A program made the translations under genes and the position numbers. A DNA stretch of 64,000 nt from Neofusicoccum parvum (Eukaryota > Ascomycota > Dothideomycetes > Botryosphaeriales > Botryosphaeriaceae): positions 1,426,001 to 1,490,000 of the forward strand of contig CP087220.1 of assembly GCA_020912385.1 (NCBI GenBank). The letters run 5' to 3'. The notes below the pieces were generated by a model that was not told the origin of the DNA, did no database searches, and was given only the letters and a program-made list of their open reading frames with translations. Positions 1-64,000 of this stretch are shown piece after piece (the first letter of the stretch is position 1; each line of letters opens with the position of its first letter).

Positions 1-3000
1 TCTTGCTCCCAGGAAATGCGCATTTTCACCGACGAGAGCATCGATGCTGGCACGCGTTTCTTGAAGTACGACCCTAACCTCGCCACCGACGATGATGAGG
101 ATATGGATGCCGAAGACGAGGATGACGCGGACGGTCTGGAGGATGAGGATTTCGAGGAGGAGGCTCAGTTTGACGATGAGGATGACGCGAGTTGGAAGGT
201 CCGCCGCTGCGCTGCAAAGGTGCTCCACACGCTCATTGTCACCCGGAGTCAGGGCGACCTGTTGGATGACGGCACTCTTTACGAGCGCGTTGCACCTGCA
301 TTGATTCCTCGATTCAAGGAGCGTGAGGAGAGCGTTCGCCTGGAGGTCATTGCTACTCTTGCCAGCCTTGTACAGCAGTCCAAACCTGAGGTTTTGTCCA
401 CTGCTCGTGCCAACAAGGAGGCCTCGAACCTAGGTCTCATGGGCCCTCCGCCCTCACGCAAGAGGAGACGCGTTGGCAGCGATGCTAGCATGTTCGACCT
501 CCACACTAACGCTTCTTTGTACGCGGGAATCGCAGCCGCGTCGGGCGAGGGCCAGCCGCTTTCTGGTCCGCAAGAGAGCCTTGCTGCGTTGGTGCCTGAC
601 ATCGTCAAGGGAGCATTCCCTTTGCTGAAGACAGGCACGCTTCCCACGAAGCAGGCTGCCATGGGCCTTCTAAAGGATATTGTTATTACCGAGGGTGGGG
701 GCCTTTCGGACTATCTCGACCAAATCATCGATCCTGTCGTCGAAGCGTCCAAGTCTACCAGCACCCACACCAGCAGCTCAGCCAGCTCGTCGGCCACGGC
801 AAACACTCTGCGCATCGAAGCACTTCTGTTGCTTCACGCCATCGCAGAGACGCACGCCTCCAAGTTGCTGCAACCATATCTCCAGAAAGTCGTCCCAGCT
901 CTGGATACGGCAGCGAAGGAACGCTACAGTAAAGTCTCGGCGGAAGCTCTGGCAAGTGTTGAGGGATTTATCAAGGCATTCACCCCTCCACGTGCCCCGA
1001 CTGGGTCTGTAGAGAACAAGCCTTATCTGGAGCAGCTGTTTGACATTTTGATCAATCGTATCTCCGCCAATGATGCCGACGTAGAAGCTCGTCGTCGCGC
1101 CATCCACGTCCTCGGTCTGTTCATCGGTCGCAGTTCCGGCACCGATGACTTCATCTCACAAGAGAAGAAGAGTGCGGGCATCGAGCTCCTTGGCCAGCGC
1201 CTAAAGCAGGAGACTACTCGCCTCGCTTCAGTTCGTGCTATTGAGGTGGCCGCTGGTCTTGCGCAGAACAGCGCGGAATTCTCTCCCGAGTGGATCCGGG
1301 AGGTGGCTCTCGAGCTTGGTGCACAGTTGCGCAAGGCCAGTCGCTCCCTGCGTGGCTCCAGCTTGATTGCTCTCAGGACTATCGTTATCAACCCCGTCAC
1401 TCGCGCCCATCTCGACGCCAAAACCACCAAGGAGATTGAGGAAATGCTTCTTCCTCCAATTAAGAACAGTGATCTCCATCTTATGGGCCCGGCATTGATT
1501 ATTCTGGCGACATTCGTTTCCAACGATCCCAGCAACCTGGTCAACGAGCAGCTTGTCGATGCCCTCAACACAGTAGTCACGTCAACGGTGAGCGGCAGTG
1601 CCCTGGATGCCCTCCTTGCGTTAGTAAGGGCCGTTGCTGAGAAGAACGCCGGAGGCTCTCTGATGAAGTCGTTGCTTCGTGATGTCGGTATCACAGGCAA
1701 TCCGGATCTCATTGGCAAGGTGGTTGGTACTCTACTTGTCTACAGCAAGTCAGGCATCGACGTGAAGCTGGAAAATTTTGTCCAGGAGCTGCAGACTGCC
1801 GCGGATGAGAAGCGAAAGTGCTTGGCCTTGGCGGTGCTGGGAGAAGCCGGCTTACGGCTCAGTCAGGACTCGCCTCTTGATCCGGGCTTGTTCGTTTCTC
1901 GCTTTGGCGACGGCGGTCAAGTGCCTTTGGCGGCAGCTGTTGCCCTTGGCAGGGCTGGTTCGTCTAATGTGAAGACGTATCTTCCCTTCATCCTCTCAAC
2001 GATGAGCAAGCCGGATGCAAAGTCATATCTGTTGCTGCACTCGGTCAGAGAAATCCTCCAGTACCGGAGCGTTGACGCAGATCTTCTTCCATTCGCACAA
2101 GATCTGTGGCAGCAGATACTCAAGGCGTCACAGCAGGAGGACAACAGAGTCATTGGTGCCGAGTGCATTGGAAGGCTTACCATCATCGACCCACAGACGT
2201 TCCTTCCGCAGCTACAGGTAAGGATCACTGCTCGCGAAGTCCCAACAGAAGCTAACACGTGCATGCAGAAATTCCTGGGCGAGGCCGACGCAAGTGCTAG
2301 GGCCATGGTCATCTCGGCGCTCCGATATACGTTTGCCGATACGGATGAGACGTACGACGACTTCTTGCGGCCAATTGTCATTCCGATGCTGGCTGCAATG
2401 CTCAAGGAGACAGATCTGGACAACCAACGCTTAGCGTTGACGACGATGAGCTCGGCGGTGCACAACAAGCCGGAGCTGGTCCTGCCGAATCTCCCTGAGC
2501 TTCTACCGCTGGTGATGGGCCAGACGGTGGTGAAGCCCGAGCTCATTCGCGAGGTCCAGATGGGACCATTCAAGCACAAGGTGGACGACGGCCTTGAGGT
2601 GCGCAAGAGCGCGTACGAGACGCTGTACACTCTGCTCGAGACGGCCATGGCTCGGCTCAACCTGCCCGACTTCTACGACCGCATCATCGCGGGTATCACG
2701 GACGAGCATGACGTCCGCACGCTATGCAACCTCATGCTCACCAAGCTGGTGGTGCTGGCGCCGGACGAGACCAAGCTGCGGCTGGGAACGATTGCGGAGC
2801 ACTTCAAGGCGATCATCTCAACCAAGGCCAAGGAGAACGCGGTCAAGCAGGAGATCGAGAAGATCGAGAAGAGCGCCAAGGGGGTGATCAAGGTGTCGAT
2901 CGACATCAACAAGAACCTGAACGTGGGCAGCGTCGAGGGAGGCAGCGTGGAGGACCCGAACCACAAGGCGTGGCAGACGTACTGGGAGTGGGTCAAGAAG

Positions 3001-3060
3001 GACCAGCAGAGCATGCTCAAGACGGTAGAGGAGGAGAGTCGGGCGGAGCGGGACCGGTAG
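1..3060 (+). CDS. CAND1: CAND1/TIP120 cullin-associated protein, 5' truncated
   Basis: C-terminal ~1000 residues of the HEAT-repeat protein that binds unneddylated cullin-RBX1 and exchanges SCF substrate receptors (family knowledge). The reading frame is open from base 1, so roughly 300 N-terminal residues lie outside the window. Visible landmarks in CAND1 order are the YDPN motif followed by an Asp/Glu tract (residues ~20-60), SWKVRR, PALIPRFKEREE, LIDP-type HEAT repeats, and near the end GPFKHKVDDGLEVRKSAYE. A 51-bp intron at 2218-2268 (GTAAGG...GCTAAC...GCAG) is a multiple of three without a stop, so the frame reads through it; removing it joins LPQLQ to KFLGEAD, matching the family. Stop TAG at 3058-3060. 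Identity is very secure; whether bases 1-12 are exon or intron end is open. Confidence 0.95.
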   Translation, partial: SCSQEMRIFTDESIDAGTRFLKYDPNLATDDDEDMDAEDEDDADGLEDEDFEEEAQFDDEDDASWKVRRCAAKVLHTLIVTRSQGDLLDDGTLYERVAPALIPRFKEREESVRLEVIATLASLVQQSKPEVLSTARANKEASNLGLMGPPPSRKRRRVGSDASMFDLHTNASLYAGIAAASGEGQPLSGPQESLAALVPDIVKGAFPLLKTGTLPTKQAAMGLLKDIVITEGGGLSDYLDQIIDPVVEASKSTSTHTSSSASSSATANTLRIEALLLLHAIAETHASKLLQPYLQKVVPALDTAAKERYSKVSAEALASVEGFIKAFTPPRAPTGSVENKPYLEQLFDILINRISANDADVEARRRAIHVLGLFIGRSSGTDDFISQEKKSAGIELLGQRLKQETTRLASVRAIEVAAGLAQNSAEFSPEWIREVALELGAQLRKASRSLRGSSLIALRTIVINPVTRAHLDAKTTKEIEEMLLPPIKNSDLHLMGPALIILATFVSNDPSNLVNEQLVDALNTVVTSTVSGSALDALLALVRAVAEKNAGGSLMKSLLRDVGITGNPDLIGKVVGTLLVYSKSGIDVKLENFVQELQTAADEKRKCLALAVLGEAGLRLSQDSPLDPGLFVSRFGDGGQVPLAAAVALGRAGSSNVKTYLPFILSTMSKPDAKSYLLLHSVREILQYRSVDADLLPFAQDLWQQILKASQQEDNRVIGAECIGRLTIIDPQTFLPQLQVRITAREVPTEANTCMQKFLGEADASARAMVISALRYTFADTDETYDDFLRPIVIPMLAAMLKETDLDNQRLALTTMSSAVHNKPELVLPNLPELLPLVMGQTVVKPELIREVQMGPFKHKVDDGLEVRKSAYETLYTLLETAMARLNLPDFYDRIIAGITDEHDVRTLCNLMLTKLVVLAPDETKLRLGTIAEHFKAIISTKAKENAVKQEIEKIEKSAKGVIKVSIDINKNLNVGSVEGGSVEDPNHKAWQTYWEWVKKDQQSMLKTVEEESRAERDR

Positions 3061-3926
3061 GCTGTTTCTACTGCGTAGTCGACACCACGGGCGGGATCAT
3101 TCTGAGCATCAGCGGCATAGCTTTCACCATTCCAACAGACAGACGGTAGTAAAGGAGAGCAAAAGTGGATCTTCATTTGTCCGTGACTCGGTCGAGCGAG
3201 ATGTCACGTTCTCGACCCAGGTGGAGCAGGCGCGGAAGCGGCAGCCTGGCGCGGTTTGCAGGCGCATCGCAATGTCCGTCAGGCAGTGGTGGCCCGATAT
3301 GCCATGGCGGAGTCTTGGTTCCTGCATTGATTTGCGAGCTGGCCTGCAGCACGCCGCCGTTAAGCGCCCGGGCGGCGATCGTGCCCCGAGCGGGGGTGAC
3401 GCTGCGCCGCATCGCGCGTCGCGGTCCAACAGCCACTCGCCGACAGCCTCCCGCCCGCCTCTGCAACGCGACCCAAGGCGCGGCCAGCCCCACGCCCGCC
3501 CATGTCGTGCAGGCCAATCGCTGCACAGGGCTGCCCGTCCGGGCGGCGAGCCTGCCCTGGGCGGCGGCGACGGCGCAGCACGGCTCAGACGGCAGGGAGC
3601 AGCCTGTCGCCCGCCCGCCGTGATGAAGCTTGACCGAGCTATTCTTGCCTACCCGCATGCCGCTATATCTCCAATTCACCCAGCTATACACCCGCGCACA
3701 CGCAACCATCGCTCTAGTGCTGATCCTGCTGACTGGCGACGACCCGGCATGGTTGCTGCCGGCCTGCGACACCTCGACTGTGCGCTCACGTCACTGCCCG
3801 CGCCCGCGCCCGCTGCCCTCGGCCGCCTCCTCTGAGCTCCTCCTCGCAGCGCGTCTGACACTCTGAATCCCACTGCGACCGTCGCCGACCTCGCCTGTGC
3901 CTGCACCCCAGCCGCCGTGCGCCGCC
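3061..3926. other. Intergenic region, CAND1 3' end to PLAC8 5' end
   Basis: About 870 bp, GC-rich and C-rich toward the PLAC8 gene. I see no coherent gene; the open frames here are short and lack domain-like composition. Confidence 0.6.
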
Positions 3927-5586
3927 ATGGACCCTCGCCGACAGCACCCGCAGGCGCAGCCATCGCAGCAGCCCGCGCAGCCCTACTACCAGCACCCACA
4001 GAACCCACAGCACCAGCACCAGCAGCACCAGCACCAGCAGCACCAGCACCAGCAGCACCAGTACCAGCAGCACCCGCAGCAGCACCTCGCGCAACCCCGG
4101 CAACCGTCGAACCCGCGCTTCTCGTGGCAGATTCCTCTGTCGGAAGCTGAGCGACTGCCGCTCCACCAGCTCGACCCTGCGCCATCGTCTCCGCCGTCGT
4201 CTCCGCCGTCATCTCCGCCGCCACAGCCACCGCAAGCTCAACCGCGCACTCACACCCACCCGCCACCCCCGAACAACCGCTTCTCCTACGCCCAAACCCC
4301 AATCGAGGTGCAGCAGCCGCACTTCCAGCACAATGCCGGCCATCTGCGCCAGACGGAGCCCACAATCCCACATTCTCCGACGTCGCCGCACCCATCGAAC
4401 CTGAACTCGCCGGTGACGGACTTTGGCGACCTGTCGGCCATCAGCACGGCCCCTCCACAACTGCCCGCGCCGCGTCTGTCGCGCCCGCTGTCGAAAGAAA
4501 TCGGGGAGGATATGGGCCCCCAAGGAATGGTGCCTGAGGAGTATGCCAGGCCGATGCCGCAGGAGCCACACCCAGCATTCTTCGCTCCCGTGGTCGACAC
4601 TTCGCCCCGCGGCAGCATAGCTCAGCCGAGGCAACGCCAACAGAGTCTCGCCCAAAGCGTTGCTCAATCAGATCAATCACAGCCAAGGCAACGGCAGCAG
4701 AGCGTCGCCCAAAGCGTCGCTCAATCAGAGCATTCCCATCACCACGTTCAACCCTATGACGCACACCAGCCGCCAGGGTCCCCGGGTCCCATCCCTATCA
4801 AGACCGAGAACGACGATCACAAGCCGGTACAGGCAATTCCTACTTCTCCCACCTCCCCCATCTCCCCCACGCAACCCTACAGCCCGCATCAGAACGTGCC
4901 TTCTTCGAGACCGCCCATCTTTGCGCCGGACAACCCCAGTGGTCCAAACGGAATGCTGACGTCCGAGCACAAGCCGGGCCAGATTGCGCACCCGAACATG
5001 GATCTCACCACCACTGGCTCCAAGCACCAGTGGAAGCACTCGCTGTGCGAATGCAGCGGTGATATTGGCACTTGCATGACTGGTGTGTTCTGCCCGTGCG
5101 TGCTCTACGGCAAGACGGGGCACCGGCTGGGGTTGAAGAGCGAGAAGAAGGATCCGACCGAGATGCTGGGCTGGAGCTGGGCTAATACGCAGTGCTCAAT
5201 CATGGCGATGGCGACTTTCTGCGGCCTGTGTGGTATGTATTCGTCTTTGTTTTCCCCGTGTTTCGCGGGCTTTTCCGGGTTTATGCTGGTTCATTTTAGC
5301 CCTCGAACCTCCCTTGCATTAGTGAACACGGTTGGGCTAACGTGGACGTACGACAGGCATCTTTCCCCTCATTCACAGAACACGTCTCCGACACCAGTAC
5401 CATCTGGAAGGGTCGCTTCCGTCCGACATGGTCAAGGCGTGTTGCTGTTGTTGCTGCTCTACCATCCAGAACGAGCGAGAGATTCGTGATCGAGAGGAGA
5501 GAGCGAACAGGTGGGCTGGTCCGTCCAGTGGCGCTGCCTACGAGCGGCCAAGCCCGATGGTGTATGAGCCGCCTCCGAGAGGCTGA
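3927..5586 (+). CDS. PLAC8-domain protein with long Pro/Gln-rich N-terminus
   Basis: Predicted 511 residues in two exons, 3927-5232 and 5357-5586. The start is ATG 3927 in the context GCCGCCATGG; an upstream GTG is in frame but not credible. Residues ~1-365 are low complexity (His/Gln repeats, Pro-rich runs, two copies of a 19-residue repeat). The PLAC8 domain starts near residue 368 with WKHSLCECSGDIGTC and FCPCVLYG. Splicing out the intron (GTATGT...CGACAG, phase 1) joins FCGLCG to IFPLIHRTRLR and restores the second cysteine cluster KACCCCCCSTIQNEREI, which no unspliced frame gives. PLAC8 proteins are small membrane-associated Cys-rich proteins linked to cell size or metal handling; the function of this one is not known. 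The family call is firm. Confidence 0.88.
4009..4075 (+). repeat. Coding 15-bp tandem repeat (His/Gln-rich)
   Basis: About four imperfect copies of a CAGCACCAGCACCAG-type 15-bp unit encode repeated HQHQQ inside the PLAC8-gene head. It is likely to be length-polymorphic between strains (inference). Confidence 0.8.
4623..4735 (+). repeat. 57-bp direct duplication in coding sequence
   Basis: Two in-frame copies with period 57 bp (starts at 4623 and 4680) each encode a block containing RQRQQS and AQSVAQS. The copies differ at only a few bases, which suggests a recent internal duplication. Confidence 0.8.
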
Positions 5587-6420
5587 CGGATGGAGAAATA
5601 GCGAAATCCGTTGGCTTGAGTGATACAGGAGTGGGGGAATGTCTTTCAAGTTAACTCGATGCATCGACACGGCACGATATTGCGGCATTTTCATTTCCTC
5701 TAACGGACGCGGCGGACTGGCGTTTTGAGATATACCCTTCGGCAACTGCAAGCCTTTACTTTGTATTCCAATAAGTCGAACTTTTACTGGGCGGGCTACA
5801 CGCCTTGCTCTCCTCAATGGACGCAATACAGTCTCCCCGCCCTTGGCTTTCTGCGAGGACACGACGTGCAGCAGCAGCACTGCACGAAGCGAGCCGTGGC
5901 TGCAGTTCCGCCCGCATTGTCGCGTTCGCGACTCCGCACCAAACATGCGAGCGGTGAATCCTGTGCCGCCCTAAATCATCAACCACCTAATCAAACTTTG
6001 GCTTTTCCCCACAACGCATCTATCGCATCTGCCTATACGACGCAAGCGCCTAGGCATGCAGGCAGTTTTACCCGATTTCCCGCATTCCGGCGTGCGCGGT
6101 TGGGCGGCCGCGTCGAGTTACCGGCAAGGGCTCTCCACCGGGACCGTCCGTGCAACGGTCTTGATAATACTTGGTCAGCGTAGCGTAAACCGCATGATAG
6201 AGTTAAGCGGGAGTGGTAGATTGATCTCCCGGATTGTGGCGTGCAGAAAAGTCCGTCGATTGAGCTGTTGGGCGAGGTATAAGTAGAGGCGCGCAGAAGG
6301 CCGATGATGGAATACCAGGCTTCCTCCCAAGGACCGCAGCTCCTCTTTCTCGATCATCTAACAGCTTCGTCTGCCAATCAGGTTACTTTTTTCGGCCATC
6401 AAAGCCAATTGGTTGAAACA
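5587..6420. promoter_or_regulatory. Intergenic region with TATA-like box for the isochorismatase-like gene
   Basis: No gene is supported in this 830 bp. A TATAAGTA element at 6278-6285 lies ~140 bp before the next start codon and is the likely core promoter (inference). Confidence 0.45.
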
Positions 6421-7272
6421 ATGAAGTTCGCAACGATTGCGTCTCTCCTCGCGGCGCCGTTCTTGGCACTTGCGGACTGTGAGTCCTCTCCTCCTCGAAG
6501 TGGCATGAGATGGACAGAGAGAGCCTGACTGACCGCTCCTCCCCCCTCACAGCCGTCCCCTTTGAGCGCCTCAACGCCAGCGATGCCGTAAGTTTCCGCT
6601 CCCCCCCCTACCACACTCCCTCACCAACACCACACCCCCGCCCAGGTCCTCCTCATCCTCGACCTCCAAGTCGGCCTCTACGGCGTGGCCCGCGATTCGG
6701 ACCCCACGCTCTACCGCGACAACCTGCTCGCGCACGCGGCGCTGGGCCAGCTCTTCGACCTGCCGGTCGTCATGACCACGTCGGCGCAGTCGGGCCCGAA
6801 CGGCCCGCTGCCCAAGGAGGTGCTGGACATGTACCCGCACGCGCCGCTCATCCAGCGCCGCGGCGAGGTCGACGCCTGGGACAACGCCGACTTCCGCGCC
6901 GCCGTCGAGGCCACCGGGAGACGGCAGGTCATCGTCGCCGGCGTGACGACGGATGTGTGCACGGCGTTTTTGGCACTCTCGCTGCGCGCAGAGGGGTACG
7001 GCGTGTGGGCCAATGTCGAGGCGTCGGGGACCACGTCCGCGCTGGTGCGCGATGTGAGTAATGATCGCATGCGGGATGCCGGCGTGCAGCTGGTTAGTTT
7101 GTTCAGCATCGTGTGCGACCTCATGCGCGACTGGCGGAATACGCCCGGCGCGAAGGAGGTGCTGCCGTGGTTGGATCGGTATTATCCCGTGTATGGGTAC
7201 CTGGCGAGGGCGCATGGCGCGGCGGTGGAGAATGGGACGCTGATTCCGGGCGAGGAGGAGTTGCTTGGGTGA
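6421..7272 (+). CDS. Secreted isochorismatase-family (cysteine) hydrolase
   Basis: Three exons, 6421-6478, 6553-6587 and 6646-7272, give 239 residues. Residues 1-18 (MKFATIASLLAAPFLALA) look like a signal peptide, unusual for a family that is mostly cytosolic. The mature part follows bacterial YcaC-type hydrolases closely: LILDLQVGL (catalytic Asp), SGPNGPLP, AWDN, VAGVTTDVC (nucleophilic Cys), then DRM.DAG and DWRN. The two small introns are needed to join the leader to the catalytic exon, and the frame is closed by TGA at 7270-7272. Members hydrolyse isochorismate, nicotinamide or related amides; the substrate here cannot be told. A secreted form could act on plant salicylate precursors, as reported for some pathogen effectors, but that is speculation. 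Confidence 0.85.
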
Positions 7273-8027
7273 GGGCGTTGATGGGGTTGGTGAGGTGGCG
7301 GAAATAAGGGGGGCGGAGAGGGTTGGGGGGTTCGACGCGGTTTGGCGGGGGGGTTGGATGGTAGGGGGGTTTTGGAATTCTGGTTGCTGAGGCGGGGAGG
7401 AGGATCATGGTTTGCGGTTGAGCTTTGGTTATCCCCTCGTTTATTACCTTGTGTGGTCGGTTCGGAAAGTATTTTGTTGTCTGTGTGCCTTCGTGGGCAG
7501 TGGCAGTATTTATTGGGCTGCACGTTTGCATCCTGATGAATGCTTCAGCTGTCGGTGGAGGCATGCTTGTGTTGCAATACCTTCCGAATTGACCATGTAG
7601 ACAAAATTGAGTATTTTTGTGCTTAATTGTGGCCTATGGATCTTTCATTGTAGTTATCGGAACAGCAGCGTTTCCTCTTTAAGTGGTTCGTATACTTTCG
7701 CATCCTATTTGTTGGAAGTGAAGGGCTCGGCCGAACGTGAAAGCGCAATCAGCGATACACGAACTGCATCCGGACAATTGCTTCGGCTCTCCACATGTAG
7801 TTGCTCCGGGTTTGCAGCGCTTTGCGAGCCCGCCATTGGTCTGTGAATGTCATGCGTGTCGTGCAAACCTCTTTGCTGGTACAGCTTCTTCGAGTGTCTG
7901 CTGGCCCAGGGCCGTGGTCCAGGGTATCTGTCGTGTCGTGATGCATGTTGGATCTTGCTTTAGTACCCTTGTAGCTGCAAATGGCCCAGAAGACCGGGAC
8001 ATGCACACAGGGTTCGCACGGTGTACC

Positions 8028-8080
8028 TGTGGGGAGACCAGGGTGCAATCCGATCGGTCGGGTCGAACGTAGGGCAGATT
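8028..8080. repeat. Degenerate direct repeat, copy 1
   Basis: The block beginning CCTGTGGGGAGACCAGGGT and continuing through GTCGGGTCG to AGGGC recurs at 8909-8960. I judge it ~70% identical over ~53 bp by eye. Confidence 0.5.
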
Positions 8081-8908
8081 TTAGCTTAGCGGACAGGCGG
8101 CCATGGTCTGAAATGGAGGCTCTTTCTGGTGTACAACCAACTATCCAATAACAACACAGGTACTGATCCTTCAGATCTAGTCGGAAGCCACGGCGGCTGC
8201 GGCTGATCCTAACGCACGCTACCGAGTGGCTACCGCGCTAAACTGGTTTTGCATGCAGGTGGTCAGCGACTCAGCATGCGGCGACTCTGCTTGCGGTATT
8301 GCTGAAGTGGCACTGTGTATTATTCGTGATGGTGGTGCAGTCTGCTGGAAACAGAAAGCTCTAATGACGTTCTACAATCCTCATTCCAGCCTTTACGTTC
8401 ATGATGTGCCCTCCGCATGGTAAGCAGGATACGTCCCCCCTGCTTATTGCTCGCGGATTTTCATCGATAGTCGATTCTGTGTTACGGCTAATCTCTTCTT
8501 AAGATCGACGTAGTATACAAATAATTCTATTCCGAAAATCAAGGCAGGACTGGTAGACGGCGAACTTGAAGCTCTTATTAGCACCCACATCTTACCAGTG
8601 TCCTCTGGATATTGCATGTCCTTAGTCCGAGAGGAAGCTTCATCCGTGGCCAGGATCGGCGATTGCACTTTGCTTATCTCGAAATGTGTGATCATCCACG
8701 GTGCTGCCTCCGGATAGAGGAAAATGTTGGACACAAATACAAGGGTGGACCGAGGAGCTCTTGCAACCCAAGAAATGATGCAGCCTTGTTTGCTTCTCGC
8801 ATTTATGATGACGCTCCACGCCGTTCTTCCCGCCAGACTTCGGCTGCAGCATCCATCTGCCCTTCATCCCAGTGTTTGGGAATCCTGCATGCGGCTAGCA
8901 TCCGGGTA

Positions 8909-8960
8909 GCCTGTGGGGAGACCGGGGTCCCGTCCGTTCCGTCGGGTCGTCGACAGGGCG
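8909..8960. repeat. Degenerate direct repeat, copy 2
   Basis: Partner of the block at 8028, same orientation, 881 bp away: CCTGTGGGGAGACCGGGGT ... GTCGGGTCG ... AGGGC. It may be the remains of a terminal or dispersed repeat. Confidence 0.5.
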
Positions 8961-9343
8961 GAATCTGACTCAGAAACCGACCAGGGACGCCGATGCACTG
9001 TTGATCATCCAGACGGCACACATTGGCCGCGCAAGCAGAAAATGCGCACCGGTAGCAAAGCCGTTGCGACTGTCGCGCAGCCACAGATCCTTCGTCCCTA
9101 GTTCCTGCGCTACAGCTGCCACGCTTGCCGCCAATCCACGCCACCGCGCGAGTCATCTGCATTTCCCGCCCCCAAACACCCACACCGCAGCCCTACATAA
9201 GCGCCGCCCCGCACCAAAACCCAAACCTAACCTCCCACAAACCCCAGCATATGCGACGCTTCCTCCTGCTGCTTCCAACCCGCCGCCCACCACCACCTCC
9301 CCGTCTCCTCCGCCGCCAACAGACCCTCCGTCCTCCTTCCAAC

Positions 9344-10759
9344 ATGGCCACGCCGACCCCGGACCCCACCGTCCACATCAACATGCTCGAGCCCCTCGCC
9401 CCGCAGCTCGCCCCCGCCCCCCGCACCGCCACCACCCTCTCCCTCACCGGCGAAACCCCCACCGACGCCCAGTGGGCCGAGCTAGGCACCCACGTGCGTC
9501 TCCCTCCCCTCCCCCTTGCCTCGCGACGACGCTGCCCACCTACCCACCCACCCAGACAGCTGACCACCCCACAGTTCCCCTCCATCCACACCCTCGCCGC
9601 CGACTCGGGCTGGAACGAGGACCTCAACGACGCGGCCATCCCGCCGGCCTGGCCGCTGCGGAAGCTGGTGCTGGGGAGCGCGTGCGGCGAGGTTTGTCGG
9701 AGCGGGTGGGTGGTGCGCGGGCGGGTGGCGCATTTGGTGCTGGATTGCACGGCGGGGTTGAGGTTTGAGGGGCCGAGGACGGGGGAGCTGGTTGAGGCGG
9801 GGAGGGGGGAGGAGGGGAAGGAGGAGGGGGAGGGGTGGAACGGGGTGAGGGTGACGTGGGTGCCGGATTTGGTGGAGAGGTGGATGAGGGAGAAGTATGG
9901 GGAGGGCGGGGAGGGGGTGGGTGGAGGGGAGGAGGGGGAGGAGGAGGAGTCGCGGTTGAGGACCCTGGAGATCGTGCATAATGATGTGCATGATACGCTG
10001 TGGAGGTACGTGCTGGCGCATCCGCGTCTGATCGATCCGGTGAGGACGCTCAGCCTGGTGGCGATCAGCGTGAATGATTTGAACATGGCGAGCGAGGATG
10101 TTCTTGAGCAGGTGTTGCCGCAGCTGGAGGAGCTGCGGACGCTGGTGCTGGTGCTGTCGGATATCTACAGGGATAGAGAGCGGCTGCCGAGGTTGTTCGA
10201 GTGCTTGCCGAAGACGCTGCGGACGTTGAGGTTCCGGAGCTCGGTTTCGTTGGCGAGGGAGGAGGTGTTCCAGAGGTGGCTAGATGCGTTTAGCAATCCG
10301 GAGTTCTTGCCAGAGTTGGAAACGCTGAGTTTTGTCCTTGACCTGGAAGACGGCGAGCAGAGAAGGCGAGAGGAGGAAGAGTGGGAGGAGAAGCAAAAGA
10401 CCAAGGTTGATGAAGAGAACTTGACCGAGGACGAAGAGTCCTCTGCGTCAGAGGCTAGTGTCGACGCTTCAGCGCCGGAAAGCCAGTCCAACCAAGAAGG
10501 CGTGGACGACGGGAAAGAGGACGCAGATTCCACTATGGAGGTCTCTGCTACGCCTGCAGCTGCGACGAAACCACCCAAGGTATCCGACGAGACCCTGGCA
10601 CAAGCAAAGAAGGCATGCGAGCGGTTGCACCGAGCTGCAGAGAGCAGAGGCATCAATGTAGAGCCGTTCGGAGGTGCCTGGAATAAGGAATTCACCGGCC
10701 TCGACAGAAAACACTTGCGTATAGATGCACGATGGGAGGAACTATCGTATAGCGTATAG
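9344..10759 (+). CDS. Hypothetical leucine-rich protein (F-box/LRR-like)
   Basis: Two exons, 9344-9493 and 9575-10759, predict 444 residues. The 81-bp intron (GTGCGT...CCACAG) is a multiple of three without a stop and would otherwise insert 27 Arg/Pro-rich residues. ATG 9344 (AACATGGCC) is preferred; an in-frame ATG at 9251 would add a Pro/Arg-rich leader. No catalytic motif is visible. Residues ~60-330 have regularly spaced leucines (LRKLVLGS, VRTLSLVAI, LRTLVLVLSD, LRTLRFRS, LETLSFVLD), like the LRR-like C-terminal part of fungal F-box proteins, but I see no F-box. A Glu-rich linker and a Ser/Glu-rich stretch (residues ~345-400) precede a short conserved-looking C-terminus. No function is assigned. 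Confidence 0.6.
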   Translation: MATPTPDPTVHINMLEPLAPQLAPAPRTATTLSLTGETPTDAQWAELGTHVRLPPLPLASRRRCPPTHPPRQLTTPQFPSIHTLAADSGWNEDLNDAAIPPAWPLRKLVLGSACGEVCRSGWVVRGRVAHLVLDCTAGLRFEGPRTGELVEAGRGEEGKEEGEGWNGVRVTWVPDLVERWMREKYGEGGEGVGGGEEGEEEESRLRTLEIVHNDVHDTLWRYVLAHPRLIDPVRTLSLVAISVNDLNMASEDVLEQVLPQLEELRTLVLVLSDIYRDRERLPRLFECLPKTLRTLRFRSSVSLAREEVFQRWLDAFSNPEFLPELETLSFVLDLEDGEQRRREEEEWEEKQKTKVDEENLTEDEESSASEASVDASAPESQSNQEGVDDGKEDADSTMEVSATPAAATKPPKVSDETLAQAKKACERLHRAAESRGINVEPFGGAWNKEFTGLDRKHLRIDARWEELSYSV

Positions 10760-11214
10760 CGCTAAATCCTTGGCCGACTCATGGTCTCGGGCACCGACTC
10801 ATGGACTCGGACTCGGATCCGGACTCGCGACGCGTGCAGCCCGAGGCACTGGGAAGCTGAAGCATTCATGCGGGTGAGACTTCATCCGTGTGTACAGCAA
10901 GCCTGCCTTGAACGCTCCAGCTGCGGCCTTTCCAGATGCTTGAAAAATCTCCTTTCAGTTGCGGAAACGTCTCACTAGGACTCTCGGGTGGTAGAAATAC
11001 ACGGTATGCTCATTCTCATTCCTGCTACTTTTATTATCATACAGAAAGAAAGACATTAAATAGGGGCTGCCAACCTCGAATCTTGTTAACTATCGGCCCT
11101 CTTGACGCCGCCGCTTTGTCGCTAAAACATGTACCGTAACATCATCGCTGTTCCAACAAATCCCAACTCCGCTTTTTGCCAGTCTATGGTCTATACCGTA
11201 CATTCGTTACATCT
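10760..11214. other. Intergenic region between convergent genes
   Basis: The downstream flanks of the plus-strand LRR-like gene and the minus-strand SAT4-family gene meet here. Apart from the short repeat at 10774 nothing is recognisable. Confidence 0.6.
10774..10827. repeat. Short direct repeat CCGACTCATGGNCTCGG
   Basis: Two 17-bp copies (10774-10790 and 10794-10810, one mismatch, period 20) are followed by shorter GGACTCGG-type units. They lie just after the LRR-like gene and could fall in its 3' UTR. Confidence 0.7.
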
Positions 11215-12281
11215 TCAGTGCTTTAACTTGGCCGTCTCCGGGATCATTTTCTCCTGGGGCTTCTCCTGGGCTACGGGCGACCTGAGGGCGTCGAGGGCCT
11301 CGGGCATCATCATCGGCGTGTCGCTGCCGGGGCCGTTGTCCAGCTCGATGACGGTTGCGGGCGACGGCTGCATGCGCGGGTTCCGGCGGCGCAGGGTGTA
11401 CAGCACCGGGGCATTGACGGCGACGGCGGCGACGAACAGCTCGATGCTGGCCCAGGTGGTCCGGTTGACCTGGCTGACGGCCTGGTTGTGGTTCTGCGGC
11501 AGGCGGATGACGGTGATGGCGACGATGAAGAAGCCGAGGCAGAAGAGCGAGGCGATGTGCAGCCGCTGCAGGAGCGGCTTTTTCCAGAGGAAGAAGAAGA
11601 TGGGAATGGGCAGCGCCATGAGCATGACGTCGGTGACGATGTTGAGGATGCCGAGCGTGAGGAGCTGCACCTGCGCTTGGGAGCAGGACCCTGGAGACGG
11701 TCAGCGCTGGTTGCTCGGCTGCTTTGGGAGGACTGTGGCCGCACCTGGGTCAGGCAACACTTGCCAGTAGAGATGGAACGGGTCGCACTCGGAGAAAGTG
11801 ACCACCTGCACGGTGATGTAGGTGGCAGCGAAGATGGCCAGGAAGCAGCGGAGGACCATGTACTCCCAGTGCAGGCCCTTGATGAGCTGGCGGGTGATGT
11901 CGAGGAGCACGAGCTTCTGCAGCCACAGACTGCGGACAAATCAACAACTGCTTCGCCCTTTCGGGGGGCGGCGGCTTACTAGGTGTTGTAGAAGACGCGG
12001 TTCGCCACGGCCAGCTTGCTGCCGGTCTCGCGGCGGAAGATCTCGTCGGCGGTCCAGTCGGTCGAGTCCCGCAGCTTGGGCGACATGTTGTTGGTGCCCC
12101 AGGAGATGACGACGTGGATCATGCCCAGGCGCACGAAGGCGCACACCATGGCGGCCATGGTGAGGTAGTCGCCCAGGACGAAGCGCTGGCGGCGCACCTT
12201 CCGCATGGCCAGGCGCACTGCCATGACGGCTATGGCCAGCCAGCTCAGCAGCCAGAGGATCAGCAGCGTCGGGTCGTCCAT
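11215..12281 (-). CDS. SAT4-family (rhodopsin-like) integral membrane protein
   Basis: Three exons on the minus strand, 12281-11980, 11929-11745 and 11690-11215, give 320 residues. Splicing is internally consistent (phases 2 and 1) and removes in-frame stops. The protein is multi-helical: an N-terminal helix (LLILWLLSWLAIAVMAV), VLGDYLTMAAMVCAF, an ECDPFHLYW motif, then LTLGILNIVTDVMLMALPIPIFFFLWK and CLGFFIVAITVIRL, the order typical of the fungal SAT4/rhodopsin-domain family common in Pezizomycotina. The ECDP cysteine and the DPGSC cysteine are placed as in that family. The tail beyond the last helix is polar. It is divergent from the secreted hydrolase at 12848. Role unknown; Pth11-like relatives act as surface sensors, but a CFEM domain is absent here. 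Confidence 0.85.
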
Positions 12282-12847
12282 CGGGACCGGCCCGAATTGT
12301 CGGCAAGCGGTACACTGTGCAAGTGGGGGGCGAGATGCGCAGGAAAACCAAAAGACTCAAAACAGCGATGCCTGCCGAGTCGGCTGGAGATATATAATCT
12401 GCGCGGCAGCGCCCGCCGAGTACGAGGCGGCGCGGCGCAGGCCAAACGCGGCCACTAGGCCTAGCGTTCCTCTCACGTCCAACGTTGCGACGGGGCTGAC
12501 TTTGACAGGCGCCAATCTCCGTGGGAGGCAGCCGGCACGGAACGGCAAACGCCATGGGGTGAGCAGCTAGCCGGGTCGGTCGTTTAATGAGCCCAAGAGC
12601 CCACCACCCCACAGTTTCGGCGCCCTGTGCGGCGCCACCACGAGGCCGCGAGCCCCCTGGCCGGCCGGCGGCCAGCGATCGGCTATTCGCGAATCTATAT
12701 ATCTGATGCCGCATGCTCCATGGGCCGCAAGCGCGGCATCTCGACTTCTCCTGAGCCCGCAGCCCGCCGCCGCAGCACTCAGCCCCTGGCCGCGCTGGAA
12801 CCGCTCGAACGACACCTCCCCATCCTGCGACGACTCAGCCAGCAGGG
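12282..12847. promoter_or_regulatory. Divergent promoter, SAT4-family gene and alpha/beta hydrolase
   Basis: A 566-bp shared upstream region. TATATAAT at about 12389-12397 is ~110 bp from the minus-strand start, and TATATAT at 12696-12702 is ~150 bp from the plus-strand start, giving each gene its own TATA-like box. Confidence 0.5.
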
Positions 12848-14108
12848 ATGCGTTCGGCAATTGTCTTCTGCCTGTCGCTTGCGGGCGCGGCGATCGCCAA
12901 CCCCACCAACGCTACCGAGACGCCGCACACGCGCAGCTACTTCTACACCGGCGGCCAGTACGTGACCGACAGCACCGGCGCCCACACCTACACCGACCAG
13001 CTGTACGTCGAGCAGCTGACGCCGGCGGGCGGCGCGACCAAGGCGCACCCGCTGGTCTTCATCCACGGCCAGGCGCAGACCGGCACGGTAAGCCTCTTGC
13101 AGCAGCGCCGCCTTGGTGCCAAGCGCGACCATTTTCCGGCCTGACTCTCCGTCATGCGGATCTTATCACGCCACGGCTAGCAGCGCCTCGCTATCACACC
13201 GAACCGCGCTGATCCGTCCTCTCGCGCCGCAGAACTGGCTCAACAAGGCCGACGGCAGCCCGGGCTGGGCGTCGTTCTTCCTGGGGCAGGGCTACCAGGT
13301 GTACATCGTCGACCAGACCTACCGCGGCCGCTCGCCCACCGCGCCCGACCAGACCACCGGCGCCTACTCGGCCGAGCTGCTGCAGCAGCGCTTCACCGCG
13401 CCCGAGCTGTACAGCCTGTGGCCGCAGTCGGCGCTGCACACGCGCTGGCCCGGCAACGGCACCATGGGCGACGCCTACTTCGACGCCTACTACGCCAGCA
13501 CCGTGCCCTTCCTCAGCGGCACCGGCGCCGCCGTCGCCCAGCAGACCTCCTTCCAGGCCGCCGCCGCCGCGCTGCTCGACCGCATCGCCGCGCCCGCCGT
13601 CCTGGTCGCCCACTCGCAGGGCGGCCTGATGCCGTGGCTGCTGGCCGACGCCCGCCCCGCCCTGGTCAAGAGCATCGTCTCGCTCGAGCCCACCGGCCCC
13701 CCCTTCCGCGAGGCCGTCTTCTCGACCACCGCCAGCCGCGCCTACGGCCTGACGGATGCCCCGCTCACCTACGACCCCCCCGTCGCCGACCCCGCCGTCG
13801 ACCTCGTCCAGCAGCTCATCCCGGGCAATGCCACCGCCGGCGTGGCCGACTGCGTGCTGCAGGCCGTGAACAGCACCCGCAAGCTGACGAACCTGCTGGA
13901 CGTGCCCACCGTCGTGCTGACCACCGAGGCCAGCTACCACGTGCCGTACGACTGGTGCACCGTCAAGTTCCTGCAGCAGGCCGGCGTGCCGGCTGAGCAC
14001 CTGTTCTTGCCGGATGTGGGCATCCACGGGAACGCCCATATGGTGTTTTTGGAGGAGAACTCGGATGAGGTGGCGGCGAAGGTGAATGAGTGGATTGAGA
14101 GCCACTGA
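12848..14108 (+). CDS. Secreted alpha/beta-hydrolase (esterase/lipase-like)
   Basis: Two exons, 12848-13087 and 13233-14108, give 371 residues. The N-terminus MRSAIVFCLSLAGAAIA is a signal peptide. The fold landmarks are HPLVFIHGQAQTGT (oxyanion-hole HG), QGYQVYIVDQTYRGRS, the nucleophile elbow VAHSQGG, and GNAHMVF with the likely catalytic His near the C-terminus; N-glycosylation sequons are frequent (NPTNAT, NGT, NAT, NST). The intron (GTAAGC...GCCGCAG) is supported because exon 2 restarts exactly in frame after QTGT. Family members are secreted fungal esterases of uncertain substrate. Very high GC in exon 2. Divergent from the SAT4-family gene. Confidence 0.88.
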
Positions 14109-14433
14109 GGAAAAAAAAGAGGAGGGGATGATGTAAGATAGAGCCGCAGGGCTCATGTGACTCGCACATGTACATATTCTAAAGTGCTTTTCCGTAAAAA
14201 GCATGAATCCTGTGTTTAATTGGACCTGCCAAAAGTTATTCGCCTGCCAAAAATTATTCGCAATTGCCTTCAGTTGTGCAATCCACCTGTGTGCGGGAGT
14301 GTGACATCGCTCTACAGGCCCTCGTGCTTATGTCACATGCAGTCTGTAATCACAGTGATAACCCCACTCAAAACTCAGCCGTAGACGACCAACTCAACTC
14401 ACCACCACATACGCACGCGATCCTGAACGCATC
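14109..14433. other. Intergenic region with an 18-bp tandem repeat
   Basis: 325 bp between the hydrolase and the HET gene. It is AT-rich in the middle and holds CCTGCCAAAARTTATTCG in tandem at 14225-14242 and 14243-14260; no gene is visible. Confidence 0.65.
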
Positions 14434-16671
14434 ATGACGACAACGCAAAGCCATGCTCATCAACTGTGTGACATTTGCTCCAAAATCAACTTCATCGATT
14501 ACTTCCGACGCGAAGTCCATTATTCAAGGAAGTGGGGCGAAATTGGTCCCAGTGAGGACGCGACCAGGCTGGGCGAATTCGAAAACATTCGGCAAAAAAG
14601 CGATACATGTGCTTTCTGCCGCATCGTCGTGAATGCAATTTTCCACCACTATCCATATTTTCACGGCTCTCCCGACGACTATTTATCAACTAAGCGCCCG
14701 AGCGGACGGCCGCCTCTGGTGTACTGGGTGTACAGCTACTGCTTTGCGGAATCTCCTGTTCAAAAAACTTTCCGCATCGGTATCTCGAGTTGGATGCCGC
14801 AAGATCCTCCCACAGACTTCTCGGCTACCCATGTTGGAGACATACAATTGCTTGCAGAGGATGCACCAAAGCTCCCTGCTGACCGCATGTTCCATGGTCG
14901 CCGTGTCAACCAAATGTTCGATGTTGGCATGGCCAAAGACTGGCTTCGAAGATGTGAAGAAGATCATGGGCAGGCCTGCAGCAATCCAGGAGGAGAAGAG
15001 CATGACTCAGGAGAAGTCACAGTTTATGATATGTTTCTGGTGGACGTGGAAGACATGTGTCTTCGTGACCATCAGTCGGGTTCAAGATACATTACGTTGA
15101 GCTACTGTTGGCCAGGAAAAAAGGGCTTCACGACGAGTTCTACAACAGTAGCAGAGCTTAAGGTACCTGGATCCTTGAGGAGCCGGTCCGAGCAACTTCC
15201 ACTGACCATCCAAGACGCCATTCGGTGCGTGCAGGGTCTGGGCGAAAAGTACCTATGGGTCGACGCCTTGTGCATCATTCAGGACAGCGAGGCACACAAA
15301 AAAAGCCAAATCTCTCAAATGGACTTGATATACACACAGTCAGCACTCACAATCGTCGCCGCATACTCCGTTCCGGAAGGCGTACCGGAGCCTTGCAGCG
15401 GATTGCCCGGCCTTCGTCCTGATACCCGACGCATCAAACAGTACATTGAGAAAGTCGCCGGTCTTCATCTCCTGGTCCCTTTTCACAGTCTCAGACATGT
15501 AGTCGATCCCACTCGCTGGAACACTCGAGGCTGGACATTCCAGGAGAAACAACTTTCAAAACGCTGCCTCTACTTCACGGATGTTCAAGTATACTTCCAG
15601 TGTGCATGCTCTATTTTCTGCGAGGATGGTGTCGGCGAGGGTTCCCCCATCCGGCTACAAGTATACCATGGAAAAAACTTGTGGAATGATAAATACGACG
15701 AAAACTATGGAAACTTGAGCCGGAGACCGTATAGCTCTTCCAATCACGCAAGAAGAGCCTTCAAATATTTATTGACAGAGTACTGTGGCCGGTCTCTGTC
15801 CGACTCGTGCGACATTCTCAATGCATTCAAAGGCATCCAGAAAGTATGGGAAGTCTCAATGAAAACACATTTCTTTTACGGGATTCCGGAGAGATACCTA
15901 GACGCGGGGCTCCTATGGACAATGCAAGGCCCAACCCCTCAAAGACGACGGCTCGACCCTGTCTACCATACCCAGGTCGGATCAACCCAGATTTACGCAC
16001 CGAGCTGGTCCTGGGCTGGCTGGAAGGGCAATATCGATTTTGATCTCTACTTTTTCTGTCTGGAAGTCAAATGTCTAGTCCAGTGGTTTGCCATCAGCAG
16101 AAGCGGTCAAGCTGTGTCCCTTGAAGTCAAGAGCTTTCCACTGGGCATTTCCCTCACTTCAGGCAACGAGATTGTCGAACTAAACGTCGCTCCTCCAAAT
16201 GATTTCCTCGATACGGTTCTGCTACGTGATGAAGTTGACTTTAGTTCCGAGGACTGGCGATTTCCAAGGTATCTGGCGTGCCAGACCACCATGGCCATCT
16301 TCACGCTGACGAAGGACAAGACTCGAGCAGTAGAATTGTTTGATCACATTTGGGAATATGGAAATAACATGGCTATCTTCAGTGAACAGAAAGACTGGGT
16401 TGGATCCATTCTGTTGGACAAATCGTGGGCGAGGCGTCATATTACCGGCAGCCGCACTTTCGAATTCATCCTCCTATCACGGGCCCAGAGAACGGATATA
16501 CCTATCAAGTACTTCGATACGGAAAGGTTTGTGGATCGGGACTGGTGCTTGCTCAACGCTATGATGGTTGAGCGGCGTGGAGATGTCGCGGAGAGATTGG
16601 GCGTTGGAATTATTCATGAAGACGCGTGGATAGACGCATGTCCTCAACCAATCTTTATTAAGCTGGAATGA
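14434..16671 (+). CDS. HET-domain (heterokaryon incompatibility) protein
   Basis: Single-exon gene of 745 residues. The N-terminal CDICSKINF and a later FCRIVVNAI-type Cys pair precede the HET domain. That domain runs from SRYITLSYCWPGKKG (near residue 217) through LPLTIQDAI, KYLWVDALCIIQD, QMDLIYTQSALTIVAA and WNTRGWTFQEKQLSKRCLYF (near residue 370), in the canonical order. HET proteins mediate non-self recognition and programmed cell death after hyphal fusion. The C-terminus IIHEDAWIDACP...IKLE is echoed by a relic copy at 17.5 kb. ATG 14434 is the first in frame after a stop-rich leader. No repeat domain or NACHT module is attached. Confidence 0.95.
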   Translation: MTTTQSHAHQLCDICSKINFIDYFRREVHYSRKWGEIGPSEDATRLGEFENIRQKSDTCAFCRIVVNAIFHHYPYFHGSPDDYLSTKRPSGRPPLVYWVYSYCFAESPVQKTFRIGISSWMPQDPPTDFSATHVGDIQLLAEDAPKLPADRMFHGRRVNQMFDVGMAKDWLRRCEEDHGQACSNPGGEEHDSGEVTVYDMFLVDVEDMCLRDHQSGSRYITLSYCWPGKKGFTTSSTTVAELKVPGSLRSRSEQLPLTIQDAIRCVQGLGEKYLWVDALCIIQDSEAHKKSQISQMDLIYTQSALTIVAAYSVPEGVPEPCSGLPGLRPDTRRIKQYIEKVAGLHLLVPFHSLRHVVDPTRWNTRGWTFQEKQLSKRCLYFTDVQVYFQCACSIFCEDGVGEGSPIRLQVYHGKNLWNDKYDENYGNLSRRPYSSSNHARRAFKYLLTEYCGRSLSDSCDILNAFKGIQKVWEVSMKTHFFYGIPERYLDAGLLWTMQGPTPQRRRLDPVYHTQVGSTQIYAPSWSWAGWKGNIDFDLYFFCLEVKCLVQWFAISRSGQAVSLEVKSFPLGISLTSGNEIVELNVAPPNDFLDTVLLRDEVDFSSEDWRFPRYLACQTTMAIFTLTKDKTRAVELFDHIWEYGNNMAIFSEQKDWVGSILLDKSWARRHITGSRTFEFILLSRAQRTDIPIKYFDTERFVDRDWCLLNAMMVERRGDVAERLGVGIIHEDAWIDACPQPIFIKLE

Positions 16672-16904
16672 AGTTTTCCACTCGCGGTTACGCGAAGACA
16701 GGTTGCGGGCAATAGAGTAGCCGAATTCATCTGCACTTATCCCTCTCTCATTAGTAATCATTAGTAATATTCGGAATTCGTACTACACCCTAACTGCCAC
16801 AACATATAAATGCCCTGTCACCTACTCCTTCAAACGCTATATTTTGCCGTAGCTGAGACGGTTTCTTAAAACATCGGTCAAGATCCCATCATTGATAAAC
16901 CACT

Positions 16905-17507
16905 ATGCTTTGGTTACGTTTCTTCTGGACCGCCATCTTCAGCAGTCGTTGTGCCTTGGCTGCTTCGCCGCATCATCTTCAGCTGACGGCAGTCATATCG
17001 GATCAAAATCAGAATGCTGCATTCGAGTGTTGGGAGATATCCACTCCTTTCTCGGACTACCCAACCGTAGGCACTGCTATCACGGGGCTTGCAGACGTCT
17101 CCAATGTTTCATACGTCATCCTGCCTCCTGGATCTAAGGAAGGCCTTCACAAACCTCCACATCCAATGTGAGCCTCACCGCACCAAAGCTGCGAGATAGA
17201 AAATGGCTGATAATGAGTCAGGTTCTTCGCCTTGATTTCGGGATCAGCGCATATCACTTTGCCAGCAGGAGACGATGAGCTATGGATTAAAGACGGAGTG
17301 AACAGACTGATCATCGCTGTCGACACTGTGGGGGATGGCCATTACACTGAGTATCCTTCAACTCAGCCATCGGTAGCTCTGCAAATTCCGTTCACGAACG
17401 GTGCGGCTCCTGATCATCGCGTCATCAAGCGTGGCCCGTGCGACACGGCGGCTTCGATCTTGGTTGGCGGCTTGTCTGATTTAGCATATGATGACGAACT
17501 TCGATGA
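16905..17507 (+). CDS. Small secreted cupin-like beta-barrel protein
   Basis: Two exons, 16905-17167 and 17222-17507, give 182 residues. Residues 1-~20 (MLWLRFFWTAIFSSRCALA) form a signal peptide. The intron (GTGAGC...GAGTCAG, phase 2) joins HKPPHPM to FFALISGSAHITLP, and neither exon is complete without it. The body is rich in beta-type segments (AHITLPAGDDELWIKDGVNRLIIAVDT) with HxxPHP and a later GHYTEYP, resembling small secreted fungal proteins with a cupin-like fold. I do not see a full HxH metal motif, so enzymatic activity is not claimed. It sits between an intact HET gene and a HET relic. A TATAAAT element near 16805 lies ~100 bp upstream. Confidence 0.75.
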
Positions 17508-17510
17508 AAT

Positions 17511-17597
17511 TTCGATAGCTTGATGGTTGGCGTGTCTATACATGAAGATGCGTGGGAAATTGCTTGCCCTTTGCCAATGTTCCTCAGATTAGAGTAA
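17511..17597 (+). pseudogene. Relic of a HET-type gene C-terminus
   Basis: Immediately after the small secreted gene, a short open stretch ends at TAA 17595-17597 and encodes VSIHEDAWEIACPLP and FLRLE. This matches the last residues of the intact HET protein (IIHEDAWIDACPQP ... IKLE) at both protein and DNA level. There is no start or upstream domain, so it looks like the tail left from a duplicated and largely deleted HET copy. Confidence 0.7.
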
Positions 17598-18209
17598 ATT
17601 GCACTACTGGTAGTTGCGTGCTGAATTGACTTCTAAAAAAAGGATGCCGAAGCTCTATTGGTAGCGAGGGGATGTTGAGTTCCGCGTCAAGATTTCGGTG
17701 TTTCCGCTGACCCGGTTCCCCACCCCATGATGTCACTTAGCGTCTGTAGGCAGAGCAGCAAGGCTGCCACGCCCATAGTACACACGGGCATAGTTAAAGC
17801 CCTAAATGTTCAACGTTGAGCATCCGCAGTCACGGCTTTGATCTGGCAGAGTCCAGGGGCCCGGGCACACATACACCGTGCGGCGGTGCTCCGTGCATCT
17901 GTACCACCAGGTTACTGAATGACTGATTCGAGTTTCTCACCTAATCCTTAGGCATAAACGTCATAAAGTAACGATCTGCGAGCTCGCTTCAACACCTTGC
18001 AGCACGGCCAATCGGAGAGCGCCCTCCTGAACCATCCCCGCACCCTTCCCCGCTCCCCATGGCGCCACACCCAGCAGATCGCGGAGGACTAGAAACGGCC
18101 CCGAGACAGCACATTTAAATGGACCTCGCGCCTGGAAATCCTCTTCCTCAATATTCCTGTAGAACCCAAGCAATTGGCAATTCTCCTCCGAACCAATTGG
18201 CGCAGCGCG
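17598..18209. other. Intergenic region upstream of the flavoprotein gene
   Basis: About 610 bp with no gene visible. I did not find the TCGGCTCCACA motif seen in the neighbouring cluster promoters. Confidence 0.55.
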
Positions 18210-19884
18210 ATGACCCCCGAATACGACCTCATCGTCGTCGGCTCCGGCTTCGCCGGCAGCATGGCGACGCTCAACTTCCTGGAGACGTGCAAGGCCGAGG
18301 GCAAGCGCGGGCGGGTGGCGCTGGTCGAGGCGGGCAGGGCGGGCGAGCGCTGCGGCGCGTCGCGCTGGACGATGGCGTACCTGCGGCTCGACAAGGACAT
18401 GGCGTTCGACGACGACTGGAAGCACGAGATGCGCGCCGTCAGCCGCGGCCAGGCCGACCAGGACTACTGCGAGAAGCTGGGCGCCGAGGCCCAGCGCACG
18501 GCAAAGTACCTGGAGGCGCGCGGCGTCAAGTTCGTGCACCATGACGAGGAGAACGTGCTGCTGGAGTTCAAGACCGCGCAGCATTTCGTGTATCCTGAGG
18601 GCGGCGGGTACGCGATTATCACGAAGTTGATGGAGCATATCAAGAGCTACTCGAATGCTGATGTGCTGTGGGAGACGGAGGCCAGGCATGTTCTGACGAC
18701 GCCGCAGGGTGCGGTCAGGGGGTTGCAGGTTCGAAAGAAGGACGGGCTGCTCTATGAATTGTAAGAATCCCAACCTGGACAGGAGCGATGTGTCTAACAT
18801 CAGCAAAGATCCGCCCCAGATGTGGTTCTCGCGTGCGGCGGATTCGAGGGCAACCGCGAAATGCTGGCGAAGTACGTGGGGAACCGGACCCACGAGCTTC
18901 CGTTGATTGCTCCTGGCTTGACCTACAACAAGGGTGCTGGGTTGAATATGGCACTCGAGCTTGGAGCAGCAACCAGTGGATCCTTTGATGGCATGCACTG
19001 TGAGCTTGTCGATACCCGGGCAACGAAGCCAGACGCGGTCATTGTAAGTGACTCCCGAAATACTGATTGTTGCATTGCTCACTTCATTCGTCTAGTGGGG
19101 CCACAATTATGGAATCGTAGTCAACGAGCATTGCAAGAGGTTCTACGACGAGGGCAAAAGACATCTCTTTGCAACATTTGAGGTGATAGCACTCGAGCTC
19201 TGGCGGGATCACAACCAGAAAGGATACTTCATCACAGACGATACCATCATGAAGCGTTTCCGTCCTGGTTGGGTGTTTGATACAACAGACCAGGAACCGG
19301 AAAAGGCAGATACCATTGCAGAACTGGCAGTGAAGCTCGGCTGTGACCCTGAGGAGCTTCAGAAGACGGTGGATGAGTTCAATGCCGCCTGTGACAAGGA
19401 GAAGCCGTTTGACCTGATGAAGCTGGATGGGAAGGGCACGAAAGGCTTGAATCCAAACAAAACAAACTGGGCAAACCCCATCGTCACTGCGCCATTTTAC
19501 GGGTAAGCGGACAGGGCATGTTGACATTCGAAGTGGATGCTCACACGGTGATTGAACAGGTACCCGCTTGAAGCACACTTGACCTTCACGTATGGCGGCG
19601 TCAAGACCAATACAAATGCGCAAGTGCTAAGCACCAATGACGTTCCTATTCCAGGCCTCTGGGCCGCCGGAGAGATGACAGGTCTTTTCTACAATGGTGC
19701 GAAGTCCCCTGAATTTGATGTTGTTTGTTGCTGAACAATTGCAGAGTATCCGCCAGCCACTTCGGTGCTCAGATCCCTTACTTTCGGACGCCTCGCAGGT
19801 ACCGAAATTGCGCAGAAACTGAAAAAAGGAGTATTCGGGAGCCTGAAGTCCAGTGTGTCCTCACTCACTACTTCAAAGCTTTGA
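18210..19884 (+). CDS. FAD-binding dehydrogenase (3-ketosteroid dehydrogenase / fumarate reductase superfamily)
   Basis: Five exons, 18210-18760, 18809-19043, 19096-19502, 19560-19696 and 19745-19884, give 489 residues. The dinucleotide-binding motif YDLIVVGSGFAGS is at residues ~4-16. Later landmarks are GGGYAIITKLMEH, VVLACGGFEGN, GLNMALELGA, GGVKTNTNAQVL, and GLWAAGEMTGLFYNEYPPATS with SLTFGRLAGTEIA at the end, the typical FAD_binding_2 order seen in tricarballylate dehydrogenase and KstD-like enzymes. The final intron (GTGCGA...TTGCAG) is required, because the unspliced frame stops after FDVVCC. The enzyme likely oxidises or reduces a C-C bond next to a carbonyl. It borders the cluster at 20-41 kb but has no copy of that cluster's promoter motif, so membership is uncertain. 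Confidence 0.85.
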
Positions 19885-20046
19885 AGCTACGAAAGACGCC
19901 CAGGAAAAATTGCCACATATTGAAGTGCGGTGGGGATGATCAACGGCTTTGTTGGAGACGTTCTGACACCGTCAACTCGCGCAGACTTATCATTCATTCC
20001 TGTAGTGCATAAACTCTGATTGCGTAGTGCTTCGACATTGCCATCA

Positions 20047-22096
20047 TTATCTCGGGTCCAAAAGCGGGACCACCAAATGACTGCTGTGTTCCCCGCCCAT
20101 GTGAATAACATGCCGACCTTTGTTCTCCACCGGGATTTGCATGTTGGGGAAATCCATCATCCCCATCGGATGGCCAGAAACCTTGATGACGAGGCTCTCT
20201 CCCTGCTCAAATGTGATGCCAGCCGGCCAAATTGGGATGTTAAGTTTGACAACTGATCCTCGCTGCACTGGGGTTGCACGATCATGGCGATACTGTGGCC
20301 AGACCCCAGAGAGCGATGTGGCGCCGGAAGGAAGTCGCCCTTCGCTGTGAGAAGCACGGAGTGACCCTGGAGCTCCGAGATACTTGTAGAAACAGCTGTT
20401 TGGGATATCGGCGTTTGATTCAACGGGCGGGACCAAGTCTTGAGCAGGCACGTTCATGTTCTGCGGAAAATTTCCCTCTATGTCCGCTTTCCGGAGCTGG
20501 ACGAAAACGTCGATCTCCTCGCTCTCCTCGCAAGAGACATAGAGGGTAACGTGAGAAAACCCTGCCAGCCAAGCAGGCTTGGTGAAATGGTACTTGAATA
20601 CCAGCTCTTCGGGGTCATTGTCCGAAAATTTGGGAGTGATCGAGGAATCGTAGGACTCCTGATATGAGGTACTCGGCGGGGAAATTGAAAGCTTCCCGGC
20701 TGGGTGGAGGTAGAATTTCTCAACTTTGCCCTCAGGAATCGGGTAGTCATCGAATGGAATATTCTCGATAGATCCCTACTACTGTCAGCTAGCTTGCACA
20801 CCCAAAGTGGAGCTGTCGAAACTACGTTATTGAAGCCCAAAAGCGAGACTCGAACGCGTGAGGTTGACTCCCATCCGTTGTCAACGTCCCTGCAGTAACG
20901 ATCCAGGAACTTGTGCAGGTCATTTGTCGAGAATTCGGAGTATAGGTCAGACCTAAGAGAAGTCAGGTAAGGGTATCATCAGACAGCACTTGGAGAATTG
21001 CGTACCACTCCTGCTTTGCATGAATTCGAAGCCTTCAGAAGGATCAGCTATCAGCGTTTTAGAGGACTGGTGGGTAGTGAACGCACCATTTTTTCTCAGT
21101 TCCAATGTCTTTGTACGCTCTGATTGAGCCGCTTGTGTGGAGATTTGTGGAGTAACTGGCGAGGACGTATGACGGCACGTTGATGTTGGAGAGCTCGACC
21201 ACTTTGTCTTGCCAGTATTCGTTGAATAATGGGTATTTCTCCAGCATCTGGGTGATGGACTCAACCCCCGTTGAACCATACTGTGTCGATTCCAGAATCT
21301 TCCAGAATTGTTTGTAAGGATACGGAACCCCACCGCGGCATAGTGTGTCGCGATAGAAGTCTGTGGCGCCTTCCCATGGCGCGATGGCTACGAGATGAGG
21401 CGGTCGTGCTGCCGCAATGAAGAACTGGGACATGGCTAGCCAGGAGTTTCCAGCCATGGCAACTTTCCCCGTACACCATGGCTGCTTCGCGATGAACTCG
21501 ATTGCATCATAGCCATCTTCGCCGTCTTGTTTTCCAAGCCACCTAGGCCACCGTGAGCTCTCTCGGCTCCATCAAAGCTGAGGCACAAACACTTACGGGA
21601 GGACTCCTTCCGAGTCCCAAGAACCGCGAAGGTCGAAATTAACAATGGCGTACCCCCGAGCCGTCCATTCGGCAGGATCAAGTCCTTCGAACTTCTCAAA
21701 TCCACTCAGTCTCTCTTGAGCAACGCCGAATCGGCCCGGGAGCATGTGCAGACCGTGAGGACCTTGCAGTGTGTTAGCGTTCGCCCAATAATTTTGATCA
21801 TCCAACTTGCCGTTTCCTCCCTTTCCGTAGGGGCTCCACATGATGATTGCCGGGCTCTTGCTCGCTTCTGCAGGCCGGAACACATCGCAGTACAGCTTCA
21901 CCCCATCTCGCATGGGCACACCGATATCTTTCTCGAAAATTGTGTCTGCCTTGAACGCAGCATGGTTGCTGCTTTGCCGGTAACCCTTTTTGAGCTCTTT
22001 CACAGCGTGGCCAAACCCAACATAAGGTGCCGAATCTGTCCCGGGCTTCGTGACTGAAGCCACGGGGACATCGAAATTGTTGATCTTCAAAGACAT
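20047..22096 (-). CDS. CocE/NonD-family (S15-like) hydrolase, copy A
   Basis: Five exons on the minus strand, 22096-21597, 21542-21087, 21032-21006 (27-nt micro-exon), 20952-20826 and 20775-20047, give 612 residues. Conserved features are VPMRDGVKLYCDVFRP, the nucleophile motif AMAGNSW, IAPWEGATDFYRD, KWLRIHAKQEW (created only by the micro-exon), and a C-terminal jelly-roll domain ending with IWPAGITFEQGE and SGHPMGM. The family covers cocaine esterase, X-Pro dipeptidyl-peptidase and fungal acyl hydrolases. Start 22096 (ATGTCTTTG) is preferred because a TTTATA box (22181-22186, read on minus) lies ~90 bp upstream; a non-ATG frame extends to 22174. Divergent from the SnoaL-like gene with a two-copy CGG motif between them. 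Paralogue of the gene at 30351. Confidence 0.87.
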
Positions 22097-22259
22097 GGCG
22101 ATCTTTTCTTGCGATGCGATATCAATCTGGTAATGATAAACCGAATTTGGACCGTTTGACAGTGCATTCTCCACCTTTCATTTATAACTGCCTATACTCA
22201 CGTCGCGGGAAATACAGTTCAGGCTGTAACTTTCTCCCTCGGTGTACGTAGTACGTGCC

Positions 22260-22283
22260 CGTGGAGCCGAACTGTGGAGCCGA
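22260..22283 (-). promoter_or_regulatory. Cluster motif TCGGCTCCACA, tandem pair (CGG-N10-CGG)
   Basis: Minus-strand reading gives TCGGCTCCACA at 22273-22283 and TCGGCTCCACG at 22260-22270, spaced 13 bp so that CGG-N10-CGG results. It lies between hydrolase A (177 bp from its start) and the SnoaL-like gene (170 bp). Likely site for a Zn2Cys6 regulator (inference). Confidence 0.75.
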
Positions 22284-22452
22284 GCTTAGCTTCACCACTA
22301 CCACCACTCCCGTTCTTACCTTCACGCGGAAATTCGCCGCTCACAGCGGAAGGATATGGACCCCAAGGATATAGATCCCATACTTAAAGACTATACCAAT
22401 ACTAGTATTTGAGAAAGAATATTGTCTCAGTGTTCAAACAATTCGTACCAAA

Positions 22453-22976
22453 ATGCCGTCTGCCGAGCAAGTCGCTGCCATTTTCAAACCATTCGCGGAT
22501 GGGAATATGGGAACTTTCTTCGACTCTATCGATGATGACGTACTCTGGACGGTCAAAGGTATGCAAGCCGCCAAGTGTGGGGATAGCCGTACCAATCTTT
22601 CTACAGGCACGTTTTGCCCGATAGCCAACACCTACCATTCGAAGAAGGCGTTCCAGGATGGGACCAAGCCGCTGACCTCAACCTGGGCAACTCCTTTGAA
22701 GCTGGTGGTCCGAAACATCATCTCTGATGGCCAGAACCAGGCGGCCATTGAGCTCGAGGCAGTGGATACTGTGTGTAAGAATGGGCTGAAATTTACCAAT
22801 TTCTACACATGGATCTGCACGTTTGGAGAGAACGGGAAGATCGTCAAGATCAATGCCTACATGGATACGTAAGTAATCTATTGCAAGACACTTGTCATGA
22901 AAGCTTCCGCTAGTCATGATGCTGATTACTGCTTAGCGAGCTTGTGTCAAAGGCGATTGCTACAAACCCCGCGTAG
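22453..22976 (+). CDS. SnoaL-like (NTF2-fold) protein
   Basis: Three exons, 22453-22558, 22607-22868 and 22937-22976, give 135 residues. The length and pattern fit the SnoaL-like/NTF2 superfamily: helical N-terminus PSAEQVAAIFKPFADGNMGTFFDSIDDDVLWTV, the VKGTFCPIANTYHSKKAF junction, alternating strands in LVVRNIISDGQNQAAIELEAV, and FYTWICTFGENGKIVKINAYMDTELV at the end. The first intron (48 bp) is in frame without a stop; the last is inferred from GTAAGT...GCTTAG and gives the expected ELVSKAIATNP tail. Such proteins act as small cyclases, isomerases or binding folds in fungal and bacterial metabolite pathways. Divergent from hydrolase A and sharing its motif-bearing promoter. Confidence 0.82.
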
Positions 22977-23181
22977 TATCAGTGTAGTTTGCCTCGTGAA
23001 AACAAATACATCGCTTTCGCGAACGTCTCAAAAACTTCCAGCAACAATGTGGTGTGAAATACTTTTGAAGTATCTTGTACACAATCATGGGCTAGTTTAT
23101 CCATCATGCAGTAGTATTCATTTTGAAATTTACTAGAACGCTACGGTAGGCTTATTTCCATATTTGGACATGGCATTATAC

Positions 23182-25696
23182 CTAGAACTGCTGCCCGCTT
23201 TCCACCAAGCCTAAGCGGTGGAAGACTTTCTTGTAAAGGTGGGAAGTGGGCCACGTCTTGAGTGAAGTGCAGAGCCTCTCCGCCTCGGAAAGAAGCCTTT
23301 TCCGGCCGTTTGGAGTCTTCAGTATACCGATCCCATGCAGCTTCGGTTGGGCAATCCCGCACTGAGCCCAGAAATCTCGTGCGGCCACCGGGTCGTCCTC
23401 GTCATCGATATGTATCGTGTCGCTCGAGCCGCTCTCCATGCGATCCAGCTTCGAGTAGAGCCAGAGCACGGCAACCGCGTGCAAGAGCGCCGCTGGAGGC
23501 GCAAACGCGGTGGAATGGTACTTCCGAACGACGCCGTATATCTGGCCGGCGTGCCACACGGCATGGCAGACCTTGTCGGGTGCATTCAGCAGCCACTGTG
23601 AGCCGACGTTGTCTCTACTCAGGACATCGGCACTGCCGGTGATAGTCTTGAAGATGAGGTCCAGAATATCGCTTAAAGGGCAGGCTTGCGCGACACTGCC
23701 CCAGTGGTAAGCCACGAGCACTTCGACGGACTGTCGCCTGGACGTCTCGGGTGCGTCTATGTCTCCTGGAGACTCATACAAGGGAATAAAGTCCAGCAGC
23801 GAACCGAGTGGAGCTGACGGGGTGTCTAAACCGTCGTCTTCCGGGTTGTAAGGCGGGCTTAGGTTGCATATCGCCGATAACTTCCCAAGGTGCCCAATTT
23901 TGGACCAAAGGGTGTAGTCGTTTGGACTAGACTCTATCTGACGGATTGTAACAGGCAAAGACGGATCTGCAGGATCAATTAGATTGAAGCGATACTAAAT
24001 GGCTGGAGGAAAGGATGCACCTACACGATCCGTGAAACGTATCAGACCAGGCGAGTGCTGATGGGGCAGCCCACATGTCTTCACTGCTTGGAAGCTCGAT
24101 TCGAAGCTCGTCTTTTGAGATAATTGCAGTGATATTAGCGGTAAGCCGGAACAGATTGTCGAGGACCTTTGTATCTCAGATCAGTAAATTAGCAGCACCG
24201 TGGGATTGTCTGAAATTACCGCTATCGCATGACTTGTCCTTCGATTCTCTTCTTCTTTAATCCACGTGCTCCATCTTTTCTCCAGAGGCAGTTCCTGTGC
24301 CACGGACTGGTCAAGGGATCCCCTGGGCTGGAATAGTCCTGTTCTCCGTCCGAGCGTAGGAAGGACACTTTGGCTAATTTCGGCCACTTCCATCATCCTT
24401 CGGTCACCGGAATACAAAGAAGAAAGATTGGAGAGGACAACAGACTGGATCATACTAATTTGTCGGGAGAATCGATTGTCGGATTCGCACTGCACTTCCC
24501 CAGTCAGTTTGCGCTGGCCGCCATGTGTAAAAGAAGGTCTTACGAGGTACATGCTCAGTCGCCGGAGTAGCTCGGTCATTGCAAGTGCACATTCGTCGGC
24601 TCCTTGCATTTTCGAATAGCGGGATCCGATGGTTGCTACAGCGAATACGAGCAAGGGCCGTGGGCTGCCATTGCAGAACGATGGCTGGTGCAGTATGGGA
24701 AATATGGGATGGAAGTGATCAAAATAAAGCTGAACAAACACGTTCATTACAGCAGCAGGAGGGATCATGAGACGTTGGAAAGCGGGGAACGGGGTGGAAT
24801 GTTGCAGCTTCTCGGCAATGCTGGATATAACGGCGAAATGGGAGTCGTCTATCTGCTGCACGTGGGCTGCATCTTCTTGGTCGATGTCATCACGGGAGAA
24901 GTTGGAGAAGTCGGGAAAGGACAGGCCTGCGCACGCAGTTTGCGGCAAGTAACGGCGGTGCTCCAGATCCACGCCCGATGGCTTCGGCGATAAGCAGCGC
25001 TCGTCATCGCTGATGATCAACGAGTCGGGAGAGAGCGGCATTCCGTTTACTAAGCCTGATTGGGCCACAAGATCATTGGCGGGAGCAGTCAGCTGCTGGA
25101 TGAAGGTAAGGTCTGCAGGCCAGCAGCTATCGGCGTCCATGATGTCGTCGAGCTCGAGTACATCCAGGCCGCCGAATAGATTCTCGGTTTCGTGGAAGTC
25201 GGGAAGCGGAGACTGTGAGCTGGTACCCAGATAGCTTGGAGTGGGCAACGCAGCGGATGGCGATGCGAGAGAGATCTGATGGGATCCACCAGCAGGTGTC
25301 TGGCGCCTTCGACGTGGCGGATATTCACACACTTGCTGCTGGCGAGTACAGCGCTGACACGAGGGCTGGCGGCCATCACAACGCAGCTTGGACCTGCTGC
25401 AGGAGCTGCACGCTTGAGAAACGCGCGCCGCACGCGTGTGTGACGGCCGTGGGCTGTGCAAGCTGGGATGGCGTGCTGCAGTGTGTCTGGTAAGCGCGTC
25501 CCTACGCGAGTCGGGTCAGCTGCCGGATTGGGTCGGGAGGATGCGGCTGGAGACTGTACACGCGGGCGAAGGAGTCGAGGCAGACATCGCATACAAAGTG
25601 CTGCCCGGGTGAGTGGATGCGGGCGTGTCGATGCAAGTTGCCTTCGCGCGCGAACGACGCACTGCACTCGGGACACTGGAAACGGCCCTCGGGCAT
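23182..25696 (-). CDS. C2H2 + Zn2Cys6 dual zinc-finger transcription factor
   Basis: Four exons on the minus strand, 25696-25560, 25501-24220, 24166-24025 and 23966-23182, give 781 residues. Two N-terminal C2H2 fingers (FQCPECSASFAREGNLHRHARIH, shown here as its C-x2-C-x12-H-x3-H pattern, and CDVCLDSF joined over the intron to ARVDALTRH) are followed by a Zn2Cys6 cluster, CSSCSRSKLRC then SCQRCTRQQQVC. The fungal-specific middle region includes FVQLYFDHFHPIFPILHQPSF. This architecture is a known fungal class of pathway regulators. The intron inside the second finger is decisive for the model. Its position in the middle of the cluster makes it the best candidate to bind the shared CGG motif, although its own promoter carries a different inverted repeat (25927-25967). 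Confidence 0.87.
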
Positions 25697-26277
25697 GATA
25701 CTGGCAGCGAGAAGCGATGTCGACGGCGGATTTCCGCAACCCGTTGTAGCTACATATATGCCATTGAAAATGCGGGGACAGGCCGAGGGCGCCAGGGGCA
25801 TCCCCACCACAACTATCTGCTTGTGGTTTAGGGCACCGTATAGGGCCCTCGAGGCGGAACGCCGGCCGCGCATACGTGTACCCGCTGTCCAAAGCGTCTT
25901 GACTACTGCACCTCCGTGTAGCAGTCTCGGCTTATTGCGGCTGGTCCGGCCGAATGCAATAAGCCGAACCGGCCCTACGCGCATTTAGGAGAACGGGTAG
26001 AAGTTTGGCCGGAACTTCGTAGGCCAAGAAGGGCTTCCCGTCTCACATTGGTATATCAATCTTTCTGTGTATAAGGTAAATGATGTTGGGTGTCCTTGCT
26101 CGGCCCTGGCCAAAAAGCCGAGACAGGCAGGTGCTCTACCAGCATCAATCGTTTTTGTGCCAATGGAATGCTAACGTGTCATCGTTTCACTCCACTCAGA
26201 CTCTTGCATTGCCGCTAGACCAGTACGCATGTTTCCACAAATCTGCGTATTTAAAACTGCTACCAAACATGTCTGTC
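25697..26277. promoter_or_regulatory. Promoter region of the zinc-finger regulator
   Basis: About 580 bp between the regulator's start and the 3' end of the ALDH-like gene. It holds the perfect inverted repeat at 25927-25967; no gene is visible. Confidence 0.55.
25927..25967. promoter_or_regulatory. Perfect 12-bp inverted repeat with CGG/CCG ends
   Basis: TCGGCTTATTGC (25927-25938) and GCAATAAGCCGA (25956-25967) are exact complements around a 17-bp centre that itself contains CCGGCC. It lies 231-271 bp before the regulator's start codon. Possible autoregulatory operator or, less likely, an RNA hairpin. Confidence 0.65.
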
Positions 26278-27873
26278 TCAGAGATATCGAGTCAAGCCAA
26301 ACACAACGCCGGAGGTCATGGTTAGAGCGGCGAGGAGGCTGACAACCAATCCTTGCTCAAAATACGATGTATACCCTCCTGTTGCCTGCCTGTATGTCTC
26401 CAAGGAGCGCTTTGGAATTCCAGATGCCAGGACGCTGACGGACTGCACTTCAGAGAAGTCGCTTGCGTCATACGGCACCTCCCAACTGCCCTGGTGTGTT
26501 CGAGGCGCCGTTGCCACTATCGAGCATTAGTATATTCGCAAAGATGTTCGTGGTGGGGCGTGTAAGACTTGCCTGCAGCCGTCGGGGGGATACTGTTGAC
26601 GAATGTATGTTGACTGGGGATAAAGTTGGCCAGGTAGCCTGCTTCCCTCTCACCCGCGAATATGTACGTTGCCTGCGGTTTTCTGCCACAGTTCCTACGG
26701 GAGTGTTACTAACAGCAGTAATTGTCTATGAGACCTACTCACAGTTTGTTTGCCAAGCTAATTGTGTTCTCCGTACTGGTCGTGGAAATCACGATGATTT
26801 CTTTCTCGGCCGCTTGGTGGCTCCTCTTTGAAGGAGAGCTGGACGATACGTCAAATTTGTCCTCGAAGAACAGAAAATGCCTCTCAATCTCAAAAGCTCA
26901 CCTGTCTGGCTTTAGGGTTAGTACGTGACCCTTGCGAGATGTGTTTGCTGCGTCTCGCTCATTTCCTAATGTCGGGAATATCTCCTGCAAACTCGTTTCC
27001 CGTAGGTGATCCTCCATGAATGGGCTCAGCGCTGCCATGAAGTCCTGCTTGATGAACTCGTCGACAAGCATTATTCTCGGAATGCGTGTATTTCCAGCTA
27101 TTGCTCCATATGCGATCCTCGATAGTTGTGCCGCCGCGGAGGCTATCCCCGTTGTGCTACGGTCGACCACAGCGGTAGACACTCCATCAGGCGGCTGGAG
27201 AATCCGTATCGATGGGTTCGCCTGCTGCAACTCTTTGAGGAACTCGGATTTGGAGGTAGAAGCCGGGACTGACACGACGTCAAAATGGAGGCTTGCCCAC
27301 TCGCTCGCCGTGCTCTTGTTGTCATTCACGACCAGGGCAATCGCCTCTCGGTCGAGACCATCTTGAAAACATCCAGAGATCTGAGATTTGGTCTTTGTAT
27401 CTGCGGCTGGCGCTAGAACCACTGCGGGACAACCGGCCGCGAGCGCTGCGGCAAGAGGGAGTATGCAGGACGACAGCGGCGCGGTCTCCGAGCCGATAAT
27501 CAGAGCGATGCCTAAAGGGCGCAGCAGGTTGACCGTCTTGCGGCCAACGGCCAACTGTTGCTCGGTTCGTAGTGTTGCAGTCACGTCTAGGCCGTTGTGG
27601 ATTTCTGCGACAGCGGCGAGGACGAAATCGAGCTCGATGGCTGCCAGGCTGCTGTTCCAAGATGCGCCTGCGTTGGTGGTGTCTTTCAGCATGAGCATCA
27701 GTGACATATCTCAAGCCTCACTCACCCGGTTTGGGGTCATTGGCGATCTTTTGCTGCTGCAGTTGCAGGTTGGCGTGGAGTGCAGCGAGTTGCTTCTTCC
27801 TCTCAATGACACCTTCAAGCCTACCCTCAACCCAACACGCTTGCAATGTCTTCCAAATACCCGATTCTGCCAT
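26278..27873 (-). CDS. Aldehyde-dehydrogenase-like protein lacking catalytic residues, membrane-anchored
   Basis: Five exons on the minus strand, 27873-27726, 27682-26902, 26838-26743, 26694-26573 and 26516-26278, give 461 residues. ALDH-fold landmarks are present: LLRPLGIALIIGSETAPLSS, ILPLAAALAAGCPAVVLAP, ISLANKLNCGRKPQATYIFA and YLANFIPSQHTFVNSIPP. The catalytic Glu (ELGG-type) and Cys (GQ.C-type) positions read instead as STTGIASAAAQ and AYGAIAGNTRIPRIMLVDEF, with no Cys, so this is probably a pseudoenzyme. The C-terminus has a hydrophobic helix (GLVVSLLAALTMTSGVVFGL), suggesting a tail anchor. The last intron uses a GC donor (GCAAGT at 26572). Divergent from the ring-cleavage dioxygenase with the cluster motif between them. 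Confidence 0.78.
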
Positions 27874-27994
27874 GGCCCTTGAGATCGAAGTCGTCGCTTA
27901 TGTCGGCTTCAGGTACCCGAGCAGCATTTTGTGTATGAGATGTTCGACAAAGGCCAAGGCGCGCTGTGGGAATCCGGGGCAGGGACAAGGCGGA

Positions 27995-28016
27995 TCGGCT
28001 CCACAGTGATTCTCGG
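27995..28016 (+). promoter_or_regulatory. Cluster motif TCGGCTCCACA in the ALDH-like/dioxygenase promoter
   Basis: Exact 11-mer at 27995-28005 with a second TCGG at 28013 (spacing 18). It is 122 bp from the ALDH-like start and 161 bp from the dioxygenase start. Confidence 0.75.
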
Positions 28017-28165
28017 CATCTCGGCCTACTCAAAGTGGAACCGGTCAACTCACAGAGAAGCCTCCATGCGGAGTCCTGCGATAAATGCAGATGAGTTGGT
28101 CTGGTGCTCGTTCCACAGGCAGCTTGATACCACTTGGTTAGGAGTGTATGAAGGATAGAGAGAAA

Positions 28166-29132
28166 ATGACTCGAGGTCCGTATTCCGCCAGCCTGCCCCG
28201 CTAAAACGCCGCCCCTAACACCATCACCGCCAGTAGGACCCACTCCAGTTTATATGTTCAGTCATGGATCGACCATGATGTTAGGAGAAGAATCTGCACC
28301 CGCCGAGTCGTGGAAAGCGGCGGGTGATGAGGCGCTGAAGCGGGGCGTCAAGAGGCTTGTAATAATGGTAATCGTTGCCAACCATGCGATTCCCCCAGTC
28401 TACAGCTCACGATTTGTTCAGGGAGCGCACTGGGAAAGTCGTGGAGATGGCATTGAAGTCAGCATGAATCCGAATCCTCAAAAGCTTCCCGTCGGATCCG
28501 TACGAGACGACAGGTACATGCCCTACAAGCTGAAGCCAGACCTCGAAGGGGGCCAGAAGGTCATCGACCTGCTGCGAGGTGCCGGGTTCAAGGCCACGGC
28601 GAACACCAAGTTCGACTGGATCCACGATACCTTCCTCATCGTCATTCGCATGTTCCCCAACTGCGTGCCTCCTCCCGCCGTCATCGTGTCCGCCAATTCG
28701 CGCTACGACCCGCACTTCCACTGCAGAATGGGCGCCGCCCTACGGCCACTCCGGTACGACGATACGCTCATCATTGGGAGCGGTGGCACGGTGCACAACC
28801 TCTACCGCAACCACTGGACGCACATGCTTCGCTTTTGCGACAACTTTGCCCAGCCGGTGCCTCCGGACCCGTGGGCTCTGGAATTCCGCCAGGCACTTCA
28901 GGATGCGGTCCTCAATCACACCGGCCCCGAACTGAGAAGAGCAGTAACGAGACTTATGAAGCACCCTCGCTACAGGGAAGCTCACGGTACGGATGACCAC
29001 TTCATGGCCAATTTGTTTGTGGCTGGAGCGGCCGGAGCGCCGGAGGATGTGGGCCCAAATAAGCTGCTGGCTGAATGCTGGGAGCTGGTCAATATGTGCA
29101 ACACCCAGTACCAGCTGGGAGAGTGGCAGTGA
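28166..29132 (+). CDS. Extradiol ring-cleavage dioxygenase (LigB/DODA type)
   Basis: Three exons, 28166-28175, 28234-28367 and 28422-29132, give 284 residues. Class III extradiol landmarks are MFSHGSTMMLGEE, KRLVIMGAHWE, DWIHDTFLIVIRMFP, SANSRYDPHFHCRMG and IIGSGGTVHNLYRN. The SHG, AHWE and VHN histidines fit the metal and base positions of LigB-family enzymes that open catechol-type rings. The second intron (54 bp) is in frame without a stop; removing it restores LVIMGAHWE. A 10-nt first exon is inferred: ATGACTCGAG, a weak GTCCGT donor, then a CTAAC branch and CAG acceptor, giving MTRVGPTPVYMFSHG. If that is wrong, translation may start at ATG 28254. It is the only ring-opening enzyme in the cluster. 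Confidence 0.85.
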
Positions 29133-29515
29133 AATCGGGGCGCAAAGTAAATGATACAGTGTTCTATAGAATCTCTGATGGTTTGGTTTTTGAAGTTAGC
29201 TGAATCAGAGTAGTTATTGTTGGGCCACTGGCATCCAGGTGACCCTTTTGATCAGAAATCCTCATGTTACGCAAGATGGCCTCACGTTATGAGAAAAGAA
29301 CTCTTGTAAGGGACTACTAATAGAGCTATTAAGTGGAGTATGAAATAGCCCATTCAGAGAGTTCGGATTGCACTGGTGGTTCTGGTTGGATACACGGTGA
29401 ATCGGTCTCGCATATCAGTGTAATGTTCAGAGCACCGATAGAATTTTATAGTAAAATTGCGGGAATTTGCCAACAGCAGTATATATTTCCAGACAGACAG
29501 CTCCGATAGGCCATC
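29133..29515. other. Intergenic region between convergent cluster genes
   Basis: About 380 bp, AT-rich, downstream of both neighbours. Nothing recognisable. Confidence 0.6.
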
Positions 29516-30010
29516 CTACCACTGCCCACCAATCGGATGATACTCCCAGTCAATCGCCTTTCCCATTGTATTTCTCCACAGTAAAGACCAATTCTGCGCG
29601 CGATTGCCCGCGCAAATTAGTGGAATTAAACAGACCGAAGTTCCAAACATCGTACTTACCGAGATCATACTGCAGCCGGAAATCATGAAAACTCCAACAA
29701 TCGCGAAAACCGGGTTTTGCCTCCTCTGTTCCCGATCCAGATTCCTGTTGACTGGTCGATAAGCAGGTACAGATCGGTAACGTGTCTGCCAATTTTCTGG
29801 GTTTGAAACGGGATACGGGACTCGTGGGTGCGGGGCGAGCGTGGGGTCGAATTGAGCAGGCTGGGGCTCGACGGTCACTCCCAATGGTGTTTGCGGAGTA
29901 GCCGTCGAGTTTGGAGTAGTAGAGTGTATCTCGTACTCTGCAAGGATAGATCGAAGCTCACGCTGATCTTCCGGCGCGACAGTTGCCGTTGTTGTCGTGG
30001 TGGAGGCCAT
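29516..30010 (-). CDS. Small membrane protein of unknown function in the cluster
   Basis: Two exons on the minus strand, 30010-29660 and 29593-29516, give 142 residues. The 66-bp intron (GTAAGT...CGCGCAG) is a multiple of three with no stop, so an unspliced frame also looks complete. Spliced, the C-terminal part reads PVFAIVGVFMISGCSMIS joined to NWSLLWRNTMGKAIDWEYHP, one hydrophobic helix followed by a conserved-looking aromatic tail. The N-terminal ~80 residues are Thr/Pro-rich and polar (ASTTTTTATVAPEDQ). I do not recognise the family. It is divergent from hydrolase B and shares its motif-bearing promoter, so it is probably co-regulated. Confidence 0.65.
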   Translation of the reverse strand: MASTTTTTATVAPEDQRELRSILAEYEIHSTTPNSTATPQTPLGVTVEPQPAQFDPTLAPHPRVPYPVSNPENWQTRYRSVPAYRPVNRNLDREQRRQNPVFAIVGVFMISGCSMISVSTMFGTSVCLIPLICAGNRAQNWSLLWRNTMGKAIDWEYHPIGGQW

Positions 30011-30164
30011 ATCGACTCTGTAAAGCAGGAGAAATTCGCTGCAACTCTTTGACGCAGCCGGACGGAGACGATCTTGATGAACTTAGCTCTATGCACACCT
30101 TCGGGATTGTCGGCAGGGTCGAGCGGTTGTTTAGGCTGGCGACGGATGTGAGGCTGAAGTTCCC

Positions 30165-30193
30165 TGTGGAGCCGAGCTCAGCTGTGGAGCCGG
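30165..30193 (-). promoter_or_regulatory. Cluster motif TCGGCTCCACA, pair with 18-bp spacing
   Basis: Read on minus: exact TCGGCTCCACA at 30165-30175 and CCGGCTCCACA at 30183-30193. It lies 155 bp from the small membrane protein start and ~160-175 bp from the hydrolase B start. Confidence 0.75.
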
Positions 30194-30350
30194 CCCGGGA
30201 CAAGCTCCTACCACGCCAAGCGTCATCTTTGAGAAAGAATACCAACTATGGCATGGTTCGGGAAACAGCGGAAAGATATGAGATAGATGCTACTGCATTA
30301 GCTTCAATGTTCTCCGCTTGATCTTCCACCACAACAATTGTCAGACCATC

Positions 30351-32290
30351 ATGGCGGCCCAAGCAGCGAACAAGTACATCCACAAGGACGAGGAATCATT
30401 TCCGTACACGTTCATCCGAGATGTCGACATTCCTCTCCAGACATACGAGAAGGGCACCATCCGATGCAACGTCTATCTCCCGAAGGAATCTGCGGCGGGG
30501 AAAGTGTCGAAATTTCCCGTGATTGCTACCTACGGTCCATGTCAGTCTGACCGAATGCTCTCGTAAAACTTCCACTGACTGGGCTACTCACAGATGGCAA
30601 GGACGTTCCGTACGAGCAATTCCACAAGAAATCCTGGGATGAGCTTAACCCGGAGATGAAGTCGGCCCATGGGTCATGGGAAACCCCCGATCCTGGATAC
30701 TGGACCAGACACGGCTACGCGGTAGTCCGAGCAGACGAGAGAGGCTCTGGCCAAAGTCCCGGCAAGCTTGACACAATGTCTAGAGGCACTAGCGAAGCTT
30801 TCTTTGACGTCGTCGAGTGGTCGGCCTCTCAGCCGTGGTCCAATGGCAAAGTTGGAATCCTCGGCATCAGCTACTACGCCGGAACGCAATGGCGTGTTGC
30901 TGCCCGGCAGCCAAAAGGATTGGCGGCGATCATTCCGTGGGAGGGTATGAGCGATTACTACAGGGACCGCGTCCGGCACGGTGGCATTCTCTCCGACAAA
31001 TTTATTTGTTAGTATAACCCTCACATCTTGTAAGTCTCCTTGCTAACGCAGCAATCATAGCATTTTGGTGGAAGAACGGAGTGATAAAGAACCAGTATGG
31101 GCGCCCCGGAAGGAAGGAGATGGGCTGGGGCTACGATACCTTGGAAGGGAATCTTTCTGAAGAGGAACTTGCTCGTAACCGACAGGATCAAACCATCGAC
31201 ACCGCCAAATACAAGTTCAGAGACGAAGACTACTACAACGAAAAAGAGTTCAACCTTAGCGACATCAAGGTTCCCGTGCTCAGTGTGGGTAATTGGGTAA
31301 GCCCAGTCATGGATCCTCATACTTTTAAGTTACTGATCCAGTCTCTAGGGAGGAATCTTGCTGCACCTTCGCGGGAATGTCATTGGATGGATGGGTGCAG
31401 GGTCCGAGCACAAATTCCTCCGCTTCATAGTCGGGAGACATGACTTGCCCTTCTACTACGCCCACAATGCCGAGCTCCAGAAGTCTTTCCTGGACGCTTT
31501 CCTCAAAGGAGACGACCACGCAGGCTGGACCGTTGGAAAGCAGCCCAAGGTGCAACTTTGTCTTAGGAAGGGCGATACCGGAGTCAACGATGCGGCGCGC
31601 GAACGGCATCTCCCCGAGCGTGCGGAATCCGAATGGCCAATTCCCGACACAAAGTACGAGAAATTCTTCTTAACCGCTGATGGACTTCTTGAGAACTCTC
31701 CTACTACCGCCGAAGGTCGCATCAGCTACGATGCTATGGAAGGATCTCCTGTCCAGTTCAAATTCGTGGCCGACAAAACCACCGAGATCACCGGACATCC
31801 CGTAGCTCACGTCAGAGTCTCTTGCACCCAGACTCCAGGATCTGACCACGCGCCCTCTGATATAGACGTATTCGTGACTATTCGTCATTTAAACGCTTCC
31901 GGGTCAGAGATATTCTACACTGGAACCATGGGTGATCCGGTCCCGGTTGTCAAAGGCTGGTTGCGCGCATCCTTACGCAAGACAGACCCTTCCCATCCGA
32001 GCCACCGGGAATACTTGCCGTACCGTAACTACCACAGTTCCGATGTTCAGGCTATCAATGAAGGCGTTGAATATGATCTGGACATTGAGATTTGGCCAAC
32101 AAACGTTGTGTTAGAAAAAGGAGACACGCTGGTGTTCGAGGTAGCGGGACACGACACGCAGGGCTGTGGGACGTTCTTGCACAGTCACCCAGAAGATCGG
32201 AAAGAGGAAGTGTTCGCAGGAATCAACACGATCACGGTCGGGGGCAGCAACAGCTGGCTCACCTTGCCAATCATTCCCAGCAGGGATTAG
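30351..32290 (+). CDS. CocE/NonD-family (S15-like) hydrolase, copy B
   Basis: Four exons, 30351-30540, 30594-31007, 31061-31296 and 31349-32290, give 593 residues. Landmarks are PLQTYEKGTIRCNVYLP, VIATYGPYGKDVPYE (formed across intron 1), GYAVVRADERGSGQSPGKLD, the nucleophile motif ILGISYYAG, IPWEGMSDYYRD, VGNWGGILLHLRG, and the C-terminal jelly-roll part IEIWPTNVVLEKGDTL followed by GHDT. All introns have consensus ends and CTAAC-like branch sites. It shares its architecture with copy A at 20047 but the two are well diverged, so they may take different esters or amides. ATG 30351 (ATCATGGCG) is chosen; the frame extends upstream only from a non-ATG codon. Confidence 0.9.
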
Positions 32291-32631
32291 AACTGTTAGC
32301 ATTTCTCATGTCAGATAGACTCACATCCCTCAAAGAGAATCCCAATCAAGCTGGATTTCTTCTCCGCTATTTTGAACTGCCAAAAGAAATACACACGAAC
32401 ATGCACTAATTTTCATCAAAAATGATAATTCAATACTGTCATCTTTACCAATCGGATGCTTAGTATGAAAACTATGGTTCACCTTCACCACTCGTGGTAA
32501 ATTTACTTCTGGTAGCCTGAGGTTTTGTAAAATTAATCCTTCTTCTAACTCTATCAACATTTTTCAGGGCTGACATAGTATATCCATGGTCACTCTGAGA
32601 TATCAATTGATCCGTTTCAGCTAGTTCTATC
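32291..32631. other. Intergenic region between convergent genes
   Basis: 340 bp, AT-rich, between the 3' ends of hydrolase B and the P450. Nothing recognisable. Confidence 0.6.
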
Positions 32632-34301
32632 TCACCGCTTCTTCAAAACAACGTCGATTCCGCTTTGCCGAACAAACCAAGAGTTCTTCAGGTGCCACTT
32701 CTGCGCCTGATCCGCAAGACTGATGTCAAAGCTCAACAGCAGAGACGGAAGGACTTTGTATATCTCCAGTAAAGCAATGTTCTTCCCAATGCATGTGCGA
32801 GACCCATAGCCAAATGTAAGGTCTGCACGTTTCATGGCTCCAATCCGGGCCGTGAAGTGGTCAGCGTCTTCATTCTTGCTCTGCAACCATCTTTCAGGAA
32901 TGAAATCATCAGGATGATCACCGAAGACCGAGGGATCGCGATGGATAACCCAGGCGTTCACTCCCACGACGGTTCCAGGCTGGATCCTGCCCGCTCCGTC
33001 AGGGAGCTCAAGCCCACTTGCAGGCACTACCCTCTCCATGTTCATGCCCACGGCAGGATGTAGCCGCATAGCCTCTTTGACACAGGCATCCATGTACGGC
33101 AACGATTGAGACTCTTTCCAGCTGACCGGAAAACTCTCAAACTTGGTTGACTTAAGTTCCTCCACCAACTTGTGGTGGGCCTGGGGATGCTTGAGCAGGT
33201 AGTACAGTATGGATCGTAGAGAAATGGCAGTGGTGTCAGACCCCGCGGCGATGTTTGACATCAAGTATTGCAATATCTCTGGAACCTGGAACTGCCCAGA
33301 TTCGTTTGACTTTGCCTTGAGAAACTTGTCGAGAAAGTCTGGTGCTCGCTGCTCGGTCGGGTCATTGTTGTTGAGGCGCTGCAGAACGCGACCCACGGCG
33401 AACTTGAGGATTGGGCTATCGGGCTGTCTTGTCATACTGGCGAAGTGCTTGTAGAGCCTGTCGATGAAAGGCAGTTGGCCAACCTAAGATGCATATGTCA
33501 ATACATTACACAGCCTCTCGTTTTTTGTGAAAACTTACGGGTGCCACCCATTCGAGGACGTCGTCCAGCTGCTTGATCATGTTGTCCACGTCCTTTGCTG
33601 AATCCAGGAATCCAAGCTGGCTCGACCAGGTTATGTCTGCGATGACATCGAACGCATCTACGATAGCAGGTCAGAAGATGACAAGTGATAACCAGATTTG
33701 GTAGCTTACACCACTGGACCCATTTCGATATGGGGCACACCTTCCCCACGGACTCCCCTTTGGCGAACTCCTCTTCAAGTCTTCCCAGAAACTTTTGAAT
33801 GGTCCGATCAACAATTGATTCGTACTGTGTTAGAGTACTCATGGAGTACGCAGCGCTGACAGGTCGTTTCAAAGCGGCGTGCGCCCTCTCCGGAACCACG
33901 GTGAAAAGTGTCGAGACCGGCTGTCCATTTACCAGCTGTTCAAAGACTGAGTAGAATTCGCTCTTACTCAGATCAGCGATGATCTTCTTCACGCGTCGGA
34001 AGACATTTACCTTTGGGAAGTTTGCCCGAAGCCCGTAGATCTTCTCGATCATTTTGGGGTCCGCAATGCTGACACTGTTTGGCCCCAGACGGACCAAAGG
34101 GCCGTTCTCTTTGTGGAGACGCATGATTGTTTCATGATGGGCGCCACCGAGAACATCATGGAACCGCCAAAGGTTGGTGAATTTGGCCCAGAAAGGTCCA
34201 GGAATACCGAGCAAGTCGCGTCGTCGGGCGCTGCGAACGAAGGGGACGACGAGGGACACAAAGGCCACAAAAATAAACAAGGGAGCCGCACTGAGTATCA
34301 T
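32632..34301 (-). CDS. Cytochrome P450 monooxygenase (pisatin-demethylase/benzoate-hydroxylase-like)
   Basis: Three exons on the minus strand, 34301-33710, 33657-33539 and 33483-32632, give 520 residues. An N-terminal anchor (MILSAAPLFIFVAFVSLVVPFV) and IPGPFWAKFTNLWR lead in. The I-helix has NIAAGSDTTAIS, the K-helix KEAMRLHP (ExxR), then ERVVPASG, FIPERWL and the heme-binding FGYGSRTCIGKN with the axial Cys. The overall pattern resembles fungal pisatin demethylase and benzoate 4-hydroxylase relatives (remembered families). A likely role is ring or side-chain hydroxylation, or demethylation, of the cluster's substrate. Divergent from FAD monooxygenase 1 across a promoter with several CGG repeats. 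Confidence 0.92.
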
Positions 34302-34413
34302 TGTTGCAATTGTAGCGTGTCTAACGGTGAGTATGTTGATTGCACTCTTTCCACAATCACTTAAGTGCTGCGAGTGCTGCGAACGGTGAAGGCTTGGATT
34401 CCGGCCTACCCGT

Positions 34414-34456
34414 TCGGCTCCACAGCTCGGGCCACAACACTCGGCCCGTGTGCGGC
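34414..34456 (+). promoter_or_regulatory. Cluster motif TCGGCTCCACA with CGG array
   Basis: Exact motif at 34414-34424, followed by TCGG at 34427 and 34441 and CGGCTCTGC from 34453, so CGG recurs every 11-14 bp. It lies 113 bp from the P450 start and ~185 bp from the FAD monooxygenase 1 start. A TATAAG box at 34522-34527 serves the plus-strand gene. Confidence 0.75.
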
Positions 34457-34608
34457 TCTGCAGCCTCATGTGTAGGTGTGCTCGGTTTCTCCCTATTCGA
34501 AATGTTCCGTGAGGCCTACTTATAAGATGATTTAATGTTTTCCTAAGAAAGCTTAAGTTTTTGAGGTGAAAGCACCATAAACACCAAGAGTCTGATTCAA
34601 CGTTAGCA

Positions 34609-36172
34609 ATGCCTCTCAAAATCATCATTGTCGGAGGAGGTATAGCCGGCCTGACCGTGGCTGCTGCACTGCGGAAGAATGGCCATCAAATTAAGGTAAT
34701 GGGTTCCAGTTCTCCGAAACTGCACGTAATGCTGACTCGAAGGTATTCAGATTTTCGAGCAGTCGTCATTCTCAAACGAGGTTGGCGCTGCCGCAAATCT
34801 CCCGCCCAACCTTGAATGTGTCTTGCGCCTGATCGAAGCGGATGAGAAGATTATGGACCCTGTTGAAGCCCTTGCCTTGCGCGTTAGTTCTTGCGACGGC
34901 ACTGGGCCAACCATAGCCATGGTATCGACCCACACTCAAAGTTTATTTCCGCGTTCGGCGCGAGGTGCTGATTATCCGAAAGGATCCGGGTCTGCAAGAG
35001 GCAGAGACTGGAGTTAAAGTACGCTGGATACTCTCGCATAGAGCAGACATTCATGCATGCTTGCGCGATGCGGCAACCAGGCCGATTCCGGGAACTTCGA
35101 CGCCAGAGTTCCACCTGTCTTCGGCCGTCACAGCCGTCGATGCGTCTACGGGGACAGTTACCTTCAAAGACGGCACGACAGAATCGGCAGACCTTGTCAT
35201 TGGCGCAGATGGTATTCATGTCGGTCGCCTCCTACTCCCGAAGTCTATCCTACCCCCTTGCTCACCGTGTTCTGCAGTCCGTATCTGCTCGAGAAGTAAG
35301 GGGAGAGGCCGCTATCGTCAGCACTCAGCAAAACTGCTTCCGATTTCTTGTCCCAACGGAAAAAGTCTTCAACAACCCCAGGACTCGCTCTTTCCTCACC
35401 CGAGCTGGTGTGAACACGCTTGACGCCATTTTTGATCATGAAAATGGTCTAAAACTCATGATTTACCCCTGCCGCAGTGGTTCTCTTCTGAACTTACTCG
35501 TAATACATCCGGACAAGCACACAAACAGTGACCTTGCAGGCGGGTGGAACAGTCCCGGTATGTTTTATGACCTTAAAGTAGTTTGCACAGGTTGAGCTGA
35601 TCCAATTGAAAGGAAATATGGATGAGCTGAACAACATGATGGGATCGTACTACCCTCAGCTCCGAGAAGTCTGCGCGATGGCCGAAGATCTCAAGCTCTG
35701 GAGCTTCTGCACCAAGGACCCAGCGCCGACGTACCACAAAGACAAGCTCGTGCTGATTGGAGATGCCGCACACCACATGCTATCCCGTAAGCATTCCTGT
35801 CCTCCATTGACGCACCACGCACAACCCCAGTACTGAACTACTTTGCCTCGACCTACAGACTACGGCCAGGGAGCTGCTATGGGAATGGAAGATGCCGCCG
35901 CGCTCGGCGTGCTGCTCGACGAAACGACCGGGCCTGAGAACATGGCCTCGCGTCTCCGTGTCTGGAACGAGATGCGCTATCCTCGTGCGACTGCTGTGTG
36001 CATCTTCGGTCGGAAGGATGCCACCAAGATTGATTCGATGTTGCCGCTCGCGAAGAAGTTCGTGCCGGATGTTGAAAAGCCGAAGGACCTGACGAAGTGG
36101 CTGTGGGACTATGATGTTGTTGCTGATGCCAAAGCTCGGCTTGCGGAGATTCGTGGGCATGGCAAGTTGTAG
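34609..36172 (+). CDS. FAD-dependent monooxygenase 1 (salicylate-hydroxylase-like)
   Basis: Six exons, 34609-34695, 34751-34921, 34983-35219, 35278-35557, 35613-35786 and 35859-36172, give 420 residues. IIIVGGGIAGLTVA is the FAD GxGxxG motif; IFEQSSFSNEVGAAANLPPN follows after intron 1, then WILSHRADIHACL, VIGADGIHS (DG motif) and LVLIGDAAHHML (GD motif) with YGQGAAMGMEDAAALG. This is the class A flavin hydroxylase order of salicylate hydroxylase relatives, which hydroxylate or decarboxylatively hydroxylate phenolic acids with NAD(P)H and O2. Intron 2 (34922-34982) was chosen over two other splices because it alone keeps the length between MDPVEA and LSHR typical of the family. Intron 3 has a weak GTCGGT donor. 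Confidence 0.85.
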
Positions 36173-36613
36173 TCTTGAAACTGTTCAGGACGATGCTGAC
36201 GCGCGTGGAGGACTGCTGTAGATTGAACTAGAAGATCTTTCTGTACATAACTACTTGTGTTCATAGTCGCTTACCGAATGCAACTGTACAAATGATGACA
36301 CTATGATGTGAGATGCGAGTATGAGTTCGAGAAGTATTTGCACAGATGCACGCTATCATGGCGCGGTTCTCATAGAAGCCCATCGTACAGACCATATATT
36401 CCACCTCTTCAAATCATTTGGGTGTCAGAAATTTGGCTGCCCTTATCAATGCGGGTCTCGAATTAGAGAGTGACGCCGAGGACTGCGGAAGCTGAGCCGC
36501 TCACGTGCGGAATTATTGATTGCTGAGCATGAAAAGCACCCTCGGTATTGGCTGTTCCTGCGGTATGCATTCCGCGATCATCGACGGGCCGTACCGTTAG
36601 GCTCAACGGAAGA

Positions 36614-36637
36614 TGTGGAGACGAACTGTGGGGATTC
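36614..36637 (-). promoter_or_regulatory. Cluster motif variant pair upstream of cupin 1
   Basis: TGTGGAGACGA at 36614-36624 (one mismatch from the complement of the motif) and TGTGGGG starting 13 bp later. The stretch GTGGAGACGAACTGTGG is nearly identical to GTGGAGCCGAACTGTGG at 22261. Confidence 0.6.
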
Positions 36638-36783
36638 TGGGGAAAGTAATGCGGGGACAGTGCATGAGAAAAAATCTCCTTGTATCCGAGCTCTTCAGAG
36701 CCAATGGCTTTGCATGAGCTAGCTAATTCCTTCTCGAATTGGTCATGCTAAACTGAAAGTAGCCGAGGACCTTGTTGCGAAAT

Positions 36784-36794
36784 TGTGGAGCCGA
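36784..36794 (-). promoter_or_regulatory. Cluster motif TCGGCTCCACA upstream of cupin 1
   Basis: Exact complement TGTGGAGCCGA, 160 bp before the cupin 1 start codon. Confidence 0.75.
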
Positions 36795-36953
36795 GCGAAG
36801 TGGTAATGCGGGCGTTGAATTCACGTGAGAGAAGTGAGTGCTATGTTTCTGCACAAAATATTTAAGATAGTGTATGGTAAATGGAGGTTATTACTGTAAA
36901 CTCTCATTCAGTTCCAAATATCCCGACCAGAACCCCACAGAAATCACCACAAA

Positions 36954-37515
36954 ATGGCTCCAAGCTTGAGGCCGCAACGCCGCATTGTCACAACGCACAA
37001 CGGTACTAAGTCGGCCGTCATGATCGACGATTCCTTGCAGCCGATTCCTGGGTTTGCTTCGGATGCCCGCGTGTTGTGGAGAAGCCATCAGTATCCGGCT
37101 TTGGTAGCTGAAGATACAGATGAAGCCCGAGAAGATTCTGGGATGTACGCGCGGGGGTCTTTGATCCGAGTGGTCGATTTTCCGCCCCACTCTCAAGGCC
37201 ACAACCATCGGACGAGCTCTCTGGACTACGGGATAGTCATGGAAGGGACATTGGAGATGCTGCTCGATGATGGGTCTAAGACTATTGTCAGTGCCGGCGA
37301 CATCGTTATTCAACGCGCGGTAAGGCCCAGTACATTCACCAGAAAGCCATGCCTACTCACTCTGTCAGACAATGCATCAGTGGAACAACCCCACCGATAA
37401 ACCAGTCCGAATGATCTTTATTCTGTTGCCGGCAAGAGCACCGGTAATCGGTGGAGTCAAGTACGACGATGCAAATATTCCAGAGAGTTTACGCAACAAT
37501 TATGGGCTTGCTTAG
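36954..37515 (+). CDS. Cupin-domain protein 1
   Basis: Two exons, 36954-37319 and 37369-37515, give 170 residues. A single RmlC-type cupin barrel: motif 1 region FPPHSQGHNHRTSSLDYGIVMEG (HxH present, the usual Glu position occupied by Asp), LEMLLDDGSKTIVSAGDIVIQRA, and motif 2 TMHQWNN (H...N). The intron (GTAAGG...CTGTCAG) is required for the H in motif 2. Similar small cupins occur in fungal aromatic-metabolism and metabolite clusters as isomerases, decarboxylases or dioxygenases; the reaction here is unknown. Paralogue of the gene at 40645, with the intron at the same codon (after QRA). Confidence 0.87.
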
Positions 37516-38278
37516 TGCTGATAAGATGTGAATGGGTCCCGGTTAGCATCATTCTTATATTTCAATTTTCGTTTAGTATGGGATGCATATGAATTTTCCA
37601 ACGCTCCACAAACGCCTTTGTGAAGGATCAAAGCTGCGAGAAGTATCTTGTTTCGGTAGGTGAATCAAGTCCTTGGACCAGCATGCACCATTTAACTTTG
37701 AGGGCTTAGATGCGATCCCAAGACTTGCCTCGGAAAGAACGTTGCTCTTATGGAAATGTCGAAGGTTGTGCCTCAATTAATACGGAATTTAGACATGCAT
37801 CCCGCAAGCGAGCACGGCACATCCCTTGAGCTTACAGGATAGATCCCTGCTGTTCCCTTTCTTTAACGTGCGTGCGTCTGGTGAGCTGCTGTTCACCAGA
37901 GGGATGAGCGACAACGGGTCGATGGCCATCCGTCTCCTTATGGCACATACTCATGGTCTACAAAGAAGAAAGCACAAGGGACAGAGAGGATAGCCGTCTC
38001 ACCAAATAGGAAAATGCAGTTCTTCTCACATGCTCCCAGTTCCCCCCATGTCAGATCAAAGAGCATATGTGGAGCACGTCGGGACCGTTGGGATGGTAAG
38101 GTTTTCCGGACGAAAACTTTCGGCCAAGGCTCCAGAGCCAGCCCGTGCATGAAGTCGGCTCCTCAATTGTCCAAATATAAGTCCCATTTCTTAAGAGTAC
38201 GCACATTCATAAAGTCGAGATTATACGTCGTTCAATAGGAAACATTTCTCTGCATCAAAAACACCAGAAGTTTGCAAA
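37516..38278. promoter_or_regulatory. Promoter region of FAD monooxygenase 2
   Basis: About 760 bp with no supported gene. The proximal part carries a motif variant at 38155 and a TATAAG box at 38176-38181, ~100 bp before the start codon. Confidence 0.55.
38155..38165 (+). promoter_or_regulatory. Cluster motif variant TCGGCTCCTCA
   Basis: One mismatch from the consensus, 114 bp before the FAD monooxygenase 2 start and ~10 bp upstream of its TATA-like box. Confidence 0.6.
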
Positions 38279-40142
38279 ATGAGTGCTCCAACTAAAACTG
38301 CGTGGCAGCGCGACGAGACGCTGCCCATCCCCGGAGCTCCACGAACCGAATTCGACTTCCCCGACACCTTCGACCACTCCCAAATCCCGCTCGAGAAGGA
38401 AGAATGGCCGGTGATCGTGATCGGCTCGAGCATGGTCGGCATGAGCCTGCAGCTCATGCTCGGCTTCCACGGGCAAGTCCTCCCCACCACCACCACCCTC
38501 CACCATCCCTCTGACCAGCCCGCCCACCACGCACAGAGTCAAATCCCTCTCCTTCGACCGCCACCCGTCCACCGCAACCCGCACCCGCGCCGCCCTCTTC
38601 CTCCTCCGCAGCATCGAGATCTTCCGGCAGCTCTCGCTCGAACCCGCGCTCCGCGCCGCCTCGGCCACCAACTTCGACCTCGACAGCGGGATGCTGCTGA
38701 CGACCGCGCTGGCCGGCGGCACGGTGCTCGGCGCCGTTCAGGAGAGCGACGCCGCGCGCACCGCGCACGCGACGCCGTGCGCGCGCCTGTGGCTGACGCA
38801 GGACATGTACGAGCCGTGGGTGCGGGAGCGCGCGGGCGCGCTGGGCGCGCAGCAGCGCTTCGGCCAGCGCGTGGTCTGGTATGCGGAGGACGCGGACGGC
38901 GTGCTGGTCGTCGTGCAGGACGGCGCGACGCGACGCCGCAGGAAGTACCGCGCCGCGTACCTCGTGGCTTGCGATGGCGGCCGCAGCCCCACGCGCAGGC
39001 GCGAGGGTGTCGAGTGGCGCGGCCCTGGCGTGCTGGGGAGTAATATTTCGATCTACTTCCGTGCGGATTTGACCGCGTTGCTGGGGTCGCGCGCTAAGTA
39101 TGGCGTCACGTATGTTGTGAATCCGCGCATTCGGGCTATCTGGCGGCTGGGCGATTCGGGGAAGGCGGGGTTCTTGGTGGTGATGGGCGTGGAGGGGCGG
39201 GATGGGTTTGAGCCGGACTCGGTGAGCGAGAGGGAGGCGAGGGAGATGTTTGCGCTGGCGCTGGGGAGGAGCGTGGAGGGGTTGGATATGGAGATCGAGG
39301 AGATTTCGTACTACACGAGCGCGGCGTACAATTCGGACTACTTTGCGAGTAAACAGGGGAGGGGGAGGGTGATTCTCGCGGGCGATGCGGCGCATGTCAT
39401 GCCGCCTACTGGAGGCATGGGTGGGAACACAGGTATTCAGGTGAGTTATTCACGCGCCTCATCCTAGACATTTTACTGAAACTCTGTGCAGGATGCATAC
39501 AATCTCGCGTGGAAGCTGGCGCTGGTTGTGAATGGCAAGGCTTCCCATGGGCTTCTGGCCAGCTACAACTCGGAGCGCCAGCCGGTGGCCGGCTTTACCG
39601 TGCAGCAGGCGTACAGCCGTTTCGTCAATCGCGTGCTTAAAGACCCAAAGCTTGGGCACATGAAGGAGCTCCCCGACGACACCGTGGAGCTGGGTTACCG
39701 ATATCCTGTCGGGGCGTCCGTTGCGGAACCTGACACCGACAGCAGCGCCCTTTGGGAAGACCCGTACTCGCCCACGGCAACTGCAGGCTCCCGACTGCCG
39801 CATGTTTCCCTTCTATCTCTGAGCCTGGAGGACATCTCGAGCTTGGATTTGGTGAAAAAACACTTCGTTGTTTTGGCTGCGGAAATGGATTCGCCGTGGT
39901 TCAGTGCCGCGGCAGAGCAGGATATTCCAGTGCAGCATTTCGCTGTCTGCAGTCAGTCGAAGGAGGCGTGCGACCCAGAAAACCGGTTTAGACAGCTCTG
40001 TAGGCTGAAGGACGGCCAGGCACTGCTTGTGAGGCCGGATGGGTACATTGGTTGGAGAGCTCCGGCGGTGGAGAAAGGGCATGAAGAACGACTGAAGGAA
40101 ATTCTGGAGCGGATCCTTTGGCCGGAGGAGCAGTGCACATGA
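38279..40142 (+). CDS. FAD-dependent monooxygenase 2 (phenol hydroxylase / PheA-TfdB-like)
   Basis: Three exons, 38279-38472, 38537-39440 and 39492-40142, give 582 residues. The FAD motif reads WPVIVIGSSMVGMSLQLML, with Ser at the second conserved Gly. Later come LFLLRSIEIFRQL, AYLVACDGGRSPTR (DG motif), ILAGDAAHVMPPTGGMGGNTGIQ and DAYNLAWKLA. A C-terminal thioredoxin-like region ends with GQALLVRPDGYIGWRA, as in phenol 2-monooxygenase relatives. Intron 1 needs a GC donor (GCAAGT at 38473), because only that splice joins GFHG to VKSLSFDRHP in frame. The middle exon is strikingly GC-rich compared with the first and last. Likely hydroxylates a phenolic intermediate. Confidence 0.88.
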
Positions 40143-40338
40143 TCAAAGACGAAGGGACTGGGGTTGACGTAGGCCTTGCATTTTGTGTTCATTTATTTCC
40201 TCTGGACGCTTATTCCAAATGCCGGCGAGAGCGTATTGGGTCCAGGCAGTTTTGAAGCCGAAAAAATCCCCATCATCGATTTAAAGTTGGAACGTCTCCG
40301 CAATCCAGACCGGGGTGAATTTCCGCATACATCCGGTT

Positions 40339-40420
40339 TGTGGGGTACCGGTGTGTGGCGGGCCACAGGGCCTCCGATTCTGGGGTTACCAATCCCGGCA
40401 TGCCCGATGCTGGGGTCACC
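40339..40420. promoter_or_regulatory. Repeat-rich promoter of cupin 2
   Basis: A divergent motif relative TGTGGGGTACCGG (40339-40351), then CCGATTCTGGGGTTACC (40374-40390) and CCGATGCTGGGGTCACC (40404-40420), direct repeats with 15 of 17 identities and 30-bp spacing. The exact 11-mer is absent. Start codon at 40645. The rest of 40143-40644 shows nothing else. Confidence 0.55.
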
Positions 40421-40644
40421 GATTATTCCTTACTTTGCCGCGTTGGTGAGTCCGGTGCGCTTCACTGGCCTGTGTTGTTCTGCGGCCCTCGGCTGAAGAA
40501 GGTTTCTTGAAGTAACGGAAATTCCGCCGCGGAACGATAGAACCTGCCCCAACCAAGCCACAAGAAGGGCTTGAAAACCCACCGACGACCGCTCCTTTTC
40601 CAATTCACCGTACTGCAAAATCGTTCCTGCAGAAAGCACCGAAC

Positions 40645-41195
40645 ATGGCTCCGAAACCAATCAGACGCGTTGTCACGACGCACCATGGCGCGACATCCGC
40701 CGTTATGATCGACGATAACCTTGAGCCTTTGAAAAGCGCCGGCGGTGGCGATCGTGTCCTTTGGCAAAGTCACGAGGCCCCTGCTGTCCTTACGAAGGAC
40801 GGCGACATTGCCGACAACTCGCAGGGCTTCTACGCAAAAGGGTCTCTCATTCGGGTCGTGGACATTGCGCCGCATTCTAAGGGCTTCAATCATCGAACGG
40901 CGTCCCTGGACTACGGAATCATCATGGAAGGGGAGTTGGAAATGTTGCTGGACGATGGTTCCAAGACGAGGGTCAAGGCTGGCGATGTGGTTGTGCAGCG
41001 CGCGGTAAATGAGACCTCCGACTCCACTTCCGACGGCACATTTACTTACGCGTTCAGACCATGCACCAATGGGACAACCCCACTGACAAGCCCGCCCGGG
41101 TTTATTTTGTGTTGCTGCCAGCTGTTCCACCAGTCGTTGATGGGATGGAGCTCGGAGACCACGGCCTGCCCAAGCTTCATCCAGAAGGCCCGTAG
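40645..41195 (+). CDS. Cupin-domain protein 2
   Basis: Two exons, 40645-41004 and 41058-41195, give 165 residues. It is clearly paralogous to cupin 1: RRVVTTHHGATSAVMIDD, the PHSKGFNHRTASLDYGIIMEG barrel, LEMLLDDGSKTRVKAGDVVVQRA and TMHQWDNPTDKPARVYFVLLPA align throughout, with the intron at the identical codon. The first His of the HxH pair is Phe here (GFNHR against GHNHR), so metal binding may be weakened; the second His and the motif 2 His remain. Without splicing the frame runs into a false C-terminus. It closes the cluster on the right. Confidence 0.87.
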
Positions 41196-42886
41196 AAGCT
41201 TGGAGGGAGAAGGGCTGTTTAGCCCATGTCCTTTCAATGAATAATTTTGGCACGTGCAGAAATTCCACTGTGTTGCCGCCATTTGATTCGTCTCATTAGT
41301 CAAGTCTCCGTGTTGATTCAACCCAATCGACTACTCCACTGTTTCAGCTTCACGGGCGCGCATCCCACAGCGTTCCTTACTGCCCCTCGGAGCTTTCCAT
41401 GACTTTCTCGTGTCCGAGGAAAAAGCCCCCGACATGCTCCGCTCACTTTGTACTTTCTTCGACTAGCCTGGGAATTCGGTATTGCGATCTCCGTGTCTCG
41501 AGTGAGCCTGAGATGATCTCTGTGAAGGTCCTGTCCTCGCTCGATGTCGTCAAGAAGAGCACAACGGATCGATTGCCGAGAGATCAACGTTCAAGGAAGC
41601 GTGCAGCGTGACCGGAGCTTGTTTGAGCCTCTTGTGCAGATGTTTCCAAGGCTCGGAGCTCGCCGCTGGAGCGCCAGCCTCTCCACCAATCCAGATTTCA
41701 AGAGCTGGCGCGGGGATTCCCGGGAGTCACTGGTCTCCATGGCGGACGTGTTGATTGAGTTAACTCCGGTTTCGTCAAATGATGGTGCCAACTGCGGTGC
41801 TGGCCAGATGGGGCGGCAAGCCACGAACAACGTGGTCTTGACTGCGGCGGATGAGCTGCTGCCACCTCTAGTCAGTCGACCCAGCTGTCGGTGACGGGCG
41901 CAGGAGGTGCGAAGAAGTGATGGAGCGCGAAGGCGGCGAGGTGAGTCATGTCGTCGGCCGGGCGCGGGGCAACGACTTTTGCGGCGCGGACAAGCGTCGC
42001 GTCCCGTTCGCGTCCGCCAAACCGAAACACAACCTCCGTCCATCCGCCTTCCACTCGCTGCCACGCTCGCGTCGTGCTCATCCCGCGTTCTCTCGTCACG
42101 GCAACATGCGGCAGACTCGTGCTCTCACACGGCAGCATCCGTGACACCAGCTCGCCGTTCGGTAGCGGCCAGTCGAGCTGCTCGCTGATCCAACACACTA
42201 TGAGCTGCAGCACACCGCATTAGGGAAAGCAAACAATCGTCTAGGCTGGACACGACTGATTTCTGTTGGAATTACTAAGCGCAATGATGGTCTTCTGGAG
42301 CAGTTTGTCACGCGCTCGAGTACATTGACATGCACAGAAGCGCTATAGAGGCTCCGTATCCGCGTATTGCCTCTCCAAGGGATCCACCATACGCGGCTCA
42401 AACAACCAATTCCCCACGAAAAGTAGGCCGTTGTCTCCGTCTTTCCGTCCTGTCGAATAGCAGAGCATGGAAGTCCCCTGTGCCGCCAAATTTCGGTCTT
42501 TGCTCTGCCGTCATTAGCGGTCTCACCGGTGCTGCTTGGAGTCAGGGCCCTCGTAACGACGATCCATCCCCCAGGCCGGCCCGACCAGCGGCATTTGCCT
42601 TGATGCTGAATCCCTACCCGTAGATCTCGAACACAAGGCGGGAGCTAACAGAGCTTGCACAGGCTTAGCTGCTCACGGCACGAGCCGAAGTCGTTGGTAT
42701 CTACAGTCGCTATTGCCTTTCTGGAATAAGTCTATCTACGCCTTAAACCGTCCCCCGGTCTCGAATAATGCAGAACACCCACCCCCGCCAATCAGCAACC
42801 CAGGATATCAAATGCGTCAAACAAGCAACCCAACGCCAAATTCCGCGCAACCCAAACGAGATTGTCGTCCTCAGCCCTCCGCATCC
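41196..42886. other. Intergenic gap between the middle cluster and the bANK regulator
   Basis: About 1.7 kb. The only protein-like frame is on the minus strand at 41872-42213 (113 codons, with Trp-rich segments such as TTRAWQRVEGGW). It has no recognised domain or splice partner, so it is not called as a gene. No repeats or element ends were recognised. Confidence 0.5.
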
Positions 42887-44133
42887 CTAACGCTCGGTCC
42901 TGGCGAACAGATTGCCGCCCGCCTCGAGCAGCCTCCACACCGTCTGCTGGTGGCCCTGCTCGACCGCCAGGTGGAGCGGCGTCCAGCCCGAGTCGTCCCT
43001 GGCGTTGGGATCGCCGCCCTGCTCCAGCAGGAACCGGACCATGGCGTCGTTGCCCCGCTCGGCCGCGATGTGCAGCATGGAGCGCCCCGAGATGGACCCC
43101 CGCGGACTGACCTCCGCCGCCGCCGCCGTCCCGTCCTGCTGCACCCGAACCCGTCAGCAATGCGTCGTTCCGCCCTACGGCACCCCGCGCGATCACTCAC
43201 CCTCAGTGGGCTGCAGTCCGTCCTCTGGCCCCGCAGCGACTGCTGGCTCCCCGGCCGCTTGATGGCCGTGCTCGCCTGCTCACCCTCCCCCACGTGCCTG
43301 GTGCTGCTCGCCGCTGCCCCGCCGAAGGAGATGTTCAGTCCGCCCAGGCCCGAGCTCATGATGCTCGATGCCGCGCTCTCGCACGCCACGCCGCCGCCGC
43401 CGCCGCCGCCGGCCAGGTCGTCGAGCAGGCCGCCGTCCCCCCTGCTCCAGTCGTCGGCGACGAAGCGCTCGAACAGTGACGGCGTGCTCGCGCTCCGGTG
43501 CGCCGTGCCGTCGCCCGACACCAGCGGCACCAGGCTGCCGCAGTTGTGGCACGTCGTGCCTGGCGCGGCGAGCGCCACCGCCGCCGTCGCCTCGGCGGGT
43601 GGCGTGGGCATCTGTGGCGCAGGGTTGCGGTGCGGTCTGCAAGCGCCGCCCAGCGGGAGCGCCGTGCCGTAGCTGTCGCGCTGCGACGGTGCGCCGGGGA
43701 AGCCGTGCGGCGGCGCGGGTGCGAACAGGTGCTGGAGGCTGGGTGGGATGGATGCCATGGTGGCGGTGGTCGTGGACGAGGAGGGGCTCGATGACGAGAC
43801 TGGGCCGAAAGCAGCAGCTGCATTCTTCTGGTGCTGCTGCTCTAGGGCCTGCACGCGACGCTTTAGGTTGCGTCCTGAGCATGTGAAAGGTCAGCGGCGA
43901 TGTTCAGGCTGGAGTTAGCGGCGGGGCAACGAACGATATTTGCGCTGGGCGTTGCGGTTTTGGATCCTCCTCCGCTCGGCAGCGTCGGCCACGGAGGTCC
44001 AGTCTTCCTCATCCGAGCACATGGCCGTGTCGATTGGCTGCATGGGCGGCTGCGAAGGGAAGGTCGAGACTGGGGTGCAGTGCGGGAACAACGTCATCGA
44101 GGCGGGCATGCCGGCAGCCACCTGAGCAGTCAT
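42887..44133 (-). CDS. TOXE-like bANK transcription factor (bZIP basic region + ankyrin repeats)
   Basis: Three exons on the minus strand, 44133-43935, 43874-43201 and 43138-42887, give 374 residues. The bZIP-type basic region AERRRIQNRNAQRKYRRNLKRR (residues ~53-75; N-x7-R register) is built only when intron 1 is removed, and no extended leucine zipper follows. A long Ser/Ala/Gly-rich centre contains a Gly run and a TCHNCG motif. The C-terminus holds ~2 ankyrin repeats (RSMLHIAAERGN, RDDSGWTPLHLAVEQGH). This basic+ankyrin layout without a zipper is that of TOXE, the regulator of HC-toxin genes in Cochliobolus carbonum, and of similar fungal cluster regulators. The acceptor of intron 2 is a CAGCAG tandem (NAGN-type), so two isoforms differing by one Gln are possible. 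Confidence 0.82.
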
Positions 44134-44434
44134 CGCGAGGAGCAGCTGCTTGCGGAGTGTCGTTGCTGAGCGGCATGGTGGTGCAGCGGTTGTTCTTATT
44201 TCCCACGCCGCCGGGACGGGAGCCACGCAACACGAGGCAGGATCCTGGCAACCTGGCTGCAGGAACACTGGCGGTTCGAGCTGCTCCTGCAGCTGCACGG
44301 CAGCGCGGCCTGAGCGCCTCGACTCAGGCAGACGGACAGGCTCGCCGTCGTCGCCCGAAAGGGCAGCCGGAGTACGAGTCGTAGATCAGCCGCCGTGCCA
44401 CGCCCTCGGACCGACTGGCCTCAGGCGCGAGCCT

Positions 44435-44444
44435 ATCTCGCGCA
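44435..44444 (+). promoter_or_regulatory. Tox-box-like decamer ATCTCGCGCA
   Basis: Matches ATCTCNCGNA, the motif I recall as the TOXE binding site, ~300 bp before the bANK start codon. With eight fixed bases about two chance matches are expected per 64 kb on both strands, so it is only suggestive. Confidence 0.3.
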
Positions 44445-45110
44445 CACGTGCTATCATGCAGCCCTGCAGACGAGCCGGCGAGGAGGGGCGGCCTCAGATT
44501 GCGAGCGGCACAGCACGCGGCCAGCCACAAGCCCCCGGGCGGCGGCCCAGGACGCCACGGCGGCCAGCGAGCGGCAGATGCGCGCTGCTAGCGGCGCGCT
44601 GGCACTGGTGGCCCAGCGCCGAGCAAGATCTTGTCGCGACAAGCTTTCGCGGCACGCCGCTGGGCTCGTGGGGTTACCCCAGGTTGCCAAACAGGGACGC
44701 ATGGCGCGCTGCACGTGGTGCCTGTCGAACTGCCCCCGTATACCGCACATTGGTCGGCAGGGCGCCTGAGGCACCGCCGCCAGGCACCGCAGCGGCGGGG
44801 AGTTCCGCGGCCGCTGTTCGTCTGTACTTCCCGCATCGAGCCGCAGGTGTTGGAGATCTGCACCGGCCATCAGTGTGCTCTCGCTTGCCGCTGCCCATAG
44901 CGACTTCCCGGGTATTCACCGCCTCAGAATGCCCACCGGCTGCCGGTACGTAAGCCGCCGCCGGACGCGTGGTCTAGGATTCGGGGCCGCCGCCAGGTGC
45001 AGCATCCGCGCAACCCCGTCCCGTCCGTCGCCTGTCGGCAAAACCGGGCCAGATGGCGCCCCAGGCAGACGTCACGCCGCGCAGGGCAAGGCTTATGGAA
45101 CAAGCCACCA

Positions 45111-45150
45111 ACAAGACCCAACAAGACCCAACAAGCACTAACAAGCACTC
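45111..45150. repeat. 10-bp tandem repeat, four copies
   Basis: ACAAGACCCA twice, then ACAAGCACTA and ACAAGCACTC, in perfect 10-bp phase. Confidence 0.8.
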
Positions 45151-45309
45151 GCATACAGCTCGCCCGCGGTGGCCTGACGCAAAACATCTTTTGATACTAA
45201 AGCCGACGACCGTCCGGTCCACTATTTCCTCTCTCCCGCTCCATGTGCCCACCCGCCCCGCTCGACACTCTCGCCGCCCGCCCTCCACGCCCCCGCCTGA
45301 ACCAGACCC

Positions 45310-46435
45310 TCACTCCTTGACCACCGGCATCAGCTTCAAGCCGCCCTGCAGCGCGCCGCTGGTCTTGGACCCCAGCCGCCGCAGGTCCGACGCCTTGCGC
45401 GCCGCCGACCGGCCGGGCTGCCTCGCGCCCCGGTACGTGGCGAGGTAGAAGGCGACGAACAGGAACAGATACGACGTCAGGATGGCGACGCCGACCAGCG
45501 CGGCCGTCTCGCCGCCCTGGCACGACCCGGCGTGCGGCAGGGACGGGAAGTGGCGGCTGGCGAACAGCGTGTACGAGGTGAAGTAGACGAAGCCTGGCAG
45601 CACGCGTTAGTCGGGCGGGGTTTCGTATCGGGAGGCGGGGTGTGGGCGTTGCTTTGGCTCGACTCACCCAGGTCGATGACGAACTGCACGATCTGCATGG
45701 CCGTGATGTACTGCTTCCACCAGATCTTGACCCCCCGCGCGCTCTGGAAATAGTACCAGTACATGACGCAGTGCACCGTCAGGTTCAGCGTGATGGGCAC
45801 CCACGACACGGGCGTCTCGCCGACCATCTGCACGTAGCAGAGGAGCGCCGTGGCGCCGTGGTGGTACGTGTGGAGGAAGGCTGGCGAGGCGCGTCAGCAA
45901 TGGGCCCGCGGGCAAGCACTTCCAGGGGGGCGACTTACTCAGAGGCTTCTTCTTCAGCACGAGGAAGACGGTGTCGATGAACTCGACGTACTTGGTCAGG
46001 TAGTTGAGCTGCCAGCGGGAGTCAGCAGAGGGGAGGCGTTGATCGGAGTCGGTTGCCGGTGCCACTCACGTAGTACAGCAGGGCCAGCGGCTTGGTCCAG
46101 CCGGCCGAGCCGTCGCAGACGGAGCTGTAGACGCCCCGCTGCCACACCGTCGGCACCAGCTGCTCGAGGAACAGCGCCAGCAGCCCGCCCGACAGCGCGG
46201 TGAGGAGGAAGTTGTGCGCCATGAACGGCAGCTTCAGCTCGAACGCCGGCCGGTCGCGCATCAGCTCACGCCCGCCGAAGATGGTCACGTAGTAGACCGC
46301 CAACATGGCCGCCGTCTCGTTGATGGTCGCGAATGGCGTCTTCTCCGGCTCGAACGCGAACGTGCCCGCCGGCGCGCCGGTGAGCGTCGTCCATGACTTG
46401 TCGAAGAGGTGCCACAGCGGCGTCGTGGATGCCAT
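45310..46435 (-). CDS. ELO-family fatty-acid elongase
   Basis: Four exons on the minus strand, 46435-46070, 46008-45939, 45880-45668 and 45593-45310, give 310 residues. The ELO signature is complete after splicing: [23 protein letters not shown], the histidine box HTYHHG (split from the preceding exon by an intron), and [20 protein letters not shown] with [14 protein letters not shown]. Several hydrophobic helices fit the 7-TM ER condensing enzyme (3-ketoacyl-CoA synthase) of very-long-chain fatty-acid or sphingolipid synthesis. The C-terminus is basic ([17 protein letters not shown]). Start ATG 46435 (AAAATGGCATCC). A run of T residues (~46465-46478) lies in the leader. It could be housekeeping rather than part of a cluster. 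Confidence 0.9.
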
Positions 46436-47503
46436 TTTGCCTCGGGAGGGGAGCCGGGTGTCGTTTTTTTTTTTTTGTGGTTGGATGTGGAGGCTGGGTG
46501 GTTTGCTCACTTCGAAGCACAACCTCTGCTCCCTTCCCCGGTGCGGCCGTGACTTTTATCGAAGCCGCGAAGGCCTGCGGCGGTGTCCTCGACGGCTGGC
46601 GAGGAGCGCAAAGACTGACGCCGAGGATGAGGCCAGCCCTCGGCCCGATCCGGTAATCCACGATGCGCATCGCGTTGGCCGTCTGACGGCGGCTTGGTCG
46701 TCGAGTCTGGCTTCCTTACTGAGCCGCGACAGGGGGTCGAGCGGCCCGCGGAGAGATGCTCGTAAGCTTATCAAGACTGAGGCTTGGTCCCCGGTAAGCG
46801 AAAGCGCTGCCACACATGGGTCTGCGCACGTCCTTCCTAAAGCCGTTGCCCAACCTCGCCTCGTCTTATTGATAACAGTGCATATTGGATGGTGGACGCG
46901 ATCACGTCATTCTCCGTGAGCCTCGCAATCTGCATCTTTTCTCACCCTCTCCGGCCAAGCGAGATGTGGTAATGCAGCGACGAGGGGTCTTATCAGGAAG
47001 TGTCTGGTTCTGAGGCATTCTAAGCGAAGCTTCGAGACCTTCCACGCGAGTTCGGTCCGGATGGAAAACGCGGCAGGTCCTGGTGTTGCGATAGTTTCAT
47101 CGATTCTTCGCAATGGTGTGTCATCTCCCGTAGCGGTGCTCTGGTCACTCTCGGTTCGTGTGCACGCCCTCCTAGCGCGATCACATCTGTTCATTGGAAG
47201 ATCCGTGGTGAGTTGAAGCGTTTGGCTAGGGTGTTTGTGCGTGTTGTTCACTTCACGTTTTCAGCGGGACAAATGCTTCTCGCTATATTTTTTTAAGGAC
47301 TTTTTTTTTAACATTCTTAGAGATATGTGAAAATCCCACTTGAGTGCTATTTGCAAGCACTTTTATGTCATAGAACTCTGAGTGGACATTTCTGTGGATG
47401 CATGAAGGACGGTTTTGAGGACAAGGATGGAATTTTATAATGCCAAAATCTACTATTGTTGTCTATGACCCTCCATATTCTGTCTCGTCTACATAACCAA
47501 CCC
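46436..47503. other. Intergenic region upstream of the elongase
   Basis: About 1.07 kb with a homopolymer run near 46465. A second tox-box-like decamer, ATCTCCCGTA, lies at 47123-47132, ~690 bp before the elongase start. No gene is supported. Confidence 0.5.
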
Positions 47504-48560
47504 CTACAAAAACTGAGTACCAAGTCTGTGGAAAACCTTGAAGCAGACCCCGGAGTACGACAAAGCCCAGGAAAGTGCCAGAGCCCCAGCCCCGATCCTG
47601 TTGCGGCTCATCTTCTCAAGAGACGACCAGGAAGTCTGCACTTTGGTGGGTATCAGAAGCCCGGCTGAAATTCCCAGCGTCTCCGAGATTCCCTGGAATC
47701 TCAGCGCCCACCGCCACTGAAGCCAGAACTCAAATCCACAGAGGAACAGGGGCACAAGCCCAGCAAAGTTGCCCCAGTGCCGATGGAGATCCTCAAATGC
47801 CCACAGAAGGTAGGTGCAGCCGTACATTGTGGAGAGCCAGGTGTTAAGCGTGAGGACCCAGGAGAGGATCGTGACCAGCCGGTAAAGCGTGTCCTTCTGG
47901 ATCTGCCTCTTGGCCAGCTTCATGAGGACCAGCATGCATGTTGTGACGGATCCGCCAACGCCGGCGCCGAAGAAGACGAATGATACCAGCATTCGGCACA
48001 TGAGGGCGTCGGAGGAGTTGAACGCGGAGTAGGAGCACCGCACCCAAAGAAGGAGGGCCGGTCCCATGAAATGGTGGATGAGCGAGAGGACGTCGTTCCT
48101 CTCAATGGTCAGGTCGAACATGTAGCTTCCTCCCATAACGGCGCTGTCCAGCATCAGTAGGTGGCCAATGTGACACTTGTTCCTGTACTTACGAGGCCAA
48201 AATGGTGCGGTATGTATCCAGGTGTGTCCATACATCCGGCGCCGCAAATGCACTCATGATTGCTGGGGCGCAGAGCAGGAAGAGGATGGCTCTCGTCGGC
48301 AAGAGGGCAATCTCGCATGCCATGCGGTTCTGCACACTTGGCTTGACATTTTCCCAGTCGACGATGGAGGACTTGAGATATCCCTTCGTGGCTCGGTAGA
48401 GGATACTGGTAGCTACGAAAGCAGCACCGGTGATGGAAGCGTCGTGCGCAATGGTAGTTGCCAGAGTTGAGGCCATGTCGACAGTTGCTTTGCGTTGCGC
48501 TGGAGTGTACAAGCGCTCGTGCCAGTGCTCAGACAAGTGAATTTGAATCAACGAGGTCAT
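47504..48560 (-). CDS. Multi-pass membrane protein, TLC-domain-like
   Basis: Two exons on the minus strand, 48560-48193 and 48143-47504, give 335 residues. At least six hydrophobic stretches are visible: ITGAAFVATSILYRA, ACEIALLPTRAILFLLCAPAIMSAFA, LSLIHHFMGPALLLWV, LVSFVFFGAGVGGSV, LVTILSWVLTLNTWL and FAGLVPLFLCGFEFWL. The order GSYMFDLTIERNDVLSLIHHF resembles the TLC (TRAM-LAG1-CLN8) core with its paired histidines, but I am not sure of the family. The intron (GTAAGT...GGACAG, phase 2) joins TILAS to AVMGGSY. Adjacent to the acyltransferase at 48975, transcribed away from it. Confidence 0.65.
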
Positions 48561-48974
48561 CCATTCGAAACTTTATCAAGGCTGCCTAAGGTGGTACTCC
48601 AAAATTTTGCTCCAGACGGCCCGTCGACAACGCCCAGAGTCAGCGTCCCACTACCTCGCATGCCAGCATCCCACTTGCTCGAAAGGGTGAAACACGTGCC
48701 AACACATCTATTTGTGGGGTCTCCTTATCGAAGGCGAGATCTGAGTCAGCTGACGCATCACCAAGCAGTCAGTTGCATTTCCATCATTTGTCCTTATCGG
48801 GTAATTCGCGTTTCGCGAGCATCGGGCCGGCCGCGCAGCGCTCACAAAGAGAGAGCGAAGCCTTACCCCGGATCTCAAGGCTGCTGCATGCGGCAACATC
48901 CTGGCAGAGGTTAATCTTTATATTCCAACCAGACTTTGTTTCCTCTGCCAGCCGCACAGTGCCCCACTCACACC
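48561..48974. promoter_or_regulatory. Divergent promoter, TLC-like protein and acyltransferase
   Basis: 414 bp between two divergent starts; an AT-rich TTTATATTC near 48915 lies ~55 bp before the plus-strand start. I did not see the middle-cluster motif. Confidence 0.45.
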
Positions 48975-50531
48975 ATGATGTTCTTCCGATCTTCGTCGCC
49001 GAGCAACAAGATATCAAACCTAAGAGCCGCAAAACCCTTTGAGGCAAACTTCGACCTGACCCCGGCCGACAACATCCCACCGGCAATCAACAGCCGGTAT
49101 ATCTTTGTCTACGACACGAGGGAAGAGACAGGGAGCCCGAAGGCCTACCGCGATGAACTGGTTAGCCGTCTCAAGAAAAGCCTCGAGTCGTTCCTCCGCC
49201 TGCCGGAGGACAATGTGCTCGCTTTCCCGCAGCTCCTCGGCAAAGTCTACGTCAAGCCCGACAATGGAAGGCTCTTCGTGCAAGTGAAGAAGTCGTCCTC
49301 CCTGCCATTTGTTGTATCCACGCACGACAAGGTCACAATCGAATCCCTCCGTCCAGACCTGGGATTCCCCTCTCAGTACCTCGACCCAAAGATCTTCGCC
49401 ACCGGAATCGAAGCAGTGCCACGCCCAGACAGCGATGGCGGGTGGGACACGTTCCAGGTGCAGGTCACCTTCATCACCGGCGGCTACGTCATCATGGTCA
49501 ACAAGCACCACTACCTCCTCGACGCCACGGCCACGGGCTTCCTGATGAAGAGCTGGTTCGCGCGAGCCCGCCTGTACGCGCAGGACAGCAACGCCTCCCC
49601 TCAGCTGGACATCGAGCGGGACGGGCAGGCCAAGAAGGTCCACGACAACACCTCCCTGATGATGCTCAAGGACGTGCCGGCGCAAGACACCTCGCTCGAG
49701 TGGACGGTCAAGCCCGGCGCCAGCCCGCACATCTTCGGCCTGCAGCTGCCGCCGCCGTCGGTCATGTTCGTGGCCAAGGCGCTCGCCTTCGCCAAACCCA
49801 AGATCTCGACCGCCATCTTCCGCTTCGCACCCGCGGGCCTGCGCGCCCTGCACGCCGCGCTGCAGCCGCAGACGCCGCTGCGCATCTCGACCCACGACGC
49901 CGTGTGCGCGCTGCTCTGGCGCGCCACCACGCGCGCCCGCCTGGCCGCCGCCAAGCCAAAGTCCCCCCGCCCCGCCGCCAGCAGCTTCTCGCTCGCCGTC
50001 AACGGCCGCGCGAAGCTCGACCCCCCGCTGGCCCCCGGCTACTTCGGCAACGCCGCCTTCTTCAGCACCGCCCGGCTGGACGCCCCCGCCGTCTTCGAGA
50101 AGGCGGATGCCGCGTCGCTGGCGACGGTGGCCGCCGCGGTGCGCGAGGGGCTGAACGCGAAGACGTCGGACGCGTTCCTGCGCGCGCAGCTGGAGCTGGT
50201 GGCCGCGCAGCCGCGGGCGTCGGACGTCGTGAACGCGTGGAGCTGCTACATGGGGTACGACGTGCTGGCCACGTCGTGGGAGAAGTCGTTCGGGAGCGTC
50301 GAGGACGTCGATCTCAAGTGCGGCAGGTTTCAGCGGATGCGGCTGCCCGGCGGCGGCCAGTTTGACGGGCTGGTCTGCGTGCTGCCGGCTTTCGGGCTCA
50401 GGGATCAGGATCGCGTGGGCGAGTCGGGGTATCCGGGTGGTTTGGAGGTGGCGGTTGACCTGTTTCATGCTCATATGGATGTTCTGAAGCAGGATGCGGA
50501 GTTGAAGCAGTATGCTACGTGTCTTGCATAG
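48975..50531 (+). CDS. BAHD-type acyltransferase (transferase family)
   Basis: Single exon of 518 residues. The catalytic HHxxxD motif appears as NKHHYLLDATATG near residue 178. TPLRISTHDAVCALLWRAT and the second-half pattern FSLAVNGRAKLDPPLAPGYFGNA are typical of fungal BAHD and trichothecene acetyltransferase-like enzymes, which move an acyl group from CoA to an alcohol or amine. The DFGWG structural motif is not obvious; the corresponding place reads MGYDVLATSWEKSFG. ATG 48975 is chosen because the frame upstream opens with a non-ATG codon and 48975 has ACCATGATG context. GC is very high in the second half. Its neighbours (P450, MFS exporter) suggest metabolite tailoring. Confidence 0.85.
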   Translation: MMFFRSSSPSNKISNLRAAKPFEANFDLTPADNIPPAINSRYIFVYDTREETGSPKAYRDELVSRLKKSLESFLRLPEDNVLAFPQLLGKVYVKPDNGRLFVQVKKSSSLPFVVSTHDKVTIESLRPDLGFPSQYLDPKIFATGIEAVPRPDSDGGWDTFQVQVTFITGGYVIMVNKHHYLLDATATGFLMKSWFARARLYAQDSNASPQLDIERDGQAKKVHDNTSLMMLKDVPAQDTSLEWTVKPGASPHIFGLQLPPPSVMFVAKALAFAKPKISTAIFRFAPAGLRALHAALQPQTPLRISTHDAVCALLWRATTRARLAAAKPKSPRPAASSFSLAVNGRAKLDPPLAPGYFGNAAFFSTARLDAPAVFEKADAASLATVAAAVREGLNAKTSDAFLRAQLELVAAQPRASDVVNAWSCYMGYDVLATSWEKSFGSVEDVDLKCGRFQRMRLPGGGQFDGLVCVLPAFGLRDQDRVGESGYPGGLEVAVDLFHAHMDVLKQDAELKQYATCLA

Positions 50532-51392
50532 TGGGATTCGGGATACCAGGGCTAGTCTTATCTTTCATTCTGCACCGTACACTCCTGTAGCAACAATGAG
50601 TATTTGACTCTTTTGGCAACCTTGTGCAAAAACGTTTGGTGTTGGGTTTGACTTTGAACGCATTGCAACACGCGCATACCTGCATGGGTAGGTAGAGCAT
50701 GCACCAAATGAGCTTAGCATTTCTGCTACTGCACATCTTCATCCAGACGAGTGTGTCCACTACTCATGTGTGCACTTGCTACGATACTTCCCGACGACCT
50801 CGTACCTTGAAAGCCACCGAGTTGGACTCTCCAACTCGTCCAATGGAATCTGGTAGCGCCAAAGCCGATTTGGGACAGCATTTGCTAGCATTGTTGGCCA
50901 GTGCGTCGAAGCCAACTCGTCCAGGGCCATGCGAGAACATGGTGGGCAGGTCCACCGCCCACCGAGACGCGAGCTTTGCACGAGTGCTGCCAATTGCCGA
51001 TAGCCAAAAAAAAGTCGCCGAATTTCGCTCTCGCTTCGCTAGTCATGCAGTGAGGTGCATCGGTCCGGCTCAGCAGGGATCTGCACTAGGAAGGCGAGCG
51101 TAAGCACCGGGATCAGCAACATAAGCATAAGCCTGCTTGTCAGGGTCGCGATGATGAGCTTCCTTCGAGAGTGATACGCACCTTGATCACCTCTCCGCCA
51201 TGACAAGCCCGCCGTGATTCGGCAGGAACAGTGAAACCTGCACGCTTATCTCCCAGCAGGCGAGATTGCCACTTCGAAGGCATTCACGTTACCATGGGGT
51301 GATCGTGAAGGTCGGTGTCTAGCGCTGTGTGTTCCGCAGAGTGTATATGTGTGCGCAGGAGATCAATTTCTCCAAGCGTGCAAGGCCCAATC
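50532..51392. other. Intergenic region upstream of P450 2
   Basis: About 860 bp. The only structure noticed is a small inverted repeat, CGAGTTGGA / TCCAACTCG (50818-50826 and 50830-50838, 3-bp loop). No gene is supported. Confidence 0.55.
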
Positions 51393-53194
51393 ATGTTTTC
51401 CAAACTACTCCTGTTTTCTGCCCTCGCCCTCTTGGGCGGCAAGTACGTCCCGCTGCCGATTCTGGGGCAATGGGGCACGTTTGCTGTTCTCCTGATTTCT
51501 GAGATCGCGGTAAATCTTGTGGTGGTGTGCTATTTGTGGCCGTTTGTCCTGAGTCCCCTTCGGAAACTGCCCGGCCCCAAAGTGAGTGAAGTCCTCCTCT
51601 ACAAGTGAAGCACCACAATAACCATTATCCCATTAGGATGGACACTTCTTGTTTGGCCATGCGCTCGAGGAGATGGGTCGTGCGACCGGTGTTTTGGCGT
51701 GGGAGTGGGGTAAGAAAGTCGAGCATACGGATTTCATTCGCTACACCGGATTCTTCGGGGAGGAGAAGTTGCTCCCAATGAGCCCGGACACCGTGAGGCA
51801 GCTCCTCACGCACGACGACGTGCAGTGGCCTCCAGAGCTTCGGAAGACAATGGCGTACCAGCTGGGTGATGGCCTTGTCCTTGCAGAGGGCCCCCGGCAT
51901 AGGGTGAGTTTGGTGGATGCGCCTCAATCAAAAACCAGGTGCTGATAGAATGCAGCGCATGAAAAAGGCTCTCGGGCCGGCATTCACGCCTTCACAGCAA
52001 CGGCATCTCGTCCCAGACATGTGGAAGCAGGCTCAGCGATTCCGCGAAAAGCTCATCCATGCCATCAACGAGACGCCCAACGGGGTTGCTGAACTGAACA
52101 TGTCCAACTGGACCAATTACTGCACTTTCGATATCCTCGGTGCAACGGCATGGGGAGCAGACTTCAAGGCTCTCGACGATCCCTCCGCTTGGTTTGAGCT
52201 GTTCGACCGCAATTTTCCCATCGAAGGGTACAAGGGCTGGGATGCGTTCTACGTTTACGTGCTGCCCCTATTTGTGGATCACGGGCTGCTGAACAAACTT
52301 CCTATCGAACGGTACCAAAGCCAATTGACGGACAGGAGGCTCATGAATGAAAGATACCTGCACTACATTGAGCAGAGAAGGAGCAAGGATATGTCCACAG
52401 ACAATCAAGGAAACCACAAGGGTACGTTGGGCCCTCAGCTTATTTGGCGAAGGCACTGCTGAGCGTATGAAGATATGCTGTCAGTTATGATCAACACTAA
52501 GGAACTCACCGAGTACGACTTGATCGAGAACGCAATGACATTCACGGTAAGAGAATTGTCAAACGCCCAGTGATCCGACCAGCTACTTACGTCTATCTAG
52601 GCTGCCGGGTTTGCAACCAATGCATCGAGCTTGATCTGGGCCATCTACATCCTTGCCACCAGGCCCGAAGTCGCCCAGAAGCTCCGCGCCGAGATCCGCA
52701 AGGTCATCCCGGACCCCACCCAGCCCATCAACAGCTCCGATATGGATGCAATTAGGTATTTGCATTATTTCGTCATGGAGGTCACGCGCCTCTACCCCTC
52801 TGTTCCCAACAGCTGGAAGCAGGCCATGAAGGACGTCACCATCAACGGCGTCAAGATCCCCAAGGGCACGCAGATGGTCATTCCGAGCTTCGCCATCAAC
52901 AGATCCAGGGCAGTCTGGGGGCCTTCTGCCGATGAATTCATTCCAGAGCGCTGGGATCCAGAGAACAGGAAGCCGGGAATGGAGACCAACGGCTCGTACA
53001 TGACATTCATGATTGGGCCTAAGGCATGTATTGGAAAGGAGTATGCACTGAGGGCACTTAAGGCGATTCTGATTGCTTTAGCCGGCAGTTTTGAATTCGG
53101 CTACGATGGAAAGGATCCGATGAAGAATTTGGTTCCTGGCTTGACCCTTCGTCCTCGTGGAGGGCTGATGGTTAAGCTTTCTTTGGCAAAGTAG
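51393..53194 (+). CDS. Cytochrome P450 monooxygenase 2
   Basis: Five exons, 51393-51581, 51637-51903, 51956-52421, 52473-52546 and 52601-53194, give 529 residues. Two N-terminal hydrophobic segments (FSKLLLFSALALLGG and FAVLLISEIAVNLVVVCYLW) anchor it in the ER. PLRKLPGPK is the Pro-rich hinge, HRRMKKALGPAFTP spans the second intron, and the I-helix begins FTAAGFATNASSLIWA (the usual Thr region reads ATN). The K-helix is VMEVTRLYPSVP (ExxR), with FIPERWD and the heme loop FMIGPKACIGKEYA. All introns have canonical ends. A different P450 family from the one at 32632. It lies between the acyltransferase and a convergent exporter. Confidence 0.9.
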
Positions 53195-53525
53195 ATTAGA
53201 TTGTCTGTCTCAGTATACTGAATTTTATCTGTTACAATATAAAATATATGAATGGTGCGCCACATCATTCTGCAATCTCCAAAGTCTAAATGAGACAGCG
53301 AACAGAAAATAGTCGACAGAATGATGCTAAGGAGAATGACAGCACACAGGCCAATCAGAACTCCCGCACGCCGCACCAACCCAGCGAGTAACACATTGAA
53401 TCCAAAAACAAATCAAAAGCATCAGGATGGCAAAACCTTTACGAACACAGTCCAGATTAATCCTTTTACTAAGATATAGCGCAAACTAAGTTTATGCTAA
53501 TCCCCCACATTCCTCCAACACTCAA
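53195..53525. other. Intergenic region between convergent genes
   Basis: 330 bp, AT-rich, between the 3' ends of P450 2 and the MFS gene. Nothing recognisable. Confidence 0.6.
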
Positions 53526-55645
53526 TCAAGAAGCAGCTTTCCCATCTCCGATCTTCTTCCATTTGTGCAACACAGCCACACAGAATGAAAGAACGCCTGA
53601 CGCAATAGGCACTATAAATGCAGTCTGTACACCTTTGGCAACCGCTTCCGCCACTGCCAGACGGACAGCCGGATCAGTTGTGCCACTTCCCTTCAGCACG
53701 AGACTGTGCAGAATACCATCAATGATTGACTGAGAGAGGCCTGATGAGTGCAGGCTGTCTTGCAACTTTTTGTAAAACAAGGTACTGCAGAGGGAGACGG
53801 CGACGGAACTGATGACCAGGTTAGCACCGTCGGCAGTGACGATTGACGATTGCGTACCTTCCGAGCATCTTGATCATGTAAACCACTGCAAGCCCAATGG
53901 CTTCTTCATGTCTGTCCAGTTCCTGCTGGGCAACTCCCATGGCGATGAATTGACAGCATCCGGTGCCGAACGCGGCCAAGATCTGATAGCCAATCCACTG
54001 GCTCGAGGGTGTGCCGATGGAGAGAGTATGCAGCAACCCCGCACCGATGGAGAACGCCACTGAGCCGAATAGCATGGAAGGATTGAAAACTTTGAAGCGG
54101 TTGATAGCGACTCCGGTGAGGATTCCACCCACGGTTTGGCTGATCAGGTAGGCAAGTAGATCAACACCACTACCTTCCGCTGTGCTCCCTTTCACTCCCT
54201 GCATGACATGATTAGTAGTAAAACCGAGAACGTCTCAATGAAATACTCACCTGGAAGTAAAATGGCAGGAAGTAGACCTGGCTGGATGATCCCACCTCGG
54301 TAAGGAATCCAAATATAGAGCAAATGATGATGCCCCTCTTCTTCATGATACTCCGAGGAATCAGTGCCCTGTCTTCGGGAACAATGAACTGCTCAAATAC
54401 AAGCCCCCCAAGAAGAACAGCAAAAGCGACCAGGAGACCAATGACCTTGGGCTCTGACCATGCTCCTTCCCCTGCGAAGGTAAACGCCAGGAGAAGACAA
54501 GTCACAGACGACGCCATCAGCGCGCTGCCTGGAAGGTCGAGAGACTTGATCTTCTCCAACAGTGGGAGGCCTTTCGTGGTGCGAGGACGAGGCTTGTAGA
54601 GAAAGGTCATGGCGAAGACGGTTGCTCCGCCGATTGGCAAGTTCATGTAGAAGCACCAGCGCCAGGTCGAACGCGAAGCCAAGATGCCTCCAATAACAGG
54701 ACCGAGACAGGCGGCAATTCCTGGCGAGATAGTCAGTTTTGGTGTCCGTGGCTTTAGTGACCGCTGAACAGCTCACCTGCGGCAGAAGCAATAAGACCAG
54801 TAAATAGTGGGCGCTTCTCCTTGGGAATCACGTCGGCGATGATGAGCATGACGCCGGGTGCCATCAGCGCGCCAGCTGTTCCGGCAACTGTCCGGCCTGC
54901 AATGAACATGCCGGACGAATTCGCCAATGCACAGATTAGAGATCCAACTAAACGCTAAGTCAGCACGATCAAGTGTAAGATGGATATACAGTTCGCCTAC
55001 CCTCGAAGAAGAACATGCCGGTCAGGAAGCCATACTTGGTGTTGAAGAACGGATAGGCTTTTCCAAACACCGGCTGCAATGCGGGTATGGGCAGCAAGTA
55101 AGCCGAGCCATACCATCCAAACTCTGAAAGATCCCCCCATACTTCAACGAGGTGTGGTATGATCGTGGCTGTATCTGATTAGCGACAGCGGACACGCAGC
55201 GAAATCTGCAGGTAAAACGCACAGATAATTGTAGAATCGAGTGCAACCTGAAAGACTTCGGTCAGCTGCATGTATTGAAAAGCGCGTAGGATCGACATAC
55301 CACAAACATGGTCAATGCCAGAGCTACGCCGATTGCGACGCGGCGAGCCTGAGGTGTTTCGGGGCCGGCATCGTCGCCCCTGGATCCCTCACCATCTTTC
55401 GCATCGGCTTCGACGTCTTTCTCGGGTGCTCCCTCCAGAAACTTGCTTCCGTTGTCCTTCAGAGCTGGTGATGGGATGGCACTGAGCGCGTTCTTCTCAT
55501 CGGCCTTCTCCGACGGCACGGTTTCGGGCGATGGCGATCTCGAGGTCGTGTCTGCAACCAAAGCAGCGGCAAGATGCTCTTTCTCCTTGTCCAGAGAGAG
55601 GTCCTTGGAGCTGCTGCTATCACTGTTGGCCTTGTTCGATGTCAT
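53526..55645 (-). CDS. MFS drug:H+ antiporter, DHA2 (14-TM) type
   Basis: Seven exons on the minus strand, 55645-55301, 55247-55223 (25-nt micro-exon), 55168-55001, 54947-54777, 54720-54251, 54198-53858 and 53808-53526, give 600 residues. A ~100-residue acidic/Ser-rich cytosolic head precedes TM1 (VAIGVALALTMFVVALDSTII). DHA2 markers are EFGWYGSAYLL, FEVGSLICALANSS, GRTVAGTAGALMAPG, and LGPVIGGILASRSTWRWCFYMNLPIGG (motif C region). The end is a C-terminal helix and a Lys-rich tail. The micro-exon is needed to form ALDSTIISTIIP. The likely job is metabolite or toxicant efflux, compatible with neighbouring P450 2 and acyltransferase. Confidence 0.92.
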
Positions 55646-56096
55646 CTTTTCGAATCACAGCGTTGAATGGATGTGCATCGAGTCCCAGAGAGCGAAGCGG
55701 AAACAACCATCACAAATGGCAACGATGTCACTATCGGAGAGCGAGTGCCAGACACAGGCGTGTCATGCATCAAGCCAGAAGTGGAGTGCGAAGCGAGCGG
55801 TGTAAGCTGACGGGGTGATCACCCGCGCCGCATGCGAGAGCAAAACGGTCCGAAAGGAGACCATCACTCCGGCGCACTCGCTCGGCCCAGGGCCCGGTCA
55901 GACCGTCGCTCATGGCCGATTCTGGCAGGAAAAGAAGCCCTGCACGCGATGCATGCTCGTGCAGCCGAAGCGTATACAATGGTGTGGTGGCGCTGCTTGG
56001 CACGCTCAGCACTCTCCAGCCCAGTCCAACCCGAGTCCCACATCTGTCTGTCACTGCACCGTCCCTTCCTCCAAACACCAAGTGCTGTCAGGAAAA
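55646..56096. promoter_or_regulatory. Divergent promoter, MFS exporter and membrane protein
   Basis: 450 bp between divergent starts. No repeats or motif copies were recognised. Confidence 0.45.
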
Positions 56097-56977
56097 ATGG
56101 GCCACCTCAATCAGCGCGGCTGGATCAATGTTGCCACCCTCGTTGTCTACGTACCGCTGCTGGCGGGCACGCTGGCCACCCTGTTCCGCCAGCGTTTCCG
56201 AATGAAGTCCTTCTACTACCTCCTGGTATTCATTCTCGGTACGTGCAGCCCAGCAAACAAGCCTCACGGCTGCCTCTAACCATCCCTCCCACAGTGAAAT
56301 TCGTCGGCGCCGCCATGACCATCGACGTCCAGCTCAAAGACAACGCCAGCCTCTACACGCCCGCCGCCATCCTCAGCACCATCGTCCTGACCCCCCTCGT
56401 CATGACCGTCGCCGGCATCATCAACCTCCAGTCCGCCTCCTCCCCCCACCCCACCCCCCCACAACAAGCTTACGCCCTCCTCCCCAGAAGCGCCGCCGCC
56501 GCCGCGCCCACCGAGAAGCGCACCTTCTCAAGCCGCTCGTCGCGCCTCACGCGCCTGGCCCACCTCCTCATCCTCGCGTCGCTCGCGCTCGGCATCGTCG
56601 GCGGCCTCGACGTCTTCTCGACGACGCCCGACCCGGACACGCCGGGCAAGACGTACATGCGCGCGGCGGCCGGCCTGGCCGCCGGCGCGCTGCTGCTGAT
56701 CGCCGCCGTCGTCGCCACCAACTGGGCCGACGCGCGCGCCTTCGCCGGCTGGAGCGCCTCGCTGTACGTCGCGGTCGCGGTTGCCGTGCTGCCGCTGCTG
56801 GCCGCCAGGGTCGCGTACACGGTTGGCGTGGCGGCGACGGTGCTGACGACTAGGACACAGGTGTTCAATCCGCTGACTGGGAGCTGGGTGCTGTATCTGT
56901 GTTTGGCGTGGCTGCCTGAGGTGCTGATTGGGTATGTGATCGTTATTCTGGGGCTGGTGAAGCCGAGGGCTAGGTAG
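56097..56977 (+). CDS. Seven-helix membrane protein, DUF7702-like
   Basis: Two exons, 56097-56238 and 56295-56977, give 274 residues. The intron (GTACGT...CCACAG, phase 1) joins YYLLVFIL to VKFVGAAMTID. Helices are visible at WINVATLVVYVPLLAGTLA, FYYLLVFILVKFVGAA, AAILSTIVLTPLVMTVAGII, LAHLLILASLALGIVGG, AAAGLAAGALLLIAAVVA, SLYVAVAVAVLPLLAA and WVLYLCLAWLPEVLIGYVIVI. The layout (short N-terminal WINV...VPLL, then a K/R-[FI]-VGAA second helix) fits the fungal DUF7702 membrane family, whose function is not known. Ala- and Ser-rich loop between helices 3 and 4. Divergent from the MFS exporter. Confidence 0.8.
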
Positions 56978-57406
56978 TCGGGTGAGGGAGTGGGAGGGGC
57001 GGATGTCAGTTGTCAGTGTGTGGTAGAATGGATTTGAAGAGTCATGTTTTTACATGTAGATTGTAGATGCCAGTGTGAATATGATGTATGCGGAGAAACC
57101 TTTGAGGCACTGTGAGAATTCTGGATATACCATAATATAAAGCGGCCCTCTTCCAGAGTAGCGTTTGCACTGGCAATACCTATAAACTTCCCAGACTCAT
57201 TGGCGGCACGCTTTCGTCAACAATGACATGATACTCTTCACTATATTTTCCCAATGTTACGTCATTTGACTATGGGTTAAAGGAGTCAAGAGACACTAGG
57301 AAGTAGTGTTCGGATAAGGAAGAGTTTCTTGGATGGGGACTTCAACATCCGATTTTCCACAATCACAATCAAGATATGGCCGAAGCTGGCATTCAAACAA
57401 AGTCTT
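56978..57406. other. Intergenic region between convergent genes
   Basis: About 430 bp, AT-rich in the centre. Nothing recognisable. Confidence 0.6.
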
Positions 57407-57710
57407 TCAATTCCAGTAACTATATGGAGGAGGTATCACATCGTCTTTCAGGCTTCGGTGTATAAGATTATCCATTTCCTCCTCCAGCATATCTCCATAG
57501 AGGCGTTCGTTGAAACATGGACGAGTGGTTAAGAAGTGATGTGGGTTGTTGGGCTGAGATCGGTGAAGCATGTCATCTACGAGTGAGTTAGACGGTAGAC
57601 TGGCAACTGGAGGGTTTCTTGAACTACCTTGACAGATCAGGCTGATGGCTCTACTTCTGCTGGCCGTTTTTGTCACCCTTGATCTTCTTGATGAGCTTCC
57701 AGATGAGCAT
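57407..57710 (-). CDS. Small hypothetical protein
   Basis: Tentative two-exon gene on the minus strand, 57710-57677 and 57627-57407, predicting 84 residues. The short basic N-terminus MLIWKLIKKIK joins across a 49-bp intron to GSSRNPPVASLPSNSL. The rest is polar and acidic, ending with DGDMLEEE-like and DDVIPPPYSYWN segments (the exact reading of the first is YGDMLEEEMDNL). No domain is recognised. The intron ends (GTGACA...GTCAAG) are acceptable but not strong, and without splicing the first ATG frame stops after 19 codons. It may be a real small gene or noise. Confidence 0.35.
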
Positions 57711-58598
57711 TTTGGCGGTTGTTGGAGCTTCGAGGAGGACCCGAGAACGAGATGTACAAGTTGCAGGCGGAAGGATGGTTGTTGGAAGGTTGGTGCTGTT
57801 GGAGAGTAAGTTCAAGCGGCTGCACGATAATAAAGACAGTGGCAGTGGGGTCGAAATCTCCGGGTAAGCGCCGGCGACAGATAAGCATTGAGGCGCAGGA
57901 GCTTGTTTGGGCCGTTGCACGCGAGTCGTTGGCTGACGCGATCGACATTTCGCACAGCTTTCCCCGTTCGTGCTGACGGCCCCCCTGCTCCGCGCAGCGC
58001 CAGGCTCCACTTTCTCATCCCATCTGGTCAGCAGTGCGGACGCAACACGACGGCCCACGAATCTGGTGAAGCTCTGCGATAACGCACCCAGAGCTATGGT
58101 AACTTCGGCTGTGGGACATTGGATTTGGACCAAGCATGCATCGCGAATGTTGCGAAACGATATCGCTTGCACCGGCAGCGAGATTCGGGTCGATGGCGTG
58201 CTTTCGTCGGGTAACCTGTGCAAGTTGCGATTGGATAATGCAAGTCGAGTGTGCAGGAATCCGCCCAAGTGAACGCGCCTCCAGGCAGAAGCCACGCAGA
58301 GGTTACCATTTTGGGAACCAAGTCGAAAGGTCACTTGGACAGCGTGTTCCACATAGCGGTTGCCATTTGTTCCAACAACGCTGGTCAACCGCAGTGGCTG
58401 TCTCCTCGTATCTTTAGTCCCAGGAAACCAAAGGCAAAGGGCCACGGATAAGGACGCACATCACCACTCCAGTTCGCAGTCTATTCTGGTGATAGTCTTG
58501 GTCTTAATTGTTGGTTCTCAGACAAAGTAGCCATACAAAACGCCGCATCCTCCAACCCATGTCAAACACATGCAGTGAACCATTCGATGGCCCGGGGC
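57711..58598. other. Intergenic region upstream of the small hypothetical gene
   Basis: About 890 bp. A minus-strand frame stays open for ~245 codons here (57711-58445) but its composition is not protein-like. No other feature seen. Confidence 0.5.
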
Positions 58599-60355
58599 TC
58601 AGTGAACCATCCCACTCTGGCGGATCTGGACCACCGGATGATCCACCGGGTCCACAACCGGAGCTGGCAGAGATTCCATCATGATCATCGTAGCCGCCAC
58701 CTGCCTCCGCTGAATCTTCCCAGTTGCCGTCTTCGGCATAGTCTCCGTGAAGTACACCTGCAGCCTCGTCAGCAAAACACCTCTCAAGTGACTACCGAAT
58801 GATCTGTCACGTACCCTCTTCGGGACCTTGAACTTGGCGGCGCGCGTGCGGAAGAAGTCCTTCACGTCCTCCTCGGCCAGGCGGGCGCCGGGCCTGCGCA
58901 CCACCGCGACGCCCACGTCCTGGCCGTACAGGGCGTCGTCGATGGCGAAGCTGACGGCCTCGCCGACGTCCGGGTGCTGCAGCAGCAGATTGTCCAGCTC
59001 GATGGGGCTGATCTTCTCGCCGCCCTTGTTGATGAGCTCCTTGATGCGCCCCGTCAGCCGCACGTACCCCGCCCCGTCCACCACGCCCTGGTCGCCCGTC
59101 CGCAGGAACCCGTCCGCCGTGAACGTCGACGCGTTGACCGCCGCGTCCGCCACCAGGTAGCCCGACGTCACGTTCGCCCCGCGGATGCACACCTCGCCGA
59201 TGCTGCCGGCTGGGAGCGTGGTGCCGGCGTCGTCTTTGATGTGCAGCTCCACGCCCTGCGGGATCCCGACGGAGCCGGGGATGCGGCCGCCTGGGGTCAG
59301 CGGGTTGGAGCAGATTTGGTGGGCGGCTTCGGTCATGGCGTAGGCTTCGAGGACGGTGGTGTTGAGCTCGTACTCGAGTGCTTGGAGCACGGTTGGAGGA
59401 AGTGGCGACGAGCAAGACCGGATGAAGCGGATGGCTGGACGGGGCGAGGGAAGAGGGTTCTTGAGAAGGATCTGGTGGATGGTAGGGACGGCGGTGTACC
59501 AGTTGGCGCTGTGGTCGATGAAATCTTTCCAGAACTCGGAGGCCGAAAACTTCTGGGGCACGATCACTGAGCCGCCGCTGGCAAGGGGCGTGAGCATTCC
59601 AGCGACCAGTCCGTGAATGTGAAAAAGAGGCATGACGAGTAGGCCTCTATCCCGGGGTCCAAGGTTGTAGGTTGCTTGCACATTCTCTACAAGATGCATC
59701 AGTACTCTGCAGTCAGGCTACTATAGAGCGACACTCACTGATGGATTGAGTTATATTGCGGTGCGTAAGCGGGACCTTGAGCTGTTAGAAGTGTGCTACG
59801 GGAAGGTGGAAAGGTACTCACAGCTTTAGGCTTTCCAGTTGTTCCACTTGTGTGGAGAATAAGAGCGATATCGTCTGGTTGAGCATGAAGGTCCTTCAAC
59901 CTACTCACTCCGCCCACCGTGGTCTTTGTCTGTGCAGAGAAGACGATTTCGCCACCGTTGAAACTAACCTCGACAACACGCACACCACGTGTCCGAGCAG
60001 CCCTCACAGCATCAATGTTCCTGTCAATGGATCCCCACGGAACAAGAAGCACAGCTGCGTCCAAGTCCTCCAGGTAGTACTCAAACTCAGACTGCTTGTA
60101 GTCGAAGTTCAGCGGCGCCGCAACAGCTCGCATGCAGGTCGTCGCAAAGAAAGCCACGATGAGCTCAAGCGAGTTGGGGAGACTGAAGGCAACACGCGAG
60201 CCGTGGGTGATGCCAATTGCCGCGAGATTGAGCTGGAACTCTCTCACGCGGCGGGCGAGGTCCCGGTGAGAGACGCGAGTGTCTCCATGCTTTCCCGGAA
60301 CGACGAGGGCGGACGAGTCAAAGCCTGAGTGCAGACAAGACGCGAGCGTGGACAT
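58599..60355 (-). CDS. PCS60: AMP-forming acyl-CoA ligase, Pcs60 / oxalyl-CoA synthetase type
   Basis: Four exons on the minus strand, 60355-59822, 59775-59739, 59686-58815 and 58757-58599, give 533 residues. The adenylation core is ALILHTSGTTGKPKAVPLTHRN (A3 loop crossing intron 1). MPLFHIHGL, RFIRSCSSPLPP, LEAYAMTEAAHQ, TGDQG, LTGRIKELINKGGEKISPIELD and PKTATGKIQRRQ follow, an order that matches yeast Pcs60/Fat2, which acts on oxalate, very closely. Start ATG 60355 gives the family's usual N-terminus (MSTLASCLHSGF); an in-frame ATG at 60463 would add 36 residues. No C-terminal SKL-like peroxisomal signal (it ends SGMVH). It lies near an oxaloacetate-hydrolase-like gene, which would fit oxalate turnover. 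Confidence 0.88.
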
Positions 60356-60463
60356 GATTGAGGAGGGGGCTTCCTGCAGCGTGGGCTGGCAGACGGGAGT
60401 GGAAGAATACCACGACCAGAAAAGCGAGCGCAAGCTCATAATCGACATCACAATTGAATCCAT

Positions 60464-60993
60464 GTTTGCCTTTCCTTGATCATCAGTCTGGTGTGCTGCA
60501 GGCGTTCTAAGCAGCCGTTAAAGACGAAGCTCCATGTCGCTTTCTCACGATGATGGCGTGAAGGCCTCGCTTCCCGCCCGGTGGAGCTGTTTGGCTGAAT
60601 CAGGAGCTGTGAGACACCCTCACGCAAAGACTCAGGCCATGCAGGCGTTCGGTTGTAAGCTGACTTCATACGAGTCAACGCTCGCTTAAGCATTGGCCCC
60701 AATCCCGTGGCCCCTCACCCACACCTTCTACAACGCGACAGTCGGCCCGACATGGAGATCAACTGCAGGAGGAACAGGTGGACCAAAGGATCCTTGCATG
60801 GAATCGATGGATTGTGTGGAGCTTCTTTCTATTTTGAGCTGCTCTGTATCTTGTGCGGTGTTGTCTTTACAATATCAGAGTTGTCAGTGGGCTGGGAAGG
60901 AGTCTGCCGGGCGCTTTGGATGTGGACTTGATCCCGCTTCAACGTCCTTGTTCCGATATTGTCTACCTTTACTTCACCACTTGAAGCCAATCC
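60464..60993. promoter_or_regulatory. Divergent promoter, acyl-CoA ligase and small basic protein
   Basis: About 530 bp between divergent starts, with no motif copies recognised. Confidence 0.4.
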
Positions 60994-61554
60994 ATGGATC
61001 TGCCAAGCAATTATCGCACTGCGAAACGTCGTGGCTCACCTCTGGAGGCGGAAAATGAGCACAAAAAGAGGAGACTACGTGCAGAGTTGCCGGTGAGTTT
61101 TGTTCACGCAGCTTCTTGGATTTAACTGAATTGTAAGAACATAACCATTCATGGCTCCGTCAAAGACAGCGAGCTCAAAATGGATGGCATCGAATCATAT
61201 GTTCAGTCCAGGTCTCAGGGATCGAGTCCAAGCACGGGCCTTCCAAATTGTGAGATAATTGAAGTAGCTGCGAATCTATCCAGCAAAGAAGAGAGGAAAT
61301 CATGCACCGAGAAACTTTCTTCTCATGGCAAGAGTCTTGCGAGGTTCCCTGAGCTCGAGGTCATTCCAGACCAGGATGAATGCTTGCCTCCTCCGTTGTT
61401 AGTCATCGAATACGGGTGGCTATCAAAGGATTCTGGTGCTGGAAAAAGCACGGTGGATGTAACTGAAGAGTTGATAGAGTACGGGCAACATCTGCAGAAC
61501 ATTGAGAAGCTTGTCCATGAAAGGCTTGGCGAGCTTGACGGTATGGTGGAGTAG
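60994..61554 (+). CDS. Hypothetical protein with basic N-terminus
   Basis: Two exons, 60994-61092 and 61138-61554, predict 171 residues. Exon 1 encodes a basic, possibly nuclear-localising head (AKRRGSPLEAENEHKKRRLRAE). The 45-bp intron (GTGAGT...TTAACTGA...TGTAAG) keeps the frame. The rest is polar with a predicted helical C-terminal part (VTEELIEYGQHLQNIEKLVHERLGELD). A SGAGKST stretch resembles a P-loop but lacks the first Gly at the right spacing. The family is not recognised; coding status rests on the clean splice and composition. Confidence 0.5.
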
Positions 61555-61732
61555 CTTCTCATCTCTACAGCCTATTTCTTGACAGCTTACCCTTTACTTG
61601 TCCATGTGTGTGAATACTCTATGTCAATCATTCACTTCAGTCCCTGAATTTTGGCTACACACCACCATTCAGGAGATGGACTCTCGGTAGTCAATTAATG
61701 CAATCTGTCTGTAATTGGGTATTCTAAGAAAT

Positions 61733-63093
61733 CTACACCTTCGAAAACGCCGCCCCGCCAGCGGCCTCGTCCACCTCCCTGGCATGATCCAAGCCAACAA
61801 CCTCAAACAGCTTCTTCGGCGTCACATGTTTCGGCACACCCGTCACGCCCTCCTCCTTCAGCTTCTCAAACATGGCCTTCATGCCCACATACGCCGTCGC
61901 CAACGCAGCAAGGCTGAAGATCATGATCCTGAACCCCATCTCCTGGGCCTCCTGCACGCTGATCAGCGGGCTCGCGCCATTCTCGATGGCGTTCAGCAGC
62001 AGCGGCCAGGGGGCGAGGTCGCGGACGGCGCGGGCGGCCTGCTCCTTGGTCTCGAAGCCCTCGAGGATGCCGACGTCGGCGCCGAGGTCGCGGGCGGCGC
62101 GCAGGCGGGCGACGCACTCGTCGTAGCCGCGCGTCTGCAGCGCGTCCGTCCGCGCGATCACCACCATGTCCGACCGCGCCGCCGCCCGCGCGTTGACCGC
62201 CGCCCGCACCCGCGTCAGGAACTCGGCCGTCGGGACGACTTCTTTGCCCGCCAGGTGCCCGCACCGCTTCGACAGGATCTGGTCTTCGATGTGGAACCCG
62301 GCCACGCCGGCCCGCGCGTACTGCTGCACGGCCCGGGCGATGACGATGGGGCCGCCGTAGCCGGCTGGGGGGAGGTTAGCGGGGGGCTGTTGGGGTGGGA
62401 GGGGAAGGGGGGCAGCGTACCGTCCATGTCGGCGATGACGGGCGGCCCGAAGGGGTCAAGGTTGCAGATCATCTCGGCCTGCTCGCGCATGTCGTGCAGC
62501 TGGGCGACGGCGAGATCGGGCATGCCGAGGCGGGAGGCGGTTGTGCCTGCGCCGGTCTGCCGGCGGGGTCAGTACCAGAGGTCAGGTGGGCTTTGAGGCT
62601 CGAAGGGAGCGCTTACCATGTAGAGTCCCTCGAAGCCGACGGACATGGCCACGCGCGCAGAGAAGCCGTCAAACACCCCCGGACACACGATGATCCGGTC
62701 GGAGCGCTCGAGCAGCCGCCGGAGCTTGGTCGACCCGGGCAGGAAGCGGAACTCCTCGTCGGCCACCAGGTCGGGCGTGGGCGGCGGCGAGGCCTCGCTG
62801 TTGGCGGGCGGAGGGCGCTGGTCGGCGATCATGAGGCCAGAGTGGTGGTCGTCAGGACCGAGGGCGCGGTCCGCATCAAGGCGCAGATCTTGTCGTGGCA
62901 GCGTCTCCGGATTATCTCCAGAAGCGCAGCTTGACGCTCCAGCAGCGGTTCCAACAGAGTCTGCATCGGAGCTGGGCGGCGAGTCGTGGAAGACCTTGAC
63001 GCGCTTGAACGGGCCGGGGTGCGTGAGCTCGGAGGCGAACTGGTCGCGGAGAGTCTGGTCCGAGGAGAAGGACTTCAGGATGGACGGAGACAT
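61733..63093 (-). CDS. Isocitrate lyase/PEP mutase family enzyme, oxaloacetate-acetylhydrolase-like
   Basis: Three exons on the minus strand, 63093-62617, 62556-62421 and 62364-61733, give 414 residues. A polar ~105-residue head is followed by the TIM-barrel domain: IIVCPGVFDGFSARVAMSVGFEGLYMTGAG, IADMDAGYGGP (metal-binding Asp), HIEDQILSKRCGHLAGK (KxCGH catalytic loop), VIARTDALQTRGYDEC and LLNAIENGASPLISVQEA. This is the pattern of fungal oxaloacetate acetylhydrolase and its close relatives, which release oxalate and acetate from oxaloacetate, but related fungal PEPM-family enzymes share most of it. Neighbour of the Pcs60-type ligase, which would use oxalate. The long head may be a targeting or regulatory extension. 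Confidence 0.85.
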
Positions 63094-63804
63094 TGAGAAC
63101 TTCGCTGCGATTGGGGCTGGGGCATCGACATGGCGGTGCTAGTGTTCTGGCTGCGTATATTTAACACGGCGTGGATCGTGGTGTGCATGTCGTCGAGATG
63201 CGGACGCGAGCGTTCGGCAGCAGCGGCCGCGGCAGGGGCAGCGTGTGGCAGTCAGCGTGGCGTTCGGCAGAGACTCAAGCTTTGTCGCGGGGCGATAAGG
63301 CAGACACGGCGTGCTGAGGGCTGAGGGCTGAGGGCTCGGGCTGATGGCTGCTGAGGCGGGTGCTGACCGCGTCAGCCGGTCAGCGCTTTATCTCTGGGAT
63401 CGCCAGGGCGGGAGTGAGCTTACCGCATGGTTGACCGCATGGCTCCCGCTGACCAACGGCGCCAGGCCAGAGCAGCCGCCCACGGCCTGCCTTTCCTGAC
63501 TCGCCCCACCAGCCGTCGCTGCGGGCCGAAGCGACAGGGGCGCCCGTGCATCCGGCCCCCGTGGGCTTCGGCTCTTTTTGCTGTGCTCGCAGAACTTCCT
63601 CTTCCGGAAAGAAGCTCTACCTTCCGCTCGCGGCCGCACACGCGCCGCCCAGCCCATTACCACGGCCAATATGCGAGGAACATTGTTATGCTTATCTGGC
63701 GAGAATCTCATTCGGGGTATCATTATCTACGCGAGCCGGAAAATACGAGGCAGAAGACGCTCTCTGCGCGGCCGCAGAGGGTTGCAGTGCCGCCACGTGC
63801 AGTG
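63094..63804. other. Intergenic region between the PEPM-family gene and the second bANK gene
   Basis: About 710 bp, GC-rich, with a CTGAGGG tandem of three near 63314-63336. No gene supported. Confidence 0.55.
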
Positions 63805-64000
63805 CTACCCCTCCGTGGTTGCATGGAGACTAGCGCCCGACTCCAGCAGCCGTGCCGCCACAGCCTGGTGGCCCTGCTCGACGGCCAGATGCAGGGGTGT
63901 CCATCCATTCGTATCTTTGGCGTCGGGATCGGCCCCCTGCTCGAGGAGGAACTTGACCAGGATGTCGTGCCCTTTCTCTGCCGCAATGTGCAGCATGGTG
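63805..64000 (-). CDS. Second TOXE-like ankyrin-repeat regulator, 3' end only
   Basis: The frame is open from the window edge to a TGA at 63805-63807. The visible ~64 residues are two ankyrin repeats: MLHIAAEKGHDILVKFLLEQG, then DTNGWTPLHLAVEQGH and ARLLESGASL. They are closely similar to the last exon of the bANK protein at 42887 and end at nearly the same residue, so this is probably the C-terminus of a paralogous basic+ankyrin regulator. The basic region, which would prove it, lies beyond 64000. Confidence 0.7.
   Translation of the reverse strand, partial: TMLHIAAEKGHDILVKFLLEQGADPDAKDTNGWTPLHLAVEQGHQAVAARLLESGASLHATTEG

Follow-up and report, generated by a model that had tools for sequence, protein, structure and literature searches.

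The locus raises the question of whether a short sequence that recurs in front of its genes is an operator and, if so, which protein reads it. When both strands of the window (the whole stretch of 64,000 nucleotides analysed here) were searched for TCGGCTCCACA or its complement, five exact copies and four copies with one mismatch were found, at the nine positions given in a preliminary description of this DNA (Table 1). No further copies with at most one mismatch were listed in the 64 kb. When two mismatches were allowed, the window held 32 copies versus 23.7 expected, a number reached in 6 of 100 shuffles and so not an enrichment. Since the window is not enriched at this looser setting, the signal resides in the near-exact copies, and the motif is sharp.

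Table 1 Motif copies (candidate operators), regulator gene and cluster genes, in window coordinates.
Feature	Position	Strand	Remark
Candidate operator copy, one mismatch (outermost base)	22260..22270	-	tandem pair with 22273
Candidate operator copy, exact	22273..22283	-	common to CocE1 and SnoaL-like genes
Candidate operator copy, exact	27995..28005	+	common to ALDH-like and LigB-like genes
Candidate operator copy, exact	30165..30175	-	tandem with 30183; common to small protein and CocE2
Candidate operator copy, one mismatch (outermost base)	30183..30193	-	
Candidate operator copy, exact	34414..34424	+	common to P450 and FAD monooxygenase 1
Weak distal copy	36614..36624	-	mismatch CCG to ACG; 330 bp from cupin 1
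Candidate operator copy, exact	36784..36794	-	160 bp upstream of cupin 1
Candidate operator copy, one mismatch (middle base of GTG)	38155..38165	+	113 bp before FAD monooxygenase 2
Regulator gene, five exons (model)	23182..25696	-	two C2H2 fingers, Zn2Cys6, fungal_trans
Inferred 58-bp intron splitting finger 2	25502..25559	-	weak donor GTACAG
CocE1: Peptidase_S15 + PepX_C hydrolase	20047..22096	-	
SnoaL-like protein	22453..22976	+	weak Pfam match, E 0.017, below cut-off
ALDH-like protein without catalytic Cys	26280..27873	-	3' exons approximate
LigB/4,5-DOPA-dioxygenase-like extradiol ring-cleavage dioxygenase	28254..29132	+	start may lie upstream
Small protein	29516..30010	-	no Pfam match above cut-off; 'membrane protein' in the preliminary description
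CocE2: CocE/NonD family hydrolase	30351..32290	+	splice borders approximate
Cytochrome P450	32636..34301	-	
FAD monooxygenase 1	34609..36172	+	from N-terminal sequence; exon borders not settled
Cupin 1	36955..37515	+	Cupin_2, 25.6 bits versus cut-off 27.2
FAD monooxygenase 2 with Rng_hyd_C	38279..40142	+	

The position of the copies was compared with models of 13 genes in the region 18210-41195, on which the term intergenic depends; introns have to be assumed for the genes of this genome to read through. In these models all nine copies are intergenic, as had been claimed, and intergenic DNA makes up 22% of the region. Six of the eight promoter-bearing gaps carry a copy: those between CocE1 and the SnoaL-like gene, between the ALDH-like and LigB-like genes, between the small protein and CocE2, and between the P450 and FAD monooxygenase 1, together with the gaps of cupin 1 and FAD monooxygenase 2. 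Neither the regulator nor cupin 2 has a copy in its upstream gap, so that the earlier wording, by which the motif marks almost every promoter, describes most gaps but is slightly generous. The three larger gaps that separate converging genes are devoid of copies, as is a further converging gap of 27 bp, and they provide a negative control within the locus. Nor was any copy with at most one mismatch listed near the flavoprotein at 18210. The distance from copy to start codon is 113-184 bp in the gene models, with two exceptions: the LigB-like gene, which lies 248 bp from its copy if it starts at 28254 (the start may be further upstream), and the copy at 36614. The previously reported spacing of 113-185 bp thus holds for most genes but not for the LigB-like gene with that start, while the 330 bp that separate the 36614 copy from the cupin 1 start agree with its earlier designation as the distal copy. 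The copy at 34414 is overlapped by an open frame of 395 codons because the P450 frame extends upstream past the ATG at 34301 without a stop; the P450 start was placed at this ATG because a membrane-anchor-like N-terminus follows it.

To set these numbers against the rest of the genome (44 Mb in 18 contigs), the motif was scanned together with its reversed pattern as a control. The exact 11-mer had 31 genome copies versus 22 for the control and, with up to one mismatch, 946 versus 724. Five of the 31 exact copies fall inside these 16 kb; among the 31 places, no other 16-kb stretch holds more than two. The remaining 26 are close to the control value of 22, in keeping with the proposal that the 11-mer is concentrated in this locus and not spread through unrelated promoters. 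Between 22260 and 38165, 0.0094 exact copies were expected (from the genome density after removal of the five cluster copies) and five were observed (P 6e-13); with up to one mismatch, 0.34 were expected and nine observed (P 1e-10), both P values being uncorrected and referring to a motif picked post hoc. Two copies of the 9-bp core CGGCTCCAC that point the same way and lie no more than 25 bp apart were found at two places in the 44 Mb, both of them in the cluster; the reversed control for this tandem pattern also gave two genome matches (places not listed). Outside the cluster, 10 of 25 exact sites (25 of the 26 were examined) lie under an open frame of at least 200 codons, and inspection by eye of the ORFs near eight outside exact sites revealed no common gene type. 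A P450-like ORF is found near one outside exact site (L017). Two exact sites 6.2 kb apart on another contig (C12) were considered as a second regulon, a reading that was abandoned because the five ORFs there yielded only one weak hydrolase match, below cut-off.

As the motif was selected only after inspection, the group of copies could in principle be a chance cluster drawn from many k-mers. Indeed, a coding repeat in the adjacent 0-20 kb likewise yields one 11-mer five times, and for this reason copy number alone is not the argument. Yet in 200 first-order Markov simulations the commonest 11-mer never exceeded three copies. When the k-mers of the 20-40 kb region were ranked without bias, pieces of the motif came first for k = 9 to 12. 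With rarity in the genome, promoter position and tandem pairs all concurring, chance is barely conceivable as an explanation.

A candidate reader of the motif is encoded at 23182-25696, inside the cluster. By its predicted domains, the product is a fungal dual-specificity transcription factor of the C2H2 plus Zn2Cys6 type. Two adjacent C2H2 fingers are predicted near its N-terminus, the first matching Pfam zf-C2H2 (26.6 bits versus a cut-off of 25.2) and the second being complete only with a predicted splice. Among the seven in-frame joins enumerated, 25559/25502 alone completes this finger; as its donor is weak, the intron is put forward as a predicted feature of the model. Both fingers align with zinc fingers in the PDB, with Aart (PDB 2i13) as the best match. 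They are followed by a Zn2Cys6 domain (PF00172, 30.2 bits versus a cut-off of 21) and by a fungal_trans or middle homology domain (PF04082, 52.2 bits versus a cut-off of 23). A search of the genome with the DNA-binding part of the regulator gave 43 matches, itself included. In the loci of the 20 best of these matches, a pattern blind to intron-split fingers found 15 finger matches, two of them finger 1 of the regulator itself, and in no other gene's finger among them were positions -1, 3 and 6 occupied by R-N-R.

The recognition helices read REGNLHR in finger 1 and RVDALTR in finger 2, and at the main contact positions they resemble published modules for GAG and GTG, respectively. In the available portions of the sources, RSDALTR is listed for GTG (PMC2634973, PMC3607563, PMC3139592) and RKSNLIR for GAG (PMC3139592); a design tool selects RSDNLVR for GAG (PMC5260015). 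The same portions list other helices for GTG as well (PMC2634973), and they contain RSGNLTR within a protein obtained experimentally for GAGGAGGAT and RSGHLTR within one obtained for GTGGAGGAA (PMC5260015). Helices and triplets do not correspond one to one, and the finger code is good but fallible. Because tandem zinc fingers lie antiparallel on DNA, the predicted site of the two fingers is 5'-GTG-GAG-3'. Read on its other strand, the motif is T-GTG-GAG-CCG-A and contains this hexamer; a given hexamer would lie within a given 11-mer, on either strand, with a chance of about 12 in 4096. The remaining CCG is the triplet classic for Zn2Cys6 domains. The preliminary description had named this gene as the regulator to be tested, a choice that both the domain content and the helices, which predict the GTGGAG half of the motif, support. 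Taken together, these features suggest that TGTGGAGCCGA is a composite operator read by the dual-domain regulator of an aromatic-degradation cluster to which its own gene belongs, a reading to which we assign a probability of about 0.75.

The two halves of the motif stand in a fixed arrangement. The intergenic DNA of the cluster contains 14 GTGGAG sequences, half of which (7/14) are directly followed by CCG (P 9e-10). In the same DNA, no combination of GTGGAG and CCG at other spacings of 0 to 10 bp, in the opposite order, or with CGG occurred more than twice, and neither CGG nor CCG was found at another fixed offset in three or more of the nine copies. Dimers of Zn2Cys6 proteins normally need a second CGG half site. 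Because the halves abut without a gap, and a second CGG at a fixed distance is lacking, a single protein molecule probably suffices for each site. We lean towards a gapless operator of this kind, on which a single molecule would place its fingers on GTGGAG and its zinc cluster on the abutting CCG, the fingers taking the part of the second CGG half site. Finger 2 would then contact GTG and finger 1 GAG, and the zinc cluster of that protein would take the CCG immediately beside them, which reads CGG on the opposite strand. The zinc cluster follows finger 2 through a linker of 19 residues, whereas the base triplet that adjoins CCG is the one assigned to finger 1; the linker would therefore have to fold back across ~6 bp, which is possible.

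In an alignment of the nine copies, the finger half is invariant in columns 1 and 3-6, and the cluster half in its CG. Two of the four one-mismatch copies are altered only at an outermost base, and in the 38155 copy the mismatch affects the middle base of GTG, which is predicted to face a small Ala at helix position 3 of finger 2. The flanks of the copies are dissimilar and conservation ends sharply at the motif edges, except for a C at +12, outside the 11-mer, that is present in eight of the nine copies (P 8e-5, uncorrected for the number of columns inspected). Such sharp edges, together with the occurrence of the motif in both orientations among the nine copies, largely exclude that the copies belong to a repeated element or a duplicated promoter rather than to a binding site, a very improbable origin of which the two closely spaced pairs could otherwise have been a sign.

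The alignment also bears on which protein reads the site. Were this a regulator encoded elsewhere, for instance a plain Zn2Cys6 protein bound to TCGG and some flank, the match with the local fingers would be a coincidence. Many fungal Zn2Cys6 cluster regulators read TCGG-containing sites, and the promoter of the local regulator itself carries no site, as might be expected if its product were not the reader. Across the nine copies, however, GTGGAG is as invariant as CCG and is the very hexamer predicted from the fingers of a protein whose gene lies within the cluster, and we regard a reader from elsewhere as unlikely.

Two proteins could also share the site. The carbon-catabolite repressor CreA, like Mig1, binds SYGGRG, a consensus that GTGGAG fits, and a degradation cluster is a likely CreA target; CreA on SYGGRG next to a Zn2Cys6 activator on CGG would join carbon repression with pathway induction. 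The intergenic DNA of the cluster contains 33 copies of SYGGRG in eight variants, among which CCG follows GTGGAG only (7/14, versus 0/19 for the others). The tolerance of all SYGGRG variants that marks a CreA site was thus not seen, and the 38155 copy, with GAGGAG, violates the consensus. A part for CreA in the motif appears distinctly improbable, less probable than a regulator encoded elsewhere, and the composite operator of the local regulator remains our preferred reading.

The genes that carry the motif point to oxidative catabolism. Earlier labels were retained for the LigB-like protein, the two CocE/PepX hydrolases, the P450, FAD monooxygenase 2 with its Rng_hyd_C domain and the ALDH-like protein without a catalytic Cys, in which an alignment places GNTR at the position of the catalytic GQTC. 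The cupin label stands just below the cut-off, the SnoaL match is weak, and for the proposed membrane protein no Pfam match exceeded the cut-off. As to the first FAD monooxygenase, two pieces were scanned and gave no relevant Pfam match, and the label was accordingly taken from the N-terminal sequence, which agrees with it. Comparisons of the cluster enzymes with NCBIfam and the PDB gave class-level names only, and CocE2 has 99% identity to a Neofusicoccum parvum record, by which the host fungus is this species or one close to it. Among the cluster genes scanned, none encodes a synthase typical of secondary metabolism. An acyltransferase and an AMP-binding enzyme are encoded further right, beyond the range of the operator. 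From the predicted enzyme classes, degradation of an aromatic compound is the favoured function of the cluster.

In the mechanism that we infer, the local regulator would bind each site as one molecule and would activate rather than repress, turning on ten genes for the oxidative breakdown of an aromatic class of substrates, presumably when the substrate is present. This breakdown would involve hydroxylation by the P450 and the FAD enzymes, extradiol cleavage of the ring and CocE-type hydrolysis. Each divergent promoter holds a single site or a tandem pair near its middle, and from this position one bound regulator could act on two genes. As in a pathway-specific regulon, the motif is common to most promoters of the cluster and concentrated there relative to the genome.

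Related loci were sought through protein matches. In Lasiodiplodia theobromae, one gene model (P0001, LTHEOB_11427) fuses the ALDH-like gene with the C-terminal part of the regulator, and the LigB homologue lies on a contig of the same size as that of LTHEOB_11427 (306,877). This record is without the DNA-binding part, and hence without helices to compare, which is probably a gene-model error. For Coniothyrium glycines, Penicillium riverlandense and Cylindrodendrum hubeiense, the locus tags of the LigB and CocE homologues are neighbours, and in Xylaria arbuscula, Boeremia exigua and Elsinoe fawcettii the two homologues lie on equally sized contigs; linkage of the two genes thus seems to extend to several other ascomycetes. 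The LigB and CocE contigs differ in size in Colletotrichum siamense and Penicillium canescens, but since the records stand for sequence clusters, the genes may be linked there too.

According to the available parts of a 2017 survey, fungal factors with two types of DNA-binding domain are ubiquitous and make up 1-4% of factors, and for the combination of C2H2 with a zinc cluster the details of DNA recognition are obscure for lack of direct experiments (PMC5415576). Within the open-access literature, none of the titles listed for TCGGCTCC resembled an operator paper, and our searches returned no paper on GTGGAGCC with Zn2Cys6 and, in the portions of text available, no published operator for a C2H2-Zn2Cys6 factor. 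Searches on co-regulated clusters in Neofusicoccum parvum, on a Cmr1 binding motif and on the helices of Aart likewise yielded no material used here. Cluster-specific operators as such are already known; the composite layout is not described in the portions of open-access literature searched. If the proposed reading is true, the finger code can predict the operators of other C2H2-Zn2Cys6 factors from sequence alone. The analysis also gives a catabolic cluster a candidate regulator and regulon. Because the regulator, its predicted specificity and the sites share one locus, the question of DNA recognition becomes a simple binding experiment.

Among known proteins, the DHN-melanin regulators Cmr1p and Pig1p (Tsuji et al. 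2000, as described in the accessible parts of PMC5415576 and PMC12426039) are like the local regulator in that their C2H2 fingers occur together with a single Zn2Cys6 domain in the same chain, and a fungal middle homology region is named there for VdCmr1 (PMC10617112). Deletion of the zinc cluster of Cmr1p abolished melanin and deletion of the fingers reduced it (PMC5415576, PMC12426039), effects that, by analogy, would fit a composite site; both domains are involved, with synergetic cooperation not demonstrated (PMC5415576). The available portions of these texts contained no published Cmr1 operator (PMC5415576, PMC12426039, PMC10617112). Cmr1p and Pig1p govern melanin genes, whereas the local cluster looks catabolic. 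No melanin gene was found among the 30 window ORFs scanned, and none of the four protein matches, LTHEOB_11427 included, is named Cmr1. The cluster-encoded Zn2Cys6 regulators AflR and GliZ have a TCGG-containing motif before most genes of their clusters, a situation like the present one; their operators have two CGG half sites, whereas here one CGG is joined gaplessly to a C2H2 hexamer. With the CreA/Mig1 site the motif shares GTGGAG, one of eight variants of that consensus, and differs from it in that CCG pairs with this variant only and in that one copy breaks the consensus. The recognition helices of designed zinc-finger arrays (Aart, PDB 2i13, and the GTG and GAG modules) are closely similar to those of the local regulator, in which, by contrast, a natural array of two fingers is fused to a Zn2Cys6 domain.

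When the nine operator copies in the window were compared, position +12, outside the 11-mer, was found to be C in eight of them; the full operator may extend to this base, reading TGTGGAGCCGANC. Of the two cupin paralogues, only the first carries the operator. The remnant of a P450 C-terminus lies between this cupin gene and the second FAD monooxygenase gene. A scan of the 64-kb window allowing ≤1 mismatch found no operator near the flanking HET-domain, TRI-like or AMP-binding genes.

Features within and flanking the cluster
Feature	Position	Strand	Remark
HET-domain protein	14434-16671	+	left of cluster
ALDH-like protein	26280-27873	-	catalytic GQTC position reads GNTR
Cupin paralogue 1	36955-37515	+	operator present
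P450 C-terminus relic (heme-binding part)	37700-37840	+	stops on either side
Cupin paralogue 2	40646-41195	+	operator absent
Transferase-family (TRI-like) protein	48915-50528	+	right of cluster
AMP-binding enzyme	58602-59717	-	right of cluster

The catalytic Cys also appears, from reading the sequence by eye, to be missing from the Lasiodiplodia theobromae homologue of the ALDH-like protein. Retention of the operator at a gene whose product lacks this residue raises the possibility of a non-catalytic role. In the public L. theobromae gene model LTHEOB_11427, the ALDH-like gene and the regulator are joined as one and the DNA-binding domain is missing, which is probably an annotation error. Errors of this kind would conceal fungal transcription factors that combine C2H2 and Zn2Cys6 domains in one protein.
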